A stretch of 49,676 bases of DNA from Bdellovibrio sp. (lineage in GTDB: Bacteria; Bdellovibrionota; Bacteriovoracia; Bacteriovoracales; Bacteriovoracaceae), in contig JACPIU010000013.1 of assembly GCA_016187935.1 (NCBI GenBank), forward strand, positions 15,044-64,719, in the 5' to 3' direction. Positions within the stretch are counted from its first letter, which is position 1; each line of letters opens with the position of its first letter. The position numbers were made by a program, and so were the translations under genes. Below, in pieces: positions 1 to 49,676 of this stretch. A model generated the notes under the pieces. It was not told where the DNA came from and ran no database searches. It saw nothing but the letters and a program-made list of their open reading frames with translations.

Positions 1-170
1 GGAGGACGCGACAACAATAATTGGCCATGATGGCCAATTATGTGCGCGAAGCGCCCCGTAGGGTGGCAGGCCAGGAGGACGCGACAACAATAATTGGCCA
101 CGATGGCCAATTATGTGCGCGAAGCGCCCCGTAGGGTGGCAGGCCAGGAGGCCTGACAACAATTCTTGGC
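1..170. repeat. 73-bp tandem repeat array, two full units plus a partial third
   Basis: Units run 1-73 and 74-146 and differ at one base (T28 versus C101). A partial third copy starts at 147 and diverges after about 24 bases. Each unit contains a near-perfect inverted repeat with arms TAATTGGCCA and TGGCCAATTA around a 3-base spacer (18-40 in unit 1), then GCGC-GAA-GCGC. At the junction with the third copy, arms CAGGCC and GGCCTG (140-155) can form a second hairpin. The array begins at base 1, so it may extend to the left of the window. No coding role is visible. Confidence 0.9.
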
Positions 171-279
171 AGTAAAAATGGCAGCTAATTTCGCTCGGAT
201 AACTCTAGAAATGTATTAAAATGGCCTAATTAGAAAGGGCAGAATTCACATAGCTCTATGGGAATACGTAGATAGGCTT

Positions 280-285
280 TATAAT
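280..285 (+). promoter_or_regulatory. Candidate -10 box for the 1180-residue exported protein gene
   Basis: A perfect TATAAT lies 40 bases before the ATG at 326. No good -35 hexamer sits at the usual 16-18 base distance; a TTCACA at 245-250 is too far away. Bases 171-325 are otherwise AT-rich non-coding leader. The start is supported by GGGGA at 315-319, six bases before the ATG. This is a sequence match only. Confidence 0.35.
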
Positions 286-325
286 GGGGTTATAAGTAGT
301 TAGACCAGTTTGATGGGGAATAGTT

Positions 326-3300
326 ATGAAAAATTTATTCATGTATTTGGTGCTTTTAAGCTGTGGTTTTATCGGAGCGAATGTGACGGTCGCTCATGAT
401 CTGGCCAATCACCCTGATCACCACGTTGTGGCCGGTGATACAGTATATAAGGCCCCGGTTCATTGGAATCCCCCTGAATACCCCCTGGGGACCGGATTTC
501 TGGCCCCTACAATCAATCATCCTTCAGGCTACTATCCGCCAGTTCAACCTTTTAAGGGGCCCATCACTCCATTTAATCCTGAAAAGACAGATATTGGAAA
601 TTATGATTTTAGTATCATGGCCGATCAATGGCACGGACAGGAGTACTCCCAGTGCAACCCTAACGTTGAGCATGCGTGTCCCGGAGGCCATGAATGCGTG
701 GAAGAGAACGTGGATGGAAATTATTTATGCCCAGGACGTCCTAGTCAAGTGAGTGTCACAGACTTAGATGAGATTCAATGTGGCAGCGGCAGTGGAATAA
801 CTACCAAATGTGGAACTGGTCCACAATCAACCCCCTGTATTGCGGATTCCAGATGGCGTCCCAATAGTAAGATTTTCTCAACTTCTACGCCATGGGATGA
901 TCTGGCCGGAGGAACGGGACATTGGACACCACAAGATGGTCCACATAGGCTATGTTATTTTGAACATAACTGCATCTTATCTACTCACTTATCTCCTCGG
1001 AAACTGTGCAAACAAGATTGCATGAATGCTTGCCTCGGACAAGTTAATCCACCATCACACCAGGATTGCGTTAATCACTGTGAAAATCAGTGCAATCATT
1101 CTTACATCAAGACAACATGCACTTATGCAAGTCCATGTTTAAGCTCACATACCCAGGCAAGACCGTCAAAAACCGCTCAAGGGCAAACTATCTCTGAAAC
1201 TTTCGGTTGTACCGACCACTATCAATGTTCTTCGGGTTTATGTCTTGAAACAGACCCAGGTAATGGCCAACCCAAAGTCAAGGCCTGTGTGCCTTTTGCC
1301 GTCTGTCGACGTCCTTGTAAAAAAATAGGAGAAACACTTGGGGGTGGTGATTTCTGTTGCCTCGGACTTTGGGATGGAGGTAATGGCGTCTGCACTGACG
1401 GTACTATCTTTCCCTCGATGCCCGAAGAGATTGAATGGACGGTCGATCAAGCCTCCTGCCAACCAAATATGTACGAGTTGAGATGTGCTACCGCAGATTG
1501 CAATCCTCCACAGCGGGTGAAAGTTCTTTCGAGTATTGGTTCCGGTTCAGGCACTATCGCCGGTGCTGACAACATTGCCAGGTATGAACTCGTGAGCAAG
1601 CAAGATGCACCAAGAGGCCGAGAGCGAGTTGCGATTTCTACCGGTTCTGATGATAAAACTATCGTGGCCAGAAGCGTTTGGCAGTTTGAGCGTTTTATGT
1701 ACAGTGCCGAATGGCTGTGGAGTCAGGCCGGAAGTCCCATTTTCGACGAAAGTTCAAATGGTGGAAAAGCGAATGGCTATTGGTTGATGCATATCAAGGC
1801 CAAGGATTTGGGCAAAAAAATGGCAGAATTGCGTAAGGTCGTCGATAACAGATATATTAAACGACTGGCGGAAATTGAGGAGGATCAACAAACACTCATG
1901 AGCGCACAATTGGGAAGTGGTTCTGGAAGTGGAGATACTGTAGGTTCCACAGGTAATGCTGCCAGCAGCATCGAATATTTGAAATTGATGGCAAAAAATC
2001 ATCAGGCCTTGGCGGAGCTTGATGCAGAAAAATTTGGTAATTATACCATCCTTTCCGCTCTTGCAAACGGATCTGGCGGATTAAGTGAGGTGCATAATCA
2101 TCCCTCGATGTTGGATACAAACGATAAATACCATACCTATGGTGATTATGGTGAGCATGGAGGTCCTTTGTATTGTGAAGCATGGTTTCCTCATTGTTGG
2201 TTTTCTACCAGTCTATGTGGCACACGTTTTGATAAAAATAAAGTTTGTGTCATAGAAAGACAGAAGGTCAACCTGGATGGAGTTACCAACATGCTTGATC
2301 CCCTTTATCCGATGGCAATATTGAATCTCGGTGGCGTGAATGGTCAGGGTCAGACCATTCCTACTGGAGTGATGATTGGAGCGGCAGTGGCAGTTGGGAT
2401 GTACAATCCGGTGGCCGGATTGGCGGTCTTGGGAGTTATGGCGCTTATCAATTACTTCAAGGGTTGGGATATCCCGGTAAAACGCGAAGACTGGAAAAAT
2501 GACAAGAACAAATTTGTGGATGGCATCTATGCTCATTTCCAGGGCTATGCCAATCAAGACCTCGAAGGAGGAAATGCTGCTGAAACTGCCTACAATAAAG
2601 CGCATAAAGTGCATAATATTTCAGGCATGTATCAACGAGATGAACTGAAATTACTTTTGCTCGATTTAAATATTCCTGAAGCCGATTTTTGGTCCCAGCT
2701 AGACTGTATTGAGGTTTCGAAGAGTAAAGACTCTGCTTTCGATGCGAAATGCAAGAACCTCTATCCTGATTGGCCTTTAACGACTGAAAAACTGCACGAT
2801 CTGGCCCTGAAGAAAAGTGCAGAGAGTGGGGTCATCCATACACTTAAATATGCTGCTGCTGGAGGAAGTCAATATCCAACCGGAGGAGCATCGTATGTGA
2901 AGGATTATTTTGGGGTTATGCTCGATTATCTGGCCCTTTATCATCAACGAGCGGCAGAGATGCATAATGAAGTTGCTGCCTGTTTAACACGCATGGCGAT
3001 TAGTGTAGAAACCCCTCTGGCCGGTGGTGCTTCGGTAGGGCAAGGAAGTACTAATATTGCCACTTCTGCAGCTCCAGTTATAGATACCACCATTCCAACC
3101 GTATCAACTCCAGTAGCTTGTACAGGCGCTGCATGTAATTCTGCCATAGATCAATCTAATATGAACGGAATTAATTTTGGGATCAATGGGTATAATCCAG
3201 GTGGTGTTGCCGATGGTGGTGGCAGTTTCGGCACTGGTGATTGGAACGGAAGGGGGAGCTTTGGAACAGGTCGAATGGGAGGCGGCACTTTAAATGATAC

Positions 3301-3868
3301 GTTAATGGCCCGTCGGCAAAAGCGTTTGGATGCGAGAAATCGACTTTCCAGAGGAAGAAAGAAGGGCGCGCATGATGATGAATCAGGTGCTGATCGACTT
3401 AGAAAGGACCTTGCCCATATCAATGGCGCCCATGCCGTTTTTAAAACACTCAAAGGTGGTATCTATGCGGGAGGTTCGGCAGGAGGAATGGCCGGCATTT
3501 CAGCACCCATCGATCCCAATGCTGGCAAAGGATCAGGAAGTGGTAGTGGGAACATGGATGCCAACCTTAGTGATGGACACGGTGGTGATGGACATGATGG
3601 TGAAGGAGCAACTGAAGGACAGCGCCCAAGCTATGCTGGTAATTTGTTTGGAGACAGTTATAACGGCGGCGGAGGGGCCGGCGGGGCCGGCGGAACTCTT
3701 GGTGCCACGGCCACCGGTTTATCACAATATGACGAAGATAATCTTCTGAGAGATTCTCAGAAAGGCAAGAATGAGCAAATTGATCCTGATGCTGATACCA
3801 TTTTCAAGCAGATCTCCAGGGCCTATATGCATTATGGAGTTCCGCGCTTGCTTAAGAAGAAGAAGTAG
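326..3868 (+). CDS. Large exported Cys-rich, Gly-rich protein of unknown function
   Basis: 1180 residues. Residues 1-23 form a typical signal peptide (MKNLF, then a hydrophobic run). A Cys-rich region covers about 110-391 with many CxxxC and CxxC spacings and a CCLG motif, suggesting disulfide-bonded small domains outside the cytoplasm. A hydrophobic stretch at about 680-711 could cross a membrane. The C-terminal part from about 960 to 1130 is rich in Gly, Ser and Asp, and the end is a KKKK tail. Short GSGSG-type linkers recur near residues 153, 405, 530 and in the tail, which suggests a multidomain surface or secreted protein. I do not recognise the family. The start has a good Shine-Dalgarno sequence. 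The gene overlaps the end of convergent serB by 17 bases. Confidence 0.85.
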   Translation: MKNLFMYLVLLSCGFIGANVTVAHDLANHPDHHVVAGDTVYKAPVHWNPPEYPLGTGFLAPTINHPSGYYPPVQPFKGPITPFNPEKTDIGNYDFSIMADQWHGQEYSQCNPNVEHACPGGHECVEENVDGNYLCPGRPSQVSVTDLDEIQCGSGSGITTKCGTGPQSTPCIADSRWRPNSKIFSTSTPWDDLAGGTGHWTPQDGPHRLCYFEHNCILSTHLSPRKLCKQDCMNACLGQVNPPSHQDCVNHCENQCNHSYIKTTCTYASPCLSSHTQARPSKTAQGQTISETFGCTDHYQCSSGLCLETDPGNGQPKVKACVPFAVCRRPCKKIGETLGGGDFCCLGLWDGGNGVCTDGTIFPSMPEEIEWTVDQASCQPNMYELRCATADCNPPQRVKVLSSIGSGSGTIAGADNIARYELVSKQDAPRGRERVAISTGSDDKTIVARSVWQFERFMYSAEWLWSQAGSPIFDESSNGGKANGYWLMHIKAKDLGKKMAELRKVVDNRYIKRLAEIEEDQQTLMSAQLGSGSGSGDTVGSTGNAASSIEYLKLMAKNHQALAELDAEKFGNYTILSALANGSGGLSEVHNHPSMLDTNDKYHTYGDYGEHGGPLYCEAWFPHCWFSTSLCGTRFDKNKVCVIERQKVNLDGVTNMLDPLYPMAILNLGGVNGQGQTIPTGVMIGAAVAVGMYNPVAGLAVLGVMALINYFKGWDIPVKREDWKNDKNKFVDGIYAHFQGYANQDLEGGNAAETAYNKAHKVHNISGMYQRDELKLLLLDLNIPEADFWSQLDCIEVSKSKDSAFDAKCKNLYPDWPLTTEKLHDLALKKSAESGVIHTLKYAAAGGSQYPTGGASYVKDYFGVMLDYLALYHQRAAEMHNEVAACLTRMAISVETPLAGGASVGQGSTNIATSAAPVIDTTIPTVSTPVACTGAACNSAIDQSNMNGINFGINGYNPGGVADGGGSFGTGDWNGRGSFGTGRMGGGTLNDTLMARRQKRLDARNRLSRGRKKGAHDDESGADRLRKDLAHINGAHAVFKTLKGGIYAGGSAGGMAGISAPIDPNAGKGSGSGSGNMDANLSDGHGGDGHDGEGATEGQRPSYAGNLFGDSYNGGGGAGGAGGTLGATATGLSQYDEDNLLRDSQKGKNEQIDPDADTIFKQISRAYMHYGVPRLLKKKK

Positions 3869-5045
3869 CAGGCGGAATGCCTAGAAAATAAAGGATCGTT
3901 GTCATGGGCCCGTGCCCCATATGGTGCCGGGCCCTTTCTTTCACCACCTCTTTGGCGTGATAGGCGATGCCCAGACCCGCTGCCGCCAGCATGGGAAGAT
4001 CATTAGCTCCGTCACCGATGGCCACAACCTGCTCCAAGTGAATTCCCATTTGCTGCGCCAAGAGTTTTAAAATGATGGCCTTTTGGTTGGCATTGATAAT
4101 GGTGCCTTGAATTTTTCCAGTCAGCTTGCCATTGACGATTTCAAGTTCGTTGGCAAAAGCATAATCCAACCCCAACTTTTCTTTGAAGGCGTTGGCAAAA
4201 TAGGAAAAACCGCCCGAAATGAGCGCTGTTTTGTAACCGAGAGATTTAACCGTCTTGATGAATTCTTCCGCCCCGTTAGTCATGGGAAGAGTTTCGAGAA
4301 TATTGCGCATGGTGCTTTCATCCAGACCTTTCAACATCGCCACTCGTTCCGTCAGAGATTGGTCAAAATCCATTTTGCCATTCATGGCCGCTGCTGTGAT
4401 CGCCTTGATCTTATCTCCCACATTGTAGACGGTGGCCAGTTCGTCAATAACTTCCGCCTGAATAAGAGTGCTGTCCATGTCGAAGACGATAAGACGTTTG
4501 TTCCTGCGAAAGATATTGTCTTTTAAAAAAACCAAATCCATCTGATGGGTATTGCTAATTTTCAACAATTCTTTCTTAACACTATTTAAATCCACCGATG
4601 TCGGTACGGTTGTCGTCAGTTCCAGTGATTTGAAGTGTGATGGGGAGACATTATCGATGCGATGAATGTTGATTCCAAACTGGGCCAGAATTTGCGCCAC
4701 ATCTTTCACGAAAGCTGAGGTGAGGAATTCACTTGCCACACAGTGGAGGATGAATCGTTCAGAGACCTCAACAATGCGTGAGTCAAATTCCCGATTATCA
4801 AGAATATTAAAATCCAGCGCCAATCCCAATTTTTTTGTTTCAAAAAGAAGATCCTTGATAACCGGATAGTCTTTCCGATCGGAATCAATTTCTAATAAAA
4901 ATGAGAGGGAGAGGAGTCCATGGGTAACAGCTTGGCCCATATCGGCCAAGACCGCTCCACTTGAGGCCACAATACTCATCAACTTGCCGGTAATACCGGT
5001 CTTATCAGGGCCGGAAACGGTGACCAGAATATATTCTTTAGACAT
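3852..5045 (-). CDS. serB: Phosphoserine phosphatase SerB with ACT-like N-terminus
   Basis: 397 residues. It hydrolyses O-phosphoserine to serine, the last step of phosphorylated serine synthesis, in the cytosol. The N-terminal 170 or so residues look like tandem ACT regulatory domains (VTVSGPDKTGITGKL near residue 8). The HAD phosphatase core follows: FDMDST with catalytic Asp189 and Asp191, SGG at 277-279, Lys322 and GDGAND at 344-349. The length fits ACT-containing SerB forms. The gene starts 3 bases after the pgsA stop, so the two form an operon. Its 3' end overlaps the convergent exported-protein gene by 17 bases. The glycine decarboxylase gene further right acts in linked one-carbon metabolism. 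Confidence 0.95.
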   Translation of the reverse strand: MSKEYILVTVSGPDKTGITGKLMSIVASSGAVLADMGQAVTHGLLSLSFLLEIDSDRKDYPVIKDLLFETKKLGLALDFNILDNREFDSRIVEVSERFILHCVASEFLTSAFVKDVAQILAQFGINIHRIDNVSPSHFKSLELTTTVPTSVDLNSVKKELLKISNTHQMDLVFLKDNIFRRNKRLIVFDMDSTLIQAEVIDELATVYNVGDKIKAITAAAMNGKMDFDQSLTERVAMLKGLDESTMRNILETLPMTNGAEEFIKTVKSLGYKTALISGGFSYFANAFKEKLGLDYAFANELEIVNGKLTGKIQGTIINANQKAIILKLLAQQMGIHLEQVVAIGDGANDLPMLAAAGLGIAYHAKEVVKERARHHMGHGPMTTILYFLGIPPATSSS

Positions 5046-5048
5046 AGG

Positions 5049-5693
5049 TTAGTCCTGAGTAAAAGGTCTTTTTGAGTGCTTGCGTTCTAAGCGTAAAGCA
5101 TTCAATTTTTTAAACAGCGTTAGAGAGTATTCCAAAGCGGAATATAAACTGAAGACACAAGCACCATAGATGCAAAAGATTCCCATTTCAGGCAGAGGAA
5201 TACCATAAGGTTTTTCAAAGGCCATTAAAAATGGGATTCCCACCATCTGAAGCGTCGTTTTCCATTTCCCCATGGCCGCGACGGGAACGGAAAGTCCCCG
5301 TTCATGGGCCAAGAGTCGAAGTGAAGTAATATAGAATTCTCGTAACACCAAAATGATAACAATTAAAATGGGAATGCGATCCAAGGCCCCCAACATCATG
5401 AGGGATGAGACGACCAGAAATTTATCTGCTACGGGATCGAGAAAAGAACCAAAGACGGTGATGAGATTCCTTTTCCTGGCGAGGTAGCCATCAAAGAAGT
5501 CAGTAATACTGGCCAAGGCAAAAGTCCAAGCGGCAACCCAACCAAACCAGGATTTCAAACTGGCGGTTTGACCAAAATCAATTAAATTTAGGTACAAGCT
5601 CCCAATCACGAGAGGAACCATGAGAATGCGAAAGAAGGTTAGTCTGTTGGGTAGATTGTCGATCTCCCATTCTTTACTTGCTTGAGGTGTCAT
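5049..5693 (-). CDS. pgsA: CDP-diacylglycerol--glycerol-3-phosphate 3-phosphatidyltransferase
   Basis: 214 residues from the ATG at 5693. It catalyses the committed step of phosphatidylglycerol synthesis at the inner membrane. The CDP-alcohol phosphotransferase signature is complete: D68-G69, A72-R73, G82, D86 and D90, inside DGYLARKRN...GSFLDPVADK. Several hydrophobic segments flank it. The N-terminal DNLPNRLTFFRI matches the usual PgsA start region. A GTG at 5768 would extend the protein by 25 residues; I prefer 5693 because homology begins just after it, although neither start has a clear Shine-Dalgarno sequence. It is co-transcribed with serB downstream. Confidence 0.93.
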   Translation of the reverse strand: MTPQASKEWEIDNLPNRLTFFRILMVPLVIGSLYLNLIDFGQTASLKSWFGWVAAWTFALASITDFFDGYLARKRNLITVFGSFLDPVADKFLVVSSLMMLGALDRIPILIVIILVLREFYITSLRLLAHERGLSVPVAAMGKWKTTLQMVGIPFLMAFEKPYGIPLPEMGIFCIYGACVFSLYSALEYSLTLFKKLNALRLERKHSKRPFTQD

Positions 5694-5840
5694 AATGAAT
5701 ATCACAAAATTGATCGCCAAATAATAGGCAGAGTGAGGCCCTTTTGTAAATGGAAAGTAAACTAACACGCTCAGGTATGAGAACCTTTGACATATTTAAA
5801 GATGTTTCCCCAGATTCCTAAAAGTACGTTAAAATTGAAA

Positions 5841-5881
5841 CCAGGGCGTTAGCCTGAGTAGGTAGGAGGCCGACAGCAATT
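5841..5881 (+). repeat. Leader segment resembling the 1-170 repeat and part of the 8.1-kb element
   Basis: Bases 5841-5856 (CCAGGGCGTTAGCCTG) match 8079-8094 at 15 of 16 positions. The following GGAGGCCGACAGCAATT resembles GGAGGCCTGACAACAATT at 147-164. The segment includes AGGAGG at 5864-5869, the likely ribosome binding site of the PilZ gene starting at 5882, with a rather long 12-base spacer. It may be a dispersed repeat that doubles as a leader. Confidence 0.5.
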
Positions 5882-6637
5882 ATGCCAGAAAATTTAAAAG
5901 GTAAAAGTCATTCGAAATTTAATTTGATCAAAAATCAGGAGCAGGTTTTTGAAAAGCGTGTATTACCCCGTTTCCCTTTTACTTTTATGGCCTTTAGGCT
6001 GAGGCAAGTGTCATGTTGCAAAATATTTGAAGTGCGTGATCTTTCGTTGCGGGGAGCGCACATTGCACTCAAGGATGGAGCGGTTGCTGTTGTCAATGGT
6101 GAGCAATTGGATGGTGAGATCGTCTGGAAGGGCAAAAAAGTGCCCGTTTCAGGTAAGGTGATCTGGGTTAAAGGTCAATCTTTGGGGTTGGAATTCTGCT
6201 CCACTTCCACTTTGGAAAACGATCTGATGGAATTGCTTTCGCTGGAAAATGTGGCCGCCGATTTCCGCCCTCTGCATGAAAACCCCCTTCAAACTGATTT
6301 ACCTTCTAATTTAAAATATTGGCTCAAGGCAGACGGCCCTGCTGAGGTCTTTGTTTGGCAGCATAATGATGGTGAATTGGCGCGTTTTCAATTCCTCTTC
6401 CTCGATCACTTTGTCGAATGGGAGGACGGTCGGGGCATAAAAACCGGGCGCATGGTCAATGTTCGTGACATTGAGACCCCTCTGGCCCCGGAGGATGAAT
6501 TTATGTTCGAGATGGATGGTCAGGTTGACCACCACAAAATCGGTATAGCTTGCAAGATGATGGATCGGATTCCCAACAATTATATTCCTGAAAATACCAC
6601 CCAATTTTTGCGCATGAAGCTGAGTGCCACGTGCTGA
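5882..6637 (+). CDS. PilZ domain protein
   Basis: 251 residues, no signal peptide. A PilZ domain lies near residues 22-110: basic/Arg motif EKRVLPR (25-30) and DLSLRGAHI (53-61), the DxSxxG part of the cyclic-di-GMP binding signature. The C-terminal 130 residues have no family I recognise, with several beta-rich segments (FVWQHNDGELARFQFLF). PilZ proteins are typically cyclic-di-GMP effectors; which process this one controls cannot be read from the context, since glpX follows and pgsA diverges upstream. AGGAGG at 5864-5869 precedes the ATG. Confidence 0.8.
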   Translation: MPENLKGKSHSKFNLIKNQEQVFEKRVLPRFPFTFMAFRLRQVSCCKIFEVRDLSLRGAHIALKDGAVAVVNGEQLDGEIVWKGKKVPVSGKVIWVKGQSLGLEFCSTSTLENDLMELLSLENVAADFRPLHENPLQTDLPSNLKYWLKADGPAEVFVWQHNDGELARFQFLFLDHFVEWEDGRGIKTGRMVNVRDIETPLAPEDEFMFEMDGQVDHHKIGIACKMMDRIPNNYIPENTTQFLRMKLSATC

Positions 6638-6668
6638 TTGTTATCACGCCTTCTGGCCAATCACTCTT

Positions 6669-6697
6669 TTGACATCTTATACTTGGTGCCTTTACGA
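6669..6697 (+). promoter_or_regulatory. Candidate promoter for glpX
   Basis: A consensus TTGACA at 6669-6674 lies 50 bases before the glpX ATG. At 17-base spacing the -10 position reads TTACGA (6692-6697), a poor match. A better TATACT at 6678-6683 is too close to pair with this -35. The assignment rests mainly on the -35 box. Confidence 0.3.
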
Positions 6698-6723
6698 CAA
6701 CCATTATTGAAAGGAGTCACCCC

Positions 6724-7680
6724 ATGAATCGCAACCTGGCCTTAGAATTTGTTCGCGTGACAGAAATGGCCGCTATAGCTTCCGCCCGTTATATGGGACG
6801 TGGAGATGAGAAGGCCGCAGATCAAGCAGCGGTTGATGCCATGCGAACCATGTTGGATTCTGTGGAATGTGCCGGGACAGTCGTGATTGGTGAGGGCGAA
6901 AGGGATGAAGCTCCCATGCTCTATATTGGTGAAAAAGTAGGAACGGGAAATGGTCCGAAGCTTGATATAGCCCTTGATCCCCTAGAAGGAACGGCCGTTT
7001 GTGCGAGTGGCGCTAATAACTCAATTAGCGTTATGGCGATTGCTGAACATGGTCATTTTTTGAATGCACCAGATACTTATATGTTGAAGCTTGCCACTGG
7101 GCCTGAAGGACGGGGTGTCGTGGATATTCTGGAGTCGCCAACCGAAAATCTACGCCGTTTAAGCTTAGCGAAAAAATGCCGAGTGCAAGATTTGACGGCG
7201 ATTATTTTAAATCGACCCAGACATAAAGAATTAATTGATGAGGTCAGACGCACTGGTGCACGTATCCAATTGATTGGTGACGGTGATGTGGCCGGGGCCA
7301 TTGCTACCTGTATGCCTAAGGCCGGGGTTGATATTCTTTTTGGGATTGGCGGGGCCCCAGAAGGCGTTATTGCGGCCGCTGCTTTACGCTGTTTGGGTGG
7401 GGAATTTCAAGGTATTTTAAAACCGCGAAACCAAGAAGAAATCGAGCGTGCTCGTCGCATGGGAGTAAGTGATATCAATAAAGTTTGGAGCATTAATGAA
7501 TTGGCCCAAGGAGATGTCATGTTCTGTGCCACCGGGGTTACGTCGGGCGAATTTTTGCGCGGTGTTCGTTTTGCTCCGTGGGGGGCGCAAACTCATTCAT
7601 TGGTTATGCGCAGTAAGACAGGGACTATTCGTCATATTGAGGCCGAGCATCACTTTGATAAAAAGCCACAACTAAATTAG
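6724..7680 (+). CDS. glpX: Class II fructose-1,6-bisphosphatase (GlpX)
   Basis: 318 residues. It removes the 1-phosphate from fructose 1,6-bisphosphate in gluconeogenesis, in the cytosol. Family motifs are present: ARYMGRGDEKAADQAAVDAM (21-40), GEGERDEAPMLYIGE (56-70) and the metal-binding DPLEGT (85-90), followed by GIGGAPEGV. The length matches the family. AAGGAG at 6711-6716 is seven bases before the ATG. A small phasin-like gene follows after 21 bases and may be co-transcribed. Confidence 0.96.
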   Translation: MNRNLALEFVRVTEMAAIASARYMGRGDEKAADQAAVDAMRTMLDSVECAGTVVIGEGERDEAPMLYIGEKVGTGNGPKLDIALDPLEGTAVCASGANNSISVMAIAEHGHFLNAPDTYMLKLATGPEGRGVVDILESPTENLRRLSLAKKCRVQDLTAIILNRPRHKELIDEVRRTGARIQLIGDGDVAGAIATCMPKAGVDILFGIGGAPEGVIAAAALRCLGGEFQGILKPRNQEEIERARRMGVSDINKVWSINELAQGDVMFCATGVTSGEFLRGVRFAPWGAQTHSLVMRSKTGTIRHIEAEHHFDKKPQLN

Positions 7681-7701
7681 GATCGGAAGAGGAGATTATC
7701 T

Positions 7702-8025
7702 ATGGCGGACAAAAAAAGTTCAGATACAGGAATTGGCGATGTTATAAAAAAAGTGGTGTCCATCGGTGTAGGGGCCGCTTTTATGACAGAAGATGCTGTG
7801 CGCAACATCTTGTCTGATTTACCCCTGCCAAAAGACATTCTTTCAGGTTTGGTTCAGAACGCCAAAAATGCCAAAGAAGATTTTGCCTTGAGTATTCGCG
7901 AGGAATTGAGCGGCCATTTGGCCAAACTTGATCACAACAAAATTATTGATGAAATTTTAAGAAAATATGATTTTGAGGTGAAGGCCACCATTAGTTTTAA
8001 GAAGAAGGAGACTCCTCCCACATAA
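7702..8025 (+). CDS. Small phasin-like hypothetical protein
   Basis: 107 residues. It is mostly amphipathic helix: a hydrophobic VVSIGVGAAFMTEDAV segment near residue 17, then charged helices (GLVQNAKNAKEDFALSIREE), and a Lys-rich end. This pattern recalls phasin/PhaF-like granule-associated proteins or the polyhydroxyalkanoate-regulator family, but no diagnostic motif is visible, so the link is weak. The ATG has GAGGAG upstream at good spacing. It sits between glpX and a 125-nt hairpin element and probably shares the glpX transcript. Confidence 0.75.
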   Translation: MADKKSSDTGIGDVIKKVVSIGVGAAFMTEDAVRNILSDLPLPKDILSGLVQNAKNAKEDFALSIREELSGHLAKLDHNKIIDEILRKYDFEVKATISFKKKETPPT

Positions 8026-8055
8026 CTAGGAGTTCATAAAGATGCATTCCTTAGT

Positions 8056-8180
8056 TATACCCTTCGGATTTTGATTTTCCAGGGCGTTGGCCTGCGGACT
8101 CGACGCCTGCGACGTGCTGGAAGCACGCCTCAGCATCGCGCCTTGTCCGCCTACTTGAAAACCAAACTACGAAGGGTATA
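8056..8180. repeat. 125-nt terminal-inverted-repeat hairpin element, copy A
   Basis: Ends are inverted: TATACCCTTCG at 8056-8066 pairs perfectly with CGAAGGGTATA at 8170-8180, and the next 14 bases pair imperfectly, giving a stem of about 25 bp. The centre holds a hairpin (CGTGCT, loop GGA, AGCACG; 8113-8127). The right inner part, CTCAGCATCGCGCCT, resembles CTCAATCGCGCCT in the copy at 24995-25119, and both elements are exactly 125 nt. It is GC-rich, non-coding and intergenic, which fits a REP/MITE-like dispersed element. Confidence 0.75.
8172..8176 (+). promoter_or_regulatory. Ribosome binding site of yggS supplied by element A
   Basis: AAGGG at 8172-8176 is nine bases before the ATG at 8186 and lies inside the right terminal repeat of the hairpin element. 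In an RNA covering the whole element this sequence would be paired with 8060-8064, so the stem could mask the ribosome binding site. Confidence 0.5.
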
Positions 8181-8185
8181 GTTCC

Positions 8186-8887
8186 ATGGCCACAAAAGAC
8201 AAACAGCTTTCGATTGGTAACGCCCTCAAATTAATCAAAGACCAATTAGGTGGTGCACAGCTGATTGCTGTCACTAAATATAGCGGTATCGAAGAGATTG
8301 CCTTTGCCCACGAGATGGGGCAACGGGATTTCGGAGAAAATCGAGTTCAAGATTTACTCAAAAAGAGTGAACAGCTTGCGCATCTTAAAGACGTAAGATG
8401 GCATTTTATCGGACATCTTCAAAGCAATAAAGTCAAAGATCTTTTAAAAGTGAATCATCTTACCGCCATTCACTCGGTCGATTCCTTGCCATTATTGGAA
8501 AAAATCATTGCCCTTCATCTCCCTCATACTCGATTGGAATTATTTTTTGAAGTGAATACTTCCGGCGAAAAAGAGAAGTGGGGTCTTACCGATATCGAGC
8601 AGGTCAAGCTGGTATTTCAGAAGGCCCTCAAAGATGGAATTGCTGCCAATATCTATCCTGTCGGTCTTATGACGATGGGGACTTTTCGCACTGATGATGC
8701 TGAAAGCGAGGCCCATCGCTGCTTCAAGCAGTTACAGGATATGAAATTGGACATCGAGCGTTCTCTTCAAATCACCAATCTCAAACTTTCTATGGGTATG
8801 AGTGCCGATTATAAGATTGCTCTTCAATATGGCGCTAATTTTGTCAGAATTGGCAGTCAGATTTTTGGCCAGTGTGGCGTCCAGTAA
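8186..8887 (+). CDS. yggS: YggS/PROSC family PLP homeostasis protein
   Basis: 233 residues. This family binds pyridoxal phosphate and buffers vitamin B6 and amino-acid metabolism, without a known catalytic reaction. Motifs seen: LIAVTKYSG with the PLP Lys31, DFGENRVQDLLKK, WHFIGHLQSNK, FFEVNTSGEKEKWG and the phosphate-binding LSMGMSADYKIAL near the end, then ANFVRIGSQIFG. The length is normal. The short gap to the previous gene is filled by a hairpin element that supplies the Shine-Dalgarno sequence. The convergent FHA gene ends 20 bases beyond its stop. Confidence 0.94.
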   Translation: MATKDKQLSIGNALKLIKDQLGGAQLIAVTKYSGIEEIAFAHEMGQRDFGENRVQDLLKKSEQLAHLKDVRWHFIGHLQSNKVKDLLKVNHLTAIHSVDSLPLLEKIIALHLPHTRLELFFEVNTSGEKEKWGLTDIEQVKLVFQKALKDGIAANIYPVGLMTMGTFRTDDAESEAHRCFKQLQDMKLDIERSLQITNLKLSMGMSADYKIALQYGANFVRIGSQIFGQCGVQ

Positions 8888-8907
8888 AGAATTTATCGGA
8901 AGTCACA

Positions 8908-9426
8908 CTAGCTTTCTTTCTTTTTGTTGATGATGGCACGGGCCTTGCGAACATTTCTAACCGCCGTGGATGTTTTATGGGGATTTGATTTAGCTTCTTT
9001 GGAGGATGGCCCGCTGGCCAAGAGTTTGCCGGTTTTTTCATTTTTGCTGAGAGGAGGTAGTTTGATGACAGGTTTGGCAGGATGACGTTTGAGAGCGGTG
9101 TCTTTGGAGTGGACTTGCTTCTCCTGAAAAGTCATTTTCGCATCATCCAGCCAGGCCTTGGCGTCCCCCATATAGATTTCATCCCCAAGAAATAATTTGC
9201 AGTGCAAAGTGCTTGAGCCATTGACCGAAACTCCATTGGTACTTCCCAAATCCATAACTTTGGCCTGACCACTCTCAGTCAATACGAATTGGCAGTGTTC
9301 ACTACTGCAAAGGACATTGTAGAGAATGATGTCACAGCTCTGGCTTCTGCCAGCAATAATGGGTGAACGAGTGAGAGTATAAGCTTTGGTTGTGCCCTCT
9401 TCCGATACCATCAAAACAATCGCCAC
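8908..9426 (-). CDS. FHA domain protein with basic tail
   Basis: 172 residues. An N-terminal forkhead-associated domain (about 1-95) has the key phosphothreonine-binding residues: GRS at 26-28, SSEHC at 41-45 and GSTNGVSVNG at 61-70. The rest (about 105-172) is Lys/Pro/Ser-rich and likely disordered, ending INKKKES. FHA domains read Thr phosphorylation, so this may be an adaptor in Ser/Thr kinase signalling or secretion, but no kinase gene lies nearby. It is preceded by a likely terminator inside the end of the upstream doxX-like gene. Confidence 0.88.
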   Translation of the reverse strand: MAIVLMVSEEGTTKAYTLTRSPIIAGRSQSCDIILYNVLCSSEHCQFVLTESGQAKVMDLGSTNGVSVNGSSTLHCKLFLGDEIYMGDAKAWLDDAKMTFQEKQVHSKDTALKRHPAKPVIKLPPLSKNEKTGKLLASGPSSKEAKSNPHKTSTAVRNVRKARAIINKKKES

Positions 9427-9438
9427 ATAAGACTCCTC

Positions 9439-9822
9439 TTAACCTCGTTTAAAAAAAAGGTGGTCGGCCGAAAATCGGCCTGCACCTAGAAGCATAATGA
9501 CAAAAAAGAGTAGAGCATAAGTTAAGGGAAATTCCATTTTGTTCCAACTGTCACCGGCATGAACGATAAAGGCCGCCACAAGCATAGTAATCAGAGGTGG
9601 AACACTGGCATATCGGATTTTCAGACCTAGGGCCACAAAGAGTGGGCAAAGTGCTTCGCCAAAAATGGCCAAGAGGAGTGAAGCCTTACTCCCGAGATTT
9701 AAGGGATCGGGAAAACTTTGCACATTAGTGCTGAAATCCAGAATTTTTGGCAGGCCATGGCCGAAAATCATGAGTCCGCTGGCCCCAACACGGAGAATGA
9801 GTAGTCCAAGATCATTAAGCAT
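9439..9822 (-). CDS. DoxX family membrane protein
   Basis: 127 residues with four predicted membrane segments. Residues from LGLLILRVGASGLMIFGHGL onward match the DoxX pattern (first helix ending in HG, then a Pro-containing loop), with later helices at LLLAIFGEALCPLFVALGL and ALLFFVIMLLG. Some DoxX proteins act with thioredoxin-like partners or in quinone-linked redox, but the role here is unknown. I chose the ATG at 9822 because AAGGA lies six bases upstream; an ATG at 9855 lacks one. A hairpin plus T-run in the last codons looks like an intrinsic terminator. Confidence 0.85.
   Translation of the reverse strand: MLNDLGLLILRVGASGLMIFGHGLPKILDFSTNVQSFPDPLNLGSKASLLLAIFGEALCPLFVALGLKIRYASVPPLITMLVAAFIVHAGDSWNKMEFPLTYALLFFVIMLLGAGRFSADHLFFKRG
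9451..9486 (-). terminator. Intrinsic terminator overlapping the 3' end of the doxX-like gene
   Basis: On the minus strand, arms GGTG and CACC enclose arms GGCCGA and TCGGCC around a TTT loop (9459-9486). Eight T residues follow directly (9451-9458). The structure lies within the last codons of the DoxX-family gene, and the T-run encodes Phe-Phe. It would separate that gene from the FHA gene downstream, which starts at 9426. Confidence 0.55.
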
Positions 9823-9883
9823 ATAATATCCTTCGCCAACGGTCGTTGCGTACATAAATTTTAAGGTGAGAGTGTGGGTATAA

Positions 9884-10315
9884 TCAAGCGATTATGTTAT
9901 CGCTTGGGCGAGGGTCCGGGGTGAAGGCCTGATCAGGTCTGAGAAATACTAACGGGATGTCAGCACGGAAAGTCAGGGAAGTATTTTTGTCAATAAATTG
10001 AAAATGTCCTCGCATACTCCCAAAAGGCGATGGAATAGGGCAGAAACTTTGATATTCAAATTCCTCGCCCGGATTGATCTGGGGATATTGGCCAACCACC
10101 CCTTCACCGCCAAGAATTTCTTCCTGTTTATTTTTTCCATGACGGATACGCCAAAAACGTCGTTGCAGAACGATGGCACTTTCACCCTCATTTTTGATGC
10201 GTATGTGATAGGCATAAACAAAATGTTGATCCTTGGGCCGGCTTTTTTCCTTAATAAGGTAAGGAGTGGCCGAAACCAAGATATTGTTTGTGACAGCTGT
10301 GTAAGTATAAAGCAT
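9884..10315 (-). CDS. apaG: ApaG family protein
   Basis: 143 residues from the ATG at 10315. The beta-sandwich ApaG/DUF525 motifs are clear: FVYAYHIRIKNEG, VLQRRFWRI, GEGVVGQYPQINPGEEFEY and PFGSMRGHFQFID, ending in a Pro-rich tail. ApaG was linked genetically to cobalt/magnesium handling and Ap4A metabolism in enterobacteria; its biochemical role remains unclear. A GTG at 10342 would add nine residues, but homology and the common length favour 10315. The 885-residue exported protein gene ends 48 bases upstream on the same strand. Confidence 0.9.
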   Translation of the reverse strand: MLYTYTAVTNNILVSATPYLIKEKSRPKDQHFVYAYHIRIKNEGESAIVLQRRFWRIRHGKNKQEEILGGEGVVGQYPQINPGEEFEYQSFCPIPSPFGSMRGHFQFIDKNTSLTFRADIPLVFLRPDQAFTPDPRPSDNIIA

Positions 10316-10363
10316 AGCGCCGTATACGCTGTACCGTTCCACTAAAGCAAGGTTTTTTCTTAG

Positions 10364-13021
10364 TCATTTTGTTGTCTTGGCCGGTTTCTCGGGCTTCTCG
10401 ATATTTTTGCGAATAATTGTCAGGGGACCCCAAGTTTGGCCTGTTCGCATGATGGAACCTTTTAAGGCAAAACTGCCACCTCTGAGCAGATGGGTGGCCA
10501 AGGTTTTGGCCACTTGGTCTTGAGAGTTGATAAGTAATTTAAGAGAGTTATGGCCTTTTTTGAGGCGTGATAAATCTTCATTGTTGACCAAGAAAACCGA
10601 GGTCAGACGTTTGTAACTGCGAAAAATGCTGGCACGTTCTAAAGAGAGGTAGAGGTATTTAGGGGCATGAGAGAGGTCGAAGGAAAGCTCCAATTCCGTG
10701 TCAGAGATTTTCTTTAAATCGAGTGCGGTGATTAAGGCCTCTGGATCGTAGAGAATGCGGTTGGTTGGCACCTCAAAATCAATTTGGCGCATTCGTCGCT
10801 CAAACTCTTGGTCGGTCAAGACTTGTGACTGACCGATGCGTGAAATTTGACCAAAGGTTAAATCCGATCGGGCGTCGACGTAGTATTCAAAATCCTCTGT
10901 AGGAGCGGCAATTTTTATAATTTTCAGAAATTCGTTACTAAAGAGTGAGGTGGTAAGGAGTTTAGAGAAAATCTGAGACATCTCATCGAGTGAGCGGGCA
11001 TTTTTAAGTTTGCGCCAATACTTTGCAAATCGCTCGGCGTGATAGAGATGAGCGGCACGCAAAATGGTCACGTCAACCAGGGCCAAAGGAAGATTGAGTA
11101 CCGCCAGGGGGGCATTTTGCAGGTGGTACCACGTTCTTTTTGCACCCGTTGACCAACGCCCGGCCTTAACTTTGAAGGCCTGTTCGAGAATTGGCCAATA
11201 ACGTTTACTATCTATCTGCATGAATGTCTGAATGGTTGGTTTGTTAAAGCCGATGCGATAAAAGAAACGGCTTGAACCCAAAGCGCTTGGTTTAATTTTT
11301 TCACATTTTTTAGTCGCCCGTTCCACCAGTTGTTCATTTTGCTTTAAATTGACTTGGGAGAGGCAAAGTTGCCGTGGGTAATCCCGTTCTATGGTGGGAA
11401 AGAGATCTATCAGTCCGGTGGCCTCGGAGACTTGTTTCATATAAGCGTTGAGCTCTTTAAAAGTGGTATGACTGTCACTGAGAGACCCGGTGAAGGTTAG
11501 GGCCGCTCCTTGGTTTGAGGTGTAGTATTTCGTTTTATCGACTAAAAACTTAAAGCTGTAATTTTTTACTTCGGCCGGCCCCCAAAGGGTATCCCAGCTT
11601 CGACCATTGTGGGCCTCGCCTTTATAAATATGGTGAGTCCCTTCTGCATCTGTGATTACCATGACAGTGTGACGATTGCTTGATTGGTGAGTCCGCTCGA
11701 AAATGAAACTAAGTTTCATGCGATATTGTTTGACTGTCGAATTCTCACGTTGCTCACGATTATAGGCCCAACGAACTCCGGTGTTTTCTCGTTTTGACAT
11801 TTCATGCGAGAGTTTAAAGCGCCCTCCCAAGGCATCACCGTAGGCCTCAAGTGCCGCTGGATTCATCAGGTCATAACGATAGGCCACATCAAAAGAGTGG
11901 GCATAATTCTTGGCGAGAGTGAGTTGGAAGGGGATAATGGACTCGGTGATTTTGGCGACTTCTGCACCTAAGATTGTCACACCTTCAAATAAGACCAAGT
12001 CTTCATGCGCCCCAAAAGAGATGGCCGTTCCGCGAGATTTTACGCGATTTAATTTCACCAATACATTGGTACTGTTTTCTTTTAAAATGGAAATGCGGTA
12101 ATTTCCTCTCAAATAAGTGGAGTTGCTGATCCCCACATTAAAGGAATCAAAGCCCGGAAGGGCGGTGATGGAAAAGGCCGCTTCCAAATCTAATTGAATC
12201 AAACCATCCAAACCGTAAGAAAAAATTTCTCCTACCGCCATTTTTTGAAAATTCTTTTGAGTGATAGGCATGCGAAAGGGGTGGGCCAGAATATTGTAGA
12301 ATTTGGACCATCGAGCTTTTGTCTGCGGATTCTCGAAGTCACCCTTAAAGAAACGCTTTATCTTTTGTCCTAAACTTTCCGGTTCATTTTGATCGTCATC
12401 AAACAGGACTTCATCTTCTTCCGCCGCACTAGAAGTATTAGAAGTTAGACCTGCCAGATCAATACGTTTTAATTCTTCATCATTGATGGCCGGACGTGGG
12501 AGGTGGCGCAGCTCACTGGGATAGACGGTGCGCACGTTCATCATACTCAATTGAAATTGAGTTGAAAGACGGGCCTTCAGGCTTACCGGGCCGAGTGGTA
12601 CACGGGGAGGATTAAACAAATTGAGATGAAAAGGCAGGCGCATGGTATCCACAACAGTGTAGGAATCCATGATGTCTTGGTTGTTATAGACATCGCGCTT
12701 GACACTAATGGAGAGGTTGTAGACATCATCGCCGTAACTAAAGAGCGTCTGATTGGTGATGGAATCAAAGAGACTGGCCGCCAGCCCTAATTGCATGTCA
12801 TAGATACCATCGCGGATGTCATCTTTGGCCTTAAGAACAAATTCCGATGGAAGCGGTTTTATTTCATCGACCTGAGTGCCGCCGCCACTTCCGCTATCAG
12901 TGGATGGTTCAGAAGGATCTGGTTCATAGATATCTTCACTAAAAGTAAGAGGCGCGATGCCTAATCCAAACAGAAGAAACAAGGCCAATAAAAACGCTTT
13001 TATTTTTAAGAACGATTTCAT
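10364..13021 (-). CDS. Large exported protein of unknown function
   Basis: 885 residues from the ATG at 13021, starting MKSFLKIKAF and followed by a strong hydrophobic run that ends LTFSED, a Sec signal peptide. After an acidic/Ser-rich stretch (EPDPSEPSTDSGSGGG) the chain is rich in alternating polar/hydrophobic segments with terminal aromatic residues (YRISILKENS, VAYRYDLMN, YRMKLSFIFER), suggesting beta structure, perhaps periplasmic or outer-membrane associated. Only a few Cys occur. The last residues are Lys/Pro-rich. I recognise no family. A TTG at 13048 is a possible longer start. The gene is divergent from purF across a 255-base gap. Confidence 0.82.
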   Translation of the reverse strand: MKSFLKIKAFLLALFLLFGLGIAPLTFSEDIYEPDPSEPSTDSGSGGGTQVDEIKPLPSEFVLKAKDDIRDGIYDMQLGLAASLFDSITNQTLFSYGDDVYNLSISVKRDVYNNQDIMDSYTVVDTMRLPFHLNLFNPPRVPLGPVSLKARLSTQFQLSMMNVRTVYPSELRHLPRPAINDEELKRIDLAGLTSNTSSAAEEDEVLFDDDQNEPESLGQKIKRFFKGDFENPQTKARWSKFYNILAHPFRMPITQKNFQKMAVGEIFSYGLDGLIQLDLEAAFSITALPGFDSFNVGISNSTYLRGNYRISILKENSTNVLVKLNRVKSRGTAISFGAHEDLVLFEGVTILGAEVAKITESIIPFQLTLAKNYAHSFDVAYRYDLMNPAALEAYGDALGGRFKLSHEMSKRENTGVRWAYNREQRENSTVKQYRMKLSFIFERTHQSSNRHTVMVITDAEGTHHIYKGEAHNGRSWDTLWGPAEVKNYSFKFLVDKTKYYTSNQGAALTFTGSLSDSHTTFKELNAYMKQVSEATGLIDLFPTIERDYPRQLCLSQVNLKQNEQLVERATKKCEKIKPSALGSSRFFYRIGFNKPTIQTFMQIDSKRYWPILEQAFKVKAGRWSTGAKRTWYHLQNAPLAVLNLPLALVDVTILRAAHLYHAERFAKYWRKLKNARSLDEMSQIFSKLLTTSLFSNEFLKIIKIAAPTEDFEYYVDARSDLTFGQISRIGQSQVLTDQEFERRMRQIDFEVPTNRILYDPEALITALDLKKISDTELELSFDLSHAPKYLYLSLERASIFRSYKRLTSVFLVNNEDLSRLKKGHNSLKLLINSQDQVAKTLATHLLRGGSFALKGSIMRTGQTWGPLTIIRKNIEKPEKPAKTTK

Positions 13022-13276
13022 GCGCCAAAACCCGAAAAAAAACCCCAAAAGAATCGCTTGATTATGGCTTATGTTGCGCTATGTGTCACTACGTGTGGCT
13101 TTGATATGTAATTATTTCATTGTTAGTAAATACAAAGCGTTACGGCGATAAACATAAGCGCGGTTGATTGTAATAATTAGAGACGCTTAAAAATTCCTAG
13201 TCAAACTGTTGCGAAATTTTTTAAACTGTAGGCGAAGACTCGAGAATTCAAAAAGGTAGACAGAAGGGGAAACATT

Positions 13277-14782
13277 ATGTGCGGTGTCGCCGGCGTTATT
13301 CAAGTTCCCTCTACTTTAGCTGTTTGTGAAATTGCAGCTCCTTTATCCTCTGCCTCTTTAGTGGCCTATCAAGCACTTCTGATGCTGCAGCATCGCGGAC
13401 AAGATGGCGTGGGAATGGTGAGCTATGATCAAGAATGTGGACGTTTTTTTGAGAAAAAAAAACTGGGGCTCATTGCTCAGGCCTTCGAGCGTGATGATTT
13501 TGAGAGATTAAGTGGCGCTATGGCCCTGGCCCACACTCGTTACGCCACTGTGGGTGGCGACGGGATGCGGGATTTACAACCGATGTTGGCAGGTGTGCCT
13601 TTCGGTGTCACCCTGGCGCATAATGGTAATCTCGCCAACTTTTTTGAGTTGGCGGATGAGATTCAAAGTAAATATAAAATAAAATTTTTGACTCACAATG
13701 ATGCCGAAGTTTTGCTGCAACTATTTTGTTACTTTATGTCGTCGACCCATCAAGGCAAACTAACTGGTAATTTCAGTTTTGAAATGGCCGTTTCTTCCAT
13801 GAAACAAGTCGTTCAACATGCCAATGGTTCCTATTCCGTGGTGGGAATAGTGGCGGAGGGCGGATTATTCGCGCTCCGTGATCCCCATGGCATTCGTCCG
13901 TTACTGCTTGGGCGTAAGGTGGAAGATAATCGGACTACCTATCTTTTTGCTTCCGAGTCATCGGCCATCCAATTTTTGGGCATGGAAGTCATTAAAAATT
14001 TGGCCCCGGGCGAATTCATGCTGATCACACCTGATGGTCAAATCATGTCCGCTGATGTGGGAGGTAAAGAAGCTGCCCATTGCATGTTCGAATGGGTGTA
14101 TTTCGCCGGTGCCGAATCGGTGCTTGAAGGACAATGTGTCTATAGCGCGCGTTTGGAGTTGGGAAGACGTTTGGCCAAACAAGTCACCAAGAGAAGCACA
14201 GACAGCTTTGATGTCGTCATGCCGGTGCCCGATACCGGTCGTACCGCGGCGGGTGCTTTAGCGGAATGTCTCAAAATCCCTTATCGCGAGGGATTATTAA
14301 AAAATCGTTATGTGCAAAGAAGTTTTATTTTAAATGGGCAATCCAAGCGCGAATTGGCGGTTGGTCTGAAACTTATTCCCATCGTGAGTGAAATTAAAGG
14401 AAAGAGAATTTTGTTGGTGGATGACAGTATTGTCCGTGGCACCACTTCCAAAAAAATTGTCAATTTATTGAAAATGCATGGGGCCAAGTCAGTCAGTCTG
14501 GCCTTAACCTGTCCTCCCATTAAACATCCCTGTTTTTACGGGATAGATTTTCCAGTGCAAGGTGATCTTCTCATGGCCAACTTAAGTGAGAGTGAAGCCG
14601 CCCGCTGGATTGGAGCGGATGAAGTTTTTTTCACTGAGTGCAGTGATATTGACGGGGCCATGAACGGGCTGAAACTTTGCAAAGGCTGTCTGACAGGAGA
14701 GTACCCCACCAATTTGAAAAAATGCCGGAGCTTCGCCCTTCAGCGTGGACGTGTGCGTGAAGCAGAGGAGAAGAGGGTATGA
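13277..14782 (+). CDS. purF: Amidophosphoribosyltransferase
   Basis: 501 residues. It makes 5-phosphoribosylamine from PRPP and glutamine, the first step of purine synthesis. The N-terminal glutaminase begins MCGVAG with Cys2 as nucleophile and has LQHRGQDGVGM and LAHTRYATVG. The C-terminal phosphoribosyltransferase half has the PRPP loop LLVDDSIVRGTTS near 380. Cys269 (CMFE), Cys419 (PCFYG), Cys468 and Cys471 (CKGC) sit where the Bacillus-type enzyme holds a 4Fe-4S cluster; no propeptide precedes Cys2. The ATG has AAGGGG upstream. It leads the operon and its stop overlaps purE (ATGA). Confidence 0.96.
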   Translation: MCGVAGVIQVPSTLAVCEIAAPLSSASLVAYQALLMLQHRGQDGVGMVSYDQECGRFFEKKKLGLIAQAFERDDFERLSGAMALAHTRYATVGGDGMRDLQPMLAGVPFGVTLAHNGNLANFFELADEIQSKYKIKFLTHNDAEVLLQLFCYFMSSTHQGKLTGNFSFEMAVSSMKQVVQHANGSYSVVGIVAEGGLFALRDPHGIRPLLLGRKVEDNRTTYLFASESSAIQFLGMEVIKNLAPGEFMLITPDGQIMSADVGGKEAAHCMFEWVYFAGAESVLEGQCVYSARLELGRRLAKQVTKRSTDSFDVVMPVPDTGRTAAGALAECLKIPYREGLLKNRYVQRSFILNGQSKRELAVGLKLIPIVSEIKGKRILLVDDSIVRGTTSKKIVNLLKMHGAKSVSLALTCPPIKHPCFYGIDFPVQGDLLMANLSESEAARWIGADEVFFTECSDIDGAMNGLKLCKGCLTGEYPTNLKKCRSFALQRGRVREAEEKRV

Positions 14783-15534
14783 AACAACCCAGAGTCTTAG
14801 TCCTTTTTGGATCAAAAAGCGATGCCGGGGTCTATCAACCATTGATGGAATCACTGTCACCAGAATTTAAAACCGATTTGGCCATCATTTCAGCGCATAG
14901 AAATTATCGTGAATTAGAACAACGTTTGAATCAGCGGGATTTTGATATGGTGCTGGCGGGGGCCGGGCTTTCTGCTCATTTACCAGGAGTGGTGGCGGCC
15001 CAATTTGATGGACCAGTGATCGGTATTCCTGTGGCCTCGCGCTTAGGCGGATTTGATGCTTTTTTATCGATCTCCCAGATGCCAAAAGGTGTTCCGGTAC
15101 TGGCCACTTTTCCCGAGGCCAACTGGCAAGCGGTTTCTTTTCTAAAAAATTGCATCAAGAAATCTTTTGATTGTAAGGTCAATTTAGTTTGCAAGGATCT
15201 CTACTGGCAATACGAATATTCGCGCAACTTTTTTGTTGAGGCCCAAAGTTGCGCTCAGGAATTGAAAATCACTTGGAATACCGCGGATGCTCCTCGTACC
15301 GATTGTCTGAATCTATTTGTGATTACCGATCAGCTTGATTTCAAACCACTCATGCCATCTTTCACTGCAATATATATCCCCATGATGGAACCGATCAAGG
15401 CCAAATCCCACACTCGGGCGCTGGATATTTTTGAGTGGGCCAGAATCAATGGTCCCTGGGTGGGATTGAACAATTTTGTGAATGCCGTGAGAATGGCGGA
15501 CAAAATATTTAAGTTGCAGGAGGTGGTTCTATGA
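14779..15534 (+). CDS. purE: PurE-type carboxyaminoimidazole ribonucleotide mutase/carboxylase, extended
   Basis: 251 residues against about 160-170 for usual PurE. The core (1-140) has FGSKSD, ISAHRNY, AGAGLSAHLPGVVAA, PVIGIPV and LSISQMPKGVPVLA. It converts N5-CAIR, or AIR plus CO2, to CAIR; which one cannot be decided because no purK is seen here. Residues about 145-251 form an extra domain that I do not recognise, ending GLNNFVNAVRMADKIF, which loosely echoes the PurE C-terminal helix. The start overlaps the purF stop and the stop overlaps the purC start. Confidence 0.9.
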   Translation: MKQPRVLVLFGSKSDAGVYQPLMESLSPEFKTDLAIISAHRNYRELEQRLNQRDFDMVLAGAGLSAHLPGVVAAQFDGPVIGIPVASRLGGFDAFLSISQMPKGVPVLATFPEANWQAVSFLKNCIKKSFDCKVNLVCKDLYWQYEYSRNFFVEAQSCAQELKITWNTADAPRTDCLNLFVITDQLDFKPLMPSFTAIYIPMMEPIKAKSHTRALDIFEWARINGPWVGLNNFVNAVRMADKIFKLQEVVL

Positions 15535-16685
15535 AGCAGTACCCTCTTATTCACCGAGGTAGTGTCAAGAATATCCACGGTGATTACAGCAAATCGCCGC
15601 TCTTGTTTCATTTTTCTAATCGCTATTCTATTTTTGATTGGGGTGAGATGCCCGACCATATTGAGAAAAAAGGCGAGGCCCTGGCGGCCTTTACCACGGG
15701 CTGCTTCACCATGCTGGAGCGTCCTAATGTCTGGCGAGAGTTAGTGCACCCTTTGGCATGCTCATTGAGTCCGGCAGAGCAGGCCTGGCTGGAGCAGTTT
15801 GAAGCGGCGGGAATGTCTCACCACTTCTTAGGGAAATATAATCTAACCGGCCAAAAGCTTGCCTCCCATGTGAGCACTGATTGTATCGGAGTGCTGCCTT
15901 TTCAAGTATTGAGACCTCTTTTTCAAGCAGGCAGTTATGATTACACTCTCTACCACAAAAAACCACAGCGATGCCTGATTCCTCTCGAAGCCATTTTTCG
16001 TTTTGCTCTTCCTGAGGGGAGCAGTCTTCTGAAGCGGGTAGAAAACCCCGAAGTGCTACAGGATTTAAATCTTAACTCTCGCCCGGTTGCAGGAGATAAG
16101 TTTGAAAAACCTTTGGTGGAATTTTCCACCAAATTGGAACCCTCTGACCGCATGTTAAGAAAACGGGAAGCGGAAGAGGTAAGTGGTTGCAGTCCAAGGG
16201 AGTTTGAGAATTTGAATATCCATATTCGGTTGCTGGCCTATCTTCTGCGCGGGGCCTTTCGTAAGCATGAAATTGATTTACAAGACGGAAAATTTGAATT
16301 CGGCTTCGGTGAGAGCAACGCTGGACGGGGCCGTGAAATTATCCTCTTGGATGCCATTGGTCCGGATGAGTTGCGGCTCGAATATCATGGCATGCAACTT
16401 TCCAAAGAAGTCTTACGCCGTTTTTACCGCAAAACAGCTTGGTATCAAGAGTGGGAAAACTTTAAGAAAAAGAATTTTGAGAATCAAAGCAATACGGATT
16501 GGAAAAAAGACGCCAGGGAAGTGATCGGTGCCCCACCTGCCTTGCCTCATGCCTTTAAGAAGAATATCAGCCATATGTATTGTGCTCTGGCCAATGTGGT
16601 GGCCGATGGAGCACAAATCAATCGGCCCTTTCCTGAAGTGCCGGACTTAACCCAAGTTGCCCGCGGATTACAGGAGTTTGCATGA
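15531..16685 (+). CDS. purC: SAICAR synthetase, long form
   Basis: 384 residues; common bacterial PurC proteins are about 235-300. The N-terminus RGSVKNIHGD resembles the RGKxK start of the family, and LQDGKFEFGFGE with EIILLDAIGPDELRL matches the FKLEFG...DEFSPDxxR region that binds ATP and aspartate. It ligates aspartate to CAIR. The middle part (FSNRYSIFDWGEMPDHIEKK, with about 100 added residues) is divergent from the E. coli type. Its place between purE and purD fits. It overlaps both neighbours by 4 bases. Confidence 0.88.
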   Translation: MKQYPLIHRGSVKNIHGDYSKSPLLFHFSNRYSIFDWGEMPDHIEKKGEALAAFTTGCFTMLERPNVWRELVHPLACSLSPAEQAWLEQFEAAGMSHHFLGKYNLTGQKLASHVSTDCIGVLPFQVLRPLFQAGSYDYTLYHKKPQRCLIPLEAIFRFALPEGSSLLKRVENPEVLQDLNLNSRPVAGDKFEKPLVEFSTKLEPSDRMLRKREAEEVSGCSPREFENLNIHIRLLAYLLRGAFRKHEIDLQDGKFEFGFGESNAGRGREIILLDAIGPDELRLEYHGMQLSKEVLRRFYRKTAWYQEWENFKKKNFENQSNTDWKKDAREVIGAPPALPHAFKKNISHMYCALANVVADGAQINRPFPEVPDLTQVARGLQEFA

Positions 16686-17968
16686 AGGCCTTAGTATTGG
16701 GCAGTGGCGGAAGAGAACACGCCTTGGCCCTTGGGCTAAGGAAGTCTTCACTTATTAGCGACGTTTATGTACACCCTGGTAATGCCGGCCTATTTTTAAG
16801 TGGAGGACTGAGTCCGCTATTTTCTCTTTCACCCGCCCATGATTCAAAAGAGGGTGTGGCCATAAGGGCGCGTGAACTGAATGTTGATTTGGTGGTGATC
16901 GGGCCGGAAAATTTGTTGGCACAAGGTTATGCTGATTTCTTATCTGCCCAGGGTTTTAAAGTTATTGGGCCTAGTCAAGCGGCGGCACAGTTAGAGAGTT
17001 CCAAGGGATTTGCCAAAGCTTTTATGGAGCAATATGGCATACCTACTGCGACCTATTTTACCACTCAATCTCAAAGCGATGCCGAGCAATTTATAGATAA
17101 GGCGCCATTTTCGATCGTGGTCAAGGCCGATGAGTTGGCCCAAGGCAAGGGTGTTATTGTCACTGATAGCAAGGCCGAGGCCAAGGCCGCGGTGTGGTCG
17201 CTTTTATGTGACAAAAAAAACTTTAATTCGGAGAAGCTGGTTTTAGAGAGACGACTGAGGGGCTACGAGACTTCCGCCATCGCGCTGGTTGACGGGGATT
17301 CATTTTACATTCTCGGTTATGCCCAAGATTACAAACGTGCTTTTGATTCTGATCAGGGACCCAATACGGGCGGTATGGGAGCGGTTCTGCGGCCAAATTG
17401 GCCGGGAGCTTCGATTCAACGTCAAAGCGAAGAGATTTTTCAGAAAACTTTGGATGGTTTAAAGGATCGCGGTCTTTCCTATCAAGGATTTATGTTCTTA
17501 GGTTTGATGATTGAAGATGATCAGGTCTTTTTGTTAGAGTATAACGTGCGCTCGGGCGATCCTGAAACCCAAGTTCTCATCCCAAATTTGAAAGTGGATC
17601 TGGGTGTGCTTTTTGTTCATGTGTTAGAAAAAAAATTGCATAAACTAACCCACAATACTCCCGAGCAATGTTTCGTCCATGTGGTTCTCGCCTCGGGAGG
17701 CTATCCTGACATAGCAGGGCGTGGCCTAAATTTGAAGCACCCCATTTCCATTCCCCATGATCTTAAAACGTCCGATCAAGTGACGGTTTATTATGCCGGA
17801 GTAGGGATGGGGGGCGATGGCCGTCTAGTGAATAAAGGCGGACGGGTTTTAGGTCTTACGGCCTGTGGACGAAATACGCAAGAGGCCAGAGAAAAAGTAT
17901 ATGATGCCTTAACAAAAATAAAATTAGATGGCAGTTTCTATCGCACAGATATTGGACAGGAGAAGTAA
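16682..17968 (+). CDS. purD: Phosphoribosylamine--glycine ligase
   Basis: 428 residues, normal for PurD. It joins glycine to phosphoribosylamine using ATP. Family features: MKALVLGSGGREHALALGL at the start, VIGPENLLAQGYAD, ATP-grasp residues VVKADELAQGKGVIV, GPNTGGMGAV and LEYNVRSGDPETQVLIP, then GRVLGLTACG in the C-terminal domain. The start overlaps the purC stop. The stop TAA is directly followed by the GTG of purN. Confidence 0.96.
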   Translation: MKALVLGSGGREHALALGLRKSSLISDVYVHPGNAGLFLSGGLSPLFSLSPAHDSKEGVAIRARELNVDLVVIGPENLLAQGYADFLSAQGFKVIGPSQAAAQLESSKGFAKAFMEQYGIPTATYFTTQSQSDAEQFIDKAPFSIVVKADELAQGKGVIVTDSKAEAKAAVWSLLCDKKNFNSEKLVLERRLRGYETSAIALVDGDSFYILGYAQDYKRAFDSDQGPNTGGMGAVLRPNWPGASIQRQSEEIFQKTLDGLKDRGLSYQGFMFLGLMIEDDQVFLLEYNVRSGDPETQVLIPNLKVDLGVLFVHVLEKKLHKLTHNTPEQCFVHVVLASGGYPDIAGRGLNLKHPISIPHDLKTSDQVTVYYAGVGMGGDGRLVNKGGRVLGLTACGRNTQEAREKVYDALTKIKLDGSFYRTDIGQEK

Positions 17969-18649
17969 GTGCAGACGCGCAAAGTGGCAATTATGGCCTC
18001 AGGAGATGGTACCAACGCCGAGGCCATTATGCGGTGGTGTCACAAATTTCCCCATTTGGCGCAGGTGGTGGCGGTACTCAGTGATCATGAGGACGCCTAT
18101 GTTTTAAAACGTGCTCAAAACTTTGCTGTGCCCGGACTTTGCATGCCATATCCCAAATTGAAAATTGAACGTGCGGCCCACGAGGAAAAAATGGCACAGG
18201 CCTTAAACGAATTTGGCGCCGAGTGGATTTTCCTGGCAGGCTTTATGCGTATTCTGGGAACGTCTTTTTTGAAATATTGGAAATGTCAGGGCGATCTCTA
18301 TCGTGTGGCCAATATTCATCCTTCACTTCTCCCTGCCTTTAAGGGAGGCAATGCCTATCAAGAGGCCTTTGATGCGGGCGTAAAAATTTCCGGTGTCACG
18401 ATTCATTTGGTCACCGAAGCCTTGGATAATGGGCCGATTGTTTTGCAAAAAAGTTTTCCTCGCGCTCAGAAAGATGATTTTAATACATTTAAGGCCCGCG
18501 GACGTTCATTGGAAGGGCCGTTGTGGCATGAATTTTTAGAATCGTGGAGTCGTGGTCATTTGCTCGCGCATTCGACTCCCGGTGGCCAGTGGCAGATTTG
18601 GAATCAAATGGCAATTACAGGAGGTAGCGATGCAGTATTTTCGCTATGA
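17969..18649 (+). CDS. purN: Phosphoribosylglycinamide formyltransferase
   Basis: 226 residues, GTG start abutting the purD stop, with AGGAG five bases upstream. It transfers a formyl group from 10-formyl-THF to GAR. Motifs: VAIMASGDGTNAEAIM, FLAGFMRIL, NIHPSLLPAFKGGNAYQ with the catalytic Asn and His, and GVTIHLVTEALDNGPIV with the catalytic Asp. Slightly longer than the usual 190-215 residues through a C-terminal tail. The tail overlaps the purL start by 20 bases. Confidence 0.95.
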   Translation: MQTRKVAIMASGDGTNAEAIMRWCHKFPHLAQVVAVLSDHEDAYVLKRAQNFAVPGLCMPYPKLKIERAAHEEKMAQALNEFGAEWIFLAGFMRILGTSFLKYWKCQGDLYRVANIHPSLLPAFKGGNAYQEAFDAGVKISGVTIHLVTEALDNGPIVLQKSFPRAQKDDFNTFKARGRSLEGPLWHEFLESWSRGHLLAHSTPGGQWQIWNQMAITGGSDAVFSL

Positions 18650-21600
18650 ACTTTATCATCGCCATCATCCCGAGACCGCCGGCCCATTGCCAGCATTTGA
18701 GCGCTGGTTTCGGGCGAAAAAACAGGGTGTGATTAAAGCTGTGACCGTTGGCGAATTGTATTTTATCGCTTCTGAGGGGCGCGATTGTCTCAACAAAGTT
18801 GAGACAGCATTTTGTGATCCCGTACTTTGCACCACGATACCTCCTCATTACGATATGGCGGTTCAGATTACTTTTCGTCCCGGAGTGACTGATAATAAGG
18901 GACAGGCCGCCCGTCAGGCCCTGCAATTAATCGGTGTTGATGCTCAGGTTCGATCCGGTCGGATTTTTTTAATATCCGGAGATGTTTCCTCTTCAGAATT
19001 GTCGCGTGCCGCCCATGGTCTGTTGGCCAATCAACTTCTGGAAGAATGCCAAGTGTATACTCGCCTTGAGTTTGAAAAATTGGCAAGAGAGGTGGAAATC
19101 ATCGGGCCTGTGAGCAACCAATTGAGTGCCAAATTGGTTCAGCAAATTGATCTGACCAAAAGTGATCAGGAATTACTCGAACTTTCAGGCAAAAACTGTT
19201 GGGCCCTGGAGTTGACCGAAATCAAAGTTATTCAAGCACAATTTAGAGATGAACAATATTTGTCCCACAGAAAAAGTTGTGGTCTCCCCTCAAATCCTAC
19301 CGATGTTGAGATGGAAATTCTGGCCCAAACTTGGAGTGAGCATTGCAAGCATAAAATTTTCAGCGCCAAGATTCATTATTGCGAGGGCCCAGATGTCGGA
19401 CATGCTTTAGGCACGATGGAGATCAACAGCGCTTTTCGAACATTCATCAAAGGCGTGAGCGAGGATATCATTGCCGAAAGAAAAATTGATTGGGCGGTAT
19501 CATTGTTTAAAGACAACGCAGGCATTGTCCGTTTCGATAAAAATATAGATATTTGTGCCAAGGTTGAAACCCACAATAGTCCTTCGGCGCTTGATCCCTA
19601 TGGCGGTGCTTTGACCGGAATCTTGGGTGTCAATCGGGATATCTTAGGTACGGGACAGGGGGCCCGGCCTATTTTAAATACGGATGTTTTTTGTGTTGCT
19701 CAGGAAAAAAGCTCTGCCGATGAAATTGATGCCGATGCCATTCTTCTCTCTGAATTACCCAAAGGTTTGCTCGCACCCAAGCGTATCTTGGAAGGTGTCC
19801 ATAAAGGCGTTGAGGATGGTGGCAACAAGAGTGGTATTCCCACTGTGGGCGGGGCCATTTATTTTCATCCTTCATATGCCGGCAAACCTTTAATCTACGT
19901 GGGCACGGTTGGTGTCTTACCTCCTGAGATTAAGGGAAGACCTAGCGCTAAAAAAGAAATATTACCAGGCGATCTCATCGTCATGGCCGGTGGGCGAGTG
20001 GGGCGTGATGGGGTTCATGGCGCCACCATGAGTTCATTAGAATTGGAAGAGTCCGTGCCCTTGTCCGTGGTGCAAATTGGCGATCCCATCACTCAAAAAC
20101 GCCTGCAAGATTTTCTTTTGGAAGCGCGGGACCTTGAACTCTATCGCACCCTTACTGATAATGGTGCCGGAGGACTAAGCTCAAGTGTCGGCGAAATGGC
20201 GCAGTTATCTGGTGGGGCCGAAATTGACGTCAGTAAATGCCCCTTGAAATATCAAGGTCTCATGCCTTGGGAAATTATTGTGAGTGAGAGCCAGGAACGC
20301 ATGACCTTTGCTGTGCCTGAGGAGAGCTGGTCGGCCTTCCATGAATTAAGCTTGAAACGTGGAGTGGAGGCCTCGGTTTTAGGGACGTTCACCCATAGCG
20401 GCTTTTTTGATGTCAAAGTTGGGACCGAAATCGTGGCCTCACTACCATTATCATTTCTGCATGAAGGACTCCCACCCATGGATCTGAAGGCCTATTGGAA
20501 TGGGGGCGATGCTTTGCAATCGGCCTTCAAATGGCGTTCGGTGCAAATTCCTTCGGCACCGATGGTGGATTTTAAGCAAACCTTGCAACGCCTTCTCTCT
20601 CGTCCCAATATCGCTTCCAAGTGGCCGTGGATTACCTGCTATGATCATGAAGTCCAGGGTTCCACGGTGATTCGTCCCATGGGCGGAATGAATGGAGAGG
20701 CCCCGCATAATGCCGGGGGAGTATGGTTGCATCCCCATGGTGGTGAACTGCAAAATGGTGTCTTGGTTTCCATGGGCCTGAATCCCCGTTTGGCACTCTT
20801 GGATCCGTATATAATGGGTGTCTGTGCCGTGGATGAGGCCATCCGCAATGCCATTGTTCATGGAGGCAATCCGGACTTTACGGCGATCTTGGATAATTTC
20901 TGCTGGCCCGATCCTTTACAACACGCTCGCCTGGAGAGTCCAGGACCTGGAGATCAAAAATTAGGGATGTTGGTGCGAACCTTGACAGGACTCAAGGATG
21001 CTGCCCGCGCCTTAGGGGTTCCCATGATCAGTGGAAAAGATAGTATGAAAAATGATTTCAAAGGGCGGCATGAGGATGGCCGGGATATAACCATAAGCGC
21101 TCTGCCAACTTTGTTAATTACTGCCATTTCGCGTTTTGATGTTGGTCGAAGCATTTCTCCCGCCCTTCCTGGCCAGGGCATTTGTCTCTACCTTGTGGGC
21201 CCCTTGCGTGGGGCCTTAAGTGCTTCCGAATTTGCCGAAGTTCATGGTGATTCGATACGAGATGAAAATCTATTATGGCAAATGCTGTTAAATCTGAAAG
21301 ATGTGCGCGCCCAATATGAAGCTATCCATCGCGCCATCAGTGAAGGAGTGGTGGTTAGCGCCCACGATCTCTCCGATGGTGGACTGGCCGTGGCCCTAGC
21401 AGAGATGCTTCTGCATTCGGATGACCTTGGCCTTGAATGTACCCTGCCTGACTCGATTGATGCCAATGTTCTTTTCGGAGAAGGTCCCTTTAGAATTCTC
21501 TTGGGGGTCCCCAGTGAGAAACGGGCCGACTTCGAATCACGCCTGCACAGTGCTCAGTATTTGGGGCAAACTGCGCCGGGGCACGAATTGAAGATTCACG

Positions 21601-21674
21601 ATCAAGCTGGCCCGGTGCTTTTGCAGATGACCGTCCCTGAGATGAGGTACTTTTGGCAAAGGAGTCGAGCATGA
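18630..21674 (+). CDS. purL: FGAM synthase large chain with fused PurS-like domain
   Basis: 1014 residues from the ATG at 18630, which has AGGAGG five bases upstream; a longer frame back to 18552 lies inside purN and lacks support. It makes formylglycinamidine ribonucleotide. The region around residues 50-150 (AVQITFRPGVTDNKGQAARQ) looks like PurS, joined to a PurL core with AQTWSEHCKHK, KVETHNSPSALDPYGGA, GRDGVHGATMSS and GLAVALAEM. No glutaminase domain follows; PurQ is a separate gene. So the size is between small PurL (about 740) and the fully fused enzyme (about 1300). Confidence 0.94.
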   Translation: MQYFRYELYHRHHPETAGPLPAFERWFRAKKQGVIKAVTVGELYFIASEGRDCLNKVETAFCDPVLCTTIPPHYDMAVQITFRPGVTDNKGQAARQALQLIGVDAQVRSGRIFLISGDVSSSELSRAAHGLLANQLLEECQVYTRLEFEKLAREVEIIGPVSNQLSAKLVQQIDLTKSDQELLELSGKNCWALELTEIKVIQAQFRDEQYLSHRKSCGLPSNPTDVEMEILAQTWSEHCKHKIFSAKIHYCEGPDVGHALGTMEINSAFRTFIKGVSEDIIAERKIDWAVSLFKDNAGIVRFDKNIDICAKVETHNSPSALDPYGGALTGILGVNRDILGTGQGARPILNTDVFCVAQEKSSADEIDADAILLSELPKGLLAPKRILEGVHKGVEDGGNKSGIPTVGGAIYFHPSYAGKPLIYVGTVGVLPPEIKGRPSAKKEILPGDLIVMAGGRVGRDGVHGATMSSLELEESVPLSVVQIGDPITQKRLQDFLLEARDLELYRTLTDNGAGGLSSSVGEMAQLSGGAEIDVSKCPLKYQGLMPWEIIVSESQERMTFAVPEESWSAFHELSLKRGVEASVLGTFTHSGFFDVKVGTEIVASLPLSFLHEGLPPMDLKAYWNGGDALQSAFKWRSVQIPSAPMVDFKQTLQRLLSRPNIASKWPWITCYDHEVQGSTVIRPMGGMNGEAPHNAGGVWLHPHGGELQNGVLVSMGLNPRLALLDPYIMGVCAVDEAIRNAIVHGGNPDFTAILDNFCWPDPLQHARLESPGPGDQKLGMLVRTLTGLKDAARALGVPMISGKDSMKNDFKGRHEDGRDITISALPTLLITAISRFDVGRSISPALPGQGICLYLVGPLRGALSASEFAEVHGDSIRDENLLWQMLLNLKDVRAQYEAIHRAISEGVVVSAHDLSDGGLAVALAEMLLHSDDLGLECTLPDSIDANVLFGEGPFRILLGVPSEKRADFESRLHSAQYLGQTAPGHELKIHDQAGPVLLQMTVPEMRYFWQRSRA

Positions 21675-22408
21675 TCCATTCTCCTCGTGCCCTTATCTTA
21701 AGCGGTGATGGAATTAATTGTGAAAGAGAAACAGCGCTCGCCTTCACTCAGGCCGGCGCTCTTGCGACAATCATTCATATTAATGATCTCCTGTCCCGGC
21801 CAAGTATGCTGAGTGATTTTCAAATCTTCGCCATTCCCGGCGGCTTTAGTTTCGGCGATGAATTGGGGAGCGGCCAGATCCTGGCGCTCAAACTTAAGCA
21901 CGGTCTCAGTGATGAGTTGCAACGTTTTGTCGAAAAACAACTTCCCATTTTGGGAATTTGTAACGGTTTTCAGGCGCTGGTTAAACTCGGACTTCTCCCC
22001 GCTATTCGGGGAAAGAGTTTTGCTTTGGCCCCCAATATTCAAGGGCATTTTCAAAATAGATGGGTCACTTTAAATCCCAATCGTGCCAATCCTTCTCCAT
22101 GGCTTAGGAATTTGCCCAATAAAATGCAAATGCCGATGCGCCATGGGGAAGGCCGTTTGATATGTCAGGAGTCAAATGACAAGCAACTGTCTTCCCATAT
22201 TGCTTTGACTTATTCTGAGTATGTCAATGGTTCACTTTACAACATTGCCGGGCTTACCAATAAAATCGGCAATGTTTTGGGGCTTATGCCTCATCCTGAA
22301 GCCAATTTGTTTAACGTAAGTCGTGGGCCTGGAAATCCCGGCCTGCCTTTCGCCCATAGTGATGGATTCTTTTTGTTTAAAAATATTGTCGATTACGTCC
22401 AAGAGTAG
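21671..22408 (+). CDS. purQ: FGAM synthase glutaminase subunit
   Basis: 245 residues from the ATG at 21671; AAGGAG lies about six bases upstream and the ATGA overlaps the purL stop. It releases ammonia from glutamine for PurL. Class I glutaminase motifs: ALILSGDGINCERETALAF, AIPGGFSFGDELGSGQILA, the nucleophile Cys in LGICNGFQALVKLGLLP, and GLMPHPEANLF with the catalytic His and Glu. The GDGINCE form resembles the glutaminase part of the large fused enzyme more than Bacillus PurQ. Confidence 0.94.
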   Translation: MIHSPRALILSGDGINCERETALAFTQAGALATIIHINDLLSRPSMLSDFQIFAIPGGFSFGDELGSGQILALKLKHGLSDELQRFVEKQLPILGICNGFQALVKLGLLPAIRGKSFALAPNIQGHFQNRWVTLNPNRANPSPWLRNLPNKMQMPMRHGEGRLICQESNDKQLSSHIALTYSEYVNGSLYNIAGLTNKIGNVLGLMPHPEANLFNVSRGPGNPGLPFAHSDGFFLFKNIVDYVQE

Positions 22409-22430
22409 AAAGAGGAAAAGGAGGAAGGTC

Positions 22431-23978
22431 ATGGAACTAGTGAAAGCTAAAACAGCACTTTTAAGCGTCTATGATAAAACAGGTCTGCTTGAGTTGGCCC
22501 AGGCCTTTCGCAAATATGGTATCAAAATCTATGCCAGCGGCGGAACTTGCCAGGCCTTGCGTGATGCCAAGATTGATGTCAGTGAGGCGCAAGAATTAAC
22601 CAAGACGCCTGAGGCCTTCCATGGACGAATGAAAACATTGAGCTTCCCTCTGATGAGCGGCATTCTTTTTCGTCGAGAGGCGGAGGAAGATTGCCAAACA
22701 GTTGAGACCCTGGGAATCACTCCGGTTGATATTGTCGCGGTAAATTTTTACCCTTTTCCGCAGAAAGCGGCAGGAGAACTCCCGATTGATCTTATCGACA
22801 TCGGAGGCCCGTGTCTGCTCCGGGCCGCCGCCAAAAATTTTGCCTCCACGGTGAGTTTAGTCAGTCCTGCTGACTACACAGGCTTTGTTGCCGAGTTGGA
22901 TCGGCATAAAGGCGCCACAACTTTGGAGTTTCGAAAATCGCAGGCGCAAAAAACGTTTCAGGCCACTTGTGAATACGATAAAAGAATTTTTTCTGCCTTT
23001 GCGCCATGCCAGACTACCTCCCTTCGGTATGGTGAAAACCCCCATCAAGATGCCCAAATTTGCAAAGATCATTCCACTATGGGGATTGCTCATGCCTTGC
23101 AGTTGCAAGGAAAAGAAATGAGCTACAACAATTACTTGGATGCCGATCAGGCCTGGATGCTGATGAGTGAACTGGTTTTGCATGTTGAGGAGAAGCAGGA
23201 GAGTACAGCGCTCGTGGTAAAACATGGCAACCCTTGTGGTATTGCCACAGCGCCAAGCTTAAAAGAGGCCCTGGCCTATGCTATTGAAGGTGATCCCATT
23301 AGCGCTTTTGGTGGCATAGTGGCGCTCTCGAAAAGTGTTAATGAGGAAACGGCCCATTTATTAACCGAAAAATTTTATGAAATTATTTTGGCACCCGATT
23401 TTGATACTGAAGCACTCAAAATTTTACACGCCAAGAAAAACCTTAGGCTGCTAAAACTTGCGCTTTATTCCGCCGAGGATTTCAAAAGGATGGGCCCCAA
23501 ACATTTGTCTCTGGTGGGCGGTGAGTTGATTTGTCAGCGTGATCTGGGGGCCGACCATGAATTTAATATTATGGGCAGCAAATCCTGGCCGGCAAAATTC
23601 TATGATCAACGTTTATTTATGTTTGGCACTCTGGCCGTCAAGGCCATCAAATCCAATGCCATTTGTCTGGTGGGAAAAAAAGATAAAGGGGCCCTGGTTT
23701 TGGCCGGGATGGGGGCCGGAAATCCCAATCGCGTTTTAAGTCTGGAAGAGGCCGCTCGCCAGGCGAAACATTCCTCTTTGGGCATTCCGATGGGAGAATT
23801 GGTGCTTTTCTCCGATGCTTTCTTTCCTTTCAAAGATAGTATCGAGTTGGCCGGCGAGAATGGTATCAGCTGGATTGTGGAACCAGGTGGTTCCATTAAA
23901 GATCAAGAAGTCATCGCGGCGGCAAATTCCCTTTCGATCGGTTTGATTTTTACAGGACGAAGGCATTTCAATCACTAG
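22431..23978 (+). CDS. purH: Bifunctional AICAR formyltransferase/IMP cyclohydrolase
   Basis: 515 residues from the ATG at 22431, with an AGGAGG-type site just upstream; an in-frame start at 22323 would lie inside purQ. It performs the last two steps to IMP. The N-terminal MGS-like cyclohydrolase part has ALLSVYDKTGLLELA, YASGGTCQALRDA, FHGRMKTLS and VAVNFYPF. The transformylase part has LRYGENPHQDAQ, KEMSYNNYLDADQAW, VKHGNPCGIAT, SAFGGIVALS and the C-terminal FFPFKDSIELA. Gap to purQ is 22 bases and to purM 9 bases. Confidence 0.96.
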   Translation: MELVKAKTALLSVYDKTGLLELAQAFRKYGIKIYASGGTCQALRDAKIDVSEAQELTKTPEAFHGRMKTLSFPLMSGILFRREAEEDCQTVETLGITPVDIVAVNFYPFPQKAAGELPIDLIDIGGPCLLRAAAKNFASTVSLVSPADYTGFVAELDRHKGATTLEFRKSQAQKTFQATCEYDKRIFSAFAPCQTTSLRYGENPHQDAQICKDHSTMGIAHALQLQGKEMSYNNYLDADQAWMLMSELVLHVEEKQESTALVVKHGNPCGIATAPSLKEALAYAIEGDPISAFGGIVALSKSVNEETAHLLTEKFYEIILAPDFDTEALKILHAKKNLRLLKLALYSAEDFKRMGPKHLSLVGGELICQRDLGADHEFNIMGSKSWPAKFYDQRLFMFGTLAVKAIKSNAICLVGKKDKGALVLAGMGAGNPNRVLSLEEAARQAKHSSLGIPMGELVLFSDAFFPFKDSIELAGENGISWIVEPGGSIKDQEVIAAANSLSIGLIFTGRRHFNH

Positions 23979-23987
23979 GAGATTGTC

Positions 23988-24995
23988 ATGAGCGATTATA
24001 AAAGCGCAGGCGTAGATATCGAGGTGGGCGACCACTTTGTGGAACGAATTAAGGCCACAGTGCAAAAACAGTGTGCCCAATATCCTCGCGTTCTTCACGG
24101 GATCGGCGGTTTTGCCGCTGTCTACGACATGTTGGATGGGCGCTATTTGGTCTCTGGTACCGATGGGGTTGGCACCAAATTAAAATTGGCCCAGGAACTC
24201 GATGTCCATAATACTATCGGCATCGATTTGGTCGCCATGTGTGTGAACGATATTTTATGTACAGGTGCGCGTCCCCTATTTTTTCTGGACTATTTGGCCA
24301 TGGGAAAATTGGATTTGGGAATTTCGGAAAAAATTATTGAAGGTATCCTGGCCGGCCTTGCCACCTCCGGTGCGCCTCTCATTGGGGGCGAAACCGCCGA
24401 GATGCCGGGTATGTACCAAAATGGAGAATACGATTTGGCGGGATTTGCCGTGGGGGAGGTCAAAAAAGAACATCTGATCGATGGCGGTCAGGTGAAAGAG
24501 GGTGATGTTTTGATTGGTCTTCCCTCCAGTGGCTTTCATAGCAACGGTTATTCGCTTCTGCGGAAACTTTTGGCGTCGGAAACACGGCAAACAAAAATTG
24601 AGGCCCTGACGCCTACCAGGATTTATCGCATGGAAGTTCAGGCACTCCAGGAAATCTTTGGTCTCGGACTCAAAGGTTTGGCGCATATCACGGGCAGTGG
24701 TTTGGCGAATATTCCTCGCATCAATGATGCTTTTGATTATCACCTGACTAGCTGGCCTTCGATTAAAGACCTGCCGGATATTATGCAAAAAGTTTTTTCA
24801 AAAATGGAGCGTAATGTGGATTCGGCCTTCAGTACCTTCAATATGGGGATAGGCATGGTGGCGGTGATAGAGCGCGAACTGTATCACTCCCGCGCTTTTA
24901 AAATTCATTTTCCCTATCATCTGCTCGGGCATATTGAAAAAGGCCAAGGAATTGTGGCCTTACATTTCGAAGATGGTCGAGTCTATAAATGTTAA
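23988..24995 (+). CDS. purM: Phosphoribosylformylglycinamidine cyclo-ligase
   Basis: 335 residues. It closes the imidazole ring to form AIR using ATP. Motifs: MSDYKSAGVDIEVGD, LVSGTDGVGTKLKLA, TIGIDLVAMCVNDILCTGA, LIGGETAEMPGMY, GLPSSGFHSNGYSLLRKL and AHITGSGLANIPRI. It is the last gene of the operon. TAGGAG precedes the ATG. Its TAA stop runs into the left end of a 125-nt inverted-repeat element that probably terminates transcription. Confidence 0.96.
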   Translation: MSDYKSAGVDIEVGDHFVERIKATVQKQCAQYPRVLHGIGGFAAVYDMLDGRYLVSGTDGVGTKLKLAQELDVHNTIGIDLVAMCVNDILCTGARPLFFLDYLAMGKLDLGISEKIIEGILAGLATSGAPLIGGETAEMPGMYQNGEYDLAGFAVGEVKKEHLIDGGQVKEGDVLIGLPSSGFHSNGYSLLRKLLASETRQTKIEALTPTRIYRMEVQALQEIFGLGLKGLAHITGSGLANIPRINDAFDYHLTSWPSIKDLPDIMQKVFSKMERNVDSAFSTFNMGIGMVAVIERELYHSRAFKIHFPYHLLGHIEKGQGIVALHFEDGRVYKC

Positions 24996-25119
24996 GAGCC
25001 TATCCCAAAACCCTCATCTGCGTCGTTGCTCAATCATTCGCTTGTGCGGCGTACACTCTGTGTACGCCTCCGCGCTCCCTCAATCGCGCCTAGCATCTGA
25101 AGGTTTTGGGATAGGCTCT
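24995..25119. repeat. 125-nt terminal-inverted-repeat hairpin element, copy B
   Basis: Perfect 18-bp terminal inverted repeats: AGAGCCTATCCCAAAACC at 24995-25012 and its reverse complement at 25102-25119. A central hairpin has arms GCGTACAC and GTGTACGC around TCT (25049-25067). The right inner half contains CTCAATCGCGCCTAGCATCTG. The length equals that of the element at 8056-8180. The last A of the purM TAA (24995) and the first two bases of the convergent gene's TAG fall in the element ends. It likely serves as a two-way terminator. No clear target duplication is visible. Confidence 0.85.
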
Positions 25120-25978
25120 AAATCTTCTTTGTCGGTAAGCGTTTGGCAGCTGCATTCTGCTCTGGGTTGTTGATCGAAACCATGTCGGTGTATTTCTTGG
25201 TGAAAGTGACGCGAGCATTGCAAACATAAGTATTTGGTTGATTTTTGTAACAAGTAAATTTCACATCCGAGTCGTAGTTTTCTTGCAAAAGCATGGCGGA
25301 ATTATTGGAGACCTCTTGATCTTTCGTCCTAAAAATGGGGAGGTAGTTTTTAAGTTTATAAAAATAACGTTGATCTTCTCCATCCAGTCGGGCACTTAAA
25401 AAACGATCCTTGCCATTTCGATACATGCGGATAGGAAAATCAATTGACTCGACTTGAGTTAGATTATCGATGGCATCGTAATTGGACATCGGTCTGAAAA
25501 GATAAAATTTCCCACGTTTAATAACCATATGGCCGAGTTGTCCTTTCAGAATCTCGGAAAAAATAGTTCCCTGCTTTTCAGAGCGGGCCAGTTCGACGGT
25601 GCTCGATACCAATTTATAGGTCCCAAAAATTTCGGCATTGTGAGCATAAGTTTCGGTTAAATTAATTTGAAAAGTATTCCATTCTTGCCAGTTTTTGATG
25701 GATTCTTTTGATTTAATCTTTTTGTGAGCGACAATTTTTTTGGGAGAAGACATTTTCTTAACAATTTTTATTTTCTGTTTGTTAACTTTCTTCTTATCCA
25801 TTTTTTTCTGTATGGGTTTTTTAATGGTCGAGAGCGAAGCTGGTCCGCGGCCAACAGTTTTTTGCAAGGAAGTAGTTTGCCACCCAGCACGGCCCAAATT
25901 GGGGGCGAAGTCCAAAGCGATGCTACCGAGGCAGAAGCCGATGATCATAACTTGAAAAAAATGTTGGAGTTTCTTCAT
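25118..25978 (-). CDS. Exported or membrane-anchored Lys-rich protein of unknown function
   Basis: 286 residues. Residues 1-25 (MKKLQHFFQVMIIGFCLGSIAL) are a signal peptide or anchor. Residues about 52-93 are strongly basic (KKPIQKKMDKKKVNKQ...), a likely flexible linker, perhaps crossing peptidoglycan or touching nucleic acid or anionic polymer. A globular region of about 190 residues follows with two Cys near the end (FTCYKNQPNTYVCNARV) that could pair in the periplasm. I recognise no family. The stop TAG is completed by the end of the hairpin element shared with purM. Confidence 0.78.
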   Translation of the reverse strand: MKKLQHFFQVMIIGFCLGSIALDFAPNLGRAGWQTTSLQKTVGRGPASLSTIKKPIQKKMDKKKVNKQKIKIVKKMSSPKKIVAHKKIKSKESIKNWQEWNTFQINLTETYAHNAEIFGTYKLVSSTVELARSEKQGTIFSEILKGQLGHMVIKRGKFYLFRPMSNYDAIDNLTQVESIDFPIRMYRNGKDRFLSARLDGEDQRYFYKLKNYLPIFRTKDQEVSNNSAMLLQENYDSDVKFTCYKNQPNTYVCNARVTFTKKYTDMVSINNPEQNAAAKRLPTKKI

Positions 25979-26045
25979 GGCCTAACAATGTGCATGTGCC
26001 ATGCCGGCCTGAGCAGGGGCAACTACTGGAAACTAGAAAACAAAG

Positions 26046-26061
26046 TGGTGCCATGGCACCA
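26046..26061. promoter_or_regulatory. 16-bp perfect palindrome, possible operator
   Basis: TGGTGCCATGGCACCA is perfectly self-complementary. It lies about 70 bases upstream of the minus-strand gene starting at 25978, between that ATG and a candidate promoter (TTGACT on the minus strand at 26124-26129, weak TACTTA at 26102-26107). This would suit binding by a dimeric regulator, but no second copy was seen in the window. Confidence 0.3.
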
Positions 26062-26164
26062 TGGATGCGGGCGGCCGTCCAAATTTTAGTCACTTACTTT
26101 TTAAGTATGTAAAAAGATTGAGCAGTCAATAACATATTAGAAACATTATATAAATGAAAGAGAA

Positions 26165-26182
26165 GGAGGCGCATACGCCCCC
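26165..26182 (-). terminator. Possible intrinsic terminator after the outer-membrane barrel gene
   Basis: On the minus strand, arms GGGGGCG and CGCCTCC (one mismatch) flank a TATG loop, followed by the T-rich run TTCTCTTTCATTTA. It begins about 30 bases downstream of the barrel gene's stop. The T-tract is interrupted, so strength is uncertain. Confidence 0.45.
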
Positions 26183-26210
26183 TGTGAAAATTAAAATTTG
26201 ATGACCGGAA

Positions 26211-26849
26211 TTAGAAATCCAGAGGCAGAGAAGCACTGAGAACAATTTCTTTGGCCTTTATTTTTTCCGTTACCGTCGCCCCCCCCAATGAATAGGGTAA
26301 GGTGATAGTGGTGCCGTTTCTTTGTTTTATCTCATCATAGGTGATGGATCGATATTCGAGGTTTATGGCAAGAAAAGGTAGCCCTGTCCATCCCGCTCCA
26401 AGGGCAAAGCCTTTTCCGTTTATCTCAACCGAATCATCGGTATCTTGGGCCCCACCTGTTTTATCCAGCTTGAGCTGGTTCTTCAAAAAATAAGTCCCCC
26501 AGACTCGAATTAAAATAGGAAATTTATAACCGGCATAAAGACCTAGGTTGGAATTGGTGTATTCATCACTGGCGGCACTTGAGGCAGGTTTTTCTTGCTT
26601 AAACTTAAAGGCACCCAGCGATCTTGAATAATCAACGCCCAGGGAAAATCCCAGCATTCCGTAGCCAAGGCGAGCACCGAGAAGGGGAGTTTTATAAGAA
26701 TACTCGTAGGATGTATCAAGGGCCGAAGTCACTGTTGATTTGTACTCATTATTATGGATCAAATATCCCAGATACGGTTCAATGTTAACGCCCGCATGGG
26801 CGGCCGGAAGCACCAATAAAATTAACAATATCAATAACCAATTTTTCAT
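26211..26849 (-). CDS. Outer-membrane beta-barrel protein
   Basis: 212 residues from the ATG at 26849, chosen because AAGGAGG lies six bases upstream. The signal peptide is MKNWLLILLILLVLPAAHAG. The mature chain shows alternating strands typical of an 8-stranded barrel: VNIEPYLGYLI, TPLLGARLGYGM, FSLGVDYSRS, SNLGLYAGYKFP, GFALGAGWTG, AINLEYRSITY, ending VLSASLPLDF with the C-terminal Phe used by the barrel assembly machinery. General fold resembles the OmpA/OmpW-like class; specific role unknown. Confidence 0.85.
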   Translation of the reverse strand: MKNWLLILLILLVLPAAHAGVNIEPYLGYLIHNNEYKSTVTSALDTSYEYSYKTPLLGARLGYGMLGFSLGVDYSRSLGAFKFKQEKPASSAASDEYTNSNLGLYAGYKFPILIRVWGTYFLKNQLKLDKTGGAQDTDDSVEINGKGFALGAGWTGLPFLAINLEYRSITYDEIKQRNGTTITLPYSLGGATVTEKIKAKEIVLSASLPLDF

Positions 26850-26948
26850 GTCCATCCTCCTTGAAAAAAACTCAATGCAACAATTATAAACCGAGTAAAC
26901 AGTGAGTCGCAATGTTAACCTATCTGAAGCGAGCGAGCATTAGGCCTT

Positions 26949-28562
26949 TTATAGGTAATCAGAGTTTTTGAAAAATTGGACATCGGGATTCTTGTCCTGA
27001 ACCAGCTTCAGATCCCATTCACTTCGAACGGCAAAGCACGGTCGATCCTTTAAATCATAGACGATATTGTTGCTATTGTTTTCAATAAATTTATCCTGCT
27101 GTTTCTCATCGTTAAATTTTACCCAACGCATGCCTATGAAAGGATAAGGAGTGTAGTCACCTTGGACGTTGTACTCGTCCTCCAAGCGGTATTTAACCAC
27201 TTCAAATTGCAGCATGCCTACGGCACCTAGGATTTTTTCATTGAAAGTATGGCGAGTGAAAAGCTGGACAGTGCCTTCTTCAGCAAGCTGGCGCAGACCC
27301 TTTTCCAATTGCTTGGACTTCATGGGGTCTTTTAGAATCACTTTCACAAAGATTTCAGGTGCGAAACTGGGGATGCCGGAGAATTTCAGCAACTCTCCTT
27401 CGGTGAAGGTGTCGCCAATGGCGTAGCGGCCGGTTAGACCAATGATATCACCCGGAAAGGCCTCTTCCGTAATTTCCCTATCTCGCGCCTGAAAGATGAG
27501 AGGTGTAGTGACCTTGATTTCTTTTTGTTCACGGGTATTAAAAATGCGCTGACCGCGTTTGAAACGTCCCGAAATGACTCGCATAAAGGCGACGCGATCG
27601 CGGTGGCGCTTGTCCATATTGGCCTGAATTTTAAAAACAAAACCGCTAAAGGTTGGGTCCGAAGGAAAAATCTCTTTGGTTGGGGCATCAGGAGTATAGG
27701 GAAAAAGGGAGGCCATGCGTGGTTTAGGCCCAGGACAATAATCGGTGATAAAATCGATCACCTCTTTTACACCAAAGTTGTGAAGGGCCGAGCCAAAGAA
27801 CACTGGTGTGAGCATACCAGCAAGAAAATCATCCTTATCAAAGGGGGGTAATAGTTCGCTTACCATTTCCAGATCATGTTTGAGCTTCGTGAGCAAAGTC
27901 TCTCCCACATACGCTACGACTTCAGGGGCATCCAGGTCTTCTGCCTGTAAAATGTGGGGGGTACGCGGGTCGGTGGCCTCATCAAACATATAAACTTGTT
28001 TGTGAACGATATCGTAGACACCTTTAAAATCGACGCCATCACCAATCGGCCAAGTCATGGGAGTGCAGTGAATATGCAAAATGGTTTCCACATTTTCAAG
28101 CAGGGCGTAGGGATCCAAGGCATCGCGGTCGTATTTATTCATGAAAGTGACAATGGGAGTGGCACGCATGCGGCAGACATCCATGAGCTTAATAGTCTGG
28201 GCCTCCACCCCTTTGGCCGAATCAATCATCATCATACATGATTCAACTGCCGTCAGGGTTCGATAGGTATCTTCCGAAAAGTCTTTGTGGCCGGGAGTAT
28301 CCAGGAGATGCAAGGCGCGATTTTTGTAATCAAAAGAGAGCACTGATGAACTAACCGAAATGCCCCGCTCTTTTTCCAATTCCATCCAGTCAGATTTGGC
28401 AAAATTACCGTGTTTGGATTTGACCATCCCGGCCTCACGAATAACACTTCCAAACCACAGAATTTTTTCTGTCATAGTAGTCTTTCCCGCATCGGGGTGC
28501 GAGATAATGGCAAAGGTACAGCGGCCCTTAAGGGCCCCATGCAGGAGATGTGTTTCATTCAT
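26949..28562 (-). CDS. prfC: Peptide chain release factor 3
   Basis: 537 residues from the ATG at 28562. This GTPase removes class I release factors from the ribosome after termination. G motifs: SHPDAGKTTMTEK (G1), KERGISVSSSVL (switch I), DTPGHKDFSEDTYR (G3) and NKYDRDALDP (G4). Then come EF-Tu-like domain 2 (FSGFVFKIQANMDKRHRDRVAFMR) and domain 3 (GAVGMLQFEVVKYRLEDEY). The length is close to E. coli RF3. A TTG at 28580 could add six residues. It is divergent from the 5'-nucleotidase gene. Confidence 0.96.
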   Translation of the reverse strand: MNETHLLHGALKGRCTFAIISHPDAGKTTMTEKILWFGSVIREAGMVKSKHGNFAKSDWMELEKERGISVSSSVLSFDYKNRALHLLDTPGHKDFSEDTYRTLTAVESCMMMIDSAKGVEAQTIKLMDVCRMRATPIVTFMNKYDRDALDPYALLENVETILHIHCTPMTWPIGDGVDFKGVYDIVHKQVYMFDEATDPRTPHILQAEDLDAPEVVAYVGETLLTKLKHDLEMVSELLPPFDKDDFLAGMLTPVFFGSALHNFGVKEVIDFITDYCPGPKPRMASLFPYTPDAPTKEIFPSDPTFSGFVFKIQANMDKRHRDRVAFMRVISGRFKRGQRIFNTREQKEIKVTTPLIFQARDREITEEAFPGDIIGLTGRYAIGDTFTEGELLKFSGIPSFAPEIFVKVILKDPMKSKQLEKGLRQLAEEGTVQLFTRHTFNEKILGAVGMLQFEVVKYRLEDEYNVQGDYTPYPFIGMRWVKFNDEKQQDKFIENNSNNIVYDLKDRPCFAVRSEWDLKLVQDKNPDVQFFKNSDYL

Positions 28563-28727
28563 AATTATGACACAGTGCAAAAGTGCTTAAATCCTTCAAA
28601 GTTATACTGTTTTGAGACAGAGACGTCTATTATCATTTATCGGGCATGAGATAAAATTTTTACCAAGTGTCTTGCTAATAATACAATTTCACGCGATGTT
28701 TGATGTCTTGTCTTTTTTGGAGTTGCC

Positions 28728-30317
28728 ATGCTCATACGACTTTTTATTATTGCGTTTACTTTTGGTTTGTACAGTCTCTTCAGTTACGCCAAACCGATTT
28801 TAATTCTGCATACCAATGACTTGCACGGTTTTGTGGAAAATAGCGTTTATGATGCCTCTCAAGGCGGCTATGCCCGACTGAAAACATTGATCGAGCAAGA
28901 ACGCTCCAAGGCCAATGCTCGTGGTATTTCAACCATCACCCTAGATGGGGGAGATTTCCTGGAAGGCTCGCTCTTTTACATGTCTGATCGGGTCAAGAGT
29001 GTCTTTAACATGATGGATAAAATGAATTACGATGCTGTGGCGCTGGGAAACCATGATTGGCTCATGGGCACGGCGGAACTCGGGCACCTCTTGTCCGATG
29101 TGGATTTTTCCTTTGTTCTGGTGGCCGCCAATATAGAGGCCGATCGCAATCGCTTTGTTGGGCTTAAAAAACTCAAATCTCATCGCATGATGGAAATTGA
29201 CGGCCATAAAATTGCTATTTTGGGTCTGACCACCGATGAGAACAATTTTAAATGGGTTTTTGATAAAGGGCATATTGCTGATCCGATTAAGACCGCCAAT
29301 AAGTGGGGCAAGAAACTTAAAGCGATGGGTGCTCAAACCGTGATTGCCCTGACCCATCTCGGATTTACCAAGGATCAAGAACTGGTCAGTAAAACATCAG
29401 ACATTGATTTAGTGGTGGGAGGACATTCTCATACTTTGATTGATCGCCCTTATATTACTCGCAACAAACAAGGCCGACAGGTGGCCATCGTCCAGGCCGG
29501 TGAACACGCTAAATATTTGGGCAAATTGTTGATCGATATCGCTGAAGACGGCAGCATCAAGGTTCTTGAGCGTGAAATTGTTCCAGTCACCAGTAGCATT
29601 GATGAAGACCCTATTATGCGCCAGTTGATTTCTGAGGCCCGCACCCAGGTCAATAATATTTACGGTGAGAGTTACTTAAAAACCGTTGTCGGGTTCACTG
29701 AAATTGATTTGATTAATTCATCCGGCATGATGACTCCTTGGAATAAAATCATCGCCGATTCTTTCAAGGAATCAATTAACGCTGATATCGGGGTTCATTC
29801 TCCCAATCTCACAGGCATTGATATTCCAAAAGGTGCTATTAGCCGCGAACAAATCATGCACACCTATCCGCGCTTTTTTTCCTTGGATGATCGTTGGGGT
29901 TGGCATATCTACCATGTCGAAATGTATGGAATGGTGGCCAAAATGCTGATGGAGTATTACTTAAAAGGTGGTGAGTCCGTGATCCTTTCCGGCGTCAACT
30001 TTAGAGTTGAGGTGAATAAAAAAGGGAAGAAGAAAATTAAGGACATCACCATTGGTGGCGAACCTATACGACTTTTCAAAAAGTATAAAGTGGCCTTCCC
30101 CGAAGGTGTCATTAAGGGAGGCCTTGGCATGATCGGAGTGCTGATTGATCTCATTCATTCGGTGGATCGCACCGAAATCAACCTTTGGGACGCTCTCGAA
30201 GCAAAAGTCAGACGACTCGGGACTATCCGAGGAGATTACCTTATCCGTCCAGGTGTTGTGGCCGATGGCAAAGAAAAGTCTTTTGGAGATGAAGCTGACG
30301 CTGTCTTCATCCCCTGA
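28728..30317 (+). CDS. Periplasmic 5'-nucleotidase / metallophosphoesterase (UshA-like)
   Basis: 529 residues. The signal peptide covers 1-21 (MLIRLFIIAFTFGLYSLFSYA). The dinuclear metal site motifs are all present: HTNDLHG (28-34), LDGGDFLEG, ALGNHDW, and GGHSHT in the first 240 residues. The C-terminal 5_nucleotid_C domain spans roughly 310-500 and lacks a strong substrate signature. It likely hydrolyses nucleotides or related phosphates in the periplasm for salvage. GGAG lies about seven bases before the ATG. Its 3' end is 12 bases from the end of convergent gcvP. Confidence 0.9.
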   Translation: MLIRLFIIAFTFGLYSLFSYAKPILILHTNDLHGFVENSVYDASQGGYARLKTLIEQERSKANARGISTITLDGGDFLEGSLFYMSDRVKSVFNMMDKMNYDAVALGNHDWLMGTAELGHLLSDVDFSFVLVAANIEADRNRFVGLKKLKSHRMMEIDGHKIAILGLTTDENNFKWVFDKGHIADPIKTANKWGKKLKAMGAQTVIALTHLGFTKDQELVSKTSDIDLVVGGHSHTLIDRPYITRNKQGRQVAIVQAGEHAKYLGKLLIDIAEDGSIKVLEREIVPVTSSIDEDPIMRQLISEARTQVNNIYGESYLKTVVGFTEIDLINSSGMMTPWNKIIADSFKESINADIGVHSPNLTGIDIPKGAISREQIMHTYPRFFSLDDRWGWHIYHVEMYGMVAKMLMEYYLKGGESVILSGVNFRVEVNKKGKKKIKDITIGGEPIRLFKKYKVAFPEGVIKGGLGMIGVLIDLIHSVDRTEINLWDALEAKVRRLGTIRGDYLIRPGVVADGKEKSFGDEADAVFIP

Positions 30318-30329
30318 CTTTTATCTCGG

Positions 30330-33300
30330 TTAGCTCATGGTTTTTACCCGAAGCTCATGGGCCTGCACGATCTTTTGCACAATCTCATCAACTTTTAAAT
30401 TTCTCATGGCCTTGGGCGAGAGCTTATCTGCGCCCGCCTCGGGCAAGGTAAAGTTATCTTCGCGTAAGACAATATTCTTGTTGGCCTCGACTTCATCCAC
30501 TTTGTAAACCGGCGTGAAATGGGGAACGGTGGTTAAAACTGCGGGATACTCACGAATGATGCGAGCGATTGCCAAGACCACTTGGGTGAAACGCTCCAGT
30601 TCTGATTTACTGAACGATTCGGTGGGCTCAATCATAAGGCCGAACACTTCAGGGAAGGCCACTGTTGGAGCATGGAGGCCAAAATCCAAAAAGAGCTTGC
30701 CCACTCTTGCCATGGCCTGCGCCCGCGCAGTTCCATTTTTCTCCAATAGAGCAAAGTCCTCGGCACTCAGTGTGAGAATAAACTCATGCATGCGGGGAAC
30801 GGTTTCAGTATTGGCAGGTAAAATGGGAAAGGATTTTTTTAAATTATGCAGAAGATACACAGAAGAGAGCACTGCTACTTCGGACATTTTCTTCACTCCC
30901 TGATCGCCGAGGGCCTTAATGTAGGAGTAGGAACGGATCTTGTGGGCAAAATTTCCAAAGTGACGATGGATACTGCCAATGCTCTTGGGTGCCTTGCTCA
31001 GGGTATAAGCGCCATTTTTCAAGATGACTTGATGGCCGGGAAGATAGGGGAGAAGTTTTTCCGAAACGGCCACGATCGCATCGCCGGGCCCGCCGCCGCC
31101 ATGGGAGATAGACCAAGTTTTATGCAAGTTATTGTGAACGGCATCGACGCCCAGTTTTGCCAGGTCGATGATTCCGGCAATGGCATTCATATTGGCGCCA
31201 TCCATATAAACCAGGCCACCGACATCATGAATTTTAGCGGCGACGCGATGAAAATTACTTTCAAAAATACCTGAAGTATTGGGATTGGTGACCATAATGC
31301 CCGCGACATGGGGGCCGTGTTTTGAGAGGACATCGTCTAAAAACGGCAGATCGATTTGACCGTGACTGTCAGCTGTCAAAGTGATGATATTTTCAAAACC
31401 GGCAACTGAAGCACTGGCCGGATTGGTTCCATGCGCCGACTTGGGAATCAGAATGATATCGCGATTGTCTTTACGCTCGCGGTGATAGGCCTGAATCATC
31501 TTCAGGCCCACTAATTCACCTTGGGCCCCGGCCACTGGTTGAGTTGTAACTCCCGCCAGTCCGGTAATTTTTTTGAATTGTTCTTGTGTCTCAAAAAGGA
31601 TTTGCAGGCAACCCTGGATATCTTCTATTGGTGCCTTGGGATGAGCATGGGTAAACTCAGGCAGGCCCGCCAGATAATCGTTAATATAAGGGTTGTACTT
31701 CATGGTACAAGAACCAAGGGGATAGATATTATCATCGGGACTCACATTGAGTTCACCCAATTTCTGGTAAAAATCTTTCAAGACGTCTTGTGAAAAACTG
31801 GGAAGGTTGGCCGCCGTGGCCCTGGCATACTTCTTTGGAAGTTCAAAAGCAATTTGAGAAGGTGTTTTTCTATCTCTCAGATGTCTTGCAAAGAAGGCCG
31901 TCAAGCGGGCCACATCGGCCAGGCAATGGCGATCGGTAAAAGAGAGCATCAGGAGTTGTTTTGACCCGACTGTCGTAATGCGTGTTGTGACATCAAGGCC
32001 TGGTTGCAGGTCCTCTTTTTGGGCATTCTTGAGTAATTGTGTGAGTGAGGGACCATCTACCGAGAGAACAAATTCATTGAAAAATGCACTCTGCGGAAAG
32101 GCCAATGACAAACCCTTGAGAGCGGTAAGTTCTTCCACCGCTCGTAGCGCCATCTTCCGTCCTTCTAAAATGGCCTTCGACATACCTTGTTCTCCGCGGG
32201 CCAGAACGGCGGCGCCCGCCAGGGTAGCGATGAACGATTCATTCGAGCAAATATTTGAGGTGGCCTTTTCACGGCGAATATGTTGCTCGCGGGTGGAAAG
32301 AACCATGGCATAGGCGGGGTTGCCTTGACTATCATGGCCCTTGCCGACAAAGCGGCCGGGCGTCGAGCGGATGGCATTTTTATTATTGCTTGCATAACGA
32401 CAGCCAAAGAGTCCAAGGCCCGGGCCGCCAAAGTTGGGAGCGAGTGCAAGGTGTTGCGCCTCACCCACCAGGAGATCGGCACCAATTTTTTGTCCCGACT
32501 GGTCTTTCATCAGGCCAAAATCAGCAGGAGGGCGCAGACCTCCCGTGGCAAGCAGCATGGGATCCACAACGGTCAAGGCCAAAAGTTTATTTTCATGCGC
32601 CAAATCAGTGATTTCATCGACATTTTCCAGCAGGCCAAGGCAATTGACTTGGGGAAAAGCAATGGCGGCGAGATCGGCGTGCATGGCCGAAATTGTTTGT
32701 TTCAGTTTCGCCAGATCGGTCACACCCGTTTCGATATGAAGGGGAATCCAAATCACCCTGAGCTTGGTACCATGTGCCATAGTCTCAACCACTTCGCGAT
32801 CTTCAGGATAAACACCTTCGCTTACAATCACGGTATTATGTCCTGTGATTCGGGTGGCAGATAAGAGGCCTTCAAAGAGGGCCGTGGCGCGATCATACAA
32901 TGAGGCATTGATGGCCTCAAAGCCGGTTAACTGGGACATCATATTGGTGTAGGCCCAAAGCGAATGTAAGGTGCCTTGGCTGCGTTCGGGTTGGTAAGGT
33001 GTGTAGGCCGTGGTGAGACCGCGAATGTTGCAAACAAAAGAAACCAGGTCGGGAATTTTATAATGGGGGAGACCATCGCCAATAAAGGAAAGAGGCATGC
33101 GATTTTTTTTGCCCACCTGAGTGACATGATTCAGAAGCTCTTCATAAGATAATGCTTGACCAAGACCGACTGGTCCTTTGAATTTTACTTCTTGCGGAAT
33201 GTGAGCGAAGAGATCATCGAGGTATTTGAATCCTACCTCTTTGAGCATCTGGTCTATTTCTTGGTCGCGGGCCCCGATATAATAAGGGCGTAATTCTCTT

Positions 33301-33374
33301 TCGAGGCATTTTGGGTTGTAAGGGAGCTTGTCCATTTGTAATGTATCTTGTTGTAATTTATCTTGCGTTGCCAT
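30330..33374 (-). CDS. gcvP: Glycine decarboxylase (P-protein), fusion of GcvPA- and GcvPB-type halves
   Basis: 1014 residues from the ATG at 33374; start uncertain because earlier in-frame codons reach 33494 over the divergent rsmJ start. It decarboxylates glycine with PLP in the glycine cleavage system. The N-terminal half (to about 515) resembles subunit 1: YYIGARDQEIDQMLKEVG, YTPYQPERSQGTL, NASLYDRATAL. The C-terminal half resembles subunit 2: NIYPLGSCTMKYNPYIN, QPVAGAQGELVGL, SAHGTNPASAS and NNLHKTWSISHGGGGPG with PLP Lys752. The motif GSCTMKYNP is the subunit-2 form, not the GSCTMKLN form of classic one-chain GcvP. No gcvT or gcvH lies nearby. Confidence 0.93.
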   Translation of the reverse strand: MATQDKLQQDTLQMDKLPYNPKCLERELRPYYIGARDQEIDQMLKEVGFKYLDDLFAHIPQEVKFKGPVGLGQALSYEELLNHVTQVGKKNRMPLSFIGDGLPHYKIPDLVSFVCNIRGLTTAYTPYQPERSQGTLHSLWAYTNMMSQLTGFEAINASLYDRATALFEGLLSATRITGHNTVIVSEGVYPEDREVVETMAHGTKLRVIWIPLHIETGVTDLAKLKQTISAMHADLAAIAFPQVNCLGLLENVDEITDLAHENKLLALTVVDPMLLATGGLRPPADFGLMKDQSGQKIGADLLVGEAQHLALAPNFGGPGLGLFGCRYASNNKNAIRSTPGRFVGKGHDSQGNPAYAMVLSTREQHIRREKATSNICSNESFIATLAGAAVLARGEQGMSKAILEGRKMALRAVEELTALKGLSLAFPQSAFFNEFVLSVDGPSLTQLLKNAQKEDLQPGLDVTTRITTVGSKQLLMLSFTDRHCLADVARLTAFFARHLRDRKTPSQIAFELPKKYARATAANLPSFSQDVLKDFYQKLGELNVSPDDNIYPLGSCTMKYNPYINDYLAGLPEFTHAHPKAPIEDIQGCLQILFETQEQFKKITGLAGVTTQPVAGAQGELVGLKMIQAYHRERKDNRDIILIPKSAHGTNPASASVAGFENIITLTADSHGQIDLPFLDDVLSKHGPHVAGIMVTNPNTSGIFESNFHRVAAKIHDVGGLVYMDGANMNAIAGIIDLAKLGVDAVHNNLHKTWSISHGGGGPGDAIVAVSEKLLPYLPGHQVILKNGAYTLSKAPKSIGSIHRHFGNFAHKIRSYSYIKALGDQGVKKMSEVAVLSSVYLLHNLKKSFPILPANTETVPRMHEFILTLSAEDFALLEKNGTARAQAMARVGKLFLDFGLHAPTVAFPEVFGLMIEPTESFSKSELERFTQVVLAIARIIREYPAVLTTVPHFTPVYKVDEVEANKNIVLREDNFTLPEAGADKLSPKAMRNLKVDEIVQKIVQAHELRVKTMS

Positions 33375-33457
33375 CTCATAATCCAAATGTTGGAGGTTTT
33401 TATTTGCCCATATTTTTATCTTTTCTACTGTGAATTGACTACTCAAACGGTGATTTA

Positions 33458-34225
33458 ATGTTGCTTCAATTTTTAATTGAGATGGGTGTTTCAAAGCAGG
33501 AAATTTCTTTCATTGAAAAGTTGGCCAAATCAGTCGGAATCGAATTGAACGTCATTGAGAGTCCTCTTCAATCGGGTAGTTATTTAAAAATTGGCGAGGG
33601 CGGTGTGAGTTATTATTGCTGTGGTGCTGAGGGCCCGGCGCTCACTTTGGATTTTGTGTCAGAATACGCCGGTTTTATGAGGCAAGTCAGTAAAACTGCT
33701 GCCGGCCCACTGAAAAAGGCGTTGGGACGGGCGGTAAAGAAGGGCGACACTGTGGTTGATGCCACTTGTGGAACAGGAAAGGATTCTCTGCTCTTCTTGT
33801 CCTGGGGCCTAAAAGTCCTGGCGTATGAACGTCATCCCCTCATGTTTGTCTTGTTGCAAACGGCCTGGCAAAAATTCATTGGCACCTATCCAGAGCTTGT
33901 GGATAAATTTGAGCTGGTTTTTGGTGATGTTCGCGGTGGTGTGGAGAAAATGCGCCAAAAAAATATTTCGGTTCTTTATTTTGATCCTATGTTCAGTGAA
34001 GGGCCTGGCCGGCGGCGCAGTTTACCGCGTCAGGAGATGGTGGTGTTTGGTCACCTGGTTGGTGCTGATCTCGACCAAGAGTGCGTGATCCAAAGTTTAC
34101 TTGAATTACCATTGAATCGCATTGTGGTTAAACGTCCTGCTAAAGCGGCGCAATTTGCCGCGCCGGCCCCCCTGGCGACTTTCCAAGGCAAAAGCGTGCG
34201 CTACGATCTTTTCCGCGGGCGCTAA
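33458..34225 (+). CDS. rsmJ: 16S rRNA guanine-N2 methyltransferase RsmJ-like
   Basis: 255 residues. RsmJ methylates G1516 of 16S rRNA (E. coli numbering). Motifs: VDATCGTGKDSLLFLSWG (SAM binding), VLAYERHPLMFVLLQTAW, and the catalytic-loop VLYFDPMFSEG, then RIVVKRPAKA near the end, all as in the YhiQ/RsmJ family. The length matches. GGTGAT precedes the ATG at 33458; a second ATG at 33482 is an alternative. It is divergent from gcvP, and the ADC-like gene follows. Confidence 0.9.
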   Translation: MLLQFLIEMGVSKQEISFIEKLAKSVGIELNVIESPLQSGSYLKIGEGGVSYYCCGAEGPALTLDFVSEYAGFMRQVSKTAAGPLKKALGRAVKKGDTVVDATCGTGKDSLLFLSWGLKVLAYERHPLMFVLLQTAWQKFIGTYPELVDKFELVFGDVRGGVEKMRQKNISVLYFDPMFSEGPGRRRSLPRQEMVVFGHLVGADLDQECVIQSLLELPLNRIVVKRPAKAAQFAAPAPLATFQGKSVRYDLFRGR

Positions 34226-34297
34226 GTGCGCTTATTTCAAATTTGTAATAATATAAGTCTAAGAATTACAGTGCCAAAAACGCATGGAGTCATATAC

Positions 34298-35065
34298 GTG
34301 AGCGCTTCGAAGTTTTTTTCCAAGGTGGTGCAAACTGAAATGCCTTACGGCGATTACATCTTCAAGTCACCTTTTTTTATCCGTGATGCCGATGTGATTG
34401 GGGCCTTTTTTTTATGTGACTATGAGAAGGCCCAGGCCTTGACAGCTCCCCATCATCGGCCTTTGAAACTGCCTTTCAAAAAAACTCTGTTGGCGGTGAA
34501 TTGCATTGAATATAAGAACACGGATATTGGCCCATACAATGAAGTCGCCCTGTCCATCCTGGTATCTGCCCCAGGCGAAGGACTATGGCAAAAAGTGCAA
34601 TCTCTGCGGGCCATCATGCAGGCAAAATTTCATGCCTTCATTGTGCAATTGCCGGTCACTACGGAATTATCGGTGGCGGGGGGAAAGGGACTTTTAAATT
34701 ATCCCAAATTTTTGGCCGATATAACTTTTCGCGAGACCGGTGCCCATCGCATTTGTACGCTGCGAGACAAAGACACTCTCGAAATAATTTTAGAATTAGA
34801 GTGCCCCAAAATTAAGTCCAGACAAGGACTGCTGAATATCATGAGAAGGCGTATGAGTATCGATACCTATATTGCCGGGCAAGCAAAGAGTAATGCCACT
34901 TTTAAAATGAATTTACCGGCCGCGGGACAAGCTTTTTTGTGGCCGAGAGTGAATCTGCGCTTGGGCAAACATAGTGTGGCAGAACAGTTGGGCGGCCTCA
35001 AAATCGGTCAACAGATCTATCAGTTCAGCGTACCCCACTGTGAAGGGATGCTGGTGAAAAATTAG
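34298..35065 (+). CDS. Acetoacetate decarboxylase-like protein
   Basis: 255 residues from a GTG at 34298 with GGAG eight bases upstream; a GTG at 34226 directly after the rsmJ stop is possible but lacks a Shine-Dalgarno sequence. The ADC fold is suggested by PYGDYIFKSPFF, LLAVNCIEYKNTDIGPYNEVALSI and GLLNYPKFLADITF. In true acetoacetate decarboxylase the Schiff-base lysine is followed by a second lysine; here YPK (Lys137) is followed by Phe, so the reaction may differ. It starts a three-gene set with an FAD oxidoreductase and a short-chain dehydrogenase. Confidence 0.75.
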   Translation: MSASKFFSKVVQTEMPYGDYIFKSPFFIRDADVIGAFFLCDYEKAQALTAPHHRPLKLPFKKTLLAVNCIEYKNTDIGPYNEVALSILVSAPGEGLWQKVQSLRAIMQAKFHAFIVQLPVTTELSVAGGKGLLNYPKFLADITFRETGAHRICTLRDKDTLEIILELECPKIKSRQGLLNIMRRRMSIDTYIAGQAKSNATFKMNLPAAGQAFLWPRVNLRLGKHSVAEQLGGLKIGQQIYQFSVPHCEGMLVKN

Positions 35066-35074
35066 GGAGAGTTT

Positions 35075-36403
35075 ATGGCGAAAAAAATTGCCATTATCGG
35101 AGGCGGAATCGCCGGATTGACCTGCGCCTACTATCTCAATAAATGTCACAACATCAAATTATTCGAAAAGAGCGATCGCCTTGGGGGTAACGCCTTTTCC
35201 ATCGATACCAAAGACGCTAAGGCCGTCGACATCGCGGTGGCGGCCTTTGGAAAGGAAGGTTATGGCCATTTCTTTGCTCTGTTGGAAGAGCTGGGGGTTG
35301 AAACTGATTTTTGTGCCAACACCTTTATGAGTATGCATGATCTCAATACCAAGGAAGGACTCTATCTTACTCCTACTTTGAAGGGCGGGATCACTCAGGC
35401 CTTTGATCTGATAAAGTTGGATCACTTAAAAAGTATTTACGGATTTTTCAAGGGGCTTAAAGTTGCCAATGAAAAGCTGGATAAGGGACTTCTGACCGGA
35501 ATGACCATGGGGGATTGTATTAAACTCATTCCGCAGTTTGATAAAAATGCCACGCTTTTTTTAATCTGTGTCTTGTGTCTTTTATCTTCCATGTCGGCGG
35601 CCGAAGTTATGGAAACGCCTGCTAGCTTCTTTCTGGGAAAACTCAAAGTGCATAACGACATTGTTTCCCCCAAAGGCCTGTTCTCGGTTGAGGCGGCAAA
35701 AGGGGGCACGCGAACTTATATTGAGGCCATGGCAAAAACTTTTCAGGATAAAATTGTCATGTGCTCCGAGATTAAAACACTCCAGCGCACAGAAAGCGAA
35801 ATCACTCTTGTGATGAAAAATGGTACCATGGAAAAATTTGATACTGTTGTCTTTGCCTGTAATGCCGATCAAGCACTGGCCTTAATCGAAAATCCCACGC
35901 CCCTTGAACGAGAACTTTTGGGAGTATGGAAATATAAAGAAGGTGAAGTCATCGTCCATCGCGATCATTCCAGTTTTCCCGCACGCGAATTGATTCAGGC
36001 CTACACCTATCTCTATACCCGTGATAAAGACGGGCAAATTAACACCTCGGTCAGTGGAGCGCTCAGATTTGAACATCAGGTCCCGGATGACAGTGATCTG
36101 ATCAGCACTCAACATCCCAATTTTTCTATCCGTAAAGAGCTGATTGAATTTCAAACGGTGCTGCGCACTCCAAAATTTTCTTTTGAATCGGTGGCGGCAA
36201 TCGAGAGAATGCCAAGTTTAAACGGCCAGTTGAATTGCTATTATTGCGGCAGTCATTTCGGATACGGATTGCACAACGATGCAGTGTTTTCTGCCATGCG
36301 TGTCGCCAATTTGCTTGGAGCTAAAACTCCTGAACGCAAAGACAATAAGTTCAAACCATCGCTGAAAGGTTTCTTAAAACTTGCCAGCAAATTGAGAGGT
36401 TGA
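35075..36403 (+). CDS. FAD-dependent amine-oxidase-type oxidoreductase
   Basis: 442 residues. The N-terminal dinucleotide-binding motif is KIAIIGGGIAGLTCAYYL with a following acidic FEKSDRLGGNA. Further FAD-family features are VDIAVAAFGKEGYGHFFALL, a VVFACNADQAL segment, and LNGQLNCYYCGSHFGYGLHNDAV near the C-terminus. This matches the flavin amine oxidase/desaturase superfamily (NAD(P)-binding Rossmann-like). The substrate cannot be named. It has GGGAGAG upstream and lies 9 bases after the ADC-like gene and 1 base before the SDR gene. Confidence 0.87.
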   Translation: MAKKIAIIGGGIAGLTCAYYLNKCHNIKLFEKSDRLGGNAFSIDTKDAKAVDIAVAAFGKEGYGHFFALLEELGVETDFCANTFMSMHDLNTKEGLYLTPTLKGGITQAFDLIKLDHLKSIYGFFKGLKVANEKLDKGLLTGMTMGDCIKLIPQFDKNATLFLICVLCLLSSMSAAEVMETPASFFLGKLKVHNDIVSPKGLFSVEAAKGGTRTYIEAMAKTFQDKIVMCSEIKTLQRTESEITLVMKNGTMEKFDTVVFACNADQALALIENPTPLERELLGVWKYKEGEVIVHRDHSSFPARELIQAYTYLYTRDKDGQINTSVSGALRFEHQVPDDSDLISTQHPNFSIRKELIEFQTVLRTPKFSFESVAAIERMPSLNGQLNCYYCGSHFGYGLHNDAVFSAMRVANLLGAKTPERKDNKFKPSLKGFLKLASKLRG

Positions 36404-36404
36404 A

Positions 36405-37205
36405 GTGACAAGGAAGGCATTACGATTTGTCGGGGTGACAGGGGCGGCCAGTGGTATAGGTCGAGAATTGGTAAAACAGTATGTCGCTCAAGGAATTAAG
36501 GTTGTGGGACTTGATGTTGATCAGACCGGGCTTGTCTCTTTGCAAAAAGAACTTCCGGGATTATTCAGCTTTGTCACCTGTGATCTGGCCGATAAGTCGG
36601 CACTTACAGTGACCTTGAATAAGCTTTATCAAGAGCATGAAGTGCCGTCGATCTGGATCAATAACGCCGGGGTCGCCCCAATCAAAGGTATGTCGGATAT
36701 CACTGAGGAAGAGTTGCAGCGGACCATGCAGGTCAATTTTTTTGCTCTTGTCACATGCGTGCGTTTCTGGTTGCCGTATATGGAAACAATTGGAGGAAGC
36801 ATCGTGAATATCGGTTCGGTCGCCGGCCATATCTCATCCCCAGGCCTTACTGCTTACGTTGCAAGTAAATTTGCCGTGACTGGCTTCACCGAATCACTTC
36901 AGGCAGAATTGGAATTGGCCAAATCCCCCGTCAAGCTGATCTTGGTCTCCCCCGGTTTCGTGAAAACCAAGATTATGCGAGTGGGTGAGAGCAATGGCTT
37001 TCCCCAGGAGTTGCTCTTTTTGGCAACTGAAGCGGAAGACTGTGCTCGGCGAATTGCTGAAGGTATTGCCGAGGGAGAGAAAGAAATTTTTCCCACCGTC
37101 AATGGCAAGGCCATGATGATGATGCAAAGGCTTTCGCCTAAACTGGCGCGGGGATTTTCTAAGATGACGGTTGGGAAAAAAATTGATTTAGGCAAGAAAA
37201 CCTAG
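36405..37205 (+). CDS. Short-chain dehydrogenase/reductase
   Basis: 266 residues, GTG start with GAGAGG five bases upstream. Classical SDR motifs: TGAASGIG (12-19), NNAGVAP (86-92), Ser138 and YVASK (Tyr151, Lys155). An Asp-rich LDVD after the second beta strand suggests NAD preference. It likely reduces or oxidises a carbonyl/alcohol. It is the third gene of the ADC-like/FAD oxidoreductase cluster, with a one-base gap, so the three enzymes probably act in one pathway on a lipid or ketoacid substrate; the pathway itself is not known to me. Confidence 0.9.
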   Translation: MTRKALRFVGVTGAASGIGRELVKQYVAQGIKVVGLDVDQTGLVSLQKELPGLFSFVTCDLADKSALTVTLNKLYQEHEVPSIWINNAGVAPIKGMSDITEEELQRTMQVNFFALVTCVRFWLPYMETIGGSIVNIGSVAGHISSPGLTAYVASKFAVTGFTESLQAELELAKSPVKLILVSPGFVKTKIMRVGESNGFPQELLFLATEAEDCARRIAEGIAEGEKEIFPTVNGKAMMMMQRLSPKLARGFSKMTVGKKIDLGKKT

Positions 37206-37238
37206 GGCGCCGAGCGGAGGACCTTTGGAAGAGGCCTG

Positions 37239-37925
37239 CTAATAGAATGACTGCAGAATTTTTTCTGAAATGGGTGTTTTGAACGCCACTCCCATTTTTA
37301 TTTTATTGATGCGCGAGCCTTGGCTCATAAATTCTATGCGTTTGAGGTAGACTACTCGTCCTTCAATCGGGGTCTTTAAAGGAATTTGACCCAGCTTCCG
37401 GATAAAAATCTCTGTTCCCTCGGCGAAAAAGATCTGATCTTTAAAATTGAAGTTAAAACTCACTCCTTTGGCCGAAAGATCATAGAGATTGAAGATGAAT
37501 TCTTTGCGCAATTCAGAGGTGGAGTTGATTTTGATTTCAATGGTCCCGAGATAGGGTGAGTTAAATCCAAATTTTATACGATGATTGATCCTCTTTTCAA
37601 ACATTCTCACTTCATTGGGGATGTCCACAAAGATGCGGCGTTTATCGATTTTGATACTTTCGCGCTTGAACAGGATGCTCTTCTCTTGGCCTCGGATATA
37701 AATGGTTTGGGGGCCCAAAAAATCAAAATTTTTATAAGGATCATTGGGAACCAAAATCACCTTGCCGGTGACAAAATCGATGGCGCTAATCACAGCATTA
37801 CGAATAATGCGTTTTTCACCAAGATTTTGCCATACCAAGACAGGAGATTGGTCACGTTGCATTTTATTGAGTGTTGAAATAATTTCTAAACTATCATTGG
37901 TGATACGAAGATTGAAATTGAGCAT
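37239..37925 (-). CDS. PilZ domain protein with YcgR-like N-terminal region
   Basis: 228 residues from the ATG at 37925, with GAGGG just upstream. Residues 1-100 (VLVWQNLGEKRIIRNAVISA, VTGKVILVPNDP) recall the N-terminal split-barrel domain of YcgR. The PilZ domain follows, with Arg motif EKRINHRIK (111-119) and DLSAKGVSF (149-157). This combination is typical of cyclic-di-GMP effectors that tune motility. No flagellar gene is in the window. The gene is convergent with the SDR gene, 34 bases apart. Confidence 0.83.
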   Translation of the reverse strand: MLNFNLRITNDSLEIISTLNKMQRDQSPVLVWQNLGEKRIIRNAVISAIDFVTGKVILVPNDPYKNFDFLGPQTIYIRGQEKSILFKRESIKIDKRRIFVDIPNEVRMFEKRINHRIKFGFNSPYLGTIEIKINSTSELRKEFIFNLYDLSAKGVSFNFNFKDQIFFAEGTEIFIRKLGQIPLKTPIEGRVVYLKRIEFMSQGSRINKIKMGVAFKTPISEKILQSFY

Positions 37926-38029
37926 GGATCCCTCAATAATTCTTGACCGACAGTTATGCCAGCGCACTTAGCTCATCGGATGGATGGTTGAGAGACCTGA
38001 GCAAAAAGCAAGAATGATACTTGAGTGGA

Positions 38030-38590
38030 TTACTTCCGTTTGGAAGCACTCTTTTTCTTTGCACTTCCAGCACTTTTGGCGGTTTTCTTTTTGGCCGTCG
38101 CCGTGCTTGCCTTTTTCGCTACAACTTTTTTTGCTTTTGCAGGAGCTTTTTTTGCCGCCGACTTTTTGGCCTTTTTGGCGGCAGGTTTTTTGCTGGCCTC
38201 TTTTTTGACACTTTTGCTCTTTTCTTGAACTTGTTGTTTAGCTTGCTCAACTTTTTCAATGAGATCTTTGGCCTTTTGCTTCGTGGCCTGAACAGTTGAG
38301 GAAACTTCCTGTTTTAGGTTGGTGGCAGCTTGGGTGAGTGTCGGGGTTGGATCAAGCGCCCTCATCTCATTCATGAGTTGGGCATAAAATCCCATAATGA
38401 CTTTTCTTTGAATATTGGGACTACTGAAGCGACTATGAAAGAGATGGGATAGTTCGTGGTATTTTTCTTCACTTTTTTCTTTAATTTTGCCAAGAATCAA
38501 AATGCATTTATCATGAAAATCCTTCTTTTTGGATGCTTCATTGGCCTCTTCTTGGGTTTGCTTTTCTTTAAGAAATTCATCAAGTGACAT
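38030..38590 (-). CDS. Histone H1-like Lys/Ala-rich protein
   Basis: 186 residues from the ATG at 38590, set by AAAGGAGG five bases upstream. The N-terminal 110 residues are helical and charged (SLDEFLKEKQTQEEAN, KIKEKSEEKYHELSHLF). A coiled-coil-like stretch follows (QATKQKAKDLIEKVEQAKQQ), and the last 65 residues are almost only Lys, Ala, Ser and Val (KKPAAKKAKKSAAKKAPAKA), the AAKK/PAKK repeats seen in histone H1-like and AlgP-like proteins. It probably binds DNA or another polyanion. The adenosine kinase-like gene is divergent upstream. Confidence 0.8.
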   Translation of the reverse strand: MSLDEFLKEKQTQEEANEASKKKDFHDKCILILGKIKEKSEEKYHELSHLFHSRFSSPNIQRKVIMGFYAQLMNEMRALDPTPTLTQAATNLKQEVSSTVQATKQKAKDLIEKVEQAKQQVQEKSKSVKKEASKKPAAKKAKKSAAKKAPAKAKKVVAKKASTATAKKKTAKSAGSAKKKSASKRK

Positions 38591-38726
38591 AGGACCTCCT
38601 TTAAAACAGTAATAGTTTATGCTGGAACAAAAGAAAACAAAAGAGTCCTTTATTGAGAAAGGCATTTTTTTAGGGTACATTGCTTGCCTTGCATGACTCT
38701 TCGATCAAATTTTAAAGAGGATAATT

Positions 38727-39725
38727 ATGGCACTGTATGACGTTTACGGTCTCGGCAATGCTCTTGTGGATATGGAATTTGAAGTGACAGACTCGTTTTT
38801 GCACAAAATGAAAATCGAAAAAGGCCTTATGACTTTGGTGGATGAAATTCGCCAAAGGGAGATCATTGACGCGATTCATGGAATGCAGCACAAGAGGTCT
38901 TGCGGAGGGTCGGCAGCGAATACAGTGATTGCTGTCGCGCAATTGGGCGGACGTTCTTTCTACAGTTGCAAAGTAAGTAATGATGAGCTTGGGGACTTTT
39001 ACTACCAAGACCTCATGCGTGAGGGCGTTCATAACAACTGGTCTGGTAAGGGAAGACCCCATGGGCCGACCGGGCGATGTATGGTGTTTATAACTCCCGA
39101 TGCCGAGCGCACCATGAACACTCATTTAGGCATCACTTCTGATTTTTCCAAATTAGAACTGGATGAAGAAATCATTAAGAATTCAAAAATATTGTACATC
39201 GAGGGGTATTTGGTGGCCTCGCCTCTTGGGCGTGAAGCCGCCATTCATGCCAAATCGGTGGCCGAAAGACACGGGGTGAAAACTGCGTTGACATTTTCTG
39301 ATGCCTCCATGCCAATTCACTTCAAACAAGGATTACTTGAGACCCTAGGCAACGGTGTCGATTTACTTTTTTGTAACGAGAATGAGGCCAAGGTTTTTAC
39401 TGGAAAGCAAGTTCTTGATGAGGCCTTCAGTGAATTGAAACGGTATGCTCGTACTTTTGCCATCACCCAAGGTCCAAAAGGGGCCTTGTTATTTGATGGT
39501 CAAAAGGAAATTGATGTGGTCACGTCACAGGTTGAAGCGGTCGATACCAACGGGGCGGGAGACCTTTTTGCGGGAGCTTTTCTCTATGCCCTCTCCACCA
39601 ACCAGAATTTTGCCATGGCCGGTAAGTTGGCCTGTGCCGCCGCTTCGACAGTGGTAACTCAATTTGGGGCGCGCTTAAAGCGTGAGCAAATACAAAAGAT
39701 TAAAAAAGTAGTTTTTGGATATTAA
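38727..39725 (+). CDS. PfkB-family carbohydrate/adenosine kinase
   Basis: 332 residues. PfkB signatures: CGGSAANTVIAVAQLGG (59-75) and DTNGAGDLFAGAFLYAL near 273-289, which holds the catalytic Asp and anion hole. An N-terminal DVYGLGNALVDM with later GPTGRCMVFITPDAERTM is the pattern of bacterial and eukaryotic adenosine kinases, so adenosine or a related sugar nucleoside is the best guess. It might recycle adenosine made by the 5'-nucleotidase also in this window. GAGG lies before the ATG. asnS follows after 20 bases. Confidence 0.88.
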   Translation: MALYDVYGLGNALVDMEFEVTDSFLHKMKIEKGLMTLVDEIRQREIIDAIHGMQHKRSCGGSAANTVIAVAQLGGRSFYSCKVSNDELGDFYYQDLMREGVHNNWSGKGRPHGPTGRCMVFITPDAERTMNTHLGITSDFSKLELDEEIIKNSKILYIEGYLVASPLGREAAIHAKSVAERHGVKTALTFSDASMPIHFKQGLLETLGNGVDLLFCNENEAKVFTGKQVLDEAFSELKRYARTFAITQGPKGALLFDGQKEIDVVTSQVEAVDTNGAGDLFAGAFLYALSTNQNFAMAGKLACAAASTVVTQFGARLKREQIQKIKKVVFGY

Positions 39726-39745
39726 TTTATAACAGTAGGTGACCT

Positions 39746-41146
39746 GTGATACTCAAACAATTGATAACTCTCCGCGAGATATTTACTTCTGACCTAATCG
39801 GACGTGAAGTCACGATTGCAGGTTGGGTGCGCAGTGTGCGCAAAGGAAAACAGTTTTCTTTTGTCGCCTTGAACGATGGTTCAACGCAAGAAAATTTTCA
39901 AATTGTGGTGGATCAAAAGCTTTCCAATTATGAGGAAATTTCCGGCCTTCTTCTTGGGTCCAGCCTGGAAGTTAAAGGCCTTGTGGTCAAGAGTCAGGGC
40001 AAGGGACAGACGGTCGAAATGCAGGCAGTGAGTGCCAACGTTTTTTCTAAGACCGATGAAGAATATCCTTTGCAAAAGAAAGCGACTTCGTATGAATACC
40101 TGAGGGAGATCGCTCATCTGCGACCGCGCACCCAGACCTTTGGTGCGGTCTTTCGTCTTCGTTCTATTTTAAGTTTTGCCACTCATGAGTTCTTTACCAA
40201 GCGCGGTTTTTATTATCTCCATAGCCCCATTATCACGGCGGTGGATGCCGAAGGTGCTGGTGAAATGTTTAATGTCACAACTCTCGATCTAAACAAGCTG
40301 CCCACCACCGACGGACGTGTGGATTATTCTCAGGATTATTTTGGCAAGAAAACCAATTTGACCGTTTCGGGGCAACTGGGGGGCGAATGTTTTGCCATGG
40401 GACTGGGGAAAGTTTATACCTTTGGGCCGACTTTCCGCTCGGAAAACAGTAATACCGCCCGGCATTTGGCCGAATTTTGGATGATCGAACCGGAAGTGGC
40501 CTTCGCTGATCTAGACGACAATGCTCAATTAGGTGCGGATTACGTCAAATTCCTTATCTCGGCGGCGCTCGCTCATGGCCCGAAGGAAATGGAATTTTTA
40601 GATAAGCTGGGCAAGGAACAGGGCGAGAATCTGATTGAGACTCTTGAGCTGGTGCGCGATCGGGATTTTGTTCGCATCAGCTATACGGAAGCGGTCGAGA
40701 TTGTCAAAAAATCCGGCAAGAAATTCGAGTATCCCTGTGACTGGGGAATGGAACTCCAGACGGAACATGAAAGATACTTAACCGATATTCATTTCAAAGG
40801 CCCTGTCATTGTGACTGATTACCCCAAGCAATGCAAGGCCTTTTATATGAAACAAAATAGTGACGGTAAAACGGTTCGTGCCATGGATATTCTCGTTCCC
40901 GGAGTGGGTGAGATCATTGGTGGAAGCCAAAGGGAAGAGGATTACCAGAAGCTCATGCACCGAGTGGAAGAGCTTAAAATGAATAAAGAAGCTTTGTGGT
41001 GGTATTTTGATTTACGTCGCTTCGGAAGCGTTCCCCATGCTGGTTTTGGGCTCGGCCTTGAACGGGCCGTGATGTACATTACGGGCATGAAAAACATTCG
41101 AGACGTCGTCCCATTTCCGCGAACACCCAAGAACGCAGACTTCTAA
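39746..41146 (+). CDS. asnS: Asparaginyl-tRNA synthetase
   Basis: 466 residues, GTG start with AGGTG upstream. It charges tRNA-Asn with asparagine. The N-terminal OB fold has VTIAGWVRSVRKGKQFSFVA and GSTQENFQIV. Class II catalytic motifs: FRSENSNTARHLAEFWMIE (motif 2 region) and GFGLGLERAVMYITGMKNIR (motif 3), ending VVPFPRTP. The length is typical of bacterial AsnRS. It likely shares a transcript with the PfkB kinase. Confidence 0.95.
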   Translation: MILKQLITLREIFTSDLIGREVTIAGWVRSVRKGKQFSFVALNDGSTQENFQIVVDQKLSNYEEISGLLLGSSLEVKGLVVKSQGKGQTVEMQAVSANVFSKTDEEYPLQKKATSYEYLREIAHLRPRTQTFGAVFRLRSILSFATHEFFTKRGFYYLHSPIITAVDAEGAGEMFNVTTLDLNKLPTTDGRVDYSQDYFGKKTNLTVSGQLGGECFAMGLGKVYTFGPTFRSENSNTARHLAEFWMIEPEVAFADLDDNAQLGADYVKFLISAALAHGPKEMEFLDKLGKEQGENLIETLELVRDRDFVRISYTEAVEIVKKSGKKFEYPCDWGMELQTEHERYLTDIHFKGPVIVTDYPKQCKAFYMKQNSDGKTVRAMDILVPGVGEIIGGSQREEDYQKLMHRVEELKMNKEALWWYFDLRRFGSVPHAGFGLGLERAVMYITGMKNIRDVVPFPRTPKNADF

Positions 41147-41223
41147 TAGTTTGAAATAAGGGGATTTTTGAATAGCTGATCTTTTTTCTAAAGTTTTATC
41201 TTAGATTGTCCGATGGTTAGGGC

Positions 41224-41448
41224 ATGAAGATTAGTTTAATTCCAGAATCCATTCCTATGCAAAATGCCCGATATATTCGGCAAAATGGTTCGGAGGCGGC
41301 CCAGGTACGTCGCCTTATGAGAGAGCTGGAACGCACCACTGCGCTAACCAAGAATCCTCAGGAGATCGTGAATAATCCAGAGCAGTTTCCCAATGAGGTA
41401 GTGAATTCAAGCACCAATTTTGTGCGCAAACTATTGGATATTATTTAG
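41224..41448 (+). CDS. Small hypothetical protein
   Basis: 74 residues, largely helical and charged (AAQVRRLMRELERTTALT), ending in an amphipathic FVRKLLDII. No motif or signal peptide is seen. The start has only a weak GGG a few bases upstream. It sits between asnS and a convergent small orphan, 2 bases away. The amino-acid composition is reasonable for a real protein, but support is limited to that. Confidence 0.5.
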   Translation: MKISLIPESIPMQNARYIRQNGSEAAQVRRLMRELERTTALTKNPQEIVNNPEQFPNEVVNSSTNFVRKLLDII

Positions 41449-41450
41449 CC

Positions 41451-41747
41451 TTACAATAAGGCGCCATCATCCGGGAAATGTTTCACATTCAATGAACGTT
41501 TATGGGGAGTTTCGCAGAAGAGTTGCTTAAATTCATCCGGGATTTGGGTGGCCTTATATTTTTTTCCATTGGAAAGACGTAACCAATAGCCATCAACCAC
41601 ATGGTGGTTAATCAACATTTTGATTGGCTTGATGCTGACGATGTGACTGCGGTTGAAGTACACCAACTGTTCATCTTGATCAGCTTGCTGCTCACTTTCG
41701 CTCGACAAGACATAAAATTTTAAAAATTCCACAAAATCCTCGAACAT
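41451..41747 (-). CDS. Small hypothetical protein
   Basis: 98 residues from the ATG at 41747. The chain has an acidic Gln-rich stretch (SSESEQQADQDEQ) followed by predicted beta strands (LVYFNRSHIVSIKPIKML, YWLRLSNGKKYKATQIP). The order of strands loosely recalls a LytTR-like or PilZ-like fold, but no diagnostic residues are present. No clear ribosome binding site. Confidence 0.55.
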   Translation of the reverse strand: MFEDFVEFLKFYVLSSESEQQADQDEQLVYFNRSHIVSIKPIKMLINHHVVDGYWLRLSNGKKYKATQIPDEFKQLFCETPHKRSLNVKHFPDDGALL

Positions 41748-41875
41748 CAATTAAATTGCCGCATTACCAAACATTGTGCCTGTCAGTAGCGTTTGCCACA
41801 AGAGGGCGGGTAGTTTTTATAGGCAGAAAGACCATGGCCAATTAAGCACTTTATCCTATAATAATCACAAGCTTT

Positions 41876-42907
41876 ATGATCGATTTTAAAACTGTTTGGG
41901 CCAAACTCCGTCTGCCTTTTTTATTGAGTTTTGTAACACTCTTTGGGGGCAGTTTTGGTTATCATTGTCTTTATCCAAATGAACCTTGGTGGCGTCTTCT
42001 TTATATGACGTCCATTACTCTCTCCACCGTTGGCTACGGTGATATTTTTCAGATCGAGCACAGTCCTGTGGCCACTCTCTATACCATGTTGCTGATGTTG
42101 GCCGGAATGGGCCTCGTGCTCTATTCCGTCTCAACCATTACGGCCTATGTTTTGGAGGGGCACCTGGGAGAACTATTTTTGGCCCAATCCATCCGAAGGA
42201 GAGTTGCGCATATGAAAGATCATTTCATTATCTGTGGTGCAGGCGAAACCGGCATTCACGTCATTAGCGAAATGTACCATGGCAAGCACGGTTTTATCGT
42301 TTTAGAAGCGGACACTACCAAGCGTGACAAAGTTCGCGCTTTGTTTCCCGATTGTTGTGTTCTGATAGGCGATGCCACCAGTGATGAATTGTTGAAGGAG
42401 GCAAAAATTGCAAGCGCCCATGGCCTGGTTGCCGCCTTAAGTAATGATAAGGATAATTTGTTTCTCACCATCTCTGCTCGAATGCTCAACCCCAAGATTA
42501 AGATTGTCTCTAAGGCCATTGACCTGACATTGGTGGGGAAATTGAAAACCGCCGGCGCCGATTATGTGGTGAGCCCCAATTTCATAGGGGGAATGCGGAT
42601 GGCATCGGAAATGCTCCGACCGCATGTTGTGACTTTTTTAGATCGTATGCTAAGGGGAAAAGAGAAGGCCGCGCGAATTGAAGAAGTGGTGGTCCCTCAA
42701 AATTCTTCCCTTTGTGGCAAGTCTTTGGAAGAGGCACATATTTATCAAGAATGTGGTTTGTATATTATGGCCCTCAAATCGGGTGAGACCGGGAGCGATT
42801 TTATTTACAACCCTCCTCTGGAAACACGCTTAAACGAGGGTACGATTCTGCTTTATATTGCCGATATGGAACAGCATAAAAAAATGCATCATCTGTTTTC
42901 AAACTAG
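41876..42907 (+). CDS. Potassium channel with RCK/TrkA domain
   Basis: 343 residues. Two membrane helices flank the selectivity filter TVGYGD (51-56), the two-helix pore class of MthK. The cytosolic part begins with an RCK Rossmann fold, HFIICGAGETGIHVISEMY (about 116-134), with LIGDATSDELLKEAKI and VVSPNFIGGMRMASEML, and ends in a TrkA-C-type domain (VVVPQNSSLCGKSLEEA). It should form a K+ channel gated by ligand binding to RCK domains. The lysoplasmalogenase gene begins just downstream. Confidence 0.92.
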   Translation: MIDFKTVWAKLRLPFLLSFVTLFGGSFGYHCLYPNEPWWRLLYMTSITLSTVGYGDIFQIEHSPVATLYTMLLMLAGMGLVLYSVSTITAYVLEGHLGELFLAQSIRRRVAHMKDHFIICGAGETGIHVISEMYHGKHGFIVLEADTTKRDKVRALFPDCCVLIGDATSDELLKEAKIASAHGLVAALSNDKDNLFLTISARMLNPKIKIVSKAIDLTLVGKLKTAGADYVVSPNFIGGMRMASEMLRPHVVTFLDRMLRGKEKAARIEEVVVPQNSSLCGKSLEEAHIYQECGLYIMALKSGETGSDFIYNPPLETRLNEGTILLYIADMEQHKKMHHLFSN

Positions 42908-42929
42908 AGGAAATTTTCTGGTAACTTTT

Positions 42930-43559
42930 TTGAATATATTATGTGGCGTGCTGGTCATCTTATTATTGCTGGCCGAATATAAAGAATGGAACTTAGGGGT
43001 ATGGTGGTTTAAAACTTCCGCCTCGCTTTCTTTTGTTCTCCTGGCCTGGGTGCATGGGGCCCTGATCAAAGGTCCCTATGGAATATCAATCCTGATCGCC
43101 GTAGTTTTCTGCATGATTGGCGATATCTTACTTATCCCCCAGCAAAAAAAATATTTTCTCATGGGGGTGGGGGCCTTCCTGTTTGGACACGTGGCCTTTC
43201 TCGCGGCCTTTTTTACCGGGCCTGCAGCTTTTAATCTCGGCCAGTTGTTGCTTGCGCTGATTTTGGAAGTCTTTTTTATTTTTTTCATTATGCGCTGGCC
43301 CTGGCGGGAAATTCCCAAGGAATTGTTTATACCGGTCAATATTTATATCGTAGTTATTTCTTCCATGGTGGCGGTGGCAGCAAGCACCGTCGGTGGTGGC
43401 GCCCATTGGATCACCCTGCTGGCCGCGGTAATGTTTTTTATTTCAGATATTTCTGTGGCCCAACACCAATTCCGCGCACGTAAATTCACCAATAAATTGT
43501 GGGGATTGCCGCTCTATTATGGGGCGGTGTTGCTTTTTGTTTCGACTCTCTCACGCTAG
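42930..43559 (+). CDS. YhhN family lysoplasmalogenase
   Basis: About 209 residues. Seven or eight hydrophobic helices fill the chain. The YhhN motifs GDILLIPQQKKYFLMGVGAF with GHVAFLAAFF and SDISVAQHQF hold the conserved Asp residues of this integral-membrane hydrolase, which cleaves the vinyl ether of lysoplasmalogens in homologues. No ATG is available. I set the start at TTG 42930, but a CTG at 42918 has AGAGG seven bases upstream, and a TTG at 42858 would overlap the channel gene. The substrate here is inferred. Confidence 0.8.
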   Translation: MNILCGVLVILLLLAEYKEWNLGVWWFKTSASLSFVLLAWVHGALIKGPYGISILIAVVFCMIGDILLIPQQKKYFLMGVGAFLFGHVAFLAAFFTGPAAFNLGQLLLALILEVFFIFFIMRWPWREIPKELFIPVNIYIVVISSMVAVAASTVGGGAHWITLLAAVMFFISDISVAQHQFRARKFTNKLWGLPLYYGAVLLFVSTLSR

Positions 43560-43664
43560 TTTTCTACCAGGGTGCCCAGGCCCCTTTGTACCGCCCAGGG
43601 AAAACGCTTCTGTCATGAAGATGAGTGGACATTTGCTTGTGAGCCCTAAGGCCTTGCCGTACTC

Positions 43665-44696
43665 TTATTGTTTGGAATCATTGCAGGTATTACAGACCCG
43701 ACGAATCCCTTTCATGCCTGAGAGTTTGATGTGAATTGATAAGAATTCATCTTGCACAGGTACAGTTTTGATTAAATCGGTGCTTAGATATTTTTTGTTA
43801 TCATCAGGAAACACTGTCACTACGACAGCATCATCACCCATCTCATTTTGCAGTTTGACTGCTCCCAAAAAATTAGCACCAGAAGAAATTCCCAGCCCAA
43901 GTCCCAGGTGCTGGGCAAGATTTTGCGCCATGATGATGGAATCACCATCGTCGACACTGACCACATGATCGAGTCTTGAGAGTTGCACTATGGGTGGTAT
44001 GAACTCATCAGAAATGCCTTGAATGCGATGTTTGCCCACTTTATGGCCGGTTGTCAGAGTGGGAGAATTGGCGGGTTCTAATGGATGAATCTTGACCTTA
44101 GGATGACATTTTTTCAAAAAGGCACCCACTCCCATGACAGTGCCACCTGTGCCGACACCTGCCACAAAGGCATCTGGCGCCTTTGAAAGATCTTTAAGCT
44201 GCCAATAAATCTCGGGCCCGGTGGTTTCAAAGTGAGCTTCACTATTAGCAAGGTTTGAAAATTGTCTGGGCAAGAAGGCCTTCTTCTCGCGCGCGGCCAG
44301 CTCCTCCGCCAGCTGGATACTGCCGACAAATCCACCTTGTTCCTTTGAAACCAATTCAATGGATGCCCCGAGAGCGCGGATGAGATTTTTCCTCTCGTCG
44401 CTCATCCAATCGGGCATGAAGATGGTTACAGGATGTCCGAGCGCTGCACCGATGGCGGAAAAAGAAATCCCCGTATTCCCACTGGTGGCCTCGATAATTC
44501 TGTCCCCCGGCCGCAAATCCCCGGAAGCGTAGGCCTTTCCCATAACATGAAGGGCCATGCGATCCTTAATACTACCGGTCATGTTTAAATGTTCCGCCTT
44601 GGCATAGAGGACGCGTTTTTTTCCCTTATATTCATAATCGATGATCAGCAGCGGGGTATTTCCAACTAAGCTTTGTAAGGCGTGTATATTGCTCAT
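43665..44696 (-). CDS. PLP-dependent cysteine synthase family protein
   Basis: 343 residues. Fold type II PLP enzyme: [12 protein letters not shown] with PLP Lys44, TSGNTG (71-76) binding the substrate carboxylate, [15 protein letters not shown] binding phosphate, and [12 protein letters not shown]. This fits O-acetylserine sulfhydrylase or cystathionine beta-synthase-like enzymes making cysteine from serine derivatives. The C-terminal tail [12 protein letters not shown] is not usual for CysK and may bind a metal through its Cys pair. It is convergent with the lysoplasmalogenase gene. Confidence 0.9.
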
Positions 44697-44807
44697 AAAA
44701 TTTTATGCCGAACTCTAGCACGAGTGTATTTCACTGGGCCAGACCTTTAACTCTTCCTTCCGCTGAGGAACGGTTGCGTATCGTTTGGGAGGAAATGAAG
44801 GCATAGG

Positions 44808-45737
44808 CTATGGAAAGGTACCCGAAGAAGTGCTGTCAGTAGTAGATGCTTTATGTGCCAGACATTTTGGACCGATTAACTTGGCAGCAAGACGGCCATA
44901 TTTATGGGCCATGACGGTGCATGCGCTGGGATAAACTGGGCAACGCGAAGAGCGCATGTCTTCATTGGGAAGAGTCGCAATGGAGTATAAAACGGCATTT
45001 TCGTATTCGACACTTTGATATTGACTGCAGTTGATCCCCTCATCCCAGGCTGGATCGACATAATCTCGAAAGTTAAATTGTCGGATTTGAACCCATTGCT
45101 TACGCACACATTTTAAATAGCGACGCTCATGTTTAAACTTTGCTTGTAACATTTCAGACCAGAAATGCATGCCATGATAATTGGCCACCAGGTCGGCGTA
45201 AGATTTTACACCTCCAAGGCCAAGTCCGTAGATGCCATCTTCTGTACTTTCACTATGACTCAGGACTTCATCCAGATTTGATGCATTAGCGTTGAGATCG
45301 CCGTAGAAGCGGTGACCCTCATCAAAAAAATGGCCGAATTTATCCGTACCGATGAGGAGTCCATTTTCATGAATCACATTTCCAAAACCAAAGAGCGACT
45401 CGCCAATGCTCATGAGCATAAAATTAAATTCCGGAAGGTTGCGATAAACTGACTCAACAAACAAGACGCGAAAGCGCGGGACATTATCGGAGGTGTTGGC
45501 GAAATGTTCAATCTGGCCATAAAACGGACTTAAGAGCTGGCCTCCTAAGAGTGCTTCCAAGATGAGAATGTTGCAAGAAGAGACTTTGTTTGCCATGGTG
45601 ATGGCATCGGTGATGCGTTTATTAACTTCCTTATTGATGGCCGGGAGCCCATCAGGGAATTGCCTAAAACGAGGAGTGAAAGAATCGATTTCTGAGCCCT
45701 GACCGAGAGTGGACAATAAAAATACGATTACGAACAC
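44808..45737 (-). CDS. Exported protein of unknown function with DKFGHFFDEG motif
   Basis: About 309 residues. The start is uncertain: an in-frame run reaches 45881 but would overlap the upstream zinc-ribbon gene by 119 bases. The GTG at 45737 gives a hydrophobic N-terminus (VFVIVFLLSTLGQGSE), a likely signal peptide. Notable segments are IGTDKFGHFFDEGHRFY and YGLGLGGVKSYADLVANYHGMHFW, with conserved-looking His residues that could bind metal, and paired Cys (SSRCPVYPSAC). I do not recognise the family. Role unknown. Confidence 0.75.
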   Translation of the reverse strand: MFVIVFLLSTLGQGSEIDSFTPRFRQFPDGLPAINKEVNKRITDAITMANKVSSCNILILEALLGGQLLSPFYGQIEHFANTSDNVPRFRVLFVESVYRNLPEFNFMLMSIGESLFGFGNVIHENGLLIGTDKFGHFFDEGHRFYGDLNANASNLDEVLSHSESTEDGIYGLGLGGVKSYADLVANYHGMHFWSEMLQAKFKHERRYLKCVRKQWVQIRQFNFRDYVDPAWDEGINCSQYQSVEYENAVLYSIATLPNEDMRSSRCPVYPSACTVMAHKYGRLAAKLIGPKCLAHKASTTDSTSSGTFP

Positions 45738-45762
45738 GGTTATATATCTCAGTAATATATCT

Positions 45763-46068
45763 CTAAGACTTGAAGATTTTGAGCAGTCGATTGAGCGTTC
45801 CTTTTTCCATGGCCATGATCTGCTCAAGCTCATTGGCATCAAGCCAGATCCCTTTACAGGAAGAACATTCATCAATCTCAATTCCCTTATAATCCAGCGC
45901 CATTAAATGCATACCGCATTTGGGACAGCACATATGGTGAAGTTCTTGCAAGCGTTTGCGCTCTTGCTCCTGCACGGCAATCTGTTCCTCGGCCTTTCGT
46001 TTTTTTTTCAACTCCGTTTCTAAACGATGAAAATACTCTTCTTCTTTTAAGCTGGGGTTGACTGGCAT
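45763..46068 (-). CDS. TFIIB-type zinc ribbon protein
   Basis: 101 residues. A charged coiled-coil-like N-terminus (YFHRLETELKKKRKAEEQ) precedes a zinc ribbon: CCPKCGMHLMALDYKGIEID then CSSCKGIWLDANELEQI, the zf-TFIIB pattern with two CxxC pairs and the WLD tail. The family is widespread in bacteria without known function. AGAGG lies seven bases before the ATG. It precedes the exported DKFGHFF protein gene. Confidence 0.85.
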   Translation of the reverse strand: MPVNPSLKEEEYFHRLETELKKKRKAEEQIAVQEQERKRLQELHHMCCPKCGMHLMALDYKGIEIDECSSCKGIWLDANELEQIMAMEKGTLNRLLKIFKS

Positions 46069-46159
46069 AGATGACCTCTCATTTTTTGTGCTTATTTTAA
46101 TCCAAGTTAGGGATTATTTTACGTGAGAAGAAGCAAAACCGCGACAAAGTTTTAACTGG

Positions 46160-46778
46160 TCACTTTGATTTTGTAAGTCTGCGAGCAATTTGCCTTTCGA
46201 TAGTGCGGTTAAATTCGATCAAGAGGCCCAAATTTTTGCGCAAAAGGGCCTTTAAATCATCTTGACGCCAAGGAGCGGTTACCACTGAGAAAACTGATTT
46301 CACCGATAAAATCACCGTTATGCAGGGAAGCAATTTTATGGCCATCAATAATCACGCCGGCACTTCCGTCGAGCATACACATGACAAAATTCATGGGTTC
46401 GCCTTGTTTGGTCAAGGGGGCACCATGGGCCTTATTTTCAATCGTACTGATTTCCATTAACTTTTTAAAATTAGGGCGAGAGAATTTTTTAAAAAAACGA
46501 TGGTAAATGATTCGGTGATGCTCCGGCAAAGGCATAATTCGCAGCCATCCCGAGTAGAGAAGCAAGAGGGAATGAATACTGATCATGCCTATCCAAAAAA
46601 CACTCAGAGGGGCGTTCCACAAGGACGAAAGGATCAAAGGCGAAGACGAGTTCAGAGCGATGAAGGCCCATACCGCGCCAATCAAGGCCAGAGTGTGTCT
46701 TAAATGTCTGCGATTAATCAACAGGGATGAAAGAACCGTGATATAAGGTCCATACTCGAGCAATTGTTCTAAGCGCAT
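46160..46778 (-). pseudogene. Disrupted membrane protein with cyclic-nucleotide-binding domain
   Basis: The first frame (46778 to 46257) has membrane helices and then the start of a cNMP-binding domain: GSAGVIIDGHKIASLHNGDF, GEISFLSGN, and stops at once. The second frame (within 46348 to 46160) continues with VVTAPWRQDDLKALLRKNLG and EFNRTIERQIARRLTKSK, which look like the end of such a domain. So a frameshift, likely with loss of part of the domain, lies near 46270-46290. The layout recalls Popeye-type proteins. It could be a decaying gene or an assembly error. Confidence 0.65.
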
Positions 46779-46877
46779 AACGGAGATTTTGCCACGGCCA
46801 ATTTTTTTTATAAAGAACTTACCTCAGCATTTGAGATATAATAAGGAAAAAGTCATAATTTTGTTTAGGAGAATGAG

Positions 46878-48617
46878 ATGGATACAGTTTTGCATCGTTT
46901 AAAGAGCTGGGCCGATGAGCACCCTGAGGATATAGCGCAACGTTATAAGCAGAAAGGCGAATGGTGCAACATCACCGCGAAAGAGTACTGCCAGCGAGTT
47001 TTCTGGCTGGCCATTTTTTTGCAGTCGAAAGGTTTTAACGCTTCCGATGTGGGGGCCATTTTGAGTTATAACTGCCCAGAGTGGGTTCACCTGGACCTGG
47101 CACCACTCTTATTGGGCGGAAAATCTGCCGGGCTTTACCCTAATGCCAGCTTCAATGACATTTCCTATGTCTTAAAAGATACTCAATGTAAACTGCTGTC
47201 TCTGCAAAATAAGCTCTATTTTGATAAGGCCACTCATCAAGGCCAGGTACCGCTCCCTTCCCATATTAAAATCGTACTGGTGTTTGAAGGTGATGCATCT
47301 TTTTGCGCCCAAGGCGTCAGCTATGCCCAGGCCCTAGAAGAGGGGAAAAAGCTGGCGGAGAGCTTGCAACTTCAGGATTATCTGGATCGTCTCGATCCCA
47401 AGCATGGGGCCTTTTTGATTTATACTTCGGGTACGACAGGAAATCCTAAAGGTGCTTTACTTTCCCACGATAACTTGGCCTATGCTTCATCTATTGCCAT
47501 GCCGGTTTGGGGAATTACCAAACGCATGGGAAATACATTTTCTTTTTTGCCCCTCTGTCATATCGCCGAAAAAATTCAAAATATCGGTGCCGGCCTTACT
47601 TGCCAATTGCGGGTTGATTATTGCTCGGGTTTTGAAAATATTGCGGCCGAGTTGGGGGAAGTACGGCCGGTCTTGCTTCTCTCTGTGCCACGTCTCTGGG
47701 AAAAAATGGTGGAAGGGGTGAGACAAAAATTATCCACAGCAACAGGATTGAAAAAAGTTCTGGCCGAATGGGCGATTCAAACAGGCCAAAGGGTTGCCCA
47801 GAAAAAATACCGCGGCCAAGCTCTTTCTTTGTTTGATGAATGGCAATTATTTTTTGCCAACAGATTAGTGCTTTCGAAAATAAAGAAGGCCATGGGATTG
47901 GATCAGGTGAAGTTGGCGGCCTCAGGGGCGGCATCGCTACCGGCCTATGTTGCCAATTGGTTTGCCGGATTGGGGATCAATATTTTGGAAGTTTACGGTC
48001 AAACGGAATCTACCGGCCTGATAAGCATGACCAGGCCGGGTGTTGATTCTGCTGGCACCGTAGGACTTCCCGTCCCTAATACAGATTTTAAAATTATGGA
48101 AGATGGGGAGATTTGCACGAAAGGTCGGCACGTCTTTTTAGGTTATTATAATAAAGCTGAAGCTACCAATGAAACTATCATTGATGGTTGGTTGCATAGT
48201 GGGGACTTGGGCAAAATGGATGAAAAAGGACTTTTGAAAATTGTCGGTCGAAAGAAAGAAATTATGAAATCTTCCGGCGGAAAAATGGTCGCCCCTGTTC
48301 CTATCGAAGATAAAATTAAAACCAGTCCTTGGGTGGCCCAGGCCTGTATGGTGGGGGATGGAAGAAAATATTTTTCCATGCTTTTAACCTTGCCCGAAGG
48401 AGTGAAACTGAATCCGGAAGTTGAACAGGCCATTAATAAAAAGATTGAAGAAGTTAATCAAGAACTTGCGGGCTATGAGCAAATCAAATATTGCAAAATT
48501 CTGGCAAATGATTTTTCGATTGAAAGGGGAGAAATGACTCCAACTATGAAAATGAAGCGTGCGGCGATTGAAAAGAATTATAAAAGCGATATTGATTCAA
48601 TGTACATGAACTCGTAG
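46878..48617 (+). CDS. Long-chain acyl-CoA synthetase (AMP-forming)
   Basis: 579 residues. It activates fatty acids to acyl-CoA through an acyl-AMP. Motifs: YTSGTTGNPKGALLSHDNL (ATP loop, about 174-192), FLPLCHIAEK, EVYGQTESTG, and DGWLHSGDLGKMDEKGLLKI with GRKKEIMKSSGGKMVAP as the hinge. The C-terminal catalytic Lys of some members may be in MKMKRAAIEKNY. Slightly shorter than E. coli FadD. TAGGAG precedes the ATG. Lysoplasmalogenase and an SGNH hydrolase nearby suggest lipid turnover. Confidence 0.93.
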   Translation: MDTVLHRLKSWADEHPEDIAQRYKQKGEWCNITAKEYCQRVFWLAIFLQSKGFNASDVGAILSYNCPEWVHLDLAPLLLGGKSAGLYPNASFNDISYVLKDTQCKLLSLQNKLYFDKATHQGQVPLPSHIKIVLVFEGDASFCAQGVSYAQALEEGKKLAESLQLQDYLDRLDPKHGAFLIYTSGTTGNPKGALLSHDNLAYASSIAMPVWGITKRMGNTFSFLPLCHIAEKIQNIGAGLTCQLRVDYCSGFENIAAELGEVRPVLLLSVPRLWEKMVEGVRQKLSTATGLKKVLAEWAIQTGQRVAQKKYRGQALSLFDEWQLFFANRLVLSKIKKAMGLDQVKLAASGAASLPAYVANWFAGLGINILEVYGQTESTGLISMTRPGVDSAGTVGLPVPNTDFKIMEDGEICTKGRHVFLGYYNKAEATNETIIDGWLHSGDLGKMDEKGLLKIVGRKKEIMKSSGGKMVAPVPIEDKIKTSPWVAQACMVGDGRKYFSMLLTLPEGVKLNPEVEQAINKKIEEVNQELAGYEQIKYCKILANDFSIERGEMTPTMKMKRAAIEKNYKSDIDSMYMNS

Positions 48618-48642
48618 TTGTTTTCATAAATTTGCGAGGCCG

Positions 48643-49458
48643 ATGCAAGACATGCATGTCAACTGGCGATACGGACTAACTTTATTGGTCATAATTTTGG
48701 CCAGCTGCTTTCTGGCGGTTCTACTTTTTTTTATTTATAAAATGTATCAGCATCCCCAGGTCAATTTTGCCAATCCGGAATTTACACCCAAGAAAATTGT
48801 TTTTTTGGGTGACAGTCATGTCCATGGGCGCATCGGAAATGATTTTGTTACAGCGCTGCAAACTGAGGTGCCATATTTTGAAATGATTAATTTAGGTCAA
48901 AACGGTGATACGGTTGATGATTTACTTCAGCGAATTGACCGGGCAAAAGAAGTACTTCCGCAGCAGATTTATATTTTAATAGGTAGTAATGATGTCTTGG
49001 AATGTGATACCTGTTCTACTCCGCCACCGGATTTTCATGAGCAGTACAAACAATTGGTGGAATCCTTAACTGCCATCGCCAAGGTGTATCTGATCTCAAT
49101 TCCCATGATGGGAGATAAAGAGAATGATGTCATCAATACTAAGATCAAGGCGTACAACGATGTGATTGCGAATATCTCTGCTTTATCCGGAGCGAAGTAT
49201 CTTCCCCTCCATGAAAAAATGGCCGCCACCATTAATGCTCTTAAACCAAATAAAAGGCCCTATGATCATCCCTATTTCAGTCGTGGCCTTATTGTTGGTA
49301 TGCGCCGCTATTTGCTGGGCCATGAATTATCCTCCATTGCGGTCGACTATGGTTTTGCCTTGACTGTCGATGGTCTGCATCTTAACGAAGAGGGTTCTCA
49401 GATTCTCATGAGTTTGATTTTACCTGAACTGCCAACGATGACGGTGGAGAATGAATAA
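48643..49458 (+). CDS. SGNH/GDSL hydrolase, membrane anchored
   Basis: 271 residues. One N-terminal membrane segment (about 10-33, LTLLVIILASCFLAVLLFF) anchors it facing outward. SGNH blocks: FLGDSHVHG with nucleophile Ser58, LGQNGD (block II Gly), IGSNDVL (block III Asn) and DGLHLNEEG with the catalytic Asp/His. Substrate could be lipid, acyl or acetyl esters. It follows the acyl-CoA synthetase by 25 bases, and the stop overlaps the next membrane protein's start. The start ATG at 48643 has GCGAGG upstream. Confidence 0.88.
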   Translation: MQDMHVNWRYGLTLLVIILASCFLAVLLFFIYKMYQHPQVNFANPEFTPKKIVFLGDSHVHGRIGNDFVTALQTEVPYFEMINLGQNGDTVDDLLQRIDRAKEVLPQQIYILIGSNDVLECDTCSTPPPDFHEQYKQLVESLTAIAKVYLISIPMMGDKENDVINTKIKAYNDVIANISALSGAKYLPLHEKMAATINALKPNKRPYDHPYFSRGLIVGMRRYLLGHELSSIAVDYGFALTVDGLHLNEEGSQILMSLILPELPTMTVENE

Positions 49459-49676
49459 GGGCATGAAATGGATGGGGCGAGTTTTGATCATTTTCATGAG
49501 TCTCTTGGCCATCGTCTTTTCCGCCTATTTTTTAATATCAATGGGAAAAGTCGTATGCTGGCAGCGCGTCCAGCAAGATTATAGACTACTTCTGTCGGTC
49601 AATGCTGTTAACTCATTAATTTTGAATGGCCATGTGGCACTTTGCCCTATTGCTTCTCATCCCTCCGCATCCTGCT
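49451..49676 (+). CDS. Membrane protein fragment, cut by the window end
   Basis: An open frame with no stop from ATG 49451, read to the end of the window (75 codons). It overlaps the SGNH hydrolase stop by 8 bases, and GGTGGAG is near the start. An ATG at 49463 is also possible. The N-terminus (MKWMGRVLIIFMSLLAIVF) is a membrane segment or signal anchor. No family can be named from this fragment. It probably belongs to the acyl-CoA synthetase-SGNH operon. Confidence 0.6.
   Translation, partial: MNKGMKWMGRVLIIFMSLLAIVFSAYFLISMGKVVCWQRVQQDYRLLLSVNAVNSLILNGHVALCPIASHPSASC

Follow-up and report, generated by a model that had tools for sequence, protein, structure and literature searches.

A One-Chain Glycine Decarboxylase in Bdellovibrio

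The DNA examined herein (the window) is a stretch of 49,676 nucleotides from a Bdellovibrio sp. contig, JACPIU010000013.1. On its minus strand, positions 30330-33374 encode a protein of 1014 residues in which GcvPA and GcvPB, the two subunits of glycine decarboxylase (P-protein), are joined in a single reading frame. The parts of this gene are as follows.

30330..33374, minus strand: one-chain glycine decarboxylase (GcvPA-GcvPB fusion), 1014 aa; open frame, matched by both NCBIfam subunit models
31872..33293, minus strand: GcvPA-like half, residues 28-501; NF001696 match at 32-496, superposes on 1wyt_A
31806..31871, minus strand: linker, residues 502-523; lacks the (I/L)FExSxxGR N-terminal motif common in split GcvPB
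30441..31805, minus strand: GcvPB-like, predicted catalytic half, residues 524-978; NF003346 match at 505-971, alignment with 1wyt_B over 511-968
31680..31715, minus strand: GSCTMKYNPYIN motif, residues 554-565, read in the sequence
31119..31121, minus strand: Lys752 codon, aligned with the HLNLHKTF lysine of solved P-proteins
30357..30422, minus strand: C-terminal extension, residues 985-1006, present only in the new one-chain family by column occupancy in the alignment

The open frame spans 30330-33494, and the ATG at 33374 yields the 1014-residue product. A longer version with a TTG start would reach 33494 and overlap a divergent gene. In a near relative (L003), a stop breaks the frame upstream of the equivalent ATG, and therefore the TTG start is unlikely. 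Counted from the ATG, the coordinates are exactly those of the original prediction, whose proposal of a GcvPA-GcvPB fusion is confirmed by matches above the cut-offs of both subunit models and by recurrence of the frame in other genomes. The C-terminal extension comprises 22 columns that are filled in at least 90% of 27 new-family rows and in at most 10% of the 26 classic and 46 split rows. An AlphaFold2 model predicts a helix at 995-1013, with block pLDDT values of 84-94 across 981-1014. An Rfam scan of the window gave no match at gathering scores.

The GcvPA model NF001696 matches residues 32-496 with 416.7 bits (cut-off 364), and the GcvPB model NF003346 matches residues 505-971 with 501.7 bits (cut-off 441). 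In contrast, the one-chain model TIGR00461 covers residues 33-940 with 525.8 bits, below the required 859.2. A cyanobacterial control chain of the classic one-chain type (L057) reaches 1554.7 bits on TIGR00461 and passes the two subunit models as well, with 430 and 497 bits. Thus, passing both subunit models does not discriminate split from classic proteins. The Pfam domains in the window protein are GDC-P and GcvP2_C.

Predicted Fold and Function

A structure model computed from 36 sequences has a mean pLDDT of 87.0 and a pTM of 0.90, whereas a model from eight sequences was poor (pLDDT 57.3) and was set aside. The better model superposes on the one-chain Synechocystis enzyme (4lhd_A) over 873 residues, with a Z score of 38.4 and an rmsd of 2.6. 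Its GcvPA half (model residues 30-499) superposes on the Thermus A subunit (1wyt_A) with a Z score of 30.3 and an rmsd of 1.9, and its GcvPB half on the Thermus B subunit with a Z score of 23.4 and an rmsd of 4.3. The GcvPB half contains the lysine of the HKT motif and a glycine-rich HGGGGPG segment, both of which align with the human, Escherichia coli, Synechocystis, and Thermus enzymes. The region around Lys752 aligns with 6i33, 6i34, 9uz6, 4lgl, and 1wyt_B, and the residue is invariant in two alignments (13 of 13 and 36 of 36 rows). Lys752 is thereby matched to the lysine of the HLNLHKTF motif, which is the PLP-binding residue of solved P-proteins.

The host genome (4.4 Mb in 48 contigs) has a single match to PF02347, the P-protein family, along with one gcvH match and one gcvT match, adjoining folD. 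With the lysine motif, the fold, GcvT, and GcvH all present, the function looks ordinary. By homology, the GcvPB-like half would bind PLP via Lys752, decarboxylate glycine, and load the aminomethyl group onto the GcvH lipoyl arm, and the GcvPA-like half would serve as a noncatalytic partner that completes the pocket. Methylene-tetrahydrofolate would next be produced by GcvT. The gene very probably encodes a working one-chain P-protein of a third, deeply separate lineage, where “third” depends on rooting because a root placed inside one of the groups would change this wording.

Two other regions of the window are mentioned here as separate observations. A run of genes at 13277-24995, on the opposite strand and about 5 kb from the P-protein gene, reads like purine synthesis when the genes are named by eye. 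Purine synthesis and glycine cleavage both use one-carbon folate. At 326-3868, a frame of 1180 residues has a signal-like start and several GSGSG runs, again as judged by eye, and perhaps encodes a secreted protein.

Occurrence of the New Family

Among 129 genomes of the host's class, all of which carry one family label, 124 have a match. The protein is full length and in one frame in 101 of these genomes (including that of the window), whereas 22 have pieces. Six genomes are without a proper match: five have none, and one (G115) has only a weak paralogue. Of the pieces inspected, some are located where a contig ends (G102, L180-L181) and others have frames broken away from the boundary between the two halves (G141, L176). 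We considered whether an assembly or sequencing error could have joined two genes. Nothing was found in favor of such an error, and recurrence of the identical single frame throughout the class and beyond it refutes this explanation and leaves it a negligible probability. The best named relatives among the best 80 matches listed are single-frame proteins, 54-57% identical, from Bacteriovoracaceae, Bacteriovorax, and Bdellovibrionales records; judged by these names, the host would belong to class Bacteriovoracia.

A sample of 154 genomes from the phylum includes 38 of the host's family, all with the one-chain protein or pieces of it, and two of a further family with a full-length single-frame protein. 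The same sample, at a cut-off of 1e-100, contains 72 genomes with classic-like matches, 26 with matches of the split type, and 16 with none. The new one-chain, classic, and split types therefore coexist in one phylum. One genome of this phylum (G412) has two full-length classic-type P-protein matches.

The new family also occurs outside the phylum. Single-frame relatives with 51-53% identity are present in Planctomycetota NORP49, Opitutae, and Puniceicoccaceae records among the best 80 matches listed. The new one-chain protein is carried by 6 of 113 genomes around a Puniceicoccaceae center genome and by 3 of 99 around a Planctomycetota center genome, with the centers included and one of the latter three cut by a contig end. 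In both samples, a wide score gap separates the carriers (at least 973 bits) from everything else (at most 582 bits). On one out-of-phylum contig (L036), the P-protein gene is preceded by frames that, by eye, are gcvT- and gcvH-like. The gcvT-like neighbor on a second contig (L038) is 35% identical to the gcvT-like frame of the first, and comparison of L036 with Bacteriovoracia contigs gave, the P-protein itself aside, weak matches alone (24-25% identity). At least two of the out-of-phylum contigs do not appear to be Bacteriovoracia contamination, and transfer of the gene between phyla is likely. For exchange between Bacteriovoracia and the other phyla, neither direction is supported, with values of 0.478 and 0.754 at the relevant nodes.

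Ten candidate regions with long frames (L142-L151) from both out-of-phylum samples were opened for other fusions, and all proved to be split; two of these (L145, L148) seemed long merely through an overlapping frame. A long match in a phage-labeled record (MT837837.1) was also rejected as a fusion, as it consists of two adjacent separate genes of gcvPA and gcvPB size (442 and 487 aa). This record is named Bacteriophage sp. and may be bacterial DNA. Similarly, four IMG/VR contigs (L112, L113, L114, L115) carry a P-protein gene, three as classic-size single frames and one split; these may represent either metabolic genes carried by viruses or bacterial sequence wrongly filed as viral. Plasmid genes annotated as gcvPA and gcvPB (NZ_CP099998.1 and NZ_CP061502.1) share only about 26% identity with the window protein and are perhaps a paralogous pair with another function.

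Comparison with Classic and Two-Subunit P-Proteins

The new family shares with classic GcvP (TIGR00461; 4lhd, 6i33, 9uz6) the single chain, the order of A then B, the superposable fold, and the catalytic lysine motif. However, it lacks insertions that classic chains have near residues 521, 943, and 954 (at 954, 24 columns in one block), ends in a C-terminal extension of its own, falls well below the TIGR00461 cut-off, and has a median identity to classic chains of 32.3%. With the two-subunit enzyme (NF001696 plus NF003346; 1wyt/1wyu), it shares passage of both cut-offs, several indels, and Tyr560 of the GSCTMKYNP motif, but it differs in being one chain, in lacking the (I/L)FExSxxGR start, and in a median identity of 35.9%. 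Classic chains are 36.6% identical to split proteins by the same measure, and new-family members are 55.3% identical to each other. The closest of 51 split rows reaches 40.0% identity to the new family.

When columns are called at an 80% threshold (27 new-family, 26 classic, and 46 split rows), the new family agrees with split proteins against classic chains in 14 columns, split and classic proteins agree against the new family in 15, and new and classic chains agree against split proteins in 2. Indel blocks common to new and split proteins and absent in classic chains, among them residues 220-228, 459-464, and 789-795, outnumber those filled only in new and classic chains, which are three short blocks at residues 686, 687, and 856-857.

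The original prediction had proposed that both halves carry motifs of the separate-subunit type rather than of the single-chain enzyme. This holds for some residues and indels. The profile scores do not follow it: at 417 and 502 bits, the window protein is no nearer to the NCBIfam split models than is the classic control (430 and 497 bits). By median identity, the new family is as far from the split subunits as the classic chain is and furthest from the classic chain itself, and the two one-chain families have departed from a split-like state to a similar degree. The split-like motifs, including GSCTMKYNP, are best read as retained states, and thus they are no proof of an independent fusion. 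Motif counts fail as such proof also because the split-like states are symmetric (14 versus 15 columns).

A Separate Fusion in Candidate Division FCPU426

A further GcvPA-GcvPB fusion was encountered in one genome, in a candidate division FCPU426 record (DAIDGV010000024.1; L049:7977-10733), where 919 aa are encoded in one frame. Like the new family, it is a one-chain fusion of A and B without the N-terminal motif of GcvPB. Unlike the new family, it scores as split subunits do (744 and 584 bits) and nests among split sequences, beside Deinococcus in the 100-protein tree. Given these scores and this position, it is best read as a separate fusion.

The strict pattern (I/L)FExSxxGR, which marks the N-terminal arm of GcvPB, is found in 36 of 51 split proteins, several of the misses being visible variants, and in none of the 46 new-family, 80 classic, and one FCPU426 proteins. 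The loss of this arm was considered as evidence that the new and classic families arose by one fusion and was discarded in this role, as the separate FCPU426 fusion is without the arm too. In 12 of 51 split pairs, gcvPA and gcvPB share a frame and only one stop codon separates them, so that a single change would fuse the two; the sample favors such pairs because its genome contigs were chosen by long joined matches.

Phylogenetic Position

Alignments of both halves were built for 100 proteins, comprising 27 of 44 complete new-family, 26 of 80 classic, all 46 complete split, and the one FCPU426 protein, and later for 82 proteins (16 new, 14 classic, 51 split, and 1 FCPU426). IQ-TREE LG, PMSF, drop-one-family, and constrained runs used 15 new, 16 classic, 30 split, and 1 FCPU426 protein. 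Fused frames shorter than 880 aa were excluded, as were split halves shorter than 420/460 aa (100-protein set) or 400/440 aa (82-protein set) and the duplicates L001, L002, L120, and L130.

In the 100- and 82-protein trees, the new family and the classic family each form a fully supported clade, whether the A half, the B half, or both (AB) are used. Membership of the new family in the classic GcvP clade is rejected by all graft tests. Placement inside this clade costs at least 174 log-likelihood units at 12 graft points (AU at most 1.4e-4) and at least 183 at three in a second test (AU below 1e-44). A position of both halves inside the classic clade would have spoken against the original prediction of an independent fusion; with that position rejected, the prediction stands insofar as the fusion lies outside the classic clade.

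The support that the original prediction called for, halves branching within the two-subunit clades, was not obtained: nesting among split sequences was not found in the FastTree LG trees of either set or in the C20 PMSF tree, which leaves an independent fusion as a possible reading. Instead, the new and classic families group together in FastTree LG trees of 100 proteins (A 0.92, B 0.954, AB 0.999) and of 82 proteins (A 0.829, B 0.899, AB 0.998), in IQ-TREE LG trees for A (62.9) and AB (99.6), and in the C20 PMSF tree (aLRT 94.2), for which the guide trees held the new-plus-classic clade and may bias PMSF-based tests. A weak exception is half B in IQ-TREE LG, where the new family sits beside one split sequence at 54% and does not group with classic chains.

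Long-branch attraction can create false groupings of long-stemmed lineages. The new family and the classic family both have long stems (about 0.64-0.87 under LG), and for this reason attraction between them was tested. With the classic rows removed, the new family falls beside Legionella (A 89, AB 88) or beside Nitrosomonas and a Chloroflexi record (B 89; C20 AB 18). With the new family removed, classic chains fall beside L179 in A, AB, and C20 AB, and beside that same Legionella in half B (95). In the 82-taxon set, the attachment points of the two families, each tested alone, differ by 16 of 52 split taxa for AB, by 0 for A, and by 3 for B. The corresponding difference is 0-4 in 14 simulations on a tree with the families as sisters (sister tree) and 2-4, with one value of 20, in 14 simulations on a tree that holds them apart (separate tree).

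Simulation on the separate tree produced a false sister grouping in 7 of 14 replicates (early tree) and 18 of 50 (finished tree), with support of at least 0.998 in 0 of 14 and 0 of 50. Simulation on the sister tree (early tree) recovered the grouping in 14 of 14 replicates, with such support in 8 of 14. Under LG+C20, an early unfinished search placed the separate tree ahead by 10 units (-98688 versus -98698), whereas its continuation placed the sister tree ahead by 8, and the finished trees (seven iterations each) favor the sister tree by 15 units, with AU values of 0.615 for the sister and 0.385 for the separate tree, so that this mixture model does not tell the two apart. The AU value for the separate tree is 0.119 on the early mixture trees, which are not the best ones, and 0.331 (LG) and 0.147 (C20) in constrained fast searches, which are noisy in that one constrained tree scored below a free one. 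The AU test rejected nothing among these fast searches, and its lowest value, 0.0623, belongs to a sister tree under C20.

One Ancient Fusion or Several

Overall, the evidence leans slightly toward one shared fusion, and we weigh a separate fusion against a fused ancestor shared with classic GcvP almost evenly, with the shared ancestor given a little more. Under the latter scenario, to which we assign a probability just above even, both one-chain families descend from one ancient fusion and the new family kept split-like states where classic chains changed. The grouping of the two families across FastTree LG and C20 PMSF trees agrees with this scenario, as do the three short blocks filled only in new and classic chains and the lead of the sister tree in the finished mixture-model trees. 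Moreover, support as high as that observed for AB never arose in simulations on the separate tree, but did so in more than half of those on the sister tree. However, artefact alone joins the families in a substantial share of separate-tree simulations, the AU test retains the separate tree throughout, IQ-TREE half B lacks the grouping, and the early unfinished mixture search preferred the separate tree. Only two columns unite new and classic chains against split proteins, and without the classic rows the new family shifts in the AB tree.

When tested one at a time, the two families take different AB positions, which fits an independent fusion. Under this reading, split gcvPA-gcvPB genes gave rise to the new family apart from classic GcvP; we regard this origin as somewhat short of an even chance. 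The FCPU426 protein provides a clearly separate precedent, and the split pairs held apart by one in-frame stop, even in a sample that favors them, point to an accessible route. Indels common to new and split proteins and absent in classic chains would also fit, but such sharing, of indels as of residues, can reflect retention. Against an independent origin, the families are joined in every tree that contains both except IQ-TREE half B, and none of the 51 split rows is specifically close to the new family.

A bolder proposal is that the P-protein has fused at least three separate times, in classic GcvP, in the Bacteriovoracia lineage, and in FCPU426, in every case with loss of the N-terminal arm found on free GcvPB, as if this arm only held the free subunits together and became useless in one chain. 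We put this forward tentatively and consider it less probable than not.

Implications

Passages of two reports (PMC12827605, PMC10052474) describe the P-protein as two subunits. In a search of the open-access literature, judged by titles and the beginnings of abstracts, none of the papers listed describes the new lineage.

The window protein falls short of the one-chain cut-off but passes those of both subunits, and surveys of split versus fused P-proteins may consequently misfile a whole bacterial group. One-chain P-proteins are commonly handled as one family; with the new lineage, this widespread enzyme gains a third one-chain branch. If the fusion of this lineage was independent, then repeated fusion accompanied by the same loss of the GcvPB arm would constitute a natural experiment on why subunits fuse.
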